Source: Lachnospiraceae bacterium (lineage in GTDB: Bacteria > Bacillota > Clostridia > Lachnospirales > Lachnospiraceae). Taken from it: a DNA stretch of 46,124 bases. Location of the stretch: contig JAEENL010000177.1 in the NCBI GenBank assembly GCA_016283775.1, positions 1 to 46,124 of the forward strand, read 5' to 3'. Positions 1-46,124 of this stretch are shown here, in pieces. A program made the translations under genes and the position numbers. A model generated the notes under the pieces. It did no database searches and was not told the origin of the DNA. It worked only from the letters and a program-made list of their open reading frames with translations. Position 1 is the first letter of the stretch; each line of letters begins with the position of its first letter.

Positions 1-9
1 TCTTAAACC

Positions 10-1305
10 CTATTCTGAAACTATCTTTTTTCCTGTAACATATTCATAAATTATAGATTTTCTATACTTAGCAATTAATTCAAGCTGTTCTTGCTTTTGT
101 TCGATTATGGAATCTATTTCTTTACATTTTTCATCAAGGTATTCCGCTATTTTCTTTTGTTCCTCAATTGGCGGGAGTGGTATCTTGATTTTTTTGAACT
201 CCGTGGAATAAGTTCTCCATCTCATCATCATGATTCCACGACCATATTTGTAGCATTCTCCAGCCATAGCAGGAGAGCGCAGTATATAGTGGCAATAATG
301 TGGATAAATCTTATCAATATTTATCTTGTAAACATCGTAGGCGGGGCTTGTAACCCCATCATAATCGGATATGCCCATTGCGCCCATCCACGCTAAGATA
401 ATGTTAACGACAATATCATTCTTATGGACTATCTTGTATCCATCCGCATTTTGAGCGATATTACCTGATGTTTTCTCTAAATCAGCGTGCTGAACTACAC
501 CTCTATCTGTATATAAAGAAATGAGATTTACCTCTTCTAAAGGTTTATAGTTTCTTTCATTTCGGAGAGTTAATACATTTCCCAGTTTTGATACACTCCA
601 ATTTGATGGGATATCTCCTATCCAATCTGATCCACTATCCTTCATCGGAGCATTCTTATCTAACCCTTTTGTTACAGCTTCTGTGATAACAGACCGCTTA
701 TATTTTTGAAGTGTATTAATCTCTTCCTGAATATCAGCAGAAAGTGTGTCTATCTCGGTACATTTGGCGTCAAGAAATTGGGCTATACGGTTTTGCTCTT
801 CAAAAGAAGGCTTTGCCAACTTTATTGTTCCTAAGACGGTGGCAGATATTTCTTTAAATGTAGTTCCTGAACCAAACAGATTAAGAACCTCTTCATAAAT
901 ACTCAAGGAATAATAGAAGAATTTCTCACTTATTCCTTGATTGCATATAAGACCTAAACACCCTTGATTTGTACACAAAGGAACAGCTGTTAACGCTACA
1001 GAGCCAATCGGCGCCCTTTTAGATACAACAATAGTTCCCTTTGGTAGCATATGAGTACTACAAGATTTATACCCTAATGAAGAAATATTTCTTGCCCCGT
1101 TAGAAACATATATCTCTTTTGTTTTGTAATCCGCAGGTGTAATCCACAGAACATCACCATCCCACAACTCACTATTTGAACTGTCAGGCGTTGCTCCTGA
1201 TATTATTGAAAAATTATATTTCAAGGGATGGACACTCCATTTTTGAGGAACATCCCCAATCCACGAAATTCCACTATCTTTTACTTCTCTCATAACATTT
1301 ACCAT
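10..1305 (-). CDS. hsdS: Type I restriction-modification specificity subunit HsdS
   Basis: HsdS gives DNA sequence recognition to the HsdM/HsdR complex. The 431-residue protein has the normal two-half layout. Each half opens with a similar block (KDSGISWIGDVPQKWSV near residue 8 and KDSGSDWIGDIPSNWSV near 221), holds a target recognition domain, and closes with a helical spacer of the type EEQ..IA.(F/Y)LD.KC.EID. The two halves should read the two parts of a split target. The start ATG overlaps the hsdM stop by one base (TGATG), so translation is coupled; an internal ATG four codons later is a possible alternative start. It is the last gene of a leftward operon of regulator, hsdM and hsdS. 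The gene looks intact. The target sequence cannot be predicted from sequence alone. Confidence 0.95.
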   Translation of the reverse strand: MVNVMREVKDSGISWIGDVPQKWSVHPLKYNFSIISGATPDSSNSELWDGDVLWITPADYKTKEIYVSNGARNISSLGYKSCSTHMLPKGTIVVSKRAPIGSVALTAVPLCTNQGCLGLICNQGISEKFFYYSLSIYEEVLNLFGSGTTFKEISATVLGTIKLAKPSFEEQNRIAQFLDAKCTEIDTLSADIQEEINTLQKYKRSVITEAVTKGLDKNAPMKDSGSDWIGDIPSNWSVSKLGNVLTLRNERNYKPLEEVNLISLYTDRGVVQHADLEKTSGNIAQNADGYKIVHKNDIVVNIILAWMGAMGISDYDGVTSPAYDVYKINIDKIYPHYCHYILRSPAMAGECYKYGRGIMMMRWRTYSTEFKKIKIPLPPIEEQKKIAEYLDEKCKEIDSIIEQKQEQLELIAKYRKSIIYEYVTGKKIVSE

Positions 1306-3413
1306 CAGCCCCTTCCGAACAGAGTACGGATACGGTCATTCACGCTATTCTCCAATGCAGTAAAACGTTCTGCTAATACTTCACTTGCTTCGGGCTGTTG
1401 ATACTTATAGAAGTATCTTGTAAAAGGTATTTCTGCACCGGTCTTGATAACAGGCTTCTTTGCACCAAGGTCTTCTTCCCAAAACCATTTAGCATCCGGG
1501 ATATGCGGTAAGACTTCCCTTGCCATATAATCCTCGATAGTTTCATCCCAACGGACAAGCTCCACATCCTTCGAGTCCTTGTCGTAGATAATCTCTCCCT
1601 TTTTCTTACCTTTTTGCTCGGTCTGTATCTCAGCTTCCTTATCCATCACGGATAAACCATTGGCAATCTTCTCCAACAGTTTTTTATCCATATTCACATC
1701 AGCAAGAACCTTTTCAAGTACCGGAGCAAACGCACTCGGACTTAACCATTTTTCATCAGAAACAGCACCATTCAGTTTTGCAAGAATGGCTTCATAAACA
1801 GGTTTGGTTTCATAATAGTCAGAAAGAGCCTTCTGTTCCTTTGCATTAGCAGTAGTTCCCTTTTCTTCGAGTTCTGCCACTTTTGCATCATCCCATAAGG
1901 ATTTCAAGGCTCCCGATTGAAGCATATTCTGAATACGATCTTCTGTGAAACCATAACTACGCTGTAATGGTTGCATTACAGCATATTCCTTGTAGATAAA
2001 CTCGGTGTTGTCGTATATCTTACATACTTCGCTATCTTTGAACTCAGCATAAATCCGCGTAATTTCAGCACGGTCTTCAGGAGAAAACTCATTCTTCTTA
2101 TTGCCGAGAGGCTTACGGAGCTTATGATAAATCTGCGAAGCATCGATAAGTTGTATCTTACCTTTACGTTCAGGTCTTTTGTTCTTTGATAAAATCCATA
2201 CATAAGTGGCAATACCCGTGTTGTAGAACAAATCCGTAGGCATAGCCACGATTGCTTCAATAAGGTCATTCTCCAACATCCAACGGCGTATCTGCGACTC
2301 TCCTGAAGCCGTACTACCTGTAAAAAGGGGGGAGCCATTCTCGATAATCGCTGCACGTCCAAGTTTGTCATCCATCTTTGCGATGGCAGACTGCATAAAG
2401 AGAAGCTGAGAATCTCCACCCGAAGGAAGACCTGCACCCCAACGGCCTGCAAGTCCTTTTTTCGTATATTCTTCCTTAACAGCATCCTCCTGTCCAGTCT
2501 TGGCATCGGCTCCTGACCAAGGAGTACCGAAAGGCGGATTTTCTATAAGGAATCTCATTTTGGTATCGGAGAAACAATCCTCTTTTAATGTGTCGGCATG
2601 ACGGAAGTTATCTGCATCCTGTCCTTTTATAAGCATCTCAGCAAGACCCACTGCATAGGTCTGCCCCATATATTCCTGTCCGAACAGGCGGACATCTGCA
2701 GAAGGATTAAAATGCCTGATATAGCTATATGCCGTGGAAAGCATACCACCGGTTCCGCACGCCTGGTCGCATACGGTAATAACTTTTCCTTCATCAAAAA
2801 TATCATCACATCCTTCGGCGGTAAGAAGTGATACAAGGAGTTTTATTATATCTCGGCCTGTGTAAAACTGTCCGGCATCTACATTCTGATAGAAGCGACC
2901 GATCAGATTTTCGAAGATATAGCCCATTTTTATGCTGTCAAATGTTTCTATGGATAAGTCCAGTTCCGAAAAAGCCTTCACAACATTGTATAAACATCCG
3001 TCTTTATCCATCTTCTTAATATGGTCATCCATATTAAGCTCGCGGAAAATGTCCTGCACATTTGCTGAAAAACCATTAAGGTATTCTCTGAAGTTCGCTG
3101 CTATATGGTCAGGGTCGTTACACAGCTCCTTCAAGTTAAATTCACTTGTGTTATAGAACTGATATCCTGATATTTTCTGCATCGCTTTTGCCGGATGAGT
3201 GGGCGTTGTCTTATATTTAGCAACAACTTCGCCTTTGGTCTTTTCCAAAGCGCACTCAAAGCGGCGAATAATTGTCATCGGAATCACTACATCCCCATAC
3301 TTATCGGGCATGTAAGAGCCACGAAGTTTATTCGCTATACTCCATATAAAGTTTGCTTCCGCAGTAATATCAACAGGATTATCATCCCATAACACACCTA
3401 TCTGTTTAGCCAT
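1305..3413 (-). CDS. hsdM: Type I restriction-modification DNA methyltransferase subunit HsdM
   Basis: This 702-residue protein is a class I SAM-dependent N6-adenine methyltransferase. An N-terminal helical HsdM domain covers about residues 15-150. The SAM-binding motif I (ACGTGG) lies near 218-223 and the catalytic motif IV NPPF at 292-295. A FYTGRDI block near 183 fits the conserved segment before motif I. The protein is longer than the roughly 500 residues common for HsdM. The C-terminal extension, about residues 480-702, is charged and helical and may hold the HsdS-contacting part. It starts 18 bases after the upstream HTH regulator, and hsdS follows with a one-base overlap. No hsdR lies in the window; it is expected to the left. 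It could act as a stand-alone methylase if hsdR were absent. Confidence 0.95.
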   Translation of the reverse strand: MAKQIGVLWDDNPVDITAEANFIWSIANKLRGSYMPDKYGDVVIPMTIIRRFECALEKTKGEVVAKYKTTPTHPAKAMQKISGYQFYNTSEFNLKELCNDPDHIAANFREYLNGFSANVQDIFRELNMDDHIKKMDKDGCLYNVVKAFSELDLSIETFDSIKMGYIFENLIGRFYQNVDAGQFYTGRDIIKLLVSLLTAEGCDDIFDEGKVITVCDQACGTGGMLSTAYSYIRHFNPSADVRLFGQEYMGQTYAVGLAEMLIKGQDADNFRHADTLKEDCFSDTKMRFLIENPPFGTPWSGADAKTGQEDAVKEEYTKKGLAGRWGAGLPSGGDSQLLFMQSAIAKMDDKLGRAAIIENGSPLFTGSTASGESQIRRWMLENDLIEAIVAMPTDLFYNTGIATYVWILSKNKRPERKGKIQLIDASQIYHKLRKPLGNKKNEFSPEDRAEITRIYAEFKDSEVCKIYDNTEFIYKEYAVMQPLQRSYGFTEDRIQNMLQSGALKSLWDDAKVAELEEKGTTANAKEQKALSDYYETKPVYEAILAKLNGAVSDEKWLSPSAFAPVLEKVLADVNMDKKLLEKIANGLSVMDKEAEIQTEQKGKKKGEIIYDKDSKDVELVRWDETIEDYMAREVLPHIPDAKWFWEEDLGAKKPVIKTGAEIPFTRYFYKYQQPEASEVLAERFTALENSVNDRIRTLFGRG

Positions 3414-3431
3414 ATTCCTTCTCCCTATTCT

Positions 3432-4091
3432 CTAATCATTATCATTTTTCCTTGCTTCTAACGATTCCTGTAGTAAATGAGCCACCCGCTCTTTCTTTGC
3501 TCTTTCCGATTTTGATAAAGGCTTTTCATCCATCGAATAAGGGAAGTTCCATTCCCACATGTGATATTCGTGCATTATCTGCTTCTTTTCTTCTTCGGTT
3601 GAAGCATTAAAGATGTCGACTTCCATCTGCTTTCTACGGTCATACCAAGCCTTCAGGTTCTTATTCATCGTGCTGACCTTTATATCATTCTGACTTTCTC
3701 CAAATGATATGCAGATTTGGCCATTGACCTCTTGTAATCTTAAATCGTACAAGGTCTCCATTTCAAAGAAGGAGAACATAGCGCCTAAATAGCTTGCTGT
3801 CTGAGGATCTAATATAGCGCTTGTTTCAACCTCTAACGCTTCTGCTATCTGTTTACAAAGGTCAAATTTCGGGTTTCTGGCGCCATTCTCATATTGCTGT
3901 ATTCTGTTAGCATTTAATGCAGTACTGTTTTCTGCGTAGTTTTCTGCTATCTCATTTACCTTTTCAGCAAGTTCACTTTGCGATATCCCCTGTTCCTGCC
4001 TTATAGCACGGATTCTTCTACCGATACGGCTTCCCGCTGTTTCCTTATCAAAGTCTTCCGGAGCAGTTCCAAACGGATTGTAAACATACAT
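3432..4091 (-). CDS. XRE-family HTH regulator heading the restriction-modification operon
   Basis: The 219-residue protein has an N-terminal XRE/Cro-type helix-turn-helix (about residues 20-95) with the usual GISQSELAEKV and IQQYENGARNPK landmarks. Between these HTH halves is an insert (NEIAENYAENSTALNA), longer than in simple Cro-like domains. The C-terminal 110 residues are charged, fit no family I recognise, and may serve for dimerisation or ligand sensing. The start is supported by an AGGAGA site at about 4100-4105. The gene is first in a leftward operon and ends 18 bases before hsdM. By position it could regulate the restriction operon, in the manner of controller proteins, and perhaps also the divergent recombinase operon. 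That role is inferred. Confidence 0.85.
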   Translation of the reverse strand: MYVYNPFGTAPEDFDKETAGSRIGRRIRAIRQEQGISQSELAEKVNEIAENYAENSTALNANRIQQYENGARNPKFDLCKQIAEALEVETSAILDPQTASYLGAMFSFFEMETLYDLRLQEVNGQICISFGESQNDIKVSTMNKNLKAWYDRRKQMEVDIFNASTEEEKKQIMHEYHMWEWNFPYSMDEKPLSKSERAKKERVAHLLQESLEARKNDND

Positions 4092-4162
4092 ATAATTATC
4101 TCCTTTTTTTTATCTACCTTTTCATCCTAAACAGGTCCTTACAAACCTTATTCTAACACATC

Positions 4163-4291
4163 AACAACATAATAGATATAGCAAAATGCAAATTTGTTGT
4201 TAAAATAAAATATTAAAAAAATATAAAAAACAATTTTGTTATTGACAAAAGCTTTTTTGTGAGGCATTATGAAAGTAACATATTTGTTGTT
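4163..4291. promoter_or_regulatory. Repeated ATTTGTTGTT motifs between divergent element operons (candidate operators)
   Basis: The 230-base gap between the regulator and the excisionase-like gene is very AT-rich and holds an exact 10-base direct repeat, ATTTGTTGTT, at 4192-4201 and 4282-4291. An inverted near-copy, AACAACAT, sits at 4163-4170, facing the first repeat. The second copy lies just downstream of the predicted rightward promoter. Such sites between divergent operons are typical for an XRE repressor controlling both sides. The assignment to the XRE protein is inferred. Confidence 0.45.
4242..4270 (+). promoter_or_regulatory. Sigma-A-type promoter of the excisionase-recombinase operon
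   Basis: A TTGACA box at 4242-4247 is followed after exactly 17 bases by CATTAT at 4265-4270. Transcription would start near 4277, about 45 bases before the start codon of the excisionase-like gene. One copy of the ATTTGTTGTT motif lies just downstream, suited to repression. Confidence 0.65.
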
Positions 4292-4321
4292 TGCAATAAC
4301 TTTTTGTTAAAGGAGTGCCAT

Positions 4322-4513
4322 ATGAATGAGATTATAAATGACTGTCCAATGATAATGAATATCCCTGATGCAGCGAAAATCCTTGGCGTACATCCTAACA
4401 CAATCAGAAGCCTGATTAAGAGCAAAAGCCTACGCGCAGTTAGAGTCGGAAAACGATACAAAATCACAAAGAACAGTCTTTTACACTACCTCGGCGATAC
4501 CGAGGCAAATTAA
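4322..4513 (+). CDS. Excisionase/MerR-like small HTH protein
   Basis: This 63-residue protein is a winged-helix DNA-binding domain of the excisionase (HTH_17) type. The core reads MNIPDAAKILGVHPNTIRSL followed by the wing VRVGKRYKITKNSLLHYL. Such proteins act as recombination directionality factors or as small regulators in mobile elements. The start at 4322 is chosen because AAAGGAG at 4309-4315 lies six bases upstream; a longer reading frame beginning at 4259 would start before this site and upstream of the -10 box. It is first in a rightward operon with a 46-residue protein, a degenerate resolvase and the recombinase. Excisionase function is inferred from fold and place. It may instead only regulate the operon. 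Confidence 0.8.
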   Translation: MNEIINDCPMIMNIPDAAKILGVHPNTIRSLIKSKSLRAVRVGKRYKITKNSLLHYLGDTEAN

Positions 4514-4532
4514 CCGAAAGGAGAACCAACCC

Positions 4533-4673
4533 ATGGAAGAAAAACACACAACCATTTCTTTAGAAATCTTAGTCTTAAACGACCTGCTTCGTATAGACGC
4601 GATTGACAAAACCATTTATGACAAGGTTGTTCAAAGAATCTCGTCCAAAGAAAAAGATAAGCAAGCTGCTTAA
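4533..4673 (+). CDS. Small 46-residue protein of the recombinase operon
   Basis: A short open frame of 46 residues starts at an ATG with AAAGGAG eight bases upstream, and ends KEKDKQAA before a TAA stop. The product is small and charged, with a hydrophobic middle (EILVLNDLLRI) and a basic, Lys-rich end. It reads like a short helical protein, but no family is recognised. It lies 19 bases after the excisionase-like gene and 39 bases before the degenerate resolvase gene, in the same direction. Its ribosome site and its place in a tight operon are the main reasons to call it a gene. A DNA-binding or accessory role in excision is possible but unproven. Confidence 0.65.
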   Translation: MEEKHTTISLEILVLNDLLRIDAIDKTIYDKVVQRISSKEKDKQAA

Positions 4674-4712
4674 GACCTACACAATGTAATTACAAGGAGT
4701 ATAGCGAGTCTA

Positions 4713-5399
4713 ATGAAAAATACAGCGATATATCATTTTACAGACCAAAGCAACAAAAGACCTAAGATTTACAAAGACCAAATTAAAAAGCTTGAAAACT
4801 ATGCGGTTTCTGTAGATCTTGAAGTCTCTGACATTTATTGTGATAAGAGTTTGAAACGATGTGAACATACCGAATTTGAACGCTTTCTCGCTAACTCTGC
4901 ACAATATGATGCTCTTGTAACAAAAGATTTTTACCACATATCCAAAAACACCGGCAAATGCATAAACATTTTGCAACAGCTCCGGGATAAGGGAATACAA
5001 ACATACACAGTAGAAAACGGTATCTTCACCTGGGAAGATGCACCTCTGGATGAGCCTCTCCGTGTTGCAACATACACCTGCCACTTCGGTCCACCAAACG
5101 AAATGAAGGAAGTCGTCCCCGTTAAAAATGATACTCTCAAACTTTTTACGACTAAGAAAACGAATTGGACTGTTGTTGACCAATATTACGATGAAAGCCC
5201 TTGCCAAAGCGACGGCGAACAGATACAGATGATGGAACTGATAGCAAACAGTGATAAATATGATCTACTCCTCGTCCATAACCTGAATGATGTTCATTGG
5301 AGAACGGCGAACTTTTGCAAAATCCGGGAACAGCTCCAATTAGACATATATTCGCTTCAAGAAGGTTTTTTGAAATACAGAAAGGAACTCACAGTATGA
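4713..5399 (+). CDS. Tandem degenerate resolvase-domain protein, probably catalytically inactive
   Basis: The 228-residue protein seems to hold two serine-resolvase folds in a row. The first covers about residues 4-105, with a family-like pattern of QIKKLENYA, EFERFLANS..YDALVTKD and LRDKGIQTYTVENGIF. The second begins at LRVATYTCHFG near 117 and runs to the end, with YDLLLVHNLND and DIYSLQEGFL. The usual YARVS start, with its nucleophile Ser, reads IYHFTD in domain 1 and TYTCHFG in domain 2. The SRL.R arginine motif is also lost (FYHISK; LNDVHW). Strand transfer by this protein is therefore unlikely. Its TGA overlaps the recombinase ATG (ATGA), so the two are translationally coupled. A role as regulator or partner subunit of the recombinase is inferred. 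The match rests on pattern reading only. Confidence 0.7.
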   Translation: MKNTAIYHFTDQSNKRPKIYKDQIKKLENYAVSVDLEVSDIYCDKSLKRCEHTEFERFLANSAQYDALVTKDFYHISKNTGKCINILQQLRDKGIQTYTVENGIFTWEDAPLDEPLRVATYTCHFGPPNEMKEVVPVKNDTLKLFTTKKTNWTVVDQYYDESPCQSDGEQIQMMELIANSDKYDLLLVHNLNDVHWRTANFCKIREQLQLDIYSLQEGFLKYRKELTV

Positions 5400-7126
5400 C
5401 CTATGCAGATAAACTGAAATTACAAATTGATGATAAAACCGGTGCAGAACCCGTTGTTTCAGCAATATATGCACGTGTTTCCACACGTAACGAATCACAG
5501 AAGGACTCTTGCGACAATCAGATTAAATCTGCACGAGAATATCTTTCTAATTATAAAAATGTTTCGTTAACACAGAACCATGTATACAAGGATGATGGTG
5601 TGTCAGGAAAAAGTGTTGTTGGACGAATCGCTTATCAGCAACTCATGGATGGGGTACGTTCCGGAGAAATAAAACTGATTGTAGCCAAAACATGCTCACG
5701 ATTGTTTAGGGATGTTACAGAGTCTCAGGATTTTCTTAGAACTTTACTCAAAAACAACGCTGTTTTAGTCACATTAGAAGACAATCACTTTTGGGATTTC
5801 AGCATTCATTCTGAAGAATTGATGTTTACGCTTATTTCTGTGTTTACCTCGGGTACGAGTCGAACACAGAGTGATGCAGGTCATGCAGCACAGACACGAC
5901 GAATCAGAGATAAAAAACTGTTTCCAAAGGATCTAATACAAGGATTCAAATGGGATTCACAGGAAAAGGACATTATCATCGACAAGGAAACCGCACCTAT
6001 TATTGTGGATATTTTTGAGGATTACGTTTACAGAAACGGAACACCAGCTTCCATTTGTGAATCGCTCAGACAAAAGGGAATCAAGTTTCCAAAGCACAAA
6101 AGAGATGCAGATACCAGGGAACCCTACATTGCTTATGAATATATCTGCGAACGAACCGTATCGAACATGATACAAAACAGCAAATACCTTGGACTTTTCA
6201 CTGTAAATACAAGAACCAGCACTTTTATTCCCGGTGAAGAATCCATGCGGTATAAGACTAAATCTGAAGAGCAGGTTACGGTAGAGCGTCCTGATCTTCA
6301 GATAGTCGATACAGACCTCTTTGAAATGGCGCAGAGGATACATCATTCAAGAATAACAGTGTATGAGAAACCCGACCAAAAGACTGTTCAGGCACGTTTT
6401 CAAGGTTTGCATCTTTATGCCGGCAAAATTTTTTGCCCTGTCTGTGGCAAGCCATACCAATTTGGATACGCAGATAGGAAAAAGACAGTACCGGTATACC
6501 GCATTAAAAGCCATTCTGACTGCCCGAACCCTATCAGAAGCATTTACGAACATGACCTTGAAGAGATTACAAAGAAGGCTCTGAAGCAGACTATAGACCA
6601 GCAGGAAGAAGTCTGCATTACTTTGGAGAAGATTTTAACGGAGATCGTGGAAGCATCACAGAACAATGGTGACGAGATAGACAGACTGAAGAAACAAAGG
6701 GCATCGAGGGAAAAAAAGCTTGAAAACCTCATTGATCAGCTTTCCGATGACAACTTTACAGATGCAGCAAAGAAACACATTCAGACTAAGATTAACAATA
6801 TTACGGAAGAGACGGACAGACTGACAGAGGCTATTAACGATAAGGAAAACAACAAACTTGATGACTCCTATGTTACGGCGAAGCTTGCAAGTATCCGGGC
6901 AGCTATTGCAGACCTTCGGAACTTCACCAGCATCGACCGTGATAGGATCCTCAACTATATCGAAAGAATTGATATGCCCCCTAACGGAGATATCGAGATA
7001 CTCCTTAAATCTGGGCAGGTAATTGTAGCAAACGTAAACAACAACAGTGATTTCTCCGATGGAAATAGTGTAGGCAAGAAGGGAATCCAAGATGTCCTGT
7101 ATTCATGGCCTGCAGCATGTCGATAA
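5396..7126 (+). CDS. Large serine recombinase (integrase) of the element
   Basis: The 576-residue protein is a large serine recombinase that would cut and join att sites to insert or excise the element. The N-terminal resolvase domain holds YARVS, with nucleophile Ser29, and the SRLFR arginines at 102 and 105. A recombinase domain spans about 180-320, with TPASICESLRQKGIKFP. A zinc-ribbon segment starts FCPVCGKP (Cys347, Cys350) and ends SHSDCPNP, with only one Cys in the second half plus a His. A long coiled coil runs about 385-500. The start at 5396 is set by the ATGA overlap with the gene before it and an AAAGGAA site; an earlier in-frame start at 5297 lies inside that gene. The last ten or so codons and the stop lie past 7091, in host cpaF sequence read antisense. 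The gene looks active. Confidence 0.93.
   Translation: MTYADKLKLQIDDKTGAEPVVSAIYARVSTRNESQKDSCDNQIKSAREYLSNYKNVSLTQNHVYKDDGVSGKSVVGRIAYQQLMDGVRSGEIKLIVAKTCSRLFRDVTESQDFLRTLLKNNAVLVTLEDNHFWDFSIHSEELMFTLISVFTSGTSRTQSDAGHAAQTRRIRDKKLFPKDLIQGFKWDSQEKDIIIDKETAPIIVDIFEDYVYRNGTPASICESLRQKGIKFPKHKRDADTREPYIAYEYICERTVSNMIQNSKYLGLFTVNTRTSTFIPGEESMRYKTKSEEQVTVERPDLQIVDTDLFEMAQRIHHSRITVYEKPDQKTVQARFQGLHLYAGKIFCPVCGKPYQFGYADRKKTVPVYRIKSHSDCPNPIRSIYEHDLEEITKKALKQTIDQQEEVCITLEKILTEIVEASQNNGDEIDRLKKQRASREKKLENLIDQLSDDNFTDAAKKHIQTKINNITEETDRLTEAINDKENNKLDDSYVTAKLASIRAAIADLRNFTSIDRDRILNYIERIDMPPNGDIEILLKSGQVIVANVNNNSDFSDGNSVGKKGIQDVLYSWPAACR
7086..7106. other. Right attachment-site junction between element and cpaF
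   Basis: Reading cpaF leftward, its codons stay family-like up to Met-Asn-Thr-Gly-His (7106 down to 7092). The next codon, 7089-7091, is Leu, not the Asp of the conserved Gly-His-Asp-Gly-Ser motif, and the frame then runs into antisense recombinase sequence. The change at 7091/7092 marks the right edge of the element, within a few bases. The crossover dinucleotide cannot be fixed without the left junction or an uninterrupted relative. Confidence 0.7.
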
Positions 7127-7964
7127 CCTCCGGGCCTCTCACTTCTCCGACTATTATCCGGTCAGGTCGCATCCTGAGAGCCGCCTTTATGAGGTCTCTT
7201 ATCGTGACTTCGGTGCATTCTTTGGAATTTTTGTTCCTGACCTCGAGGCGCACCAGATTTTTGATATTGTTGATCTTAAGTTCCGCTGAGTCCTCGATGG
7301 TGATTATACGTTCGTCCTGTGGGATGAAATCGGAGAGAGCGTTCAGAAATGTGGTCTTGCCGCTTCCGGTGCCGCCGCAGACAAAGATGTTGTATCCTGC
7401 GATCACAAACCTGCGGAGTGAGTCCGCAGCCTCTTCACTTATCGCTCCGAGACCTATGAGTTTTTCCATCGTAAAAGGATCTTTGGCGAATTTACGGATG
7501 GTGACTATCGGACCGTTCAGTGCAACAGGCGGAAGTATCACATTCACTCGGGAGCCGTCCTTAAGGCGGGCATCCACTATGGGACTCGCCTCGTTCACGA
7601 CTCTGTTTGCATCGGCTACGATCTGCTGGATTATATCGTTCAGTTTGTTTCCGGATTCAAAGGCTTTGTCCCACTTTTTGAGCGTGCCGCCGCTCTCCAG
7701 AAAAATGTCGTTCTCACCGTTCACCATGATCTCCGTGACATCCTCACGGCAAAGTAATTCTTCAAGTATGTCCAGCCCTCTGATTGAATTGTAGACCGAA
7801 TTTCTCAGTTCTTCGCGCTCCTCCACAGGAAGGAAAGTCGTTCTGGCCTCCACCGAGACCACCCTGTCTATCTCCTCGAGCAAAGCTTCGTCCGAGATCT
7901 TTTCGGAATAGTCAAAACCCTGCAGCACCTTGTCCCTTACCTGTTTTTTCATTTCAGTCCTCAT
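7092..7964 (-). pseudogene. cpaF: CpaF/TadA-type secretion ATPase, C-terminus removed by element insertion
   Basis: The remaining 291 residues are the N-terminal and most of the ATPase domain of a Tad/Flp pilus motor ATPase. Visible are the pre-ATPase domain with EDVTEIMVNG, the Walker A box GGTGSGKTT, the Asp box IITIEDSAEL and the Walker B region DRIIVGEVRG. After MNTGH the family sequence stops; a full-length protein would go on for 100 or more residues with DGS and the His-box region. The frame continues to 7005 with about 29 unrelated, Cys-rich residues read from antisense recombinase DNA. The start at 7964 has an AGAGGTG site and overlaps the stop of the CpaE-like gene (ATGA); a GTG at 7970 is less likely. 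Pilus assembly should fail while the element is in place. The rest is expected beyond the window's left edge. Confidence 0.88.
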
Positions 7965-8833
7965 AAACACACCTCTTTGATCCTTGTGAGTATTGCTTGT
8001 TTCCCCGCATATTTCATCTGCCTGATAAATTCATTGCTCCTGACGTCACGACCTTCAGGCCCGGTCGAGACAAGATAGATTACATCGCTGCATTCAAGCA
8101 GCGCTTCCACTCCCGGCGAGAAAAAACCGCACAGGAAGACTATGTTCTCATAGCCGCCATATTGCTTGCATTCTCTTATCAGACGTTCCATTTCACCCGG
8201 AGAATACTGCCAGAGATCGGCATAATATTCCGTTCCGGCAAAATAGTCCCATCCGTCCCTCGAAGGCAGTCCCGACATCAGTTTTCGCATACCCGTCTCA
8301 TTTTTGCGCGCAGTAAACAAAAGGTCGCTGATTGTCCTCTGTTCCTGGGTCGCTTTTTCACGCCCCATGGCACCGAACAGCTCCCACGAAAGAAAAAGAG
8401 TGCGCCCTTCCCCGGACAGGCGTGTGCACAGCGCATACGCGTATCTGCATGCCGTCTCGTTGGAAGCGGGTGAAAAAACGGTATAAATGTGATTGAATGA
8501 AACTGATGTTTCGGGATTGAGTGAAAGAACAGATCTCACTATGGCCGAAGCCGATCGGAACTTGAAGATGACATCCGGCATATCGCCCGAAGGCTCTGCT
8601 TCGGGATCGTCCGACAAATAGCAAAACCTGCATTTGTCTGCCGTGATCTCCCTGTTTGAGATGTCGTCCGAAAGAAGAAGAGTAAGACTCTTTGTAGAAA
8701 GATACCCCTTGAGCTCATCGGTCGTTCTGAACGTGACCGCCCGTAGCCCAACGTCCCTGCGGGTATTAAAATAATCCGCAAGCCGTTTTGCGTAACCCGG
8801 CGAGCTGACGAGGATCCCCAATGTAGGATCCAA
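7961..8833 (-). CDS. CpaE/TadZ-like protein of the Tad pilus locus
   Basis: The protein of about 290 residues has a response-regulator-like N-terminal part (LGILVSSPGYAKRLADYF and LTLLLSDDIS) and a second half resembling the MinD/ParA-like fold of CpaE/TadZ. No clear Walker A box is present where it would be expected (YTVFSPASNETACRYA), so nucleotide binding may be lost, as in some TadZ proteins. CpaE/TadZ places the Tad pilus machine at the cell pole. The start is taken as TTG at 8833 because AGGGGTGG lies just upstream; a TTG at 8860 would add nine residues. The stop overlaps the cpaF start, which supports a joint operon. The family call rests on context as well as sequence. Confidence 0.65.
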   Translation of the reverse strand: MDPTLGILVSSPGYAKRLADYFNTRRDVGLRAVTFRTTDELKGYLSTKSLTLLLSDDISNREITADKCRFCYLSDDPEAEPSGDMPDVIFKFRSASAIVRSVLSLNPETSVSFNHIYTVFSPASNETACRYAYALCTRLSGEGRTLFLSWELFGAMGREKATQEQRTISDLLFTARKNETGMRKLMSGLPSRDGWDYFAGTEYYADLWQYSPGEMERLIRECKQYGGYENIVFLCGFFSPGVEALLECSDVIYLVSTGPEGRDVRSNEFIRQMKYAGKQAILTRIKEVCL

Positions 8834-8982
8834 TAAACCACCCCTTTTTAAATTGTTCAACCCCTTGTGTCCGGGGTCTCCCCCCGACGTGGCACAATAC
8901 TAAACCCGTCCCTCCGTTTTTGTCAACGAAATCTTGTGATTTTACTACCATTTCGTCATTTTCCACAAAACTGAGGGGTCAT

Positions 8983-8988
8983 ATTATA
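8983..8988 (-). promoter_or_regulatory. Candidate -10 box upstream of the cpaE-cpaF genes
   Basis: On the minus strand TATAAT lies at 8988-8983 in a gap of about 230 bases before the CpaE-like gene. No good -35 box is seen at the usual distance. The gap also has two copies of TGTTGCACA (8991-8999 and 9043-9051) and a small palindrome, TGCAACTTGTTGCA (9036-9049), which could bind a regulator. Confidence 0.35.
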
Positions 8989-8998
8989 CATGTTGCAC

Positions 8999-9029
8999 AA
9001 AAAATCAGGGGCGTTTTTCACACCCCTGA
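8999..9029 (-). terminator. Intrinsic terminator after the COG2509 flavoprotein gene
   Basis: On the minus strand a TCAGGGG arm (9029-9023) and a CCCCTGA arm (9011-9005) enclose an 11-base loop and are followed by six T residues (9004-8999). It lies about 40 bases after the stop of the flavoprotein gene and separates it from the pilus genes. Confidence 0.75.
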
Positions 9030-9066
9030 AATAAATGCAACTTGTTGCACATCCGAAAAAAACATT

Positions 9067-10461
9067 TCAATCTTCTTTTGCAAGACGCCGCCCCATCAGC
9101 ACTCCCATGGCGGAAGCCATCATGAGTCCTCTGGTCCAGCCGCTGGAATCGCCCAGGCAGTACAGTCCCCTGACGTTGGTCGTAAGGTCAGGCTCCATCT
9201 TGACTTTGTTTGAATAGAACTTGAGTTCCGGAGAATAGAGCAGTGTCTCTGTGGCGGCAAAGCCGGGCACTACATAGTCCATTGCCTGAATGAAGTTCAC
9301 TATGTTCGTCATGGCTCTGTAAGGCATCGCCGCAGTAATGTCTCCCGCAACCGCATCCGGAAGAGTGGGACGGACGTTCGAGAACGCCAGTTCCTTTTCC
9401 CATGTGCGTTTTCCATCGAGGATGTCACCATAACGCTGTACAAGTATATGCCCGTTTGCAAGCATGTTAGTGAGCTCTCCCACCTTTTGAGCATATTCTA
9501 TAGGCTGGTTGAAGGGTACGGAAAAATTGTGCGAGCACAGTATCGAAAGGTTTGTATTGTTTGATTTAAGCTCCTTGTAGGAGTGCCCGTTTACCACGGC
9601 GAGGTTGTTGTCATAGTTTTCCTGGCTCACAAATCCGCCGGGATTCTGGCAGAACGTGCGGACTTTGTTTTTGAACGGCAACGGGTAGCCTACGAGTTTT
9701 GACTCGTAGAGCACTTCGTTCACCTCTTCCATGATCTCGTTCCTGACCTCAACGCGCACGCCGATGTCAACGGTTCCCGACTTATGGGCGATGTCATATT
9801 TTGCGCAGAGTTTTTCGAGCCACTCTGCTCCGCGGCGTCCTGTCGCTATGACAGTGTTCTCCGCAGTGTATTCCCTGTTTTCTCCGCCTTCGTTTAGCAC
9901 AACGCCCTTGCAGCATCCGTCGTCAATGATGATATCTTCGCACGCCTGATCGAAGATCATGTCAACGCCGTGATCCTGAAGGAAATGCTCAATATCAGTA
10001 TAAAGCTGTTGTGCTTTTTCCGTTCCGAGATGGCGTATGGGACAGTCGACGAGCTTCAGTCCAGCACGTATCGCGCGGCGCCTGATCTCTTTTACTTTGT
10101 CCGGATTTGAAACGCCCTCAACATGAGGATCCGCGCCAAATTCAAGATAGATCGTGTCTGTGTAGTCTATGAGTTCCTGACATTCATTCGGCCCGATAAG
10201 TGTGGGGAAATCTCCTCCGACTTCATAGGAAAGCGAGAGTTTTCCGTCGGAAAACGCACCCGCTCCGGAAAAGCCGGTGGTTATCGCGCACGGCTTGCAA
10301 TTCAGGCAGTGGCCTGTCTGGTCTTTGGGACATTTTCTTTTTTCGATCGGATGACCTTTTTCGATCATGAGGATCTTTTTTGAAGACCCGTTCTTTATCA
10401 TCTCGTAGGCCGTAAATATTCCCGCGGGCCCCGCTCCGACGATTATCACGTCATAATGCAT
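9067..10461 (-). CDS. FAD-dependent dehydrogenase of the COG2509 type
   Basis: This 464-residue protein belongs to the uncharacterised FAD-dependent dehydrogenases (COG2509). The N-terminal dinucleotide-binding motif is VIIVGAGPAGIFTAYE. A Cys cluster (CPKDQTGHCLNCKPC) near residue 52 precedes TTGFSGAGAFSDGKL, typical of this family. The C-terminal FAD motif is GLYCLGDSSGWTRGLMMASA. The start at 10461 is preferred because GGAGG lies just upstream and the FAD motif begins at once; a longer frame from 10551 would begin inside the promoter. It lies downstream of clpB with its own promoter and a terminator after it. The substrate is not known. The Cys cluster could bind metal or an Fe-S centre, which is inference. 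Confidence 0.85.
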   Translation of the reverse strand: MHYDVIIVGAGPAGIFTAYEMIKNGSSKKILMIEKGHPIEKRKCPKDQTGHCLNCKPCAITTGFSGAGAFSDGKLSLSYEVGGDFPTLIGPNECQELIDYTDTIYLEFGADPHVEGVSNPDKVKEIRRRAIRAGLKLVDCPIRHLGTEKAQQLYTDIEHFLQDHGVDMIFDQACEDIIIDDGCCKGVVLNEGGENREYTAENTVIATGRRGAEWLEKLCAKYDIAHKSGTVDIGVRVEVRNEIMEEVNEVLYESKLVGYPLPFKNKVRTFCQNPGGFVSQENYDNNLAVVNGHSYKELKSNNTNLSILCSHNFSVPFNQPIEYAQKVGELTNMLANGHILVQRYGDILDGKRTWEKELAFSNVRPTLPDAVAGDITAAMPYRAMTNIVNFIQAMDYVVPGFAATETLLYSPELKFYSNKVKMEPDLTTNVRGLYCLGDSSGWTRGLMMASAMGVLMGRRLAKED

Positions 10462-10522
10462 AAAAATACCTCCTCCGCCGTAAGGTATCTGCCATATACA
10501 GGCGCCTTGCGGCTTTGGAGAT

Positions 10523-10551
10523 ATTATAACTTGATTTCGGAGATATTGCAA
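10523..10551 (-). promoter_or_regulatory. Promoter of the COG2509 flavoprotein gene
   Basis: On the minus strand TTGCAA (10551-10546) is followed by 17 bases and TATAAT (10528-10523). The site starts seven bases after the clpB stop and about 60 bases before the flavoprotein start codon. No terminator is seen between clpB and this gene, so readthrough from clpB is also possible. Confidence 0.65.
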
Positions 10552-10557
10552 TAATGG

Positions 10558-13140
10558 TCATTCGGCTCTTGCGGCAAGCTTTCCGTCAACCGCGTCTATC
10601 ACGATGGTCCCGCCTTCGCCGACCTGTCCGGAAAGGATAAGCCTTGCCGACAGTGTCTCTACGCTCCTCTGCAGGTAACGCTTAAGAGGACGCGCGCCGT
10701 AGGCAGGATCGTAGCTTTCCGCGATCGCGAGTTCCTTCGCACCGTCCGTCATGGTGATGGTTATCTGCTTTTCTTCAAGACGCTTGTTGAGGTCTTTTAT
10801 GAGAAGTTCCATGATGCCTGTGATGCATTCCTTTGTGAGAGGATTGAACCTGATGATCTCGTCGAGACGGTTCAAAAACTCGGGCCTGAACCTGCTCTTC
10901 AGCTCGTTCATGACCATCTCGGTGACCTCTTCGGAAACACTGCCGTGCTCTTTCAGATCATCGAGGATAAGGTTTGCGCCGATGTTTGATGTCATAATGA
11001 GGATCGTGTTCTTGAAATCGACCGTACGCCCCTGAGAATCGGTAACACGCCCGTCGTCAAGTATCTGGAGCATGACATTGAAAACATCGGGGTGTGCCTT
11101 TTCGATCTCGTCGAACAGGATAACGGAATAAGGTTTTCTCCTTACGGCCTCGGTAAGCTGTCCACCTTCCTCATAGCCGACATATCCGGGCGGCGCTCCG
11201 AGAAGTCTCGACACGGAGAATTTCTCCATGTATTCACTCATATCGATACGCACCATATTTGCTTCGTTGTCGAAAAGCGCCGCAGCAAGGGACTTCGCGA
11301 GTTCTGTCTTTCCGACACCTGTAGGTCCGAGGAAAAGGAATGAGCCTATCGGCTTTGAGGGGTCCTTTATCCCTGCTTTTGACCTGAGTATGGAATCGCT
11401 GACCTTCTGCACTGCTTCATCCTGGCCTATGACACGTTTTTTCAGTTCTTCGTCGAGGTGCAGTGTTTTTGCTTTTTCGCCCTCGGTGAGCTTTGATACG
11501 GGGATCCCTGTCCATCTGGACACGATCTCCGCTATTTCATCCTCATCGACCGCTTCATGGACAAGCTCGTTTTCGCGTATCTTGTTCTGTTCTTCTATCT
11601 CTTCAAGTGCTTTCTGGAGTGAAGGGAGGGTACCGTATTTAAGTTCCGCGGCTTTGTTCAGATCGTAATTTCTTTCTGCGGACGCGATGTCATTGTTTAC
11701 CTGCTCTATCTGTTCGCGAAGCTTTGTGACCTTGTCAACGGAAGCCTTTTCGTTGTCCCATTTTACCTTGAGTCCTTCAAATTCCTCGCGAAGGTCGGCA
11801 AGCTCCTTCTGGAGTTCAGTGAGTCTTTCAGCACTCTGGCGGTCAGTTTCCTTCTTGAGGGCCGCTTCCTCGATCTCCATCTGCATTATCCTTCGCCTGA
11901 TCTCGTCAAGCTCTGTGGGCATCGAGTCAAGTTCCGTCTTTATCGAAGCGCATGCCTCATCCACAAGGTCGATGGCCTTGTCGGGAAGAAAACGGTCGGA
12001 AATGTATCTGTTTGAAAGAACTGCCGCGGAAACCAAAGCGCCGTCGGTGATCTTTACTCCGTGAAAGACCTCGTACCGCTCTTTCAGGCCTCTTAAGATC
12101 GAAATGGTATCCTCGACGGTAGGTTCATCTACCATTACAGGCTGGAAACGACGTTCGAGGGCCGCGTCCTTTTCGACATATTTCCTGTATTCATCGAGTG
12201 TGGTGGCGCCTATGCAATGCAGTTCACCTCTTGCGAGCATAGGTTTCAGCATGTTCCCGGCATCCATCGAGCCTTCTGTTGCGCCCGCTCCGACGATGGT
12301 ATGAAGCTCATCGATGAAAAGGATGATCTTGCCGTCGGAGTTTTTGACCTCTTCGAGCACTGCTTTAAGCCTTTCCTCAAATTCGCCTCTGTACTTGGCT
12401 CCGGCTACAAGAGAGCCCATGTCGAGCGCAAATAGTGTCTTGTTTTTCAGGCCTTCCGGGACATCGCCGGCAACGATACGCTGTGCAAGGCCTTCGACGA
12501 CCGCCGTCTTACCGACACCAGGCTCACCTATCAGCACAGGATTGTTCTTTGTCTTTCTCGAAAGGATCCTTATCACGTTCCTGATCTCGTTATCCCTGCC
12601 TATTACAGGATCGAGCTTTTGTTTTCTTGCGCGTTCTACCAGGTCGTAACCGTATTTTTCAAGTGAATCGTAAGTCCCTTCGGGGTTGTCGGTCGTAACA
12701 CGCTGATTTCCTCTGACTTCCTGCAGTGCCTTTAAGAATCTCTCACGGGTTATCCCGAATTCTCCGAAAAGGTCTTTAAGCTCGGATGTGGGATATTTCA
12801 TCATGCACAAAAAGATGTGCTCCACCGAAACATAGGAATCGCCCATGCGTTTTGCTTCGTCCTCGGCATAGATCAGCACCTTATTGAGCTTGTCACCTAT
12901 ATAAGCGTTCCCTCCTATGACCTTGGGACGCTTTTTAAGAAGGCCCTCAAGCTGTGCCGTAAATACTTCGGGCGAAATATCCATTTTTTCAAAAAGCCTC
13001 GCCATAAGGCTGTCTTCCGACGTCAAAAGGCAATAGAGCAGATGTTCGGGCACTATCTCCTGATGACCGTAGTCATATGCGAGCTTTTCACAGCCGTTCA
13101 CGGCTTCAAGTGATTTTTGTGTAAATTTGCCTATATTCAT
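10558..13140 (-). CDS. clpB: ATP-dependent disaggregase chaperone ClpB
   Basis: ClpB is a ring-forming AAA+ chaperone that pulls proteins out of aggregates together with DnaK in the cytoplasm. The 860-residue length and domain order are standard: Clp N-domain repeats (1-145), first AAA+ module with GEPGVGKT near 205, a long coiled-coil middle domain (about 400-525), second AAA+ module with GPTGVGKT near 605, and the C-terminal small domain. The middle domain and the lack of a ClpP-binding loop tell it from ClpC or ClpA. The start is backed by AAGGAGG ten bases upstream. Upstream lie a CIRCE operator and a promoter, so HrcA should repress it until heat shock. The gene looks complete. Confidence 0.97.
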
Positions 13141-13165
13141 GAGATTACCTCCTTGTCTGCAAATA

Positions 13166-13198
13166 TTACGGATCCTTCCCCTCTTTCAGGATCCGTAA
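13166..13198 (-). repeat. Hairpin at the 5' end of the clpB transcript
   Basis: A perfect 10-bp inverted repeat, TTACGGATCC (13166-13175) and GGATCCGTAA (13189-13198), has a 13-base loop. The predicted clpB transcript starts near 13195, so the mRNA would begin almost at the hairpin. It is not followed by a T-run in the clpB direction, so it is not read as a terminator. It may protect the 5' end or affect ribosome access. Confidence 0.6.
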
Positions 13199-13201
13199 AG
13201 A

Positions 13202-13230
13202 AGTATAATACAAAAATTAGCACTCGTCAA
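13202..13230 (-). promoter_or_regulatory. Promoter of clpB
   Basis: On the minus strand TTGACG (13230-13225) is followed by 17 bases and TATACT (13207-13202). The -35 box falls in the spacer and last base of the CIRCE element, so HrcA bound to CIRCE would block RNA polymerase directly. Confidence 0.7.
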
Positions 13231-13243
13231 GAGAGAGTGCTAA
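13217..13243. promoter_or_regulatory. CIRCE operator (HrcA binding site)
   Basis: TTAGCACTC (13217-13225), nine spacer bases, then GAGTGCTAA (13235-13243) is an exact match to the CIRCE consensus. HrcA represses heat-shock genes through this site in many Firmicutes. In Bacillus subtilis CIRCE controls groE and dnaK; here it controls clpB. HrcA itself is not in the window. Confidence 0.95.
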
Positions 13244-13269
13244 CAATTGTGAAAATGTTTATTTTTTCT

Positions 13270-14994
13270 TTATTCCGTCCGGGTCCCGTCCTCATCCTCA
13301 TTCTTCACGTAAATATGGCGGAATTCGCGTTTTGCGTTGACAAACGCCCGTCCGAGTTCGGGATCGAACTGAGTGCCGAGATGTGCTTCGATGATCTTTA
13401 TCGCATCGTCATAACTGTGATTGGGGCCGTAGTTCTTTTTGGTGCAAAGCGCGTCAAGTGAATCGACGAGTGCCATGATACGGGCTTCCACAGGGATCTC
13501 CTCGCCTTTCAGGCCATCCGGATACCCCTTTCCGTCCCAGCGTTCATGATGAAAATTTGCTATGTTTGCGGCGATCTCGCAGAACTGTTTTTCGTCGCTT
13601 TCCGCAAGGATCTTTCTTACGACTCTTGCACCTTCCGCCGCATGCTTTTTGATCTCTTCGAAATCGGACGGATCGTACTTTTCCGTCTTTCTGAGAACTC
13701 TGTCCTCAATGGCGATCTTTCCCAGATCGTGCATAGGTACGGCGCGGACCACCTTCTCAAGAAAATCGTCGTCAAATCTTTCAGGCTCGTTGTAGCGCAG
13801 ATAATCGGCAAAAAGCCCGGCAACCTTCTGAGCCCTTCCTATATGCTCACCCGAAGTGTTGTCGCGCGACTCGACGATGGTCGCAAGCCCGAGGACAAGC
13901 TGCTCCTGAAGCTTTGAGATGTCCTTTTTCTTTTCGTCGATCTTTGCTTCAAGCTCGTGATTGTAATTGTTGAGTTCCTTGAGGTAGCTGTTGGTCGCGG
14001 TAACATCCTCGATGACCACGAGGTAGCCCAGTTTCTGTCTTGAGCCGTAGCCCTTGTAGATGACATCTTTTCTGAGATTGTAATATTCTTCCTGGACTTG
14101 AACGAGCTTTTCCTCCGAACCGCCGTTCGTCTCATCGTTCAAAAGTCCCATGACATCATTGTAAAACTGGGAATCCGTGGGCTTTACGGTCTTACCGCTG
14201 GTGATCTTTCTGAGCCTCGGGAATATCTTCTTTGCGGCTTCAGTGGCGTTGATATATCGTTTTCTCATATCGAACACGATAAACGCCTCTCTCTCGAGAT
14301 TCTGGGCGGAGCTCGTGATACAGCTCGAAAGATCGTGAAGTTCTATGTCGTTTACGAGGTACAGCGTGATGAACGCCGCATAGAGGTATCCAAAGGACGT
14401 GAGCGCGACAGAAAGTTTTAATATCCTGTCAAGGAAATAGAAAAGCACTATCACAAAAGCCACGCCCATGATGTTGACCACGATGATCTTTGGTATGTTT
14501 TTTCGCACCTTCAGGGCATATCCGATAAGAAAAGCAAAGAGTATTCCGTAGATGATGACTATCGCGGTATAAAGGCTGTGAGCCGGGCCGTACTCTTTTG
14601 TGAGTATGGCATATCCGTTCTTTCTGACCAGTTGCACATTTTTGTAATAGATGTCACTGCGCCCGATAGTCAGCGCAAACCCCATTACGACAGCGGAATA
14701 GGCAAGAAGGAAGGCTTCAAGCCACTTTGGAAACCTGATCTTGCACAAGCGGGCTGCGGTGAGAAGAAGTATGAGAGGCAGAAAAATGCTGCCGAAGTAG
14801 ATTATCCTCTGGCCTTCAAGCGCAGCCGATACAGACTCGGAGCTTGCCAAAACAAGCCTTCCGAAGTTGTGCGACACAAGTGTCGCAGTGAAGACGAAAT
14901 ACAGACCCGAAATATACTCTTTTTGTCTTACCATCACGAGGAACGCCGCAAGGGACGCCGCAAAAACGATAAGATAGATGATCACAACGGTCAA
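13270..14994 (-). CDS. 7TM sensor with C-terminal HD-GYP domain
   Basis: The 574-residue membrane protein is a predicted c-di-GMP phosphodiesterase. Residues 1-220 form about seven membrane helices like the 7TM sensor part of some histidine kinases. Residues 225-340 are PAS-like (AFIVFDMRKRYINATEAA), followed by a coiled coil (about 340-365). The HD-GYP domain follows, with MHDLGKIAIEDRVL, HHERWDGKGYPDG and IPVEARIMALVDSLDAL. All key metal and GYP residues are present. The start is taken as TTG at 14994, with AGAGGT nine bases upstream; a GTG three codons later is an alternative. It lies 17 bases after a paralogue in the same direction, so they probably share an operon. The ligand is unknown. 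Confidence 0.85.
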   Translation of the reverse strand: MTVVIIYLIVFAASLAAFLVMVRQKEYISGLYFVFTATLVSHNFGRLVLASSESVSAALEGQRIIYFGSIFLPLILLLTAARLCKIRFPKWLEAFLLAYSAVVMGFALTIGRSDIYYKNVQLVRKNGYAILTKEYGPAHSLYTAIVIIYGILFAFLIGYALKVRKNIPKIIVVNIMGVAFVIVLFYFLDRILKLSVALTSFGYLYAAFITLYLVNDIELHDLSSCITSSAQNLEREAFIVFDMRKRYINATEAAKKIFPRLRKITSGKTVKPTDSQFYNDVMGLLNDETNGGSEEKLVQVQEEYYNLRKDVIYKGYGSRQKLGYLVVIEDVTATNSYLKELNNYNHELEAKIDEKKKDISKLQEQLVLGLATIVESRDNTSGEHIGRAQKVAGLFADYLRYNEPERFDDDFLEKVVRAVPMHDLGKIAIEDRVLRKTEKYDPSDFEEIKKHAAEGARVVRKILAESDEKQFCEIAANIANFHHERWDGKGYPDGLKGEEIPVEARIMALVDSLDALCTKKNYGPNHSYDDAIKIIEAHLGTQFDPELGRAFVNAKREFRHIYVKNEDEDGTRTE

Positions 14995-15011
14995 GTTATC
15001 ATACCTCTGTA

Positions 15012-16730
15012 TCAGGAGTTCTGCTTGTCGTAATACTCTTCAAGTTCTTTTCTGCATTCAAGGAAAAACTTTACAAGTGTCGGATCGAAATGAGACCCGT
15101 CGGAGCGCTTGATTATCTTGAACGCTTGTTCGTAGGAATATGCATCTTTATAGCATCTGCGGCTCACAAGGGCGTCAAATACGTCTGCGAGCGCCATTAT
15201 ACGGGCTTCTATCGGGATCTCGGTCCCTTTCAGGCCGTCGGGATAGCCGCGGCCGTCCCATTTTTCATGGTGATAATGTGCCACATTTTCAGCAACGTTC
15301 GACAGATCCGCATCTCCGTATCCCGCGAGTACCTTTCTTACAAGTCTGGCGCCCTCTGCGGGATGTGTTTTCATCTTTTCAAACTCTTCGGTGGTATATT
15401 TGCCCTGTTTTCTAAGCACTGCATCGTCCACCATTATCTTACCGATGTCGTGCATGGGGGCGGCGATCTCTATATCGTGCAGGAGTTTCTTTGTGAGCGT
15501 GATGTTCTCTTTTTCAAGATGTACACCCTCCAGCCTCTTTGCCATGATGTGCACGACCGCACTGGTACGCTCGATATGTCCGCCGGTGCTCTGGTCTCTG
15601 CTCTCGATCATGCTTCCCATTCCGGAAACGATACTCTTTCTGATGCTCTCCGCACGGTCGGTGTTTGCCTGAACGTCCTGGCTCAGCCTTTCCTTGGAGT
15701 TTTCCATGATCTCACGTGTTTTCTTTTCGTAGGTGAGATCCCTTATCTCCACAAGATGCCCGCGCACCTGGTGCGAACGCATGTTCTCGACATTTCTCAC
15801 TCTTGCGGAAACGGTGTAATCTCCGATATCGAACGGAGGCGTCTCAGCATGTTTCTGTTCAAAAATGGGCTCATATACATTGGTGTAAAGGCTTGTGCCT
15901 TCATATTCCGAAGGCTTTGCGTCCACACGTATGTCCTTAAGTTCCGGGAATATCTCCAGAGCTTTTTCGTTGTAAGCGGTAAGCCTGTTCCTCAGATCAA
16001 ACATTATGAACGGTGTGTTTCTCAAACGTCCTTTGGTATTTATGAGGCCCATGTTCATGTCATACAGGTCGATCTCCCTGAATATCCTGAGAAAATAGAG
16101 AAGGCTCAAAGTGTAGCCGATGGGCACAAGGTCGTAATCCAGCTTTGCGGTGCGCACTCCGAAATACAGTCCCACAACGCTCACCCAGACAAGCAGAAGC
16201 GGCCAGACGAGCCCGTAGGAAAACCTGTCTCTGTCCTCAAAGGCGCTCATCGCGATTACTATGATAGCAATGAGATAAAATACGAGAAGGAAAGAAAAGG
16301 TGTTGTGAAGAGGTCCGTATTCCTTTATGAGCACTCCTATGCCATTCCTTTTTTCAAATTCGACGGTTTTGTAATATATGGGGAATATTCCCTGAGTCCA
16401 CGCACAAAAGAGCGTGAAAGTGGAAACTGCTGCAAAGATCGCTGTGAGGGACTTTGACATCTTGCTGTCGCAGATCTGCGACCAGACAATGACAAGCGCC
16501 AGCGGAAGGAAACACCCGCTGAGATATGTCAGACGGTTTCCGAGCAGCGCTGTTTCGAGATTGTCGGAGATGATGATGATGAGATAGCCGAGATTTCCGA
16601 CCGCGATCAGCAGAGCTATGCACAAATGATTGATATTGTGCTGTTCGCCGCCGAAGATAAGCGAAACGACATATCCGACGGATATCAGAAGGGCAATGAC
16701 GTATATGATTGTAACGGTTTCCGCAGTCAT
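15012..16730 (-). CDS. 7TM sensor with C-terminal HD-GYP domain, paralogue of its neighbour
   Basis: This 572-residue protein has the same layout as the gene after it: about seven membrane helices (1-220), a PAS-like segment (PFIMFDLRNRLTAYNEKALEIFP), a helical linker, and an HD-GYP domain with MHDIGKIMVDDAVL, HHEKWDGRGYPDG and IPIEARIMALADVFDAL. The outer segment TQGIFPIYYKTVEFEKRNGIGVLIKEYGPLHN aligns in order with the neighbour's, so the two arose by duplication and may sense related signals. The start at 16730 is chosen because the membrane domain begins there; an ATG at 16775 would add 15 residues. The product should hydrolyse c-di-GMP. The two may form homo- or hetero-oligomers, which is inference. 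Confidence 0.85.
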   Translation of the reverse strand: MTAETVTIIYVIALLISVGYVVSLIFGGEQHNINHLCIALLIAVGNLGYLIIIISDNLETALLGNRLTYLSGCFLPLALVIVWSQICDSKMSKSLTAIFAAVSTFTLFCAWTQGIFPIYYKTVEFEKRNGIGVLIKEYGPLHNTFSFLLVFYLIAIIVIAMSAFEDRDRFSYGLVWPLLLVWVSVVGLYFGVRTAKLDYDLVPIGYTLSLLYFLRIFREIDLYDMNMGLINTKGRLRNTPFIMFDLRNRLTAYNEKALEIFPELKDIRVDAKPSEYEGTSLYTNVYEPIFEQKHAETPPFDIGDYTVSARVRNVENMRSHQVRGHLVEIRDLTYEKKTREIMENSKERLSQDVQANTDRAESIRKSIVSGMGSMIESRDQSTGGHIERTSAVVHIMAKRLEGVHLEKENITLTKKLLHDIEIAAPMHDIGKIMVDDAVLRKQGKYTTEEFEKMKTHPAEGARLVRKVLAGYGDADLSNVAENVAHYHHEKWDGRGYPDGLKGTEIPIEARIMALADVFDALVSRRCYKDAYSYEQAFKIIKRSDGSHFDPTLVKFFLECRKELEEYYDKQNS

Positions 16731-16880
16731 ATTCCGATCCCAAAGGTAAATTATTACAATTTTGAAATATAACATAATTGTAACATTTTATCATTTTAGC
16801 ACCCCTCCTCGCGTTAGTCAACGCTTTGAGGCCTTTTTTCTGCCATTGTTAAAAGGTTGTCAGGCCTTTTTGGGAACGGT

Positions 16881-16909
16881 TTGAATTGACTTTGAAAAAT
16901 ACATATTAT
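16881..16909 (+). promoter_or_regulatory. Promoter of the HTH / HD-GYP operon
   Basis: TTGAAT (16881-16886), 17 bases, then TATTAT (16904-16909) gives a plausible start near 16916. It lies in a 260-base gap between the divergent HD-GYP genes and would drive the HTH gene and the HD-GYP gene after it. I see no riboswitch in the gap. Confidence 0.5.
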
Positions 16910-16990
16910 AAAATGTTGAGATAGGGTCGTATGAGTTTCAATACTCCGGGAGCGAGAGAGCTCTTTGATAAAACCGTCAAGAGGTCCAAA

Positions 16991-17467
16991 ATGGGAAAGA
17001 AATCCACAAAAGAAAACAAAAATATCTATCAGGAAGTCCGTGAATCCCGCAATCTGACACGTGAGCACGCCGGCGACCTCATGGGATTCGTTTCAGCCGA
17101 CCGCATCGAAAAGATCGAGAGCGAACGTTCCCCCGCACGTCCGGATGAAGTTCTCGCAATGTCCGAGTGCTACAATTTTCCTGAACTCTGCAACTACTAC
17201 TGCACTCACGAATGCAGTATAGGAAAGAAATACCAGAAAGAGGTCCGTCCCAAGGAACTCTCACAGATCGTGCTTGAGACGCTTGCATTTTTTGACAAGT
17301 TTGACAATCTTAAAAACCGTTTTGTTGAGATCACGGTGGACGGAAGGATCACTGACGACGAATTAAAAGACTTCCGCGAGATACAGAATAATCTCGAAAG
17401 GCTCTCAAGCGCCGTGGATTCTCTGAAATTCTGGATGGAAAAGGCAACCAGGAAGATGGAGGACTAA
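16991..17467 (+). CDS. HTH regulator with a Cys-rich motif
   Basis: The 158-residue protein starts with an XRE-like helix-turn-helix (about residues 12-65: NIYQEVRESRNLTREHAGDLM and the DRIEKIESERSPARPDE recognition end). A Cys-rich stretch follows, with Cys residues spaced C-x7-C-x3-C-x3-C (ECYNFPELCNYYCTHEC), then a helical C-terminal half. The start at 16991 has AAGAGGT five bases upstream; an in-frame ATG at 16931 would add 20 residues. The four Cys residues could bind zinc or an Fe-S cluster and make it a redox-sensitive regulator, but this is inferred. Its stop lies four bases before the HD-GYP gene, so the two are co-transcribed and probably act together. Confidence 0.75.
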   Translation: MGKKSTKENKNIYQEVRESRNLTREHAGDLMGFVSADRIEKIESERSPARPDEVLAMSECYNFPELCNYYCTHECSIGKKYQKEVRPKELSQIVLETLAFFDKFDNLKNRFVEITVDGRITDDELKDFREIQNNLERLSSAVDSLKFWMEKATRKMED

Positions 17468-17471
17468 CTTC

Positions 17472-18764
17472 ATGAAAAGATCCATTTCAATATTCTGTAT
17501 AGTCAACCTGTCTCTTTTCCTCGTGGGCTTTCTGGCAATCCAGATCACAAGGTTCTATGTGGACAAGCTGTCAAAAGAGGACCGGTACAGTATCATAAAC
17601 GTCAATGCCATAAACAACGCCTCCTCTTATGATTACCCCGAGACCGATGTGGGACAGCTTCCGGACATCGGCTCCGTCCCTACCGCGAATGTCTGCACGG
17701 CCGACTGCATCACCGAAAAAATGTGGCTGGACAATGACAAAGCCGGACACAGCATGATAGGCGCGCAGTACCTCATAGAGTTCAAAAACATCACGGACAA
17801 GGCCTTTACGGACTGGAAGCTCACATTTGTCGTTCCCGAAGGGTATGTCATCGATTTTGACAAGGATGTATGGGACGGTAAATTCACCGCAAACAACAAC
17901 CTTCTCATGATCTCTTCCATCGGTTACAACAGCAGGATCGAGCCCGGCACGATGCGCTCTGTGGGTTTTGTAATGCTCACGAACGGCAGGGCGTACAAGC
18001 TCAAAGAGATGATCATCATGTATCATCAGGAATTCCTTCTCAAGGACACTCTTTCCTATCATCTCTGCCTTTGGGGACTTGCCGCTCTTGTCCTTTTTGA
18101 CATCATCTGGATAATCGCCACCGCATACTACTGGCAGTACAGAAAAAAAGCCGAGCACGACCGCGAGATCATTGCCCAGGCTCTGAATGCCTTTGCCTCC
18201 ATCATCGATGCAAAGGACGAATATACAAAAGGCCACTCCACAAGAGTCGCCGCTTACGCAAAAGAGATAGCAAGGCGTATGGGAATGAACGAGGACGACC
18301 AGCGAAGGCTCTGCTACATCGGTCTTCTACACGACATAGGAAAAGTCGGCATACCGGATGGTATACTCGGAAAGCCCGGGCCGCTCACTCCCGAGGAGCG
18401 CGAGCTTGTTAAGCGCCACGTTGTCATAGGCGGAGACATCCTGAAGGATTTCACCTCCGTAAAAGGAATAGAGCTCGGCGCAAGATATCACCATGAGCGC
18501 TACGACGGAAAAGGATATTGCGAAGGCATCGCCGGCGAGTCGATCCCCATCGAGGCCCGCATCATCTGCGTGGCAGATTCCTTTGACGCCATGAGTTCAG
18601 CAAGATGCTACCGTCCCAAGGCTTCATTGCAGTACACCATCATGGAGCTCAGGAACAACCTTGAGAGGCAGTTTGATCCCGTTGTCGCACAGCACATGCT
18701 CGACATGATCGACGACGGATTTGCGCCCATAAAATCGCTTGACGACATAGATCTCGATCTGTAA
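17472..18764 (+). CDS. Membrane HD-GYP protein with a CBM2-like extracellular domain
   Basis: The 430-residue protein has a membrane helix at about 5-27, an outer domain (28-192), a second membrane helix (about 197-222), and a cytoplasmic HD-GYP domain (about 236-415). The outer domain (about 97-172) resembles a family 2 carbohydrate-binding module: FKNITDKAFTDWKLTFVVPEG, a Trp near 134 and YNSRIEPGTMRSVGF, in the family order. The HD-GYP part holds LHDIGK (His287, Asp288) and HHERYDGKGY, but the GYP triad reads GYC (348-350). It should be a receptor that couples an outer sugar polymer to c-di-GMP breakdown, as inference. It follows the Cys-rich HTH gene by four bases; the GGAGGA ribosome site overlaps that gene's end. 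Confidence 0.8.
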   Translation: MKRSISIFCIVNLSLFLVGFLAIQITRFYVDKLSKEDRYSIINVNAINNASSYDYPETDVGQLPDIGSVPTANVCTADCITEKMWLDNDKAGHSMIGAQYLIEFKNITDKAFTDWKLTFVVPEGYVIDFDKDVWDGKFTANNNLLMISSIGYNSRIEPGTMRSVGFVMLTNGRAYKLKEMIIMYHQEFLLKDTLSYHLCLWGLAALVLFDIIWIIATAYYWQYRKKAEHDREIIAQALNAFASIIDAKDEYTKGHSTRVAAYAKEIARRMGMNEDDQRRLCYIGLLHDIGKVGIPDGILGKPGPLTPEERELVKRHVVIGGDILKDFTSVKGIELGARYHHERYDGKGYCEGIAGESIPIEARIICVADSFDAMSSARCYRPKASLQYTIMELRNNLERQFDPVVAQHMLDMIDDGFAPIKSLDDIDLDL

Positions 18765-18778
18765 AAAAGCAAAAAAGC

Positions 18779-18816
18779 ACCGGCCGCAGTGAAATCTCAT
18801 TGCAGCCGGTTTTTTT
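18779..18816. terminator. Bidirectional intrinsic terminator between convergent genes
   Basis: ACCGGC (18779-18784) pairs with GCCGGT (18805-18810), with one mismatch and a further GCA/TGC pairing inside. A run of T follows on the plus strand (18810-18816), and on the minus strand a T-rich stretch follows the other arm. It ends the HD-GYP operon and the convergent 116-residue gene. Confidence 0.85.
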
Positions 18817-19165
18817 ATTGTTCACTGTCCATGTCGCGAAGCAGCGCTTCTTTGTCAAGGTCCCAGTCTGACAGGAGCTTTTCGAGAGAATTGTACCCAA
18901 AGGTAAACTCAATGGTCGGAACCGACACTATCCATCTCTCGCCCTCGTCACCGGGTCTCGGATACCTTCTCACATAGATCGTGTAAAGAGTGTCCTTACA
19001 CTTGCTCTCCCCGAGATACTTAACATTCTCGTAGGCCGCGCCCGCTTCGGTCTTTATGCCGTTTTTTACGCCCGAAAATGAATCCGGAAGGAAGAAGTCC
19101 TTTGGCTTCTCCACTCCCGGGAGCAGATCGAATATGCTCATCTGTTCCGGAGTAGTTTCACGCAT
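18815..19165 (-). CDS. Hypothetical protein, 116 residues
   Basis: No family is recognised. The product is soluble and mixed in charge, with no signal peptide. A Met nine residues in (MSIFDLLPGVEKP) is a possible alternative start at 19141. The middle holds a YTIYVRRYPRPGDEGERWIVS stretch suggesting beta strands, and the end (SLEKLLSDWDLDKEALLRDMD) is helical. It begins four bases after the stop of the iron alcohol dehydrogenase and so should be translated from the same mRNA. The shared bidirectional terminator lies at its 3' end. Function is unknown. Confidence 0.6.
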   Translation of the reverse strand: MRETTPEQMSIFDLLPGVEKPKDFFLPDSFSGVKNGIKTEAGAAYENVKYLGESKCKDTLYTIYVRRYPRPGDEGERWIVSVPTIEFTFGYNSLEKLLSDWDLDKEALLRDMDSEQ

Positions 19166-19169
19166 TTAT

Positions 19170-20315
19170 TCACATAAGCTTTCTGAACATCTCAATAACC
19201 TGTTCTTTTGTCGCTTCACGAGGATTTCCGGGATAGCATGCATCGGCAAGAGCGTCATCGGCAAGCTGTGAAAGATCCTCTTCGCGGATCTTTTCGTTCT
19301 TTGCGGGGATGCCGACATCGGCGGAAAGCTGCTTAACGGCGTTGATTGCTGCGTCCTTTGCTTCCTCAGAGCTCAATGCATCAACATTCTTTACGCCCAT
19401 AGCGCGCGCGATCTCTCTGTAACGGTCGCCGCAGCAGTCACGGTTGAATTCCATGGAAAGAGGCAGGAACATTGCGCAGGCAACACCGTGAGGTGTGTCA
19501 TAGTGAGCGCTGAGTGTATGAGCCATAGCGTGGTCGATTCCGAGACCTACGTTTGAGAAGCCCATACCTGCAATGTACTGGGCAAGAGCCATGCCCTTAC
19601 GTCCTTCGGGCTCATTTGCAACAGCGCCGCGAAGATTCTGACTTATGAGCTTGATGGCCTCAAGGTGGAACATATCAGGGATCTCCCATGCCGCTCGTGT
19701 GGTATAGCCCTCGATCGCGTGAGTGAGCGCATCCATACCGGTAGCTGCCGTAAGTCCCTTGGGCATCGAAGACATCATGTCGGGATCGACTACCGCGGTG
19801 TCGGGGATATCGTTTGTGTCAACGCATACGAACTTACGCTGTTTCTCAACGTCTGTGATAACGTAGTTGATGGTGACTTCCGCCGCGGTACCTGCAGTCG
19901 TGGGAACAGCGATCGTGGGAACAGCGTGGTTCTTTGTGGGAGCAACGCCCTCAAGCGATCTTACATCCGCAAACTCAGGGTTTGTGATGATGATGCCGAT
20001 AGCCTTTGCGGTATCCATGGATGAGCCGCCGCCCACAGCGATGATGGAATCGGCGCCGCAATCCTTGAATGCCTTTACACCGGACTGAACGTTCTCTATT
20101 GTAGGATTGGGTTTGATATTAGAATAAACGGTATAAGGAATCTTTGCTTCGTCAAGAAGCGCGGTAACCTTTGTGGTAACTCCGAATTTAACGAGGTCGG
20201 GATCTGTTGCCACAAATACATGCTTAAAGCCTTTTTCCTTGGCTATTCCGGGAATCTCCTTGATCGCGCCGGCGCCATGATAAGAAACTGTGTTGAGTAC
20301 GATACGAGCTGCCAT
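19170..20315 (-). CDS. fucO: Iron-containing alcohol dehydrogenase, lactaldehyde reductase-like
   Basis: The 381-residue protein is a group III (iron-activated) alcohol dehydrogenase, closest by reading to lactaldehyde reductase/1,2-propanediol oxidoreductase. The nucleotide-binding loop is GGGSSMDTAK near 95. The metal ligands fit the segments GMDALTHAIEGY and GIDHAMAHTLSAHYDTPHG. FucO reduces lactaldehyde to propanediol during fucose or rhamnose fermentation and recycles NADH in the cytoplasm. No fucose or rhamnose genes lie nearby, so the substrate may be another short aldehyde. The start is backed by GGAGGAAT upstream. A 116-residue gene follows and is likely co-transcribed. The family call is firm; the symbol is less so. 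Confidence 0.85.
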   Translation of the reverse strand: MAARIVLNTVSYHGAGAIKEIPGIAKEKGFKHVFVATDPDLVKFGVTTKVTALLDEAKIPYTVYSNIKPNPTIENVQSGVKAFKDCGADSIIAVGGGSSMDTAKAIGIIITNPEFADVRSLEGVAPTKNHAVPTIAVPTTAGTAAEVTINYVITDVEKQRKFVCVDTNDIPDTAVVDPDMMSSMPKGLTAATGMDALTHAIEGYTTRAAWEIPDMFHLEAIKLISQNLRGAVANEPEGRKGMALAQYIAGMGFSNVGLGIDHAMAHTLSAHYDTPHGVACAMFLPLSMEFNRDCCGDRYREIARAMGVKNVDALSSEEAKDAAINAVKQLSADVGIPAKNEKIREEDLSQLADDALADACYPGNPREATKEQVIEMFRKLM

Positions 20316-20352
20316 TTCAATATTCCTCCGTCATATTTTGTTTTTTTGTTTG

Positions 20353-20379
20353 GTCCGAACGGACAACACATATATTATA
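20353..20379 (-). promoter_or_regulatory. Promoter -10 box and palindrome upstream of the iron alcohol dehydrogenase
   Basis: On the minus strand TATAAT lies at 20379-20374. Just downstream, around the expected start of transcription, is the palindrome GTCCG-AA-CGGAC (20353-20364). A repressor bound there would block transcription. The -35 box is weak. The palindrome does not match Rex or CRE sites that I know. Confidence 0.45.
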
Positions 20380-20470
20380 CTAAATTCCCTTGCGTTTTAA
20401 AAGAAAAAAAAGTAAAATCAACTGAAACGACGCCCGCTGTTCAGAAATGCCCCTAACCAAGGAGACTCAC

Positions 20471-22195
20471 ATGAAAACACTCTGGAAGCTGACAAAGGAA
20501 GCCGCCCGATACAAGGGGCTCTACATCATCGCGATACTCTCGACTTTTGGCCTTACCGTGGTAAATCTTTCCGCTCCGAAGGTACTCTCTTCAATGACGG
20601 GCATTGTCGAAAAAGGCGTTGACGACGCGGCGCTCACAAGGATCAAACAGCTGGCCCTGATACTTCTGGGGCTATATCTCCTCAGAGTTTTGTTCAGATT
20701 CCTCAGCAACTACCTTGCCCACAGGGCCGCATGGTATCTTGTGGGCGATCTCAGGAGCCGCCTCTACAACAAGCTCCAGAGCCTCGATCTCGGCTTTTTC
20801 CATGACAAGCAGACGGGCGACCTCATGAGTCGTGTGGTAAACGACACGAGGGACTTTGAGCTTCTTTACGCACATATGATCCCCGATATCATCACAAATC
20901 TTGTGACCTTTGTCGGTGTTCTCGTCATCCTCCTCACCGTAAATCCAAAGCTTGCACTTATAACCTGCGCTCCCATCCCGCTGATCCTCATATCGGGCGT
21001 GATCTTTGCAAAAGTGGTGCGCCCTTTCTTCAAGGAATCCCAGAAGGTAATGGGAGAACTGAACGCCCAACTTCAGGACAGCCTGTCGGGCCTTCATGAG
21101 ATACAGGCATTCGGGCAGGAAGAGTACGAAGGCGAACGGGTAAAGAAAAAGAGCTTCGATCAGGTTGTCGCAATGCTCCGCGCTCTCCGCGCAAGCGCGA
21201 TCTTCCACCCTTGTGTTGAGCTTTTGTCATCTGCCGGGACCGTGCTCGTGGTATTTTTCGGTGGTTTCCTTGCATACCGCGGACAGCTTTCCGTTGCCGA
21301 TATAGTCGCTTTTGTGCTTTATCTTTCACTCTTTTATGCGCCTGTGTCCGGCCTTGCAAATCTCCTTGAAAACCTTCAGCAGTCGCTTGCGGGCGCAGAA
21401 CGTGTGACGCTCATCCTTGACACTCCGTCCGCGATCGAAAACGCTCCCGACGCAAAGCCCCTTGAAAACGTAAAGGGCGCGGTCACTTTTGAAAATGTAT
21501 CGTTCCACTATGAAAACGAGATCCCGGTCTTAAAGAACATCTCATTTTCCTGCGAACCCGGAATGATGGTAGCTCTCGTAGGTCCCACCGGAGTGGGAAA
21601 GACTACGGCAACGCAGCTCATCTCACGCTTTTACGATCCGGTCGAAGGCCGCATCCTTATCGACGGCCATGACATAAAGCACGTAACGCTTGAAAGTCTG
21701 AGGCACAACATCTCCCCTGTTTTACAGGACACTTTCCTTTTTAACGGCACAATAGCGGAAAACATAGGCTATGCTCGTCCCGACGCCACGGAAGCAGAGA
21801 TAGAACAAGCCGCAAAAGCCGCAAACATCCATGAAGACATCCTTCACATGCCGGACGGCTATAAAACCCAGGTCGGTGAACGTGGCCTTCGTCTTTCCGG
21901 AGGACAAAAACAGCGCGTGGCCATTGCACGCGCGATACTAAGAAACAGTCCGATAATAATACTTGATGAGGCAACGGCTTCCGTCGACGTACAGACCGAG
22001 CGGCAGATCCAGCAGGCCATTGCCGAACTCACCGGAAAGCGCACGATCATCGCTATAGCGCACCGCCTTTCCACCATCATGAACGCAGATCTTATCCTTG
22101 TCATACATGAGGGCGAGATCGTTGAGCACGGTACACATGCCGAGCTTATGGAGAGAAAGGGTTACTATTACAGAATGCAGGAAGCAGGGCAGTGA
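20471..22195 (+). CDS. ABC exporter, fused membrane and ATPase domains
   Basis: The 574-residue half-transporter has a six-helix type I ABC exporter domain (about 1-310) and an ATPase domain (about 335-570). Seen in the ATPase are Walker [10 protein letters not shown], the Q-loop in SPVLQDTFLFNG, the ABC signature LSGGQKQR, Walker B IIILDEAT and the His switch IAIAHRLST. Two copies pair to export lipids, peptides or drugs across the membrane; the substrate cannot be told. It stands alone, so it probably works as a homodimer. The start at 20471 has AAGGAGA eight bases upstream. Its TGA stop is the first triplet of a perfect 35-bp inverted repeat. Confidence 0.93.
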   Translation: MKTLWKLTKEAARYKGLYIIAILSTFGLTVVNLSAPKVLSSMTGIVEKGVDDAALTRIKQLALILLGLYLLRVLFRFLSNYLAHRAAWYLVGDLRSRLYNKLQSLDLGFFHDKQTGDLMSRVVNDTRDFELLYAHMIPDIITNLVTFVGVLVILLTVNPKLALITCAPIPLILISGVIFAKVVRPFFKESQKVMGELNAQLQDSLSGLHEIQAFGQEEYEGERVKKKSFDQVVAMLRALRASAIFHPCVELLSSAGTVLVVFFGGFLAYRGQLSVADIVAFVLYLSLFYAPVSGLANLLENLQQSLAGAERVTLILDTPSAIENAPDAKPLENVKGAVTFENVSFHYENEIPVLKNISFSCEPGMMVALVGPTGVGKTTATQLISRFYDPVEGRILIDGHDIKHVTLESLRHNISPVLQDTFLFNGTIAENIGYARPDATEAEIEQAAKAANIHEDILHMPDGYKTQVGERGLRLSGGQKQRVAIARAILRNSPIIILDEATASVDVQTERQIQQAIAELTGKRTIIAIAHRLSTIMNADLILVIHEGEIVEHGTHAELMERKGYYYRMQEAGQ

Positions 22196-22265
22196 GTCAA
22201 TGGGGACGGTTCTTTCCGACTCATCATTTCATGATGAGTCGGAAAGAACCGTCCCCATTGACTCA
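22193..22265. repeat. Perfect 35-bp inverted repeat, REP/REPIN-like hairpin
   Basis: Arms 22193-22227 and 22231-22265 are exact reverse complements of 35 bases with a three-base loop (TTC). The outer part holds TGAGTCAATGGGGACGGTTC. Palindromes with a GGGGACGGTTCT core are known as dispersed repeats in many bacterial genomes, often linked to REP-associated tyrosine transposases. The first arm supplies the TGA stop of the ABC exporter gene. It lies between convergent genes, ending eight bases before the yesL-like stop. No T-run follows either arm, so it is not a typical intrinsic terminator, though the hairpin may stop transcripts or protect mRNA ends. Confidence 0.9.
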
Positions 22266-22273
22266 CCTTATGT

Positions 22274-23032
22274 CTATTCCAGATACCACTCGTCCTTTTT
22301 GGGGCCGTCCCCCTCTTCTCCGGACTCGCCGTTGCCCGCGTTTTCATCAGGCTTGTTGATATATTTCTTAAGTACCTTCTCCATCATGCCGGCACCGAGC
22401 ACCATCGCTATCCCGACAACAAGGAAAAGGAGCATGCCTCTCGTGAGCCATGAGAGCAGCGCCACAGCCGCCCACAAAACAAACGACAGTATAGAGCACC
22501 AGAAATGCTTGAGCGTAAGCCCGAACGACATCTTGAAAGCAGACTTGAGATCCATGGTGAATCTTGAAAGCAACGGGCACAGATAGATAAATATCCCGGA
22601 TACAAAAAACGTGATGACAAGGAATACCAGAAGGTATGTAAGGCCTTTTCCGTCCTGAGCGACTATGAGGTCGTAGGAATACTTGAAATCCACTGCCAGA
22701 AGGCCCCCTGCCGCAAGGAAGACCACGGAAGCGACAGCGCCCTGTTTGAAGTTTGCCTTAAAGCTTCTGAAAAATTCTTTTACAGGATAGCTCCTCGAAT
22801 GGATTATCGATTTTGCGACCGCATAATACATGGCGATCATGGAGGGCACAAAAATTATAAGTGAAGCGATCGCAGGTATCAGAAAGATCAGCGCGCGCGT
22901 CATGGCAAAAAGTATCGCAAACACCGCAAACGGCACGTAAAGCACGAGCCATACCAGATCGAGCACGATAAGATCGAAAAACTTCCCCATAAATGTAAAA
23001 AAAGCATTGTCAGGATTAAAAAAACCACTCAT
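22274..23032 (-). CDS. YesL-family (DUF624) membrane protein
   Basis: The 252-residue protein has about five or six membrane helices and the conserved start GFFNPDNAFFTFMGKFFDLIVLD of the YesL/DUF624 family. A hydrophilic tail (PDENAGNGESGEEGDGPKKDE) ends it. YesL genes are usually found beside LplABC-type sugar ABC transporters, as here, but their role is not known. The start at 23032 has AGGAGAGAGG just upstream; a longer frame from 23074 would begin before it. A terminator separates it from the binding-protein gene, and a TATAAT box at 23068-23063 suggests it also has its own promoter. Confidence 0.88.
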   Translation of the reverse strand: MSGFFNPDNAFFTFMGKFFDLIVLDLVWLVLYVPFAVFAILFAMTRALIFLIPAIASLIIFVPSMIAMYYAVAKSIIHSRSYPVKEFFRSFKANFKQGAVASVVFLAAGGLLAVDFKYSYDLIVAQDGKGLTYLLVFLVITFFVSGIFIYLCPLLSRFTMDLKSAFKMSFGLTLKHFWCSILSFVLWAAVALLSWLTRGMLLFLVVGIAMVLGAGMMEKVLKKYINKPDENAGNGESGEEGDGPKKDEWYLE

Positions 23033-23078
23033 GGCCTCTCTCCTTTGAATATGTCTTACAGTATTATACCGCAAATAT

Positions 23079-23116
23079 AAAAAATAGCCATACAGACTTA
23101 AGTCCGCATGGCTATT
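23079..23116 (-). terminator. Intrinsic terminator after the sugar-binding protein gene
   Basis: On the minus strand AATAGCCAT (23116-23108) and ATGGCTATT (23091-23083) pair, with further CGGACT/AGTCTG pairing inside, and are followed by a run of T (to 23079). It closes the three-gene ABC operon and lies just upstream of the yesL-like promoter region. Confidence 0.85.
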
Positions 23117-23146
23117 ATTTTGTATTACATTTACAGGAGTTTCTTA

Positions 23147-24787
23147 TCAGTCAAGATTTTCCTTGTTGCCGTAGGTCTTCTCCCATGCAGCCTTACGCTC
23201 ATTGATGATGGCCTGTCCGCCGGCATTTAAGTATTCCTTCATGCCTTCGTCCCAAACCTTGTCAAAGTCTGCAACAGAGCAAACAACAGCGTTATCATAG
23301 GTCTTGTCTCTCTTACCTGTCAGGTCTGTTCCTTCTGCTTCGGAAGCGATCTCACCAACGTTAACGTTCTTGGGTGAAACGGCATCCTGCTCTGCAACTA
23401 CCATTGCATTCGCAACATCCTTGGGATCTACTTCCGCATAGGTGTAAGCAAGAGACTTCTGGGTAAGCTCAACAGTGGAAAGTCTTAGACCGTTACAGGT
23501 CATTGTAAGGTCGATGTTCTGACCGGAGTTCTGGTTGTAAGCGATATGTGCTTCGTCAACAGCCTTGATCTGGATAGCGCCGTCTGCGAGCTTATCATGG
23601 TTGATGCCCTCTTCACCGATCTGGAGATACTGAATGACCTCAGGAGAAGAGATGAAGTTCAGGTACAGAAGGGATGCAAGGGGTTCCTTGTTTGTAAGAG
23701 GGAAGAATGCCTTGCGGTCGCCTGCTGCGGAGTATGAGAAGTGTGTATACTTGCCGTTCTTGTCGTTGAAGCAGTTGATCGCTACGAACTTAGCCTCAGG
23801 ACCATAGGTCTTTGCGAGCATTGCGTTGAAGCTGTCAGGACCGTTACGGAAAGGATAATCATAGTTCTGGATGAATGCGCCTACATAACCTGCTTTGCAG
23901 AGGTCGTCGGACATTGTGTCACCGCTTGAATACAGTGCAAAATCTTTCCAGATGAGACCGTTGTTGTACCACTTGTTGAGAAGTCTGATGGCTTCCTTGG
24001 TCCCGTTCTCGGTGAACTTTCTGTCATCATAACCGTTGATATAGAGTTCCTTGTCGGTGATCTTGGGATCCATGAAGGACTCGATGATGGGAGCTGCAGT
24101 CCAGCCCACGTCAAATGTGAGCATCATAGGGATCATCTGTGCTGCGTCCTTGCCAAGGAGTTTGTCAGCGTTGTCCTTGAAAGCAACAAGCATCTTCTCA
24201 AACTCTTCGGTGGTCGTGGGTGCCTTCATTCCGAGCTTGTCAAGCCAGTCCTGACGAACGAAAGTGTTGATACGGTAGGTGTTGTTTCTTCTTCCCTCAA
24301 CGCACCATACAGTCTTTGTTGTAGGATCCTGATCGTAGTAGATGTTCTCGTCACCGAGCCAGTTCCAGAGCTCAGGAAGGAGATCCTTGTACTGAGTGAG
24401 AAGGGGATTGAGGTCTGTCACACCACCCATGTTTGCATAGGTGAGAATGGTGGGATAGCTGTAGGTGTAGCAGATATCGGGTGCTTCACCGGCAGCAAGG
24501 AGGTTGTTGATCTGGTCAACCTCTGTCCAACGGGGAACAGCCTTGAAAGTAACCTCTACATTGTATCTCTCGAGCATTTGTTTCTTGATCCAGTCGGTCC
24601 ACACGTTGTTGTCAGCGGGTGTCTTGCCGTCACGGTCATAGACCTCAACGGTGATGGATCTTGTTGTCGTAAACTTTCCGTCAACAAGTTCCCCGTTCGA
24701 AGGATCCTTTGCATTTTTCTTGCCGCATGCCGTAAGTGCGAGAAGCATGGATACCGCAAGAAGTAAAGCCACTAACTTTCTTTTCAT
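23147..24787 (-). CDS. Sugar ABC transporter substrate-binding lipoprotein (LplA/YtcQ type)
   Basis: The 546-residue lipoprotein captures sugars or oligosaccharides outside the membrane for the two permeases encoded upstream. The signal peptide ends in the lipobox LLALTACG, with the lipid-carrying Cys at residue 21. The mature part has the two-lobe fold of large family 1 binding proteins, with NNLLAAGEAPDICYTYSYPT and TNKEPLASLLYLNF. The length of about 550 is typical for the LplA/YtcQ branch. The start has GGGAGG eight bases upstream. No ATPase gene is present in this operon, which is usual for this type; a shared MsmX-like ATPase should power it. The sugar is unknown, though a glycan is likely given the nearby GH31. 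Confidence 0.93.
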   Translation of the reverse strand: MKRKLVALLLAVSMLLALTACGKKNAKDPSNGELVDGKFTTTRSITVEVYDRDGKTPADNNVWTDWIKKQMLERYNVEVTFKAVPRWTEVDQINNLLAAGEAPDICYTYSYPTILTYANMGGVTDLNPLLTQYKDLLPELWNWLGDENIYYDQDPTTKTVWCVEGRRNNTYRINTFVRQDWLDKLGMKAPTTTEEFEKMLVAFKDNADKLLGKDAAQMIPMMLTFDVGWTAAPIIESFMDPKITDKELYINGYDDRKFTENGTKEAIRLLNKWYNNGLIWKDFALYSSGDTMSDDLCKAGYVGAFIQNYDYPFRNGPDSFNAMLAKTYGPEAKFVAINCFNDKNGKYTHFSYSAAGDRKAFFPLTNKEPLASLLYLNFISSPEVIQYLQIGEEGINHDKLADGAIQIKAVDEAHIAYNQNSGQNIDLTMTCNGLRLSTVELTQKSLAYTYAEVDPKDVANAMVVAEQDAVSPKNVNVGEIASEAEGTDLTGKRDKTYDNAVVCSVADFDKVWDEGMKEYLNAGGQAIINERKAAWEKTYGNKENLD

Positions 24788-24845
24788 TTTTTTCCTCCCT
24801 GTAAGTTGTTATATTGAATCAACGACAGCCGCTGCGGCATGCCGG

Positions 24846-25718
24846 TCATTCCTTTACCGCGCCGAGAGTGGTCCCGGCAATGAAATACTTCTGGAGCCAA
24901 GGATAAACGAGGAGGATGGGGATGGTAGAGAACATTACCACCGCATCCTTAAGCGACTCAGTGAGTCCCGGTGTCGAGAAGCCTTCCTGTGTCTGTACCT
25001 CGACACTGTTGATATTGTTCAGGATGTTGTACAGAAGGAGCTGCAGAGGATACATTTCTCTGTCAGTGATATACATAAGAGCATCGGTATATCCGTTCCA
25101 TCTTCCCACCGCATAGAAAAGCGCCAGAGTCGCAAAAACAGGCTTTGAAAGCGGAAGGTAAACGCTCAGGAATATCTTGAAATGCGAAGCTCCGTCTATC
25201 TCCGCCGATTCCCTGAGGCTGTCCGGAATGCCGTAGAAAAAGCTTCTCATGATGATCATGTTGTAAATGCTGAGACAGCTCGGGATAATGAGTACCAAAG
25301 GGGTGTTCAGAAGGCCGAGGGACTGCATCAGCAGGTAATTCGGGATAAGTCCGGCGTTGAAGAACATCGTGATGGTTATCAGGATGTTGATCACGTTCTT
25401 GCCCTTAAGCTTGTCATAGATAAGAGGATAAGCGCAGAGCGATGTCATGGTGAGCGACACAAAGGTGCACACTACTGTCAGGAAAACCGTCCAGAAGAAA
25501 GATTTGATATACTTGGCATCTCCCAGTACGGTCGAATATGCATTGACATTTATGCCCTTGGGAAGGAGATATACCTCATGGCGCACCAGATATTCAGACG
25601 CGCTGAGGGATTTTGCGGCAAGGTTTATCATGGGAAGTATGCACATAAGTCCCACGATCACGCAGAATATCACGAAGAGCCAGTCTCCGAGCACTGTTTT
25701 GAATGATTTTACTCTCAT
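24846..25718 (-). CDS. Sugar ABC transporter permease (LplC/YtcP type)
   Basis: The 290-residue protein has six predicted membrane helices and the permease EAA loop SAEIDGASHFKIFLSVYLPLSKP near 185, where the shared ATPase docks. Together with the permease encoded 15 bases upstream it forms the import channel for the sugar delivered by the binding lipoprotein. The LPKGINVNAY segment near 55 is common in the LplC branch. It is second in the operon. Normal length and no odd features. Confidence 0.93.
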   Translation of the reverse strand: MRVKSFKTVLGDWLFVIFCVIVGLMCILPMINLAAKSLSASEYLVRHEVYLLPKGINVNAYSTVLGDAKYIKSFFWTVFLTVVCTFVSLTMTSLCAYPLIYDKLKGKNVINILITITMFFNAGLIPNYLLMQSLGLLNTPLVLIIPSCLSIYNMIIMRSFFYGIPDSLRESAEIDGASHFKIFLSVYLPLSKPVFATLALFYAVGRWNGYTDALMYITDREMYPLQLLLYNILNNINSVEVQTQEGFSTPGLTESLKDAVVMFSTIPILLVYPWLQKYFIAGTTLGAVKE

Positions 25719-25733
25719 GTTCCGCTCCCTCCG

Positions 25734-26702
25734 TTACCAGATACCTCTTTCGCCGAGTTTTCGCGAAAGAGTGTTAGCTCCGAGCAGGAAGAACAATCCG
25801 ACTACCGACTGGAAAAGGCCCACAGCGGTGGAAAGAGAGAACCTGAGCTGTTTTACACCGTTTTTGTAAACGAAGGTGGCGATGGTCTCCGCAACGTCCA
25901 GGACAAGGTTGTTCTGCATTGCGAATACACGGTCGAAGGATCCGCCTATGATACCGCCGAGGTTCATGATGAGCAGCACCACGATGGTGGATTTGATGCC
26001 CGGCAGTGTCACATGCCACATTTTGCTGAAGCGCCCCGCTCCGTCCACGGAAGCCGCCTCATATAATTCCGGATTGATGCCCGCGATGGCTGCAAGATAG
26101 ATGATGGAACCCCATCCGAAGCTCTGCCAAATGCCCATTCCGACATAGGTCACTATCCAGTGTTTTGATTCGTTGAGGAAAGGCACGGCCTCATGTCCTG
26201 TGAGCATGATCAGCTGATTTACAAGACCGCCGGTAGGAGCAAAAAGCTGTAAGGAAAGACCATAGATGATGACCCATGAAAGGAAATGAGGCATGTATGC
26301 GATGGTCTGGACTGTCTTTTTAAAGAACTTGAAAGGAAGCTCGTTCAATATGAGCGCAAAGATGATGGGTGCGGGGAATCCGAAAAAGAGATCCAAAAGG
26401 TTTAGCACCACGTTATTTCTCAAGGCATTGTAAAAATCGACGTTCATAGCCTTTTTGAAATATTTGAAGATATCCACCTGCCCGGCGGTGGAAGCCCACG
26501 GCATGTCAAGGAGCTTGGTGTTGAGCTTGTAGTCCTTGAACGCGATCAGTATATATCTCATTGGAGCGTATTTAAAGATCAATAGATAGATGATAGGCAG
26601 AGCAAGCATAAGATAAAGCTGCCAGTACCTTTTCATATAGACACTGAATTTGACTTTTTTGCCGGTCTTTTCGAGTCCGGCATTCTTTGCGACCTTCTTC
26701 AT
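25734..26702 (-). CDS. Sugar ABC transporter permease (LplB/YtcO type)
   Basis: The 322-residue protein is the first permease of the operon. It begins with a Lys-rich cytoplasmic tail, has six membrane helices, and the EAA loop EAASVDGAGRFSKMWHVTLPG near 220. The N-terminal YLMLALPIIYLLIFKYAPM is typical of the LplB/YtcO branch. The start at 26702 is chosen because GGGGGAC lies nine bases upstream; the ATG at 26723 has no ribosome site and lies at the predicted transcription start. The tail end, LSRKLGERGIW, is the family's normal C-terminus. A divergent AraC regulator probably controls it. Confidence 0.92.
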   Translation of the reverse strand: MKKVAKNAGLEKTGKKVKFSVYMKRYWQLYLMLALPIIYLLIFKYAPMRYILIAFKDYKLNTKLLDMPWASTAGQVDIFKYFKKAMNVDFYNALRNNVVLNLLDLFFGFPAPIIFALILNELPFKFFKKTVQTIAYMPHFLSWVIIYGLSLQLFAPTGGLVNQLIMLTGHEAVPFLNESKHWIVTYVGMGIWQSFGWGSIIYLAAIAGINPELYEAASVDGAGRFSKMWHVTLPGIKSTIVVLLIMNLGGIIGGSFDRVFAMQNNLVLDVAETIATFVYKNGVKQLRFSLSTAVGLFQSVVGLFFLLGANTLSRKLGERGIW

Positions 26703-27015
26703 CACTGTCCGTCCCCCATTCATACTTTGGATTATATCATCGATTTGGCATTTTTCTTCCTATACAGTACCAATGTATTCTCAAATAATATCACGAAATA
26801 TTTAGTCAAAGATTGCTATCAAGCCCAATGATTGCCAAAAATTTGACAGGGTATGTTGATATTAGATAAATATTTTTGAACAACGAATTGAAATTTGTGC
26901 ATTGTTACAGTATAATATTAAGTATTCGTAAACAGGAAAGGGAATTTTCGAGAACTTGTGATTATGAAATAATCGCATAAAATCTGATTTCCGACATGAT
27001 CACGGAGTATCAACA
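26703..27015. promoter_or_regulatory. Divergent control region between the sugar ABC operon and its AraC regulator
   Basis: This gap of 313 bases holds no gene. The leftward operon has a TATAAT box at 26736-26731 on the minus strand without a clear -35 box, as expected for an activator-dependent promoter. GATTGC occurs at 26811-26816 and again at 26830-26835, about two helix turns apart, and could be half-sites for the AraC protein. The region is AT-rich. No CRE box or riboswitch is seen. Confidence 0.45.
26888..26916 (+). promoter_or_regulatory. Promoter of the AraC regulator gene
   Basis: TTGAAA (26888-26893), 17 bases, then TATAAT (26911-26916) is close to consensus. It gives a leader of roughly 90 bases before the start at 27016, in which I see no known riboswitch. 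Confidence 0.7.
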
Positions 27016-27876
27016 ATGATTGAAGAACTGCACGGAACAAAAGAAATAGTCCATCACGACCAATTTGAGGGCTTCAAGATCCACATGAACGCAAAGCACG
27101 AGGATTACCCAGCGCACTGGCATTCCGATATCGAGATCATAATGCCCTTAAAGAGCACGTACAATGTCATGATTGACAATGTAACGCATATCCTGAACGA
27201 GGGCGACATCATCATCATCCCGAGCGGAGAGATGCACACGCTTACCTCCCCGCCCGTCGGCGAAAGGCTCATCCTTCAGGTAGAGCACTTTATACTACGT
27301 GAGGTAAACGGCTTTGACGCGGCCTACAGCCGTTTCTTTCCGTGCGCCATTTTCAAGAAAGACGAAGAAAACGACGAATACAAGAGCCTCCGCTCTCTCC
27401 TTCACAAGATCATCAGAGAGCAGGAAAACATGAACATCCTTTGCGGTGCGAGCATACATGCGCTTGCGCTCTCCTTCTTTGTCGAAGCCGGGCGCATCTG
27501 TCTCATGCAGAATTCCGGAAACACCGGCTCAAATCACCAGCGCCAGCAGAGCTATATAGACACGTTTTTCAACATTTGCAAATACATAAACGAGCACTGC
27601 TCCGAGGATCTTTCCCTCGATTCGGTGGTAAAGCTCTCGGGCTTTTCAAAGTCCCATTTCTTCAGGCTTTTCAAGGATTTCACAGGTACCACCTATTATG
27701 AATATCTGCAGAAAAAACGCATGTCAAACGCAGAGCTCATGCTGATCGACACGAGCGACTCCGTTGCGAACATCGCGATGAAGAGCGGCTACAACTCTCT
27801 CGCGACCTTCAACAGAGTGTTCAAGGAAAGCCACAACTGCACACCTACGGAATACCGCAGGATGGCAACGGAGTAG
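27016..27876 (+). CDS. AraC-family regulator with cupin sensor domain
   Basis: The 286-residue protein has an N-terminal cupin-like sugar-binding part (HYPAHWHSDIE-type barrel, ILNEGDIIIIPSGEMH near 65-80) and a C-terminal AraC DNA-binding domain (about 185-283), with SLDSVVKLSGFSKSHFFRLFK and the second helix pair VANIAMKSGYNSLATFNRVFK. Such proteins activate sugar uptake genes when ligand is bound. It is divergent to the LplABC-like operon, which is the most likely target. The start has CGGAG eight bases upstream. The ligand is unknown. Confidence 0.9.
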   Translation: MIEELHGTKEIVHHDQFEGFKIHMNAKHEDYPAHWHSDIEIIMPLKSTYNVMIDNVTHILNEGDIIIIPSGEMHTLTSPPVGERLILQVEHFILREVNGFDAAYSRFFPCAIFKKDEENDEYKSLRSLLHKIIREQENMNILCGASIHALALSFFVEAGRICLMQNSGNTGSNHQRQQSYIDTFFNICKYINEHCSEDLSLDSVVKLSGFSKSHFFRLFKDFTGTTYYEYLQKKRMSNAELMLIDTSDSVANIAMKSGYNSLATFNRVFKESHNCTPTEYRRMATE

Positions 27877-27895
27877 ACGTTTTGTCCTTGTTCTC

Positions 27896-27929
27896 AAAAA
27901 AACAAAAGGCCTTTACATCAGCCTTTTGT
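27896..27929 (-). terminator. Intrinsic terminator overlapping the end of the HTH-HD gene
   Basis: On the minus strand ACAAAAGGC (27929-27921), a 10-base loop and GCCTTTTGT (27910-27902) are followed by a run of T (to 27896). The first arm lies inside the last codons of the HTH-HD gene, so the stop codon falls in the loop. The spot also separates it from the convergent AraC gene. Confidence 0.85.
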
Positions 27930-28728
27930 AGATATCGAGCATGCTCTCGATCTGGTATTGCAGAAGCCATGCGGCGTTGTTGTATTTAGGTTCGGCTTTT
28001 ACGACCTTCAGTAACCGGGGATAATAGTCCTCGGTTTCTTTTATCATCCTGTATATCCTGTCACGGCTGAGTCCCCATGACATGGTGGTAAGGTTATTGC
28101 AGCGGTCGATGCATTTTATGAGCGCGGCCTTGGGATTTGCGGCTATAGCGTCATAGTATTTTTCCATCATCTTATCACGGTTTGCATCGGTGGTGTCTTC
28201 ATGAGTGAGAAGCCGCACAAGTTCCCGTGTTTCATCGTTCACCGGGAGGTCTCCCACTTTCTTTCCGCAGTCTTCGACAACATCGTGAAGCATGCAGGCA
28301 GCTATGATCTCATCTTCGAGAATACCCATGGAAAGCGCGTGGCAGGCAAGGTTAAGCGGATGATAGATATAGGGCACGGAAGACCTTTTTCTTTTCTGCC
28401 CGTCGTGAGCCTCCACCGCGTAATCGACGGCCTTGTAGGCATTTTTCATCCCGTGTGTTCCGGCCGCGGTCTTTACATAAGTCTTCATGTGTTCCCAGTT
28501 GTAGATGGCCTGCTTTGTCTTAAAAACATTTGCGCGCTCCTCGACCACCCTGGAGACCGAAACGTCAAACAGCTCGGCAAGTTTTAAGAGCTTGTCCGTA
28601 TCGGGCTTGTATTCATCGCGTTCCCATGACGATACGGCCTGAAAGCTTACGCCTACGCTTTCGGCCACCTGCTCCTGTGTGAGCTTCCGCTCTTCTCTCA
28701 AGGTCTTGATGTTTGTACCCATGCTCAT
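27913..28728 (-). CDS. HTH regulator fused to a SpoT/MESH1-like HD hydrolase domain
   Basis: The 271-residue protein joins an XRE HTH (residues 5-62: IKTLREERKLTQEQVAESVG and VSFQAVSSWERDEYKPD) to an HD domain (about 95-260). The HD part has the order seen in (p)ppGpp hydrolases: AHDGQKRK..PYIYHPL, then CMLHDVVED with the HD pair, then LIKCIDRCNNL matching the KLADRLHN segment. No synthetase domain is present. It may break down alarmones or a related nucleotide, and also bind DNA. The residues RSSVPY differ from the usual SGEPY, so activity is not certain. The start has GGAGGTG upstream. It stands alone with its own promoter and terminator. Confidence 0.8.
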   Translation of the reverse strand: MSMGTNIKTLREERKLTQEQVAESVGVSFQAVSSWERDEYKPDTDKLLKLAELFDVSVSRVVEERANVFKTKQAIYNWEHMKTYVKTAAGTHGMKNAYKAVDYAVEAHDGQKRKRSSVPYIYHPLNLACHALSMGILEDEIIAACMLHDVVEDCGKKVGDLPVNDETRELVRLLTHEDTTDANRDKMMEKYYDAIAANPKAALIKCIDRCNNLTTMSWGLSRDRIYRMIKETEDYYPRLLKVVKAEPKYNNAAWLLQYQIESMLDIYKRLM

Positions 28729-28811
28729 ATCGGCACCTCCTGCAATCTCTGATACGTGAACTTTTCCGTTCGCCTCCGTTGCAAGTACATCATAAGGGAA
28801 ATCCTGTGTTT

Positions 28812-28840
28812 ATTGTAGCGAGTGCAGGTTTATTTTGCAA
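28812..28840 (-). promoter_or_regulatory. Promoter of the HTH-HD hydrolase gene
   Basis: On the minus strand TTGCAA (28840-28835), 17 bases, then TACAAT (28817-28812) gives a start near 28805 and a leader of about 75 bases. The -35 box begins right after the terminator of the gene upstream. Confidence 0.6.
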
Positions 28841-28841
28841 G

Positions 28842-28870
28842 AAAAAACTCAAGCAAGGCTTGAGTTTTTT
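28842..28870 (-). terminator. Intrinsic terminator after the DUF6935 gene
   Basis: AAAAAACTCAAG (28842-28853) and CTTGAGTTTTTT (28859-28870) form a 12-bp stem with a five-base loop and T-runs in both directions. It closes the three-gene operon of unknown function. Confidence 0.88.
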
Positions 28871-28898
28871 AAAGGTTATTTTTTAAGCAGGGCTTGAT

Positions 28899-29522
28899 CT
28901 ATGCCCACTTATCCTGAGAAGCAGGTAAGCGGATGTCGGTCAGGCACTGGATGTCGTTTATGAACCACTGGCCTGTGGAAGGTTTTTTCCTGAGCTTGAT
29001 AGGGCTCGGCTTGTCGTCTCCGCCGCTCTGAACATAGAGTGTTGCCCAGTTCTCATCATCAAAGGAATAAGGATTCTCGATGACTTCGAGAGTGTAAGGA
29101 ACGGTGGGAGTATAGTTGTTTGCGGGGGTTGCGCCCTTAAAGAATGCAAATACCTTGTACATCTTTTCATTCAGGCGCTCCTGGATGAACTGTCTGAGGC
29201 TCGGATTTACATCCTCGGGACCGTTTAAAAACTCGATCATTTCCCATGTGGCATCGGGGTTTTTCTCATAGTTTGTGAGTGCCGCGATGCAAAGAGCCGC
29301 TGTCTTGAACGCGGTGTTGAGGGAAGCCTCGGGAAGAGCCTTGAGTTCCTCAAGATTTTCCGGCAGTTTCTGGAACTTGAACTTCTCGGTATGGTTCCTG
29401 CCCTTACCGATGCCTTCTTTTACGTTCTTTGCAAGATTGTTCACGCCTTTGTTCACTGCGCTTCTTGCTGCCTGTCCTGCCTGTGATACAAGTGTGTTCT
29501 TGATCTGATCGAATAAACCCAT
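28899..29522 (-). CDS. DUF6935 family protein
   Basis: The 207-residue protein matches my memory of DUF6935: FQKLPENLEELKALPEASL, then FKTAALCIAAL, FLNGPEDVNPSLRQFIQERL, ATPANNYTPTVPY and SGGDDKPSPIKLRKK in family order. The N-terminal 45 residues are basic and helical (GQAARSAVNKGVNNLAKNVKE). No signal peptide or membrane helix is seen. The family has no known function; members are found in Lachnospiraceae. No good ribosome site precedes the ATG, and a CCGGTC/GACCGG hairpin lies in the leader at about 29539-29563, so translation may be weak or regulated. It is third in an operon with two other unknown genes and is followed by a strong terminator. Confidence 0.75.
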   Translation of the reverse strand: MGLFDQIKNTLVSQAGQAARSAVNKGVNNLAKNVKEGIGKGRNHTEKFKFQKLPENLEELKALPEASLNTAFKTAALCIAALTNYEKNPDATWEMIEFLNGPEDVNPSLRQFIQERLNEKMYKVFAFFKGATPANNYTPTVPYTLEVIENPYSFDDENWATLYVQSGGDDKPSPIKLRKKPSTGQWFINDIQCLTDIRLPASQDKWA

Positions 29523-29618
29523 AACATTTTATAGGACCCGGTCTGGCCTTTCCTTTGACCGGATCTCTCCTTTCTCCCGGTTTTCCGGGCAAATAATGCT
29601 CTTAACTTTTCTTTACGC

Positions 29619-30734
29619 TCACGGTGCCTGCTTCGCTATTGAAGACGCCACCTGCTCGCATTTCTGCACCATGCCCCACGCTATATCCACATATCTGGTG
29701 CCGTTCGTTACCGGATCCTTGAGTGACATAAAGCTTTCTGCCACTTTTTTCGCGTAAGGAGTATAGTGCATGAGCGAATACGGGAATTCCTGCGTGTTGT
29801 AGCGATAGTTGTTCAATATGTCCCTGGCCTCGCGGAGGGTGGAACGGATGTAGTCGAGAACATTGTGGACCACCTCACCGAGTGTTACCGTAAGACTTCC
29901 GCACGATTTAAAATATGCCGTGACTTCGTTGTCAAGCGTCGCTATCCGCGCTATCTCATCCGCAAACTTTGATATCTCGGGAAGTTTTGTCAGCCTCTTC
30001 GTGTCACAGTCCAAAACGGTAAAATAGTTGAACCAGTAAGCATCGATATAGCTTATCGTGTCGTGGATGATGCAGCCTATGTGACTTTGTTTATTGAACT
30101 CGGCAAGCATATGGTCTACGACCAGTTTGTGGTTCACCTCGTAGGAATTTGCTTTTTTTACGGGGATCTCGCTAAATATCGCCGGCGCCTTATACCTGTT
30201 CAATGTCTTGTAAAACTCTTCAAAAGCAAAATCCAGCATGTCGTAAAGGTCGGAATATTGCCCGCTCCTGATGATATAATCCTCCCTGAGCACTACATAG
30301 ACCTGTCTCAGAAAGCCGCTCGAGATCATTCCCTCAAGGTACTGATAAACATTGTTCAGCTGCTCTCCGCCTTTGCCGTTTATGACGCGCCACATCTCCA
30401 TGGCGGCCGTAAGGTCTTCGGGAGTCTGGCCGCTCTCTGCGTTCACCAGCTTGTCTATGTCTTCATAGCCTATGTTTTTCAGCCACTGGTTCTTTTCGTG
30501 GAAATCATACAGTGTGCCGAAAAGTATCTCGTCCGCAAAAGCATGCACGGCATCCTCCGCCGCCGAATATCCGTCGCCGCAAAGAAGCGTCGCCAGGCCG
30601 TCGAGTGTCTTATTTGACAGATCGGAAGCCTTGTTTGTAAGCGCCTTTACATCGGCCTTCGTCATGGACATCGCGTCCAGATTTTTGCCCTTGCCCTGCT
30701 TTTCGTTTTGTTTTTCGTTGTTTTCTTCGCCCAT
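29619..30734 (-). CDS. Hypothetical cytoplasmic protein, 371 residues
   Basis: No family is recognised. The protein is soluble and mostly helical, with a Lys/Glu/Asn-rich N-terminus (GEENNEKQNEKQGKGKN) and the segments DAVHAFADEILFGTLYDFHEKNQWLKN and FEEFYKTLNRYKAPAIF. There is no signal peptide, membrane helix or catalytic motif that I can name. The start at 30734 has GGAGGAG six bases upstream; an ATG at 30749 would overlap that site. It lies between a 428-residue unknown protein and the DUF6935 gene in one operon, which suggests a shared task. Confidence 0.7.
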   Translation of the reverse strand: MGEENNEKQNEKQGKGKNLDAMSMTKADVKALTNKASDLSNKTLDGLATLLCGDGYSAAEDAVHAFADEILFGTLYDFHEKNQWLKNIGYEDIDKLVNAESGQTPEDLTAAMEMWRVINGKGGEQLNNVYQYLEGMISSGFLRQVYVVLREDYIIRSGQYSDLYDMLDFAFEEFYKTLNRYKAPAIFSEIPVKKANSYEVNHKLVVDHMLAEFNKQSHIGCIIHDTISYIDAYWFNYFTVLDCDTKRLTKLPEISKFADEIARIATLDNEVTAYFKSCGSLTVTLGEVVHNVLDYIRSTLREARDILNNYRYNTQEFPYSLMHYTPYAKKVAESFMSLKDPVTNGTRYVDIAWGMVQKCEQVASSIAKQAP

Positions 30735-30802
30735 CGGTATCTCCTCCATTTGCCGTTCCGGTCATTGTCCTCCCGCCTGTGGATCAGGCAGTCCGTTCCC
30801 GA

Positions 30803-32089
30803 TCAGAATCTGGTCTCATACGTATCGATATACCATCTTCCGTTTCCGATACGCCGTAAAATGTGACTTGTGGGAGATCCTATCTGCTTTCCGTTCTTGT
30901 CGAAAGCCGAGGTCTGCACAATAGCCTCTTCTTCCTTTTCTCCGTACGCCTGCTTTATCTTTTCCTGCTCTTCTTCATCCAGGAAAAAGCTGTCGATGCC
31001 CTTGTCGTCATAGCCGCGGACAACACGTGTCACCGTCTTTTCGGGATTGATGTTCGCATGGACATATTCACCGTGGAAACGCTCCTGGTGAAGATCCCAG
31101 TGATAGTTCAAAAGGCTCTGCTGTACGGGATTCGTCTTTCTCTGCGGGCTGATGCAGTCCAGATAGAGATTGAAGTTTTTCTCTTTTATGGCAGTCATAA
31201 AGATCTCCACAAGGCGCTCGGGAGTAACATCGTCCGGGACGGCCTTTACAGTGTAGAAATCTTCCTTGAGCTTTGAAAGCTTGTCTTCGTCAATGAATCT
31301 TCCGGTATGCTCTCCGGCCTCATCATATACCGCCATGATGTGCCCCGGAACATACAGAGCTATCGGATCTACCACCCATGCCATGACAGGGCCGGAAACC
31401 TTGCTCTCGTTGGCATCCGGGATATCGCAGGTGATACCCGATATTTTTCCGATCACGGACCATTCCCTTACTTCCGAAAGATCCGTATCCACCTGGCGGC
31501 GATAGCGCTTTACCGCCTCGTAAGGCCCGAGCCACTCTCTGCCGTCGATCTTTAAGAAATACATGCCGTCCGAGCGCGTTCCGCTCCAGATGTATTCCGC
31601 GTCGGTGCCGTCAAACTGGTTGTCGGGATATCTTATGTTGTCAAGGACGACGATCTTGTCTTTCATGTCGTCTATCGTGTGCTTTTTAAAATCGGGAACA
31701 GGGAAATTCTTTTCAAGTCTGTTTTCCGAATTTGCGGAAAGGAACTCATTCCACGCCTTCTCACTGGCTTCCGCGAAATGCTTTTTAAGATTGTCCTCGT
31801 TTGCGAGGTAGCGAAGAAACTCTTCGTCAACGGTGACGAGCTTACCCGCTCCGCCCTTGACACAGGCTTTGGCGCGCGCAAAAAGTTCTTTTACGCGCTC
31901 ATCATCAGGCGCAAACTCCACCAGAAGCTTGATGCGTCCCAATGCGTCATCCTTGCTCCTGAAAATCTGATCCGCGGCACCCTGTGCACGGGCAACTTCT
32001 TTCTCGTACTCTTCCAGATAATGTGCGGCCTGGGAGATGCGAGTGCTCAAGTTGGTACTGTCAATGTTAAAAACGGAACTGTCAAACAT
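30803..32089 (-). CDS. Hypothetical protein with coiled-coil start, 428 residues
   Basis: No family is recognised. The first 55 residues look like a coiled coil (STRISQAAHYLEEYEKEVARAQ). A middle part (about 150-250) holds beta-rich stretches (GMYFLKIDGREWLGPYEAVKRYR). The C-terminal part, from TPERLVEIFMTAIKEKNFNLYLDCI, resembles an NTF2- or SnoaL-like helix-strand fold ending in NGRWYIDTYETRF, but this is a guess. The start at 32089 follows GAAAGGA by nine bases; a frame from 32125 would begin before that site. It is the first gene of the three-gene operon and has its own promoter. Confidence 0.7.
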   Translation of the reverse strand: MFDSSVFNIDSTNLSTRISQAAHYLEEYEKEVARAQGAADQIFRSKDDALGRIKLLVEFAPDDERVKELFARAKACVKGGAGKLVTVDEEFLRYLANEDNLKKHFAEASEKAWNEFLSANSENRLEKNFPVPDFKKHTIDDMKDKIVVLDNIRYPDNQFDGTDAEYIWSGTRSDGMYFLKIDGREWLGPYEAVKRYRRQVDTDLSEVREWSVIGKISGITCDIPDANESKVSGPVMAWVVDPIALYVPGHIMAVYDEAGEHTGRFIDEDKLSKLKEDFYTVKAVPDDVTPERLVEIFMTAIKEKNFNLYLDCISPQRKTNPVQQSLLNYHWDLHQERFHGEYVHANINPEKTVTRVVRGYDDKGIDSFFLDEEEQEKIKQAYGEKEEEAIVQTSAFDKNGKQIGSPTSHILRRIGNGRWYIDTYETRF

Positions 32090-32144
32090 TCTCACATTTC
32101 CTTTCTCCAAATGTAATCGTCGCAAATCATGCGACTACTTTTCT

Positions 32145-32172
32145 ATTATACATAACAGTACCGCTTTTTCAA
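32145..32172 (-). promoter_or_regulatory. Promoter of the three-gene unknown operon
   Basis: On the minus strand TTGAAA (32172-32167), 16 bases, then TATAAT (32150-32145). The -35 box overlaps the stop codon of the kinase-GNAT gene upstream. In the leader an inverted repeat GTCGCA/TGCGAC (32119-32124 and 32130-32135) could be an operator or small hairpin. Confidence 0.6.
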
Positions 32173-33221
32173 GTTAAGAATTCATAATCAATCAGCGTCA
32201 TCCGCTCATTTACCACATGTTCCTCACCCACACGCCTGAAGCCGCATTTTTCGTAAAGATGGCAGTTTAAGGGCTCCTGCAGTATGGTCTCCAGTTTCCA
32301 TACCTTCACATCGGGATACATCTCAAACGCTTTGTTTATAGCGACATAACCTATCCCCTGATTCTGAAACTCGGGAAGGATAAAGATCGGGCTTATGAAC
32401 GAGACCGTTTTTTCATCGGGATCGTTGTGTCCCAGGTTTACCGCGCCCACTCTCGCGCCGTCTTTCACGATAAAATAATATTTCCGGTTAGGTCTTTTGG
32501 CGCGACCCTGAACCCGTTCAAAAGACTCGATCGCCGGCGATCCTGCATCGTGATACTTTTCATAGAGCGGCATAAAACTTTCTATCTGCATTTTGTAGAG
32601 CTGCGGAAGCTCGTCTTCCCTCACTTCCTCAAGCTTTATCCTGCTCCTTAATTCCGTGTCCTTTGGACCTTCAAGCCCAAACTGCTCTTTTATCATACGC
32701 GCGACCGCATCCGGGGAAAGGTTTGTGTTGTCGATCTTTATATAGTTTTTGAAAGGCATCTCGCCGTCTTTGCTCACAGTGCGGTATTTCGTCTCTTCCC
32801 TCAGCATCCTTGCCTCGGAGATCACGATATCACGCTTTGAAGCCTTGTTCTTAAGGCGGTTTTCCGTTTTGTTGCGTTCGATCCTTACCGCCCGGTCGGC
32901 AACAAGTTCAACATAGTAAACAGTACCGCCGGTCGCTTCAAACTTATCGGTGATGCGCTTTATATAATCCCAGTCGTCCTGTATGTCAAAAGCCCACATA
33001 TAGGTAAAGATCATGCCCGTGTAGTCGGTCTTGAGGAAGGCGTCAAAAATATCCTCGCGGAGTTTACTGATCACCGCGCCGTCAAACTTTCCAAATATCT
33101 CGATCACGGGCTCTATCATCATGTGATTGTGAAAGAGCCTGTAATCGGTTATCTTCATGAGTTCCTGGCCGACCGTCATCTTTCCGACGGCGCCGCTCCC
33201 GATAAGTATGATGAGATTCAT
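32169..33221 (-). CDS. P-loop kinase-like domain fused to a GNAT acetyltransferase
   Basis: The 350-residue protein has two parts. Residues 1-180 are a P-loop kinase-like domain beginning MNLIILIGSGAVGKMTVG, with the RNKTENRLKNKASKRD lid-like region, similar to small-molecule kinases. Residues 195-350 are a GNAT acetyltransferase, with PIFILPEFQNQGIGYVAINKAFE, the acetyl-CoA loop, and NCHLYEKCGFRRVGEE. The P-loop reads GSGAVGKMT; Lys is present, and the Ser/Thr is moved by one. It may modify a metabolite or antibiotic twice. The start has AAAGGAAC upstream. It begins ten bases after the GH31 stop, so it is likely co-transcribed. Confidence 0.8.
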   Translation of the reverse strand: MNLIILIGSGAVGKMTVGQELMKITDYRLFHNHMMIEPVIEIFGKFDGAVISKLREDIFDAFLKTDYTGMIFTYMWAFDIQDDWDYIKRITDKFEATGGTVYYVELVADRAVRIERNKTENRLKNKASKRDIVISEARMLREETKYRTVSKDGEMPFKNYIKIDNTNLSPDAVARMIKEQFGLEGPKDTELRSRIKLEEVREDELPQLYKMQIESFMPLYEKYHDAGSPAIESFERVQGRAKRPNRKYYFIVKDGARVGAVNLGHNDPDEKTVSFISPIFILPEFQNQGIGYVAINKAFEMYPDVKVWKLETILQEPLNCHLYEKCGFRRVGEEHVVNERMTLIDYEFLT

Positions 33222-33231
33222 TTTGTTCCTT

Positions 33232-35229
33232 TCATTTTACGGGTGTGATGCCGTCATCCGTATAAAGATCATAGGAACCCGGATCGGCATCAAAGCAAAT
33301 GTATGTAAGATCGTTTTTAAGTTCAGCAGTTGTATTTGCAGGCTTTGCGAGAGGAAGGGCATGACCTTTTCTGAGGAAGACCACCACTTCTTTAAGGGAA
33401 ACATCGATATAGTGATCTCCCTTTTCAAGCACCTTTTCCTCTTTGAGCACATCGCCCTCAAAGCGAAGCATTTTCATGTCTTCCGGGAGATATACGTACC
33501 TTCCCTTGGCATTCTGCGTGTAAACAGGCGCGATCATGATGCTCTCTCCCACAAGGAGCTGATCCTCAGTGCAGCACGCTCTGTCATCTTCCGGATATGC
33601 AAAGGACAGCGGCTGTATGTACATGTCTTCGTTAAGCGCCGCCTTCATAAACTCGGAGTACAGATACGGGATAAGCGCATAACGGAGGCGTACCATCCCG
33701 CGCATCCAGTCTTTATGCGGGAATCTGTACAGTTCCTGATCCCTTGTGCCAAGCGCGGAATGATTTCTGAAAAGCGGTGTGAAAATACTGACCGTGAGCC
33801 ATCTGAGCATCAGGTCCTCGGTGGTGTTTGCGCTGAACCCGCCTGTATCCGCTCCGCAGTAAAGGAATCCGCACATATTGAGCGCCGGGAGCTGCTGTAT
33901 GTTTAAAAGAATATGGCTCCACCAGGAATCGTTGTCGCCTGTCCAGACTCCGCCGTACCTGTGCATGCCTATGTATGACGAGCGTGAGAACATGAGTATG
34001 CGCTTGTCGGGAGACAACTTTTCAAAAGCCTCTCCGGCCGCCCTTGTCATCATATAGCCATAGAGATTGTGAAGCTTGTCATGACGGAATCTCTTTCCCA
34101 TATACTCATGATAAAAGCTTGCATAATCATTCGGGTTGTTGTTTATGGTCTCGACCACGTTCGTAAACTGGAAAAACGTGCCAATGTCGAGATTCTGCCC
34201 TTCAAAGCTCCTGATCTTTTTAAACGCCTCTTTCAGTCCGTCCTCGGAATAAAAGATCGCAGGCTCGTTCATGTCGTTCCAGAAGCCGTCAATGCCCTTA
34301 TCCAGCAGAAAACTGTACTTTTCTCCAAACCACTCTCTGGTCTCTTTTTTCAAAAGATCCGGGAAATGCACTCTACCGGGCCACACCGCGGCCACAAAGG
34401 GCGTACCGTCCTCTTTCTTGCAGAAATGGTCCTGCTCTATGCCTTCCTCATAAACCTCGTATCCCTTTTCGATCTTTACTCCCGCGTCGATTATTGGCAC
34501 GAGATGGATATTCTTGTCTTTTACTTCCTTGACGAAACCCGGAAAATCCGGGTATGTCTTTTCGTTTATGGTAAAGTCCTTAAAGGCATCCATGTAATCG
34601 ATGTCAAGATAAACACTGTCGAGCGGTATGTCCGCTTCTTTGTATCCCTTTATGACATTCTCGATGTCCTCACGGGATTTGTATCCCCAGCGGCTCTGCC
34701 CGTATCCGAAGGCCCAGCGCGGCGGGATATAGCTTCGTCCGATGATGTGCCTGAACTGGCGCACTACTCTGCGGCAAGGGGTGTCAGCTTCAGATGCCTT
34801 TGACTCATTTTCCGCAAGATCCGGCGTTATCTCATACACATACGCGTCGGGAGTCTCAAGCCTCACCACAAGCTCATCGTATCTTTCATATCCTACGTCA
34901 AATTCAACTTTGCATGGCGTATCAAAATAATACCCCACAGCATCGTCCGCATCCCACACGAGAATGAAGTTCTGTGCAGCATAGAGTGAATGTTTCGTCT
35001 CGGTATGCACGGGATCGTCCGTGCAATTGCTGATATATTTCCATCCGCGTTTGTTTATGCCGCGGACCGTCTCTCCAAGTCCGTAAACCCTTGTGTTCTC
35101 CGTGAGTACCTTTTTAAAACACCCTTCGGAAACATATAAAAGCCCTTCCGGCAGCCCTTCCGTTACAGGCATCGGACATACCACCGATTCCGTTTCAATG
35201 GGGTCTCCAAGTCTGTATTTTCTGATCAT
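33232..35229 (-). CDS. Glycoside hydrolase family 31 (alpha-glucosidase/alpha-xylosidase type)
   Basis: The 665-residue enzyme has the GH31 order: an N-terminal beta domain, then the TIM barrel with RWAFGYGQSRWGYKS and DSVYLDIDYMDAF. The nucleophile region is FWNDMNEPAIF and the acid/base region WTGDNDSWW. A C-terminal beta domain follows. It removes alpha-linked glucose or xylose from oligosaccharides. With no signal peptide it should act in the cytoplasm on imported sugars, perhaps those brought by the LplABC-like system. The start has AAAGGAAAG upstream. A serpin gene lies 49 bases upstream and the kinase-GNAT gene ten bases downstream, in the same direction. Confidence 0.95.
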   Translation of the reverse strand: MIRKYRLGDPIETESVVCPMPVTEGLPEGLLYVSEGCFKKVLTENTRVYGLGETVRGINKRGWKYISNCTDDPVHTETKHSLYAAQNFILVWDADDAVGYYFDTPCKVEFDVGYERYDELVVRLETPDAYVYEITPDLAENESKASEADTPCRRVVRQFRHIIGRSYIPPRWAFGYGQSRWGYKSREDIENVIKGYKEADIPLDSVYLDIDYMDAFKDFTINEKTYPDFPGFVKEVKDKNIHLVPIIDAGVKIEKGYEVYEEGIEQDHFCKKEDGTPFVAAVWPGRVHFPDLLKKETREWFGEKYSFLLDKGIDGFWNDMNEPAIFYSEDGLKEAFKKIRSFEGQNLDIGTFFQFTNVVETINNNPNDYASFYHEYMGKRFRHDKLHNLYGYMMTRAAGEAFEKLSPDKRILMFSRSSYIGMHRYGGVWTGDNDSWWSHILLNIQQLPALNMCGFLYCGADTGGFSANTTEDLMLRWLTVSIFTPLFRNHSALGTRDQELYRFPHKDWMRGMVRLRYALIPYLYSEFMKAALNEDMYIQPLSFAYPEDDRACCTEDQLLVGESIMIAPVYTQNAKGRYVYLPEDMKMLRFEGDVLKEEKVLEKGDHYIDVSLKEVVVFLRKGHALPLAKPANTTAELKNDLTYICFDADPGSYDLYTDDGITPVK

Positions 35230-35278
35230 ATGTCAGCTTTCCTTTCTTTGATCTCGTTTTTGTGATCGCTTTGTGAGC

Positions 35279-36619
35279 CTATTCCACTATCTCTCCCGCA
35301 AACATGACAGCCGTGGTATCGTTGCAGGTCGTATAGATGAAGAACGAAAACGGCCTGTCCGCTGTGAACACCTTGGGTTCTTTTGGTATGGCGGCCGCTC
35401 CATCATTCATCATTATCGCGGTGACCGCCGCTGCCTCAACGCCGTCCTCGTCAAGCTTTATACGTGTCTTCTGGATTATATCACTTACAAAGATCTGATG
35501 ATCGATCATTCCGGAAAAATCAGCTCTGTCAGCGTCAAAAGCAAGCTTCACGCCGTTTTCCTTAAGAAAATCCACAAGTTCTCCGCACGCAAATTCCGTT
35601 TCAAGGTCGAGCTTCGGTATGGTGACCTTCACCTGTTCATTTTTCGCGTTGGAAAGCTTCCCTGAGAGATCCTTTGTGGAACCCAGCACAAATGCCATGT
35701 AGACACCGCCGTCCATCGGGAGGACCACAAGCTTTGTCTCCTCGTCCTCATAGTAGGAAAACAGTTCCGACGTGGACATAAACTCCTTTTTTACCGTGTT
35801 CCCGTCTTTTTTGTAAAAATCGCCTTCCCGTGTCAGTCCCTTTTCAAAGCTGTTCACCCATGAATCCTTAAAATACAGCGCGTTCATCAGCACCACCGCC
35901 AGATCCTCGGTGGGATAATTGTCAGGAAGGAGGCGCGGTATCATATGTTCTGTCTTTATGTCAGCCCATTCGTTGATACGCTGTATTGCGTTTTCTTCGG
36001 TAAACGACCGATATTCCGCCGAATAGTTCTTTTCTATATTTTCACGGTATGCTTCTTTAAAATCTTCCTTTACACGCTCAGCTTTCCAGACTGAGTTTGC
36101 GACACGCAAGGCGCGGAACGGCTCCTTGGTGCCTTCAGGTATCCAGCCCTGCTTTTTTTCGCTCTTGAATCTCTCTATGTCGCGCTCAAGTCCCTCTGCA
36201 AAATGTTCCACAAAGCCGTTAAAATCAAGGCAAAACGCTATCCATTCCTCTTCCGACTCCACTCCGAACGCCTTTAACAGTTCTGCCTTTGTTTCCCCTT
36301 CGGCTCCCGCCAGCAGCAGGCCCAGCGCATAGCGGAAAGACAGCGGCGAGACCATATAGTTTCCGCTCGTGTGCTCAGAAACGAATGAAAGCAGCTTTTC
36401 ATCGAACGATGTTTCGGTCATCGTGCTTTTTATGCTCTTTGTCTCTATGATGTTCAGCTCTTTCGCCCAGACATCATCATTCTTTTCTTTTCCCGGATCC
36501 TCCCCCGTACTCTCTTTCGCACCACATGACGCAAGTCCGGCGACAAGCATTACCGCAGAAAGCATCAGAGCGATCGTTTTTGCACATTTCTCAAACAATT
36601 TGCCATTACCCTTTTTCAT
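35279..36619 (-). CDS. Serpin-family protease inhibitor, predicted lipoprotein
   Basis: The 446-residue protein has a signal peptide with the lipobox LASCG, so Cys32 should be lipidated and the protein anchored outside the cell. The rest is a full serpin fold: MVSPLSFRYALGLLLAGAEGET, RVANSVWK, VVLMNALYFKDSW, and the reactive-loop hinge GVEAAAVTA near 400, then FTADRPFSFFIYTT and AVMFAGEIVE. The Ala-rich hinge is the kind needed for loop insertion and inhibition. The bait segment reads NDGAAAIPKEP, small residues that would suit elastase-like proteases, as inference. It may protect the cell from host or rival proteases. It lies 49 bases before the GH31 gene in the same direction. Confidence 0.92.
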   Translation of the reverse strand: MKKGNGKLFEKCAKTIALMLSAVMLVAGLASCGAKESTGEDPGKEKNDDVWAKELNIIETKSIKSTMTETSFDEKLLSFVSEHTSGNYMVSPLSFRYALGLLLAGAEGETKAELLKAFGVESEEEWIAFCLDFNGFVEHFAEGLERDIERFKSEKKQGWIPEGTKEPFRALRVANSVWKAERVKEDFKEAYRENIEKNYSAEYRSFTEENAIQRINEWADIKTEHMIPRLLPDNYPTEDLAVVLMNALYFKDSWVNSFEKGLTREGDFYKKDGNTVKKEFMSTSELFSYYEDEETKLVVLPMDGGVYMAFVLGSTKDLSGKLSNAKNEQVKVTIPKLDLETEFACGELVDFLKENGVKLAFDADRADFSGMIDHQIFVSDIIQKTRIKLDEDGVEAAAVTAIMMNDGAAAIPKEPKVFTADRPFSFFIYTTCNDTTAVMFAGEIVE

Positions 36620-36802
36620 AATCGTACCCTCCGTTAAATGTGGCCTTTATGCTGATATAGACGAAAAAATGCCCATTTCGTCACGGAAATGTATAATTTT
36701 TTCATAAACTCTATGTTAATCGTCGGGTTATTGTGGTATATTAAACGATGAAATATTATTGGGTCGCACCGGGACCCTGTCAAAAGCAAAGGGGGAAAAT
36801 GT

Positions 36803-38026
36803 ATGCTCGCCACACTGATCCCGTTATTCGACAATCAGATGAACGTACTCGCGTACTCGATCTTCGCCCAGAGGGAAAACCTTCTCGCAAGGCCAAACCT
36901 TCTGGGTACCGGAAGCCTTGATATGGCTACCAGAGTGCTCGGGCTTGAGATCGTAAACAACATGGGGCTCGATTCCGTATCCGAAGACCGCACCGTATTT
37001 ATCGAGGTCAACGAGATCTCGATCTTTATGGATCTCGAAAATGAATGCCGCGTCGATCATTCAAAAGTGGTCCTTCTCGGCAACAGCAGCATAAAGCCCA
37101 CGGAACAGTATGTAAAGAGGATTGCCGCACTTAAAAAGAGCGGATTCTCGTTTGCGATAAAAGGGCTTATCTATACTCAGTTTGACGAATACAAGCCCAT
37201 CCTCGATCTCACCGACTATATCCTGCTGAACCACAAGCGCATCAATATCGCAGTCGCAAGATCGTATTTTTCCAAGCACTATCCTGCGCTGAAGCTTGTC
37301 GCAGTCAATGTGAATACCCGTGAAGAGTATGAGGCGCTTGCCGACAAAGACGCTTACTATCTGTATGAGGGAGAATTTTTCCGCGTTCCCATTTCCACAG
37401 GAGGAAAGGAGCTCGCACCGTTAAAGGTAAACTACATTGAACTACTCAACGTCGTAAACGCTCCCGACTTTGATCTTACAAAAGCCGCAGACACGATATC
37501 CCGCGATACCGCTCTTGTCATCTCGATGCTGAAGCTGGTAAATAAGCTCTCCAGAAACTCCGAGATCACATCCGTAAGGCATGCTGCCGCGATGCTTGGT
37601 CAGAAGGAGCTGAAAAAATGGATCAACACCGCTGTCACCAAGGAGCTCTGCGCAGACAGACCGAACGAGATCACGAGGCTTTCCCTTCTCAGAGCGAAAT
37701 TCGCCGAGAATCTTGCGCCTGTATTTGAAAAGGCAGGGCTTTCGAGCGAGCTTTTCCTCACAGGACTTTTCTCGGTGCTTGATATCATTCTTGAAAAGCC
37801 CATGGAAGAAGCGCTCACGCTTGTAAATGTAAGCCAGCAGATTCAAAAGGCGCTCCTTAAGCATGAAGGCGAGCTCGCAACGGTGCTCGATTTCATGACT
37901 GCTTACGAAAATGCCTCTTTCCAGGAGGTCTCACGGCAGCTCCTCTTAAAGGACATAGACGATGACGTCATCTATGACGCATATATAAAGTCTCTGATCT
38001 GGTACAAGGAATTGTTTGCTTCATAA
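36803..38026 (+). CDS. EAL-HDOD protein of the YuxH type, degenerate EAL
   Basis: The 407-residue protein has an N-terminal EAL-like domain (about 1-200) and a C-terminal HDOD domain (about 200-395). The first half follows the YuxH/EAL-HDOD pattern (IPLFDNQMNVLAYSIFAQ, FIEVNE, FAIKGLIYTQFDEY), but the E-A-L motif and most metal ligands are missing, so it should not hydrolyse c-di-GMP. HDOD holds VNAPDFDLTKAADTISRDTALVISMLKLVN and lacks catalytic residues. Such proteins act in signalling by binding partners. The start at 36803 has AAAGGGGG upstream. It is a single gene with a strong terminator after it. Confidence 0.85.
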   Translation: MLATLIPLFDNQMNVLAYSIFAQRENLLARPNLLGTGSLDMATRVLGLEIVNNMGLDSVSEDRTVFIEVNEISIFMDLENECRVDHSKVVLLGNSSIKPTEQYVKRIAALKKSGFSFAIKGLIYTQFDEYKPILDLTDYILLNHKRINIAVARSYFSKHYPALKLVAVNVNTREEYEALADKDAYYLYEGEFFRVPISTGGKELAPLKVNYIELLNVVNAPDFDLTKAADTISRDTALVISMLKLVNKLSRNSEITSVRHAAAMLGQKELKKWINTAVTKELCADRPNEITRLSLLRAKFAENLAPVFEKAGLSSELFLTGLFSVLDIILEKPMEEALTLVNVSQQIQKALLKHEGELATVLDFMTAYENASFQEVSRQLLLKDIDDDVIYDAYIKSLIWYKELFAS

Positions 38027-38036
38027 AAGAAATACG

Positions 38037-38066
38037 GGAGGCGGTGATCATCCGCCTCCTTTTTTT
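38037..38066 (+). terminator. Intrinsic terminator after the EAL-HDOD gene
   Basis: GGAGGCGG (38037-38044) and CCGCCTCC (38052-38059) pair around a seven-base loop, followed by seven T residues (38060-38066). Confidence 0.92.
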
Positions 38067-38074
38067 GACGGTTT

Positions 38075-38980
38075 CTAATAAAACTTCATGGTATATCCGC
38101 CTTCAAAGGTCTCGCCGGCCTTGAGGACATTTGTATATTCCCTTTGACTCAGGTCCCCTTTGAAGTCGACCGCATCGCATCTTCCGTACCAAGGCTCGAT
38201 GCAGATAAAGGGGGCATTTTTCTTTTCGGGGGACCAGATCGCAAACAGGGGCGCGTCAAAGCAGACATCCACGATATGCCTTTTTTCTTCGTCAGCTATG
38301 CCGACACAGCCTGTCTGTTTTCCTTCGACCATATAAGTACAGCGGTCAAAAAAACCTGTTGTGATCGTCGCATACCCGTTTTCAAGGGGGAGCCTTATGT
38401 CCTCTTCTACGGAAAGCCCCGTCACAGTATCGTTTCCGTGGTGATGTATCTCATCCGCCCCTTCAAAATAGAGCTTGTATCCGTCCTTGCAGCCTGCCTT
38501 GTCCTTGTCAAAACCATGAACGGGGCACAAAAACGCGGGATGAGCACCAATGGAAAAAAACATGGTATCATCTGCGGGATTTTTCACGCGCCACATGACG
38601 ACAACATTCTCAGTCCCGTTTCCGTGCTCTATCCTGTATCCGATCTCCAGGATGAAGCAGAAAGGGTATATCTCAAGAGTTTCCTCATCCTCTTTCAGGC
38701 TGAACCAGATCTCGTTTTCGGAAGCGCTCACAAACTCAAACTCTTTGTCTCTTGCAAAGCCATGCTGCGGCACGCTGTACTCTTTTCCCTTCCAGCTGTA
38801 TTTCTTTTCCTTTAAGCTTCCCACAAACGGAAACAGAACAGGTGATGTGCGTCCCCAGTATTTGGGATTTCCGTACCACATGTACTCCTGCATTCCGTTC
38901 TTTTTGATGACCGACTTGACCTCAGCACCAAAAGAATCTATCTCCACTTTTATCCTGTCATTTTCCAGAAAGTATCTCAT
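38075..38980 (-). CDS. Aldose 1-epimerase family protein (LacX-like)
   Basis: The 301-residue protein belongs to the LacX branch of aldose 1-epimerase-like proteins. Seen are TSPVLFPFVGSLKEKKY, PQHGFARDKEF, the SIGAHPAF strand with its catalytic-type His, and ICIEPWYGRCD with a conserved Glu. It should turn over the anomers of a sugar or sugar phosphate in the cytoplasm. The start at 38980 has GGAGGGG just upstream. It stands alone between a convergent EAL-HDOD gene and a divergent GGDEF-EAL gene. The sugar is not known. Confidence 0.9.
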   Translation of the reverse strand: MRYFLENDRIKVEIDSFGAEVKSVIKKNGMQEYMWYGNPKYWGRTSPVLFPFVGSLKEKKYSWKGKEYSVPQHGFARDKEFEFVSASENEIWFSLKEDEETLEIYPFCFILEIGYRIEHGNGTENVVVMWRVKNPADDTMFFSIGAHPAFLCPVHGFDKDKAGCKDGYKLYFEGADEIHHHGNDTVTGLSVEEDIRLPLENGYATITTGFFDRCTYMVEGKQTGCVGIADEEKRHIVDVCFDAPLFAIWSPEKKNAPFICIEPWYGRCDAVDFKGDLSQREYTNVLKAGETFEGGYTMKFY

Positions 38981-39156
38981 TTTCCCCTCCGCGAAACGTC
39001 ATTTTACAGTATTATATCCTTTTCAAATCTTAAAATAAACTAAAATCGTATTTTCACAACAAATACTCATTTTCAAATGACCGATTCCATGATATGATGA
39101 CATTGACAGGGTTGCGGGAAATGTTGCATCAGGGGAAAACATTCACGGAGAACGGT

Positions 39157-40848
39157 ATGGCTGACACAAGGATCACCGAAGTAGCAAAGGAAAGACTGGA
39201 TTCCATCTTCGAGAGCTATTCAATAATCGCAGATGATCTGGATGTTTTCGTGTGCGACATGCAGTTCAATTATTCCAGGTGGGCAAAAGAGCTGGTCGAT
39301 ACCTTCGGCCTGCCGTCTGAATATATGTACGATGCAGGTCTCATCTGGGAGGAGCATATACACCCGGATGACAGGGCGGAATACCGCAAAGGGATAGACG
39401 CTATCTTTCTTGGTTCTCAGCCGACTCACGACATGCAATACCGCGCAAGGCGTCCCGACGGTGAATACGATGTCTGCACCTGCCGCGGTATAGTGATCCT
39501 CGACGGATACGGCAAGCCTGCATATTTTGCGGGCGCGATCAGGAACCACAGCAAGCTCAGTTATATAGATTCGATAACAGGCCTGCGCAACCAGTATGCT
39601 TTCTTTTCAGATCTGAAATCTTACATCAAAAAAAAGATCCCTGTAAGAATAGGTATGGCGGGCATCGGAAAACTCGCCGAGATCAATGCTGTTTACGGAT
39701 ATGACGCCGGAAACCAGATGCTCCAGCATTTTGGAAGATACCTTATGGACAACGTGACAAGCCGTGAGGGCACATACCGTTTGGACGGTTCACGCTTTGC
39801 CATCATCTCCGAAACACGAACCGAACAGGAACTCATAGACCTGTATGAGCTTCTGCGCTCTTTTTTCCGCAAAGGAGTAAGACTCGACGACAACGTGTTT
39901 GTGCTCGAGTGCAACGCGGGACTGCTTTCTCTGAACGACTTCAATATTGACGACCAGACAGTTTATGCCTGCCTCAATCTTGCTTATCAGGAGTCAAAGC
40001 TCATAAGACACGGAGATCTGGTGACCTTCCGCACGGATCTGACCGCCGACAGCAAAAAAAACAGTGAAAAGCTTTATGCCATCCACTCTTCCATCTCACA
40101 AGGTTTTGAGGGCTTTTATCTCCTGTACCAGCCGGTCGTGGATGCCTCTACGGAACGCGTGATCGGTGCGGAGGCGCTTTTACGTTGGAAAAACGAAGAA
40201 TACGGCGTCGTCCCTCCGGATGTATTCATCTCATTCCTTGAAGGGGATCCTTTGTTCCCCGAGCTTGGAAAATGGATACTGAACACAGCGATCGAGGATG
40301 CTAAAAAAATAACGGAATATGTGCCGGATTTTGTGATAAATGTCAATCTGTCCTATGTGCAGCTTGAAAAGGGGAACTTCCCTGAGATCGTGCGGGAAGC
40401 AATAAAAAAGAACGGGTTTTCGGCAGATCAGGTCTGCCTTGAGATGACTGAGCGCTGCCGCCTTCTTGACATGGAACTCTTAAGAAACGTGATCGCCACG
40501 CTGCATTCGGGAGGCGTCAAGGTCGCTCTCGACGACTTCGGAACAGGCTTCTCGTCCATCGGTCTCATGAAAAACCTGCCGTTTAACACCATAAAGATAG
40601 ACAAGAGCTTTGTACAGCAGATAGAAAAAGATGAGAGAGAAAAACGCCTTCTGTGCAATTTTACGGACATGGCAGGTATTTTCGGCGCCGACGTCTGCGT
40701 TGAAGGAATAGAGACCCCCGGCATGCGGGATATCATCAAGGACTACGGGATCCACAGCTTCCAGGGGTATTTCTATTCAAAACCTATAGCGATAGACGAA
40801 TTGCTGAACATGGTGAAAAGCGGCTCGGACTGCTTTGCACGGCAGTGA
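39157..40848 (+). CDS. PAS, degenerate GGDEF and EAL protein
   Basis: The 563-residue protein has an N-terminal PAS-like domain (about 20-145, with HIHPDDRAEYRKGI), a GGDEF-like domain (about 155-300), and a C-terminal EAL domain (about 320-555). The GGDEF motif reads DGSRF, so cyclase activity is unlikely. The EAL part keeps GAEALLRW, the NVNLSYVQL Asn, CLEMTER, LDDFGTGFSS, IKIDKSFV and VEGIET, so it should hydrolyse c-di-GMP. No membrane segment is seen. The start at 39157 is picked because CGGAG lies six bases upstream; ATGs at 39094 and 39121 are in frame but have poor sites. Confidence 0.9.
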   Translation: MADTRITEVAKERLDSIFESYSIIADDLDVFVCDMQFNYSRWAKELVDTFGLPSEYMYDAGLIWEEHIHPDDRAEYRKGIDAIFLGSQPTHDMQYRARRPDGEYDVCTCRGIVILDGYGKPAYFAGAIRNHSKLSYIDSITGLRNQYAFFSDLKSYIKKKIPVRIGMAGIGKLAEINAVYGYDAGNQMLQHFGRYLMDNVTSREGTYRLDGSRFAIISETRTEQELIDLYELLRSFFRKGVRLDDNVFVLECNAGLLSLNDFNIDDQTVYACLNLAYQESKLIRHGDLVTFRTDLTADSKKNSEKLYAIHSSISQGFEGFYLLYQPVVDASTERVIGAEALLRWKNEEYGVVPPDVFISFLEGDPLFPELGKWILNTAIEDAKKITEYVPDFVINVNLSYVQLEKGNFPEIVREAIKKNGFSADQVCLEMTERCRLLDMELLRNVIATLHSGGVKVALDDFGTGFSSIGLMKNLPFNTIKIDKSFVQQIEKDEREKRLLCNFTDMAGIFGADVCVEGIETPGMRDIIKDYGIHSFQGYFYSKPIAIDELLNMVKSGSDCFARQ

Positions 40849-40857
40849 TCTTTACTA

Positions 40858-41169
40858 TTACTTCCGGTATTTTTTCTCTATGCACAAAGTATAGATTATC
40901 ATGGCAGCTATGCTCTCCACCATCACGCCTACCATTGACAGCAGGATATACGGGGTATTCTGCCCCATGAGCATTGGCGTACCCAATGCGATAAAGATCA
41001 GGCCGTAAGCGATAAACAGCATGCCGACGGCATGATTATAACGTTTTATGTCCTTTACAGCGATCGGCTTTGCGTTTGCCCAAAAGCCGATCGTTTTCTT
41101 TGAAAAGAAGGCAAATATGCCGATCCCCATGATAAGGACGCCCACGATAGCCCAAATGACAAATCCCAT
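40858..41169 (-). CDS. Small membrane protein, DUF3784-like
   Basis: The 103-residue protein has three hydrophobic helices (GFVIWAIVGVLIMGIGIFAFF; VGMLFIAYGLIFIAL; ILLSMVGVMVESIAAMIIYT) and a SKKTIGFWANAKPIAVKDIKRYN loop, a pattern found in DUF3784 proteins. The start at 41169 has AAAGGAA close by; an ATG at 41184 overlapping the glycosyltransferase stop (ATGA) is possible. It probably shares the glycosyltransferase mRNA. Function is unknown. Confidence 0.75.
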   Translation of the reverse strand: MGFVIWAIVGVLIMGIGIFAFFSKKTIGFWANAKPIAVKDIKRYNHAVGMLFIAYGLIFIALGTPMLMGQNTPYILLSMVGVMVESIAAMIIYTLCIEKKYRK

Positions 41170-41180
41170 AACATTTCCTT

Positions 41181-42149
41181 TCATCTGCGATAGGGGTACA
41201 ACATAGGAACGAGTCTGGCGTAGTAACGATACAAAAACGGGAAGATGGCCAGCACAACATTTGCACCCTTGTGCCTAACACTGATCGTTTTATCTTTCAG
41301 CATACATTTTACCAGACTTCGAAGCAGTGCATTTGTATGCACGATCAATTCCCGGTTGCCCTGCTGTTTTGCCTGATAACGGCAGTTCAAAACCGTCTCG
41401 ATCGAATGAAACAGCAGGAGTTCACTCCACTCGCCGCTATTCTCATGGTGCGGATCCTGTTCATTTTTTACATACCAGTCTGCAATCTGGATCATCTCTG
41501 CATAAGAACGCCTTTTGAACAGGGAGCCGGGGCGTTTTAAATAGTAATACATCGGATCATCGATCATGTAGACCTTAGGATGCTTAATGTGCGCGATCAG
41601 TTTGAGATTATACAGTGAATCCTGGTGGGCATCAACCTCCGGAGGAAAGCGAAGGTTATGAGTATCCCTCTTCCTTAAAAGCCTTCCCCATATCATACGT
41701 CTGGCAAATAAATGCCTGTAGAATTCATTTTCTGACAGTTCATGGCTCTTATACTCTGAAATATCAGCGACTTCAACAGATTCATCGGGCTTAAACTCCC
41801 GCACTTCACTAACGACCATGTCGGCATCGGTTTTCTCCATGCAGTCAAGCATAGCCTGAAAATAATTTGGATGCACCCAATCATCAGAGTCTATGAAAGC
41901 GGTGTAATCTCCCGTCATGACCTCGAGCCCGCTGTTTCGTGCTTCCGGAAGCCCGCGATTCTCTTGATCTACAACTATGATGCGAGAGTCCCGTTCTTTC
42001 CATTTCTGCAGGATTTCCGGACTTCCGTCTGTAGATCCGTCATTTACACAAATAACTTCCAAGTCCTTGTATGTATTTGTCAGAACCGACTCTATACATT
42101 TATCAAGGTATTCTTCTACGTTATAAACAGGAATGATTACTGAGATCAT
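41181..42149 (-). CDS. Glycosyltransferase family 2
   Basis: The 322-residue protein has a GT-A fold at the start: ISVIIPVYNVEEYLDKCIESV, VICVNDGSTDGS and the metal-binding FIDSDDWVHP (DxD-type). It should move a sugar from a nucleotide sugar to a cell-surface glycan or lipid. The C-terminal 200 residues are more variable and lack clear membrane helices. The start has GGAGGG eight bases upstream. Only the small membrane protein gene follows in the same direction; no larger polysaccharide cluster is in view, so the acceptor cannot be guessed. Confidence 0.92.
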   Translation of the reverse strand: MISVIIPVYNVEEYLDKCIESVLTNTYKDLEVICVNDGSTDGSPEILQKWKERDSRIIVVDQENRGLPEARNSGLEVMTGDYTAFIDSDDWVHPNYFQAMLDCMEKTDADMVVSEVREFKPDESVEVADISEYKSHELSENEFYRHLFARRMIWGRLLRKRDTHNLRFPPEVDAHQDSLYNLKLIAHIKHPKVYMIDDPMYYYLKRPGSLFKRRSYAEMIQIADWYVKNEQDPHHENSGEWSELLLFHSIETVLNCRYQAKQQGNRELIVHTNALLRSLVKCMLKDKTISVRHKGANVVLAIFPFLYRYYARLVPMLYPYRR

Positions 42150-42294
42150 TTTCCCTCCAGCATCTATTATTATTTCCTTCTGCTATTCGGTGATGTTTCA
42201 CAGTTCAAGCCACTGAATATCATACATCTCCCCCAAAACAGAGTCAATGTGTGTATCTCATTTTTTTACTTTATTGAGGATTTGTCAAAAGTCC

Positions 42295-42972
42295 TTAAGA
42301 TATGATCTCCTCCATCACTTCCATCGGTTCGTCCGCTGTCGGAAACCCTTCCAATGACGCGCGTTTCACAGGATGCCGATTTGTGTACCATTTTGCCTGA
42401 ACAGCCTTTATCCCGGCATTTTTCGCTCCCTCGAGTTCCCGACTTCCGCCGTCCCCTACGAAGACACATTCATCCGGCGAGATGCTCAAGCGCCGCAATG
42501 CCTCATCATATATGCAGGCGTCAGGTTTCTTCATGCCAACCTCAAAGGATAAGATCACTTCATCGAAGTACTTATAGATTTCGGATTCACGAATGACCGT
42601 CACCTCTTCGGAAGAGCAGTTGCTGAGTATAGCCGTCTTTAAGCCCATATCCCGTAACGCTCTGATCAATTGAAGCACCTCAGGTTGAACGAACTTGAAA
42701 CATTCAGCCTTCGTTCTCACCCGCTCTGCGGTAACCATTTTCAGAGTCTCCGGATCAGGCCTTATTTCGCACTTCTCACATGCATAAAGGATAGAATCCT
42801 CAAAGCCGATCTTTCCGATATACCGGTCCTCTTCCTTTTCTTCCCAGAACGGATCAAACGCATCCTTATCGACGCCGAGGTCCGCGCACATTTCCCGTTT
42901 GGTGTATTTCTTATGGCCCCACTCGGTGATCAGTGTTTCAAAAAGATCGAAAACAACCGCCTTGTATTTCAT
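42295..42972 (-). CDS. HAD-superfamily hydrolase
   Basis: The 225-residue protein has the HAD motifs: VVFDLFETL near 7-15 (nucleophile Asp9; the second Asp is replaced by Phe-Glu as in FDLFETL-type members), ILSNCS near 115, the Lys in GMKKPDACIY near 147, and VFVGDGGSRELEGAKNAG near 171. It probably removes phosphate from a small molecule; the substrate is unknown. It is the last gene of a leftward operon after an ArsR-like regulator, an HExxH protein and a double GNAT, with a 39-base gap. Confidence 0.9.
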   Translation of the reverse strand: MKYKAVVFDLFETLITEWGHKKYTKREMCADLGVDKDAFDPFWEEKEEDRYIGKIGFEDSILYACEKCEIRPDPETLKMVTAERVRTKAECFKFVQPEVLQLIRALRDMGLKTAILSNCSSEEVTVIRESEIYKYFDEVILSFEVGMKKPDACIYDEALRRLSISPDECVFVGDGGSRELEGAKNAGIKAVQAKWYTNRHPVKRASLEGFPTADEPMEVMEEIIS

Positions 42973-43011
42973 AAAGCCCCCTAAACTTTCAGCTTGCCAT
43001 TGAGGTAAAAT

Positions 43012-43983
43012 TCATTCACTATGAGCACCTCCCCGAGCAAGTTCTTTTACCATGATGATCTCACCCTCATCTTCTTCGCCGGTCGGCTTAAAACCCAGTT
43101 TCTCATACATGTGGCGGGCTGCATCATTTCCGTCGATATAACAAAGATACACTTTATCATATCTGCCGTCCGTTTTCATCATATCCAGTATCATTTTTGC
43201 CGCTGTTATGCCGTATCCACGTCTCTGATATCTGCCGTCAATAAAGAACTGGCTGAAATCATAGGCCTTGTAGTCATCAATATCATAATACAAAGCCATG
43301 CCGACAGGAGTATCATCCGCATAGATCACAAAAGCTCTGCTGCGCTGGTTTCTGTAGGCAAACGCTCTTGCCAGCAATACGGCGGAATTGGAAACATAGT
43401 GTTTCTGCTCCTCCAAAAGATAGAAAGGGATGCGCCAGTTGCCGGGATCCACTTCTTCCAACCGGATCCTGCGGTCTTTCCCGAGGTTTGTTATCCTCAC
43501 GAAAAAATGCCCCTCATCTTCGCCAACGACCTTTCCTCCGTTTTTCTGCATAACACGAAGCGACGCGGGATTATCTTTGTTTACGCGCAGGTAAAACTCC
43601 TCCTCCGGAACTATGTCCCTCGCAACATCAAGCGTCAGCCTAAGTCCTTCCGTAGCATAGCCTTTGCCGCGGTATTCCTTCTTGATGAAATAGCCTATAT
43701 GTCCGGCTCCCTGCCTAAGCGCTTCCGTCAGGTAATGACGTATCCTGAACTGTCCGACGATAACATCATCGTTCCATAGATAGAGGATGGTTTCGGGCAC
43801 CATCCAGTCCGGCATATCTTCGCCCTTCTCATGCTTTACCATATCGGGAATGGCTTTTTCTTCAAAATCAGCTTTGGAAATCCCATGCAGCGAATTGGTC
43901 AATCCGTTTTCGTCCTCGGGCATATCACGCACAAAAGCCCATTCTTTCTCTTTATCTGTGTTGTATTTTTTTAAAAGAAGCAT
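43012..43983 (-). CDS. Tandem GNAT acetyltransferase
   Basis: The 323-residue protein has two GNAT domains. The first (about 1-165) holds GYFIKKEYRGKGYATEGL, the acetyl-CoA loop, and ASLRVMQKNGGKVVGE. The second (about 172-315) has FFIDGRYQRRGYGITAAKM and AARHMYEKLGFKPTGE. Both acetyl-CoA loops look intact, so both may be active. It could acetylate a small molecule or protein; the substrate is unknown. It lies between the HExxH gene and the HAD gene in one direction, with gaps of 57 and 39 bases. Confidence 0.88.
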   Translation of the reverse strand: MLLLKKYNTDKEKEWAFVRDMPEDENGLTNSLHGISKADFEEKAIPDMVKHEKGEDMPDWMVPETILYLWNDDVIVGQFRIRHYLTEALRQGAGHIGYFIKKEYRGKGYATEGLRLTLDVARDIVPEEEFYLRVNKDNPASLRVMQKNGGKVVGEDEGHFFVRITNLGKDRRIRLEEVDPGNWRIPFYLLEEQKHYVSNSAVLLARAFAYRNQRSRAFVIYADDTPVGMALYYDIDDYKAYDFSQFFIDGRYQRRGYGITAAKMILDMMKTDGRYDKVYLCYIDGNDAARHMYEKLGFKPTGEEDEGEIIMVKELARGGAHSE

Positions 43984-44040
43984 CTCCTGCCACTCTCCGT
44001 TCTTGTGTTTTCGGTTTTCAGTGTTTCGGCAACATCGGAT

Positions 44041-45090
44041 TCACACCCATCTGTATACTTTTTCTATCGTCTTTTCATCCTTCATCTTGATAACATAATT
44101 ATCGCCGCGGATCAACTGTTTCTCGCCGTTCACCAAAAACATCAAAAAGAATCTGGAAGTAAGATAGCCGTTATAGCATCTGGCGTCGTAGATATTGACA
44201 CTGCCCATTGTAACAGGACCGGTCAGCACGACCTCATTGGCTGCAACTGATGACTCAACGATCTTCTTTGACTCTGCCATGAACGATGCAAGTGCTTCAG
44301 ATACTTTTGCTTGTTCATCTTTCGTTCCGGCATTTACGGCGCTGACCGAATCCGGTGCCTCAAGCCGCTGTTTGATCACAGGACGGTTTTCCGGCCCATA
44401 ATTATATCCCCCCGCCCGGATCATGGCATTTATCAGGAGCGTGCCTGTGTAGTAACCGGATTTTCTTATAGGGAAAAAATACTCCGGCTGCAACATAGTC
44501 TTACGCATATCTGCGATCATTTTCTCAGCTTCATTTTCATCGAGCTGCCTAAGGACCTGCCACTCAACATAGTTCGCGCTTCCTTCGATCTCTTCGCCGC
44601 AGCTTTCATATGAAAACTCATACGGGAATTTCTCGGAACGATATTTTCTGCATGAGAGCAGTTCCCTGTATTTTTCCTGATCAAAAACTTCAAGCAATTC
44701 CAAAAGAAGCTTATTCTCATGACGCTTGATACTCAGGTTTTCTTCACTGTATCTGTATTTGTAAAGCGCCTCCATTTCATTAGGGAAACAGTTCCATCCC
44801 TGTTTCTCCTGAAAGCCGTGAAACATCTCGTGAACTATACAGGAAGTGAATTTGGGGATATCCATTTCCGTCTTGGCATACCATATAGCAATCATTTCAC
44901 CTTTATATTCAATTGAGGTATTTGCGCAAAAGTCTGCGGTTTTTTCTATATAGTGACCGTCAAAAAAGCACTCCGTGTCATTATATAAAGCAAACTTGAG
45001 CGGCCTGAAGCCCTTCCAGACAGCATCGAAATCCAGAGTTTTGATCGCTTCGCAGATCTGACCATACCGTTTTTCCAGATCAATATCCAT
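44041..45090 (-). CDS. Putative zinc metallopeptidase-like protein, unknown family
   Basis: The 349-residue protein has an HExxH zinc motif, CIVHEMFHGFQ, near residue 86-96, and a later ESCGEEIEGSANYVEW with Glu residues that could be the third metal ligand, as in gluzincins. There is no signal peptide, so it should work in the cytoplasm. The C-terminal part holds VLTGPVTMGSVNIYDARCYN, beta-rich and unlike known peptidases that I can name. The start has a G-rich site (GGGGGG) upstream. It lies 18 bases after the ArsR-like gene, which probably controls it. Confidence 0.75.
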   Translation of the reverse strand: MDIDLEKRYGQICEAIKTLDFDAVWKGFRPLKFALYNDTECFFDGHYIEKTADFCANTSIEYKGEMIAIWYAKTEMDIPKFTSCIVHEMFHGFQEKQGWNCFPNEMEALYKYRYSEENLSIKRHENKLLLELLEVFDQEKYRELLSCRKYRSEKFPYEFSYESCGEEIEGSANYVEWQVLRQLDENEAEKMIADMRKTMLQPEYFFPIRKSGYYTGTLLINAMIRAGGYNYGPENRPVIKQRLEAPDSVSAVNAGTKDEQAKVSEALASFMAESKKIVESSVAANEVVLTGPVTMGSVNIYDARCYNGYLTSRFFLMFLVNGEKQLIRGDNYVIKMKDEKTIEKVYRWV

Positions 45091-45108
45091 GTTTACAGCC
45101 CCCCGGCG

Positions 45109-45720
45109 CTATTCTTCTTTGTTCCAATTGCTCTTGGCATACGATTCGTCATACATATCACTGATACCGGCCAAGAGCATAATGATCCCCTGCACCTTAT
45201 ACGGCTGCACCACATAAATCCCCTTGGAATCCTCAGTGATAAGATCCGCCGCCAAAAGAGGCTTCATGTGATGATAAGCCTGTCCCGTGGAATTCAGATG
45301 GCATTCCGTGATCAATTCAGCAACGCTCATTGGCTTTTTCAAAAGAGCCAGCAAAATATTCAGACGGTCCGAATTACCCAGGCAGGAAAGGACTTTTTCT
45401 GCCACATTGTCACTGATAAGTTTCAGCAGATCATCGGTATTGACGCAATACTTTGCCCATGTTGACTGTCTTCCGCTCGAGGAAAAAACGCCAACATATG
45501 TGATCGCACCGGTCTGTCCGTTCTCCCCCGTAACATTCTCAACTTCGTCGAGACAAGCGCTTACATGTGCATTCGGGTGCATATCTGTCATCTTTTGCAC
45601 ATGACCCACCTTTTTATTCTTACCCGCTTTATGAGCTTCTGCATTTGATCCAATAGCCTTTTGTAACGATTCGATCTGATTCCTGAGCGCATCGATTTCC
45701 GCACCATAATCTCTGGACAT
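45109..45720 (-). CDS. ArsR-like winged-helix regulator
   Basis: The 203-residue protein has a coiled coil at the start (AEIDALRNQIESLQKA), a middle part (about 45-105) of unknown fold, and a C-terminal ArsR-like winged helix (about 112-190) with LGNSDRLNILLALLKKPMSVAELI and GQAYHHMKPLLAADLI. The start at 45720 has GGAGGA seven bases upstream; an ATG at 45747 would begin before it. The gene is preceded by two identical palindromes that flank its promoter, so it very likely controls itself and the operon after it (HExxH protein, double GNAT, HAD). No Cys pair for metal sensing is seen at the usual spot. Confidence 0.85.
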   Translation of the reverse strand: MSRDYGAEIDALRNQIESLQKAIGSNAEAHKAGKNKKVGHVQKMTDMHPNAHVSACLDEVENVTGENGQTGAITYVGVFSSSGRQSTWAKYCVNTDDLLKLISDNVAEKVLSCLGNSDRLNILLALLKKPMSVAELITECHLNSTGQAYHHMKPLLAADLITEDSKGIYVVQPYKVQGIIMLLAGISDMYDESYAKSNWNKEE

Positions 45721-45749
45721 AGACAAATCCTCCCACAAACATTTCATGT

Positions 45750-45763
45750 TACGTAATTACGTA
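45750..45763. promoter_or_regulatory. Operator palindrome, copy 1
   Basis: TACGTAATTACGTA is a perfect 14-bp palindrome inside an 18-base block repeated exactly 56 bases away. This copy covers the predicted transcription start of the ArsR-like operon, suited to repression. Confidence 0.8.
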
Positions 45764-45768
45764 TTCAT

Positions 45769-45797
45769 AAAATAACATATGGCACTTCTTTTGTCAA
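45769..45797 (-). promoter_or_regulatory. Promoter of the ArsR-like operon
   Basis: On the minus strand TTGACA (45797-45792), 17 bases, then TATTTT (45774-45769). It lies between the two operator copies, with one just upstream of the -35 box and one at the start of transcription near 45762. Confidence 0.7.
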
Positions 45798-45805
45798 TAT
45801 GTAGT

Positions 45806-45819
45806 TACGTAATTACGTA
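45806..45819. promoter_or_regulatory. Operator palindrome, copy 2
   Basis: This is the second exact TACGTAATTACGTA copy, eight bases upstream of the -35 box. The flanks also match (GTTACGTAATTACGTATT, 45804-45821). Two dimers bound here and at copy 1 could hold the promoter between them. Confidence 0.8.
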
Positions 45820-45869
45820 TTTTTAATATATAGAAAATGAGACACTCTGTATTATATTATCGCAAATAT

Positions 45870-46124
45870 CTACAGCGAAATCGCCGGATCTGCTCCAAAC
45901 CACGTTTGTGCATCCCTATCATTTTCTTGATCTACCGGATCATCGAATCCTACATCATCTATCCAAGCAATTCCGAATTTATAGATTTCGGTTTTGGTAT
46001 CAGGACCGATAATGAATTCCATTCCGTTATCCAAATAATCAGCATCATAATCATAATCGCCTGAAGGGTGTTTCCCATCAAAAAGAGCTATATCACATTC
46101 GAGTCCTATAGACATCTTGAATCT
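45870..46124 (-). CDS. Hypothetical acidic protein, partial at the window edge
   Basis: The reading frame is open to the right window edge, so the true start may lie outside; the first Met in view is at 46115. At least 84 residues are seen, rich in Asp (DYDYDADYLDNGMEFIIGPD, DDVGFDDPVDQENDRD). No family is recognised. It reads leftward toward the ArsR-like operon's promoter region. Its reality rests on open frame and position alone. Confidence 0.5.
   Translation of the reverse strand, partial: RFKMSIGLECDIALFDGKHPSGDYDYDADYLDNGMEFIIGPDTKTEIYKFGIAWIDDVGFDDPVDQENDRDAQTWFGADPAISL

Follow-up and report, generated by a model that had tools for sequence, protein, structure and literature searches.

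A Lachnospiraceae membrane protein joining a family 2 carbohydrate-binding module to an HD-GYP domain, a putative glycan-gated c-di-GMP phosphodiesterase

Apart from the RsgI system, little is known, to our knowledge, of how gut Firmicutes sense polymeric glycans directly. The RsgI anti-sigma factors of Clostridium thermocellum place a carbohydrate-binding module (CBM) outside the cell as a polysaccharide sensor, within one membrane-crossing protein (PMC4711584). The receptor described here is built likewise but is not homologous to RsgI, which differs in its CBM3/PA14/GH10 outer domains, its wall-spanning segment and its sigma-factor output (PMC4711584); no Pfam match to the N-terminal sigma-binding domain of RsgI was found in the receptor, whose cytoplasmic part is an HD-GYP domain. 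The CBM2s of cellulases (EngD of Clostridium cellulovorans, Xyn10A/Cex of Cellulomonas fimi) have the same fold and strand order as the outer domain of the receptor and share its core Trp (W115) and its ligand Trp pair (W85, W134); in the receptor, however, the module stands between two membrane helices, is fused to a signalling enzyme, not to a hydrolase, and carries a loop insertion after W85 that makes this loop 9 residues longer. The HD-GYP c-di-GMP phosphodiesterases PmGH and PA4781 share fold and catalytic residues with the receptor, which differs by a GYC in place of GYP and by its CBM2 input domain. DvhD of Desulfovibrio vulgaris is also a membrane protein with an outer sensory domain and an HD-GYP domain, but its outer domain is a dCache, it contains a PAS domain and its role is that of a c-di-GMP receptor (PMC13090378). 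The nearest HD-GYP relatives are the membrane-bound Reg_prop/Y_Y_Y HD-GYP proteins of Lachnospiraceae (e.g. L007, 983 aa), in which a propeller and Y_Y_Y part of about 800 residues occupies the outer place where the receptor has CBM2.

The window, that is, the whole stretch of DNA analysed, comprises positions 1 to 46,124 of the forward strand of contig JAEENL010000177.1 from a Lachnospiraceae bacterium (GCA_016283775.1). The gene of the CBM2/HD-GYP transmembrane receptor, delineated by open reading frame, Pfam and an AlphaFold2 model, extends over 17472..18764, exactly as given in an earlier note on this DNA; like all features of the receptor listed below it lies on the + strand, it starts with ATG just downstream of a GGAGGA (AGGAGG-like) motif, and it encodes 430 aa. 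The computed domain order is helix, CBM2, helix, HD-GYP. A short and positively charged N-end precedes the first membrane helix (17487..17555, about residues 6-28), a hydrophobic stretch within helix 2-36 of the full-length model (mean pLDDT 79). A 45-residue linker of low model confidence leads to the outer CBM2 domain (17687..18029, residues 73-186; structural match 73-184, model strands 75-186). The second membrane helix (18066..18134, about residues 199-221) is seen both as a hydrophobic stretch in the sequence and as a helix in the model, where it forms with the cytoplasmic stalk a single continuous helix, 194-248. The HD-GYP domain (18189..18686, residues 240-405) follows, with H287/D288 and GYC at 348-350. 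The two hydrophobic stretches flank the outer region, in agreement with the earlier proposal of an outer domain between two membrane helices.

The outer domain belongs to CBM family 2 and has the CBM2 fold. PF00553 (CBM_2) matches residues 97-173 of the full protein with 33.5 bits (E 5.7e-8), and a search with the outer region alone gives E 3.7e-9. This match is above chance because it exceeds the curated Pfam cut-off of 24 bits, and it is supported by hhalign (99.7% between receptor and cellulase CBM2 profiles) and by fold comparison. When a profile built from seven related outer domains was run against all PDB sequences, it picked out the CBM2 of EngD (E 3.2e-8) and the CBM2a of C. fimi Xyn10A (1exg, E 2.4e-5); with the cellulase CBM2s included in the profile, the respective values were 5.8e-13 and 8.3e-11. 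The outer-domain profile also recovers the CBM2s of Lachnospiraceae GH5 cellulases, one of them in this genome; CBM2 relatives were absent from the viral contigs scanned. In the full-length model, where the CBM2 fold is predicted, not solved, at a pLDDT of about 60-78, the best solved match of the outer domain is the EngD CBM2 (3ndy, Z 11.3, rmsd 2.0 A over 100 residues), C. fimi CBM2 structures match with Z 10.4 (6qfs) and Z 8.7 (1exg), and unrelated beta sandwiches rank lower (Z 8). Both the profile matches and the predicted beta sandwich thus bear out the CBM2-like domain of the earlier note, which had put forward structure prediction as the check. Lipocalin matches were obtained from a model of the outer domain alone, built on two aligned sequences (pLDDT 47), and were discarded as meaningless.

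The same architecture occurs in 39 proteins from 35 genomes, essentially all Lachnospiraceae. By length they fall into two groups: in the shorter proteins (about 400-445 aa) the CBM2 is plain, whereas in the longer ones (about 450-490 aa) an insertion follows the W134 strand. A tree of the HD-GYP domains only, comprising the receptor candidates and 48 other HD-GYP rows, unites 39 of the 40 candidates in one clade (support 97/83), next to which stand the Reg_prop/Y_Y_Y HD-GYP proteins; the fortieth candidate (L044) was rejected as a member, its HD-GYP domain falling outside the clade. The receptor is present in at least 31 of the 397 sampled Lachnospiraceae genomes, which makes it more than a single-genome curiosity. 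Only two further genomes outside the family (G550 and G512) were found in an order-level sample, with the longer form and by match pattern only, and among 398 genomes of the phylum there was no full receptor match outside the family. The genome analysed here encodes a second CBM2-type HD-GYP receptor (L092, on G000:C115), of the longer form with the insertion.

In C. fimi CBM2a, W17, W54 and W72 form a surface-exposed strip which binds cellulose (PMC5935602). The receptor has W85 (17724..17726) as the equivalent of W17 and W134 (17871..17873) as that of W54, each present in 38 of the 39 receptors, and Y152 (17925..17927) at the position of W72, where 23 of the 39 have Tyr, as does the EngD CBM2. 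In a joint alignment this W-W-Y set is the same as in the Lachnospiraceae cellulase CBM2s and EngD. The earlier note had named one Trp and one Tyr: aromatics do occupy the CBM2 ligand positions, but they are two Trp and one Tyr. Of the 118 outer-domain columns of the 39 receptors, the most conserved is that of W85, followed by that of W134, and both are invariant when the cellulase CBM2s are aligned alongside, while the identity of the outer domains to that of the receptor in the window is only 19-32%. CBM-like sandwiches are often adopted as structural domains, and this, like the low identity among the members, would suit a CBM2-derived domain for protein-protein contact or dimerisation that binds no glycan and in which W85 and W134 serve folding or the dimer contact. 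We hold this to be unlikely, since the two most conserved Trp are those that correspond to exposed ligand residues of CBM2a (PMC5935602) and they do not vary in the CBM2s of bona fide cellulases from these bacteria. Exposed Trp residues that are kept despite the divergence are the best available evidence of a glycan ligand, to which they point on sequence grounds. The loop insertion after W85 and the presence of Tyr at the third place in no more than 23 of the 39 receptors speak against it.

The inner domain matches HD_5 (E 8e-36), and in the model it resembles PmGH (4mcw) with Z 26.7. With the residue roles taken from PmGH (PMC4159591), the equivalent pairs (receptor/PmGH) are D249 and D183, Y251 and E185, H255 and H189, H287/D288 and H221/D222, K291 and K225, H316 and H250, H340/H341 and H276/H277, Y349 and Y285, C350 and P286, D369 and D305, and D372 and D308, so that all the mapped residues are kept except E185 and P286. 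Seven of the eight PmGH metal ligands are in place, the eighth, E185, being Tyr in the receptor. Tyr at this place marks the Y/F subfamily of HD-GYP proteins, for which a binuclear centre is predicted (PMC4159591); by its sequence the receptor falls in this subfamily and its centre is predicted to be binuclear. The motif HHERYDGKGYC is of the HHExxDGxGYP type, and the canonical GYP triad is replaced by the GYC that had been noticed earlier. GYC appears to be a tolerated variant because the P286A exchange does not substantially lower the activity of PmGH (PMC4159591) and because the third residue of the triad varies among the 39 receptors (P in 33, C in 2, N in 2, M in 1, S in 1); on the same grounds we rejected the view that GYC denotes a dead enzyme. 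GYC is also found in the neighbouring Reg_prop HD-GYP proteins sampled, while its frequency in one homologue search is biased, the query peptide itself having contained GYC. With the catalytic set complete, the inner domain is apparently an active HD-GYP.

Signalling could also run from inside to outside, with an HD-GYP domain that mainly binds c-di-GMP and thereby controls the outer CBM2 (its grip or its contact with a partner), in the manner of DvhD and LapD, which act on events in the periplasm. DvhD is indeed a membrane HD-GYP protein which serves as a c-di-GMP receptor (PMC13090378), and its HD-GYP domain is among the top structural matches of the receptor model; yet the catalytic residues are all retained in 37 of the 39 receptors, unlike in a pure receptor, and no partner protease or adhesin is encoded next to the gene, so that we regard this as quite improbable.

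We propose instead, on the basis of sequence and model, that the protein is a two-helix membrane receptor that probably acts as a glycan-gated c-di-GMP phosphodiesterase. The outer CBM2, which would be a copy of the module in the GH5 cellulases of the bacterium, would bind a beta-linked glycan via W85, W134 and Y152; soluble plant-derived chains and the cell's own matrix polymer are the candidate ligands. Binding would move the second membrane helix and the stalk helix continuous with it, and the shift of the stalk would alter, from outside in, the activity of a cytoplasmic HD-GYP dimer. This dimer would hydrolyse c-di-GMP, rather than another cyclic dinucleotide, and so might take the cell from attachment to motility or back; glycan binding may lower c-di-GMP, as the earlier note suggested, or raise it. 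Control of attachment versus swimming by c-di-GMP is plausible because the genome encodes 37 GGDEF domains, two PilZ proteins and six flagellins. No c-di-GMP-I riboswitch was matched in the genome by a search that matched no control either.

Only some 10 residues tie the CBM2 domain to the second membrane helix, so it must lie near the membrane surface, under the wall of this Gram-positive cell. From a place under the peptidoglycan it follows that a soluble glycan, or a nascent polymer of the cell itself, is a likelier ligand than an insoluble cellulose fibre, which would hardly be within reach of the module; this limits the direct sensing of plant polysaccharide suggested earlier. The ligand might even be the cell's own exopolysaccharide (e.g. 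nascent cellulose) and no plant glycan at all, in which case the receptor would be a feedback sensor of the matrix. A CBM2 held on the membrane under the wall is where a nascent polymer emerges, and matrix synthesis is usually under c-di-GMP control, but several genomes with the receptor carry cellulases, and we consider a purely matrix-directed role possible though doubtful. Whichever of the two the ligand, a glycan-gated receptor would probably tell the cell of nearby plant or matrix sugar polymers. The receptor is only weakly associated with GH9 genes (p 0.005 for any match, p 0.11 for strong matches, uncorrected for phylogeny). The genome analysed here encodes a GH5 cellulase with a CBM2. 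The chances are about even that this receptor family of gut Lachnospiraceae arose by the moving of a cellulase CBM2 onto an HD-GYP enzyme, which would then read beta-glycan directly at the membrane into c-di-GMP breakdown.

No description that links an HD-GYP domain or c-di-GMP with a CBM, a CBM2 or a cellulose-binding domain was found in the open full-text literature, and carbohydrate-binding modules go unmentioned in a census of the sensory inputs to c-di-GMP signalling from 2022 (PMC8846402). Both domains are of known kinds, but a conserved family of receptors that combines them appears to be undescribed. The novelty claimed in the earlier note thus holds for the open literature searched, although among genomes of the Lachnospiraceae such a fusion is common. 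If the origin from a cellulase CBM2 and the direct reading of beta-glycan are true, a class of c-di-GMP sensory proteins is missing from the current lists, and if the proposed function is true, 39 receptors with two named ligand residues are at hand for the study of how the fibre degraders of the gut choose between staying at and leaving a glycan source.

A gene encoding a Cro/C1-like HTH protein (16931..17467, + strand) ends 4 bases upstream of the receptor gene, and the two are probably cotranscribed. The HTH protein is about 70-75% identical across the genus, and elsewhere its gene adjoins ABC exporter genes, not the receptor. The pairing is retained only in the sister genome G005, a Lachnospiraceae MAG from horse faeces; G001, G003, G004 and G006 carry the HTH gene without the receptor, so we rejected the two genes as a fixed pair. 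In G005 the receptor orthologue (L003, 4001-5251) lies at the same locus, adjoining the HTH gene. Among the 39 receptors, L003 is the only one in which both Trp are gone (replaced by Q and E) and also the only one without the catalytic Lys (K291N). As this orthologue lacks the aromatics, not all members of the genus have kept the function of the receptor. The joint loss of Trp and Lys, a single case read from sequence, is what a coupled function would give when the receptor falls into disuse.

Genes related to cyclic dinucleotides are abundant in the window. On the - strand, back to back with the receptor operon, stand two HD-GYP genes in tandem (13270-14994 and 15012-16775), whose products have a HisKA_7TM region at the N-terminus, and there are an HDOD protein (36803-38026) and a PAS-GGDEF-EAL protein (39094-40848). 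At 27913-28728 (- strand) an HTH domain is fused to an HD_4 (RelA/SpoT-type hydrolase-like) domain. The region 10-7970 encodes two serine recombinases as well as a type I restriction system (hsdS, hsdM-like), and its right end adjoins the gene of a T2SSE/CpaF-type ATPase, which is cut at position 244 of the 370 in the profile; this region is probably a mobile island integrated in the ATPase gene. The - strand at 35279-36619 encodes a bacterial serpin (Pfam Serpin, E 1.5e-68) whose N-terminus resembles that of a lipoprotein.
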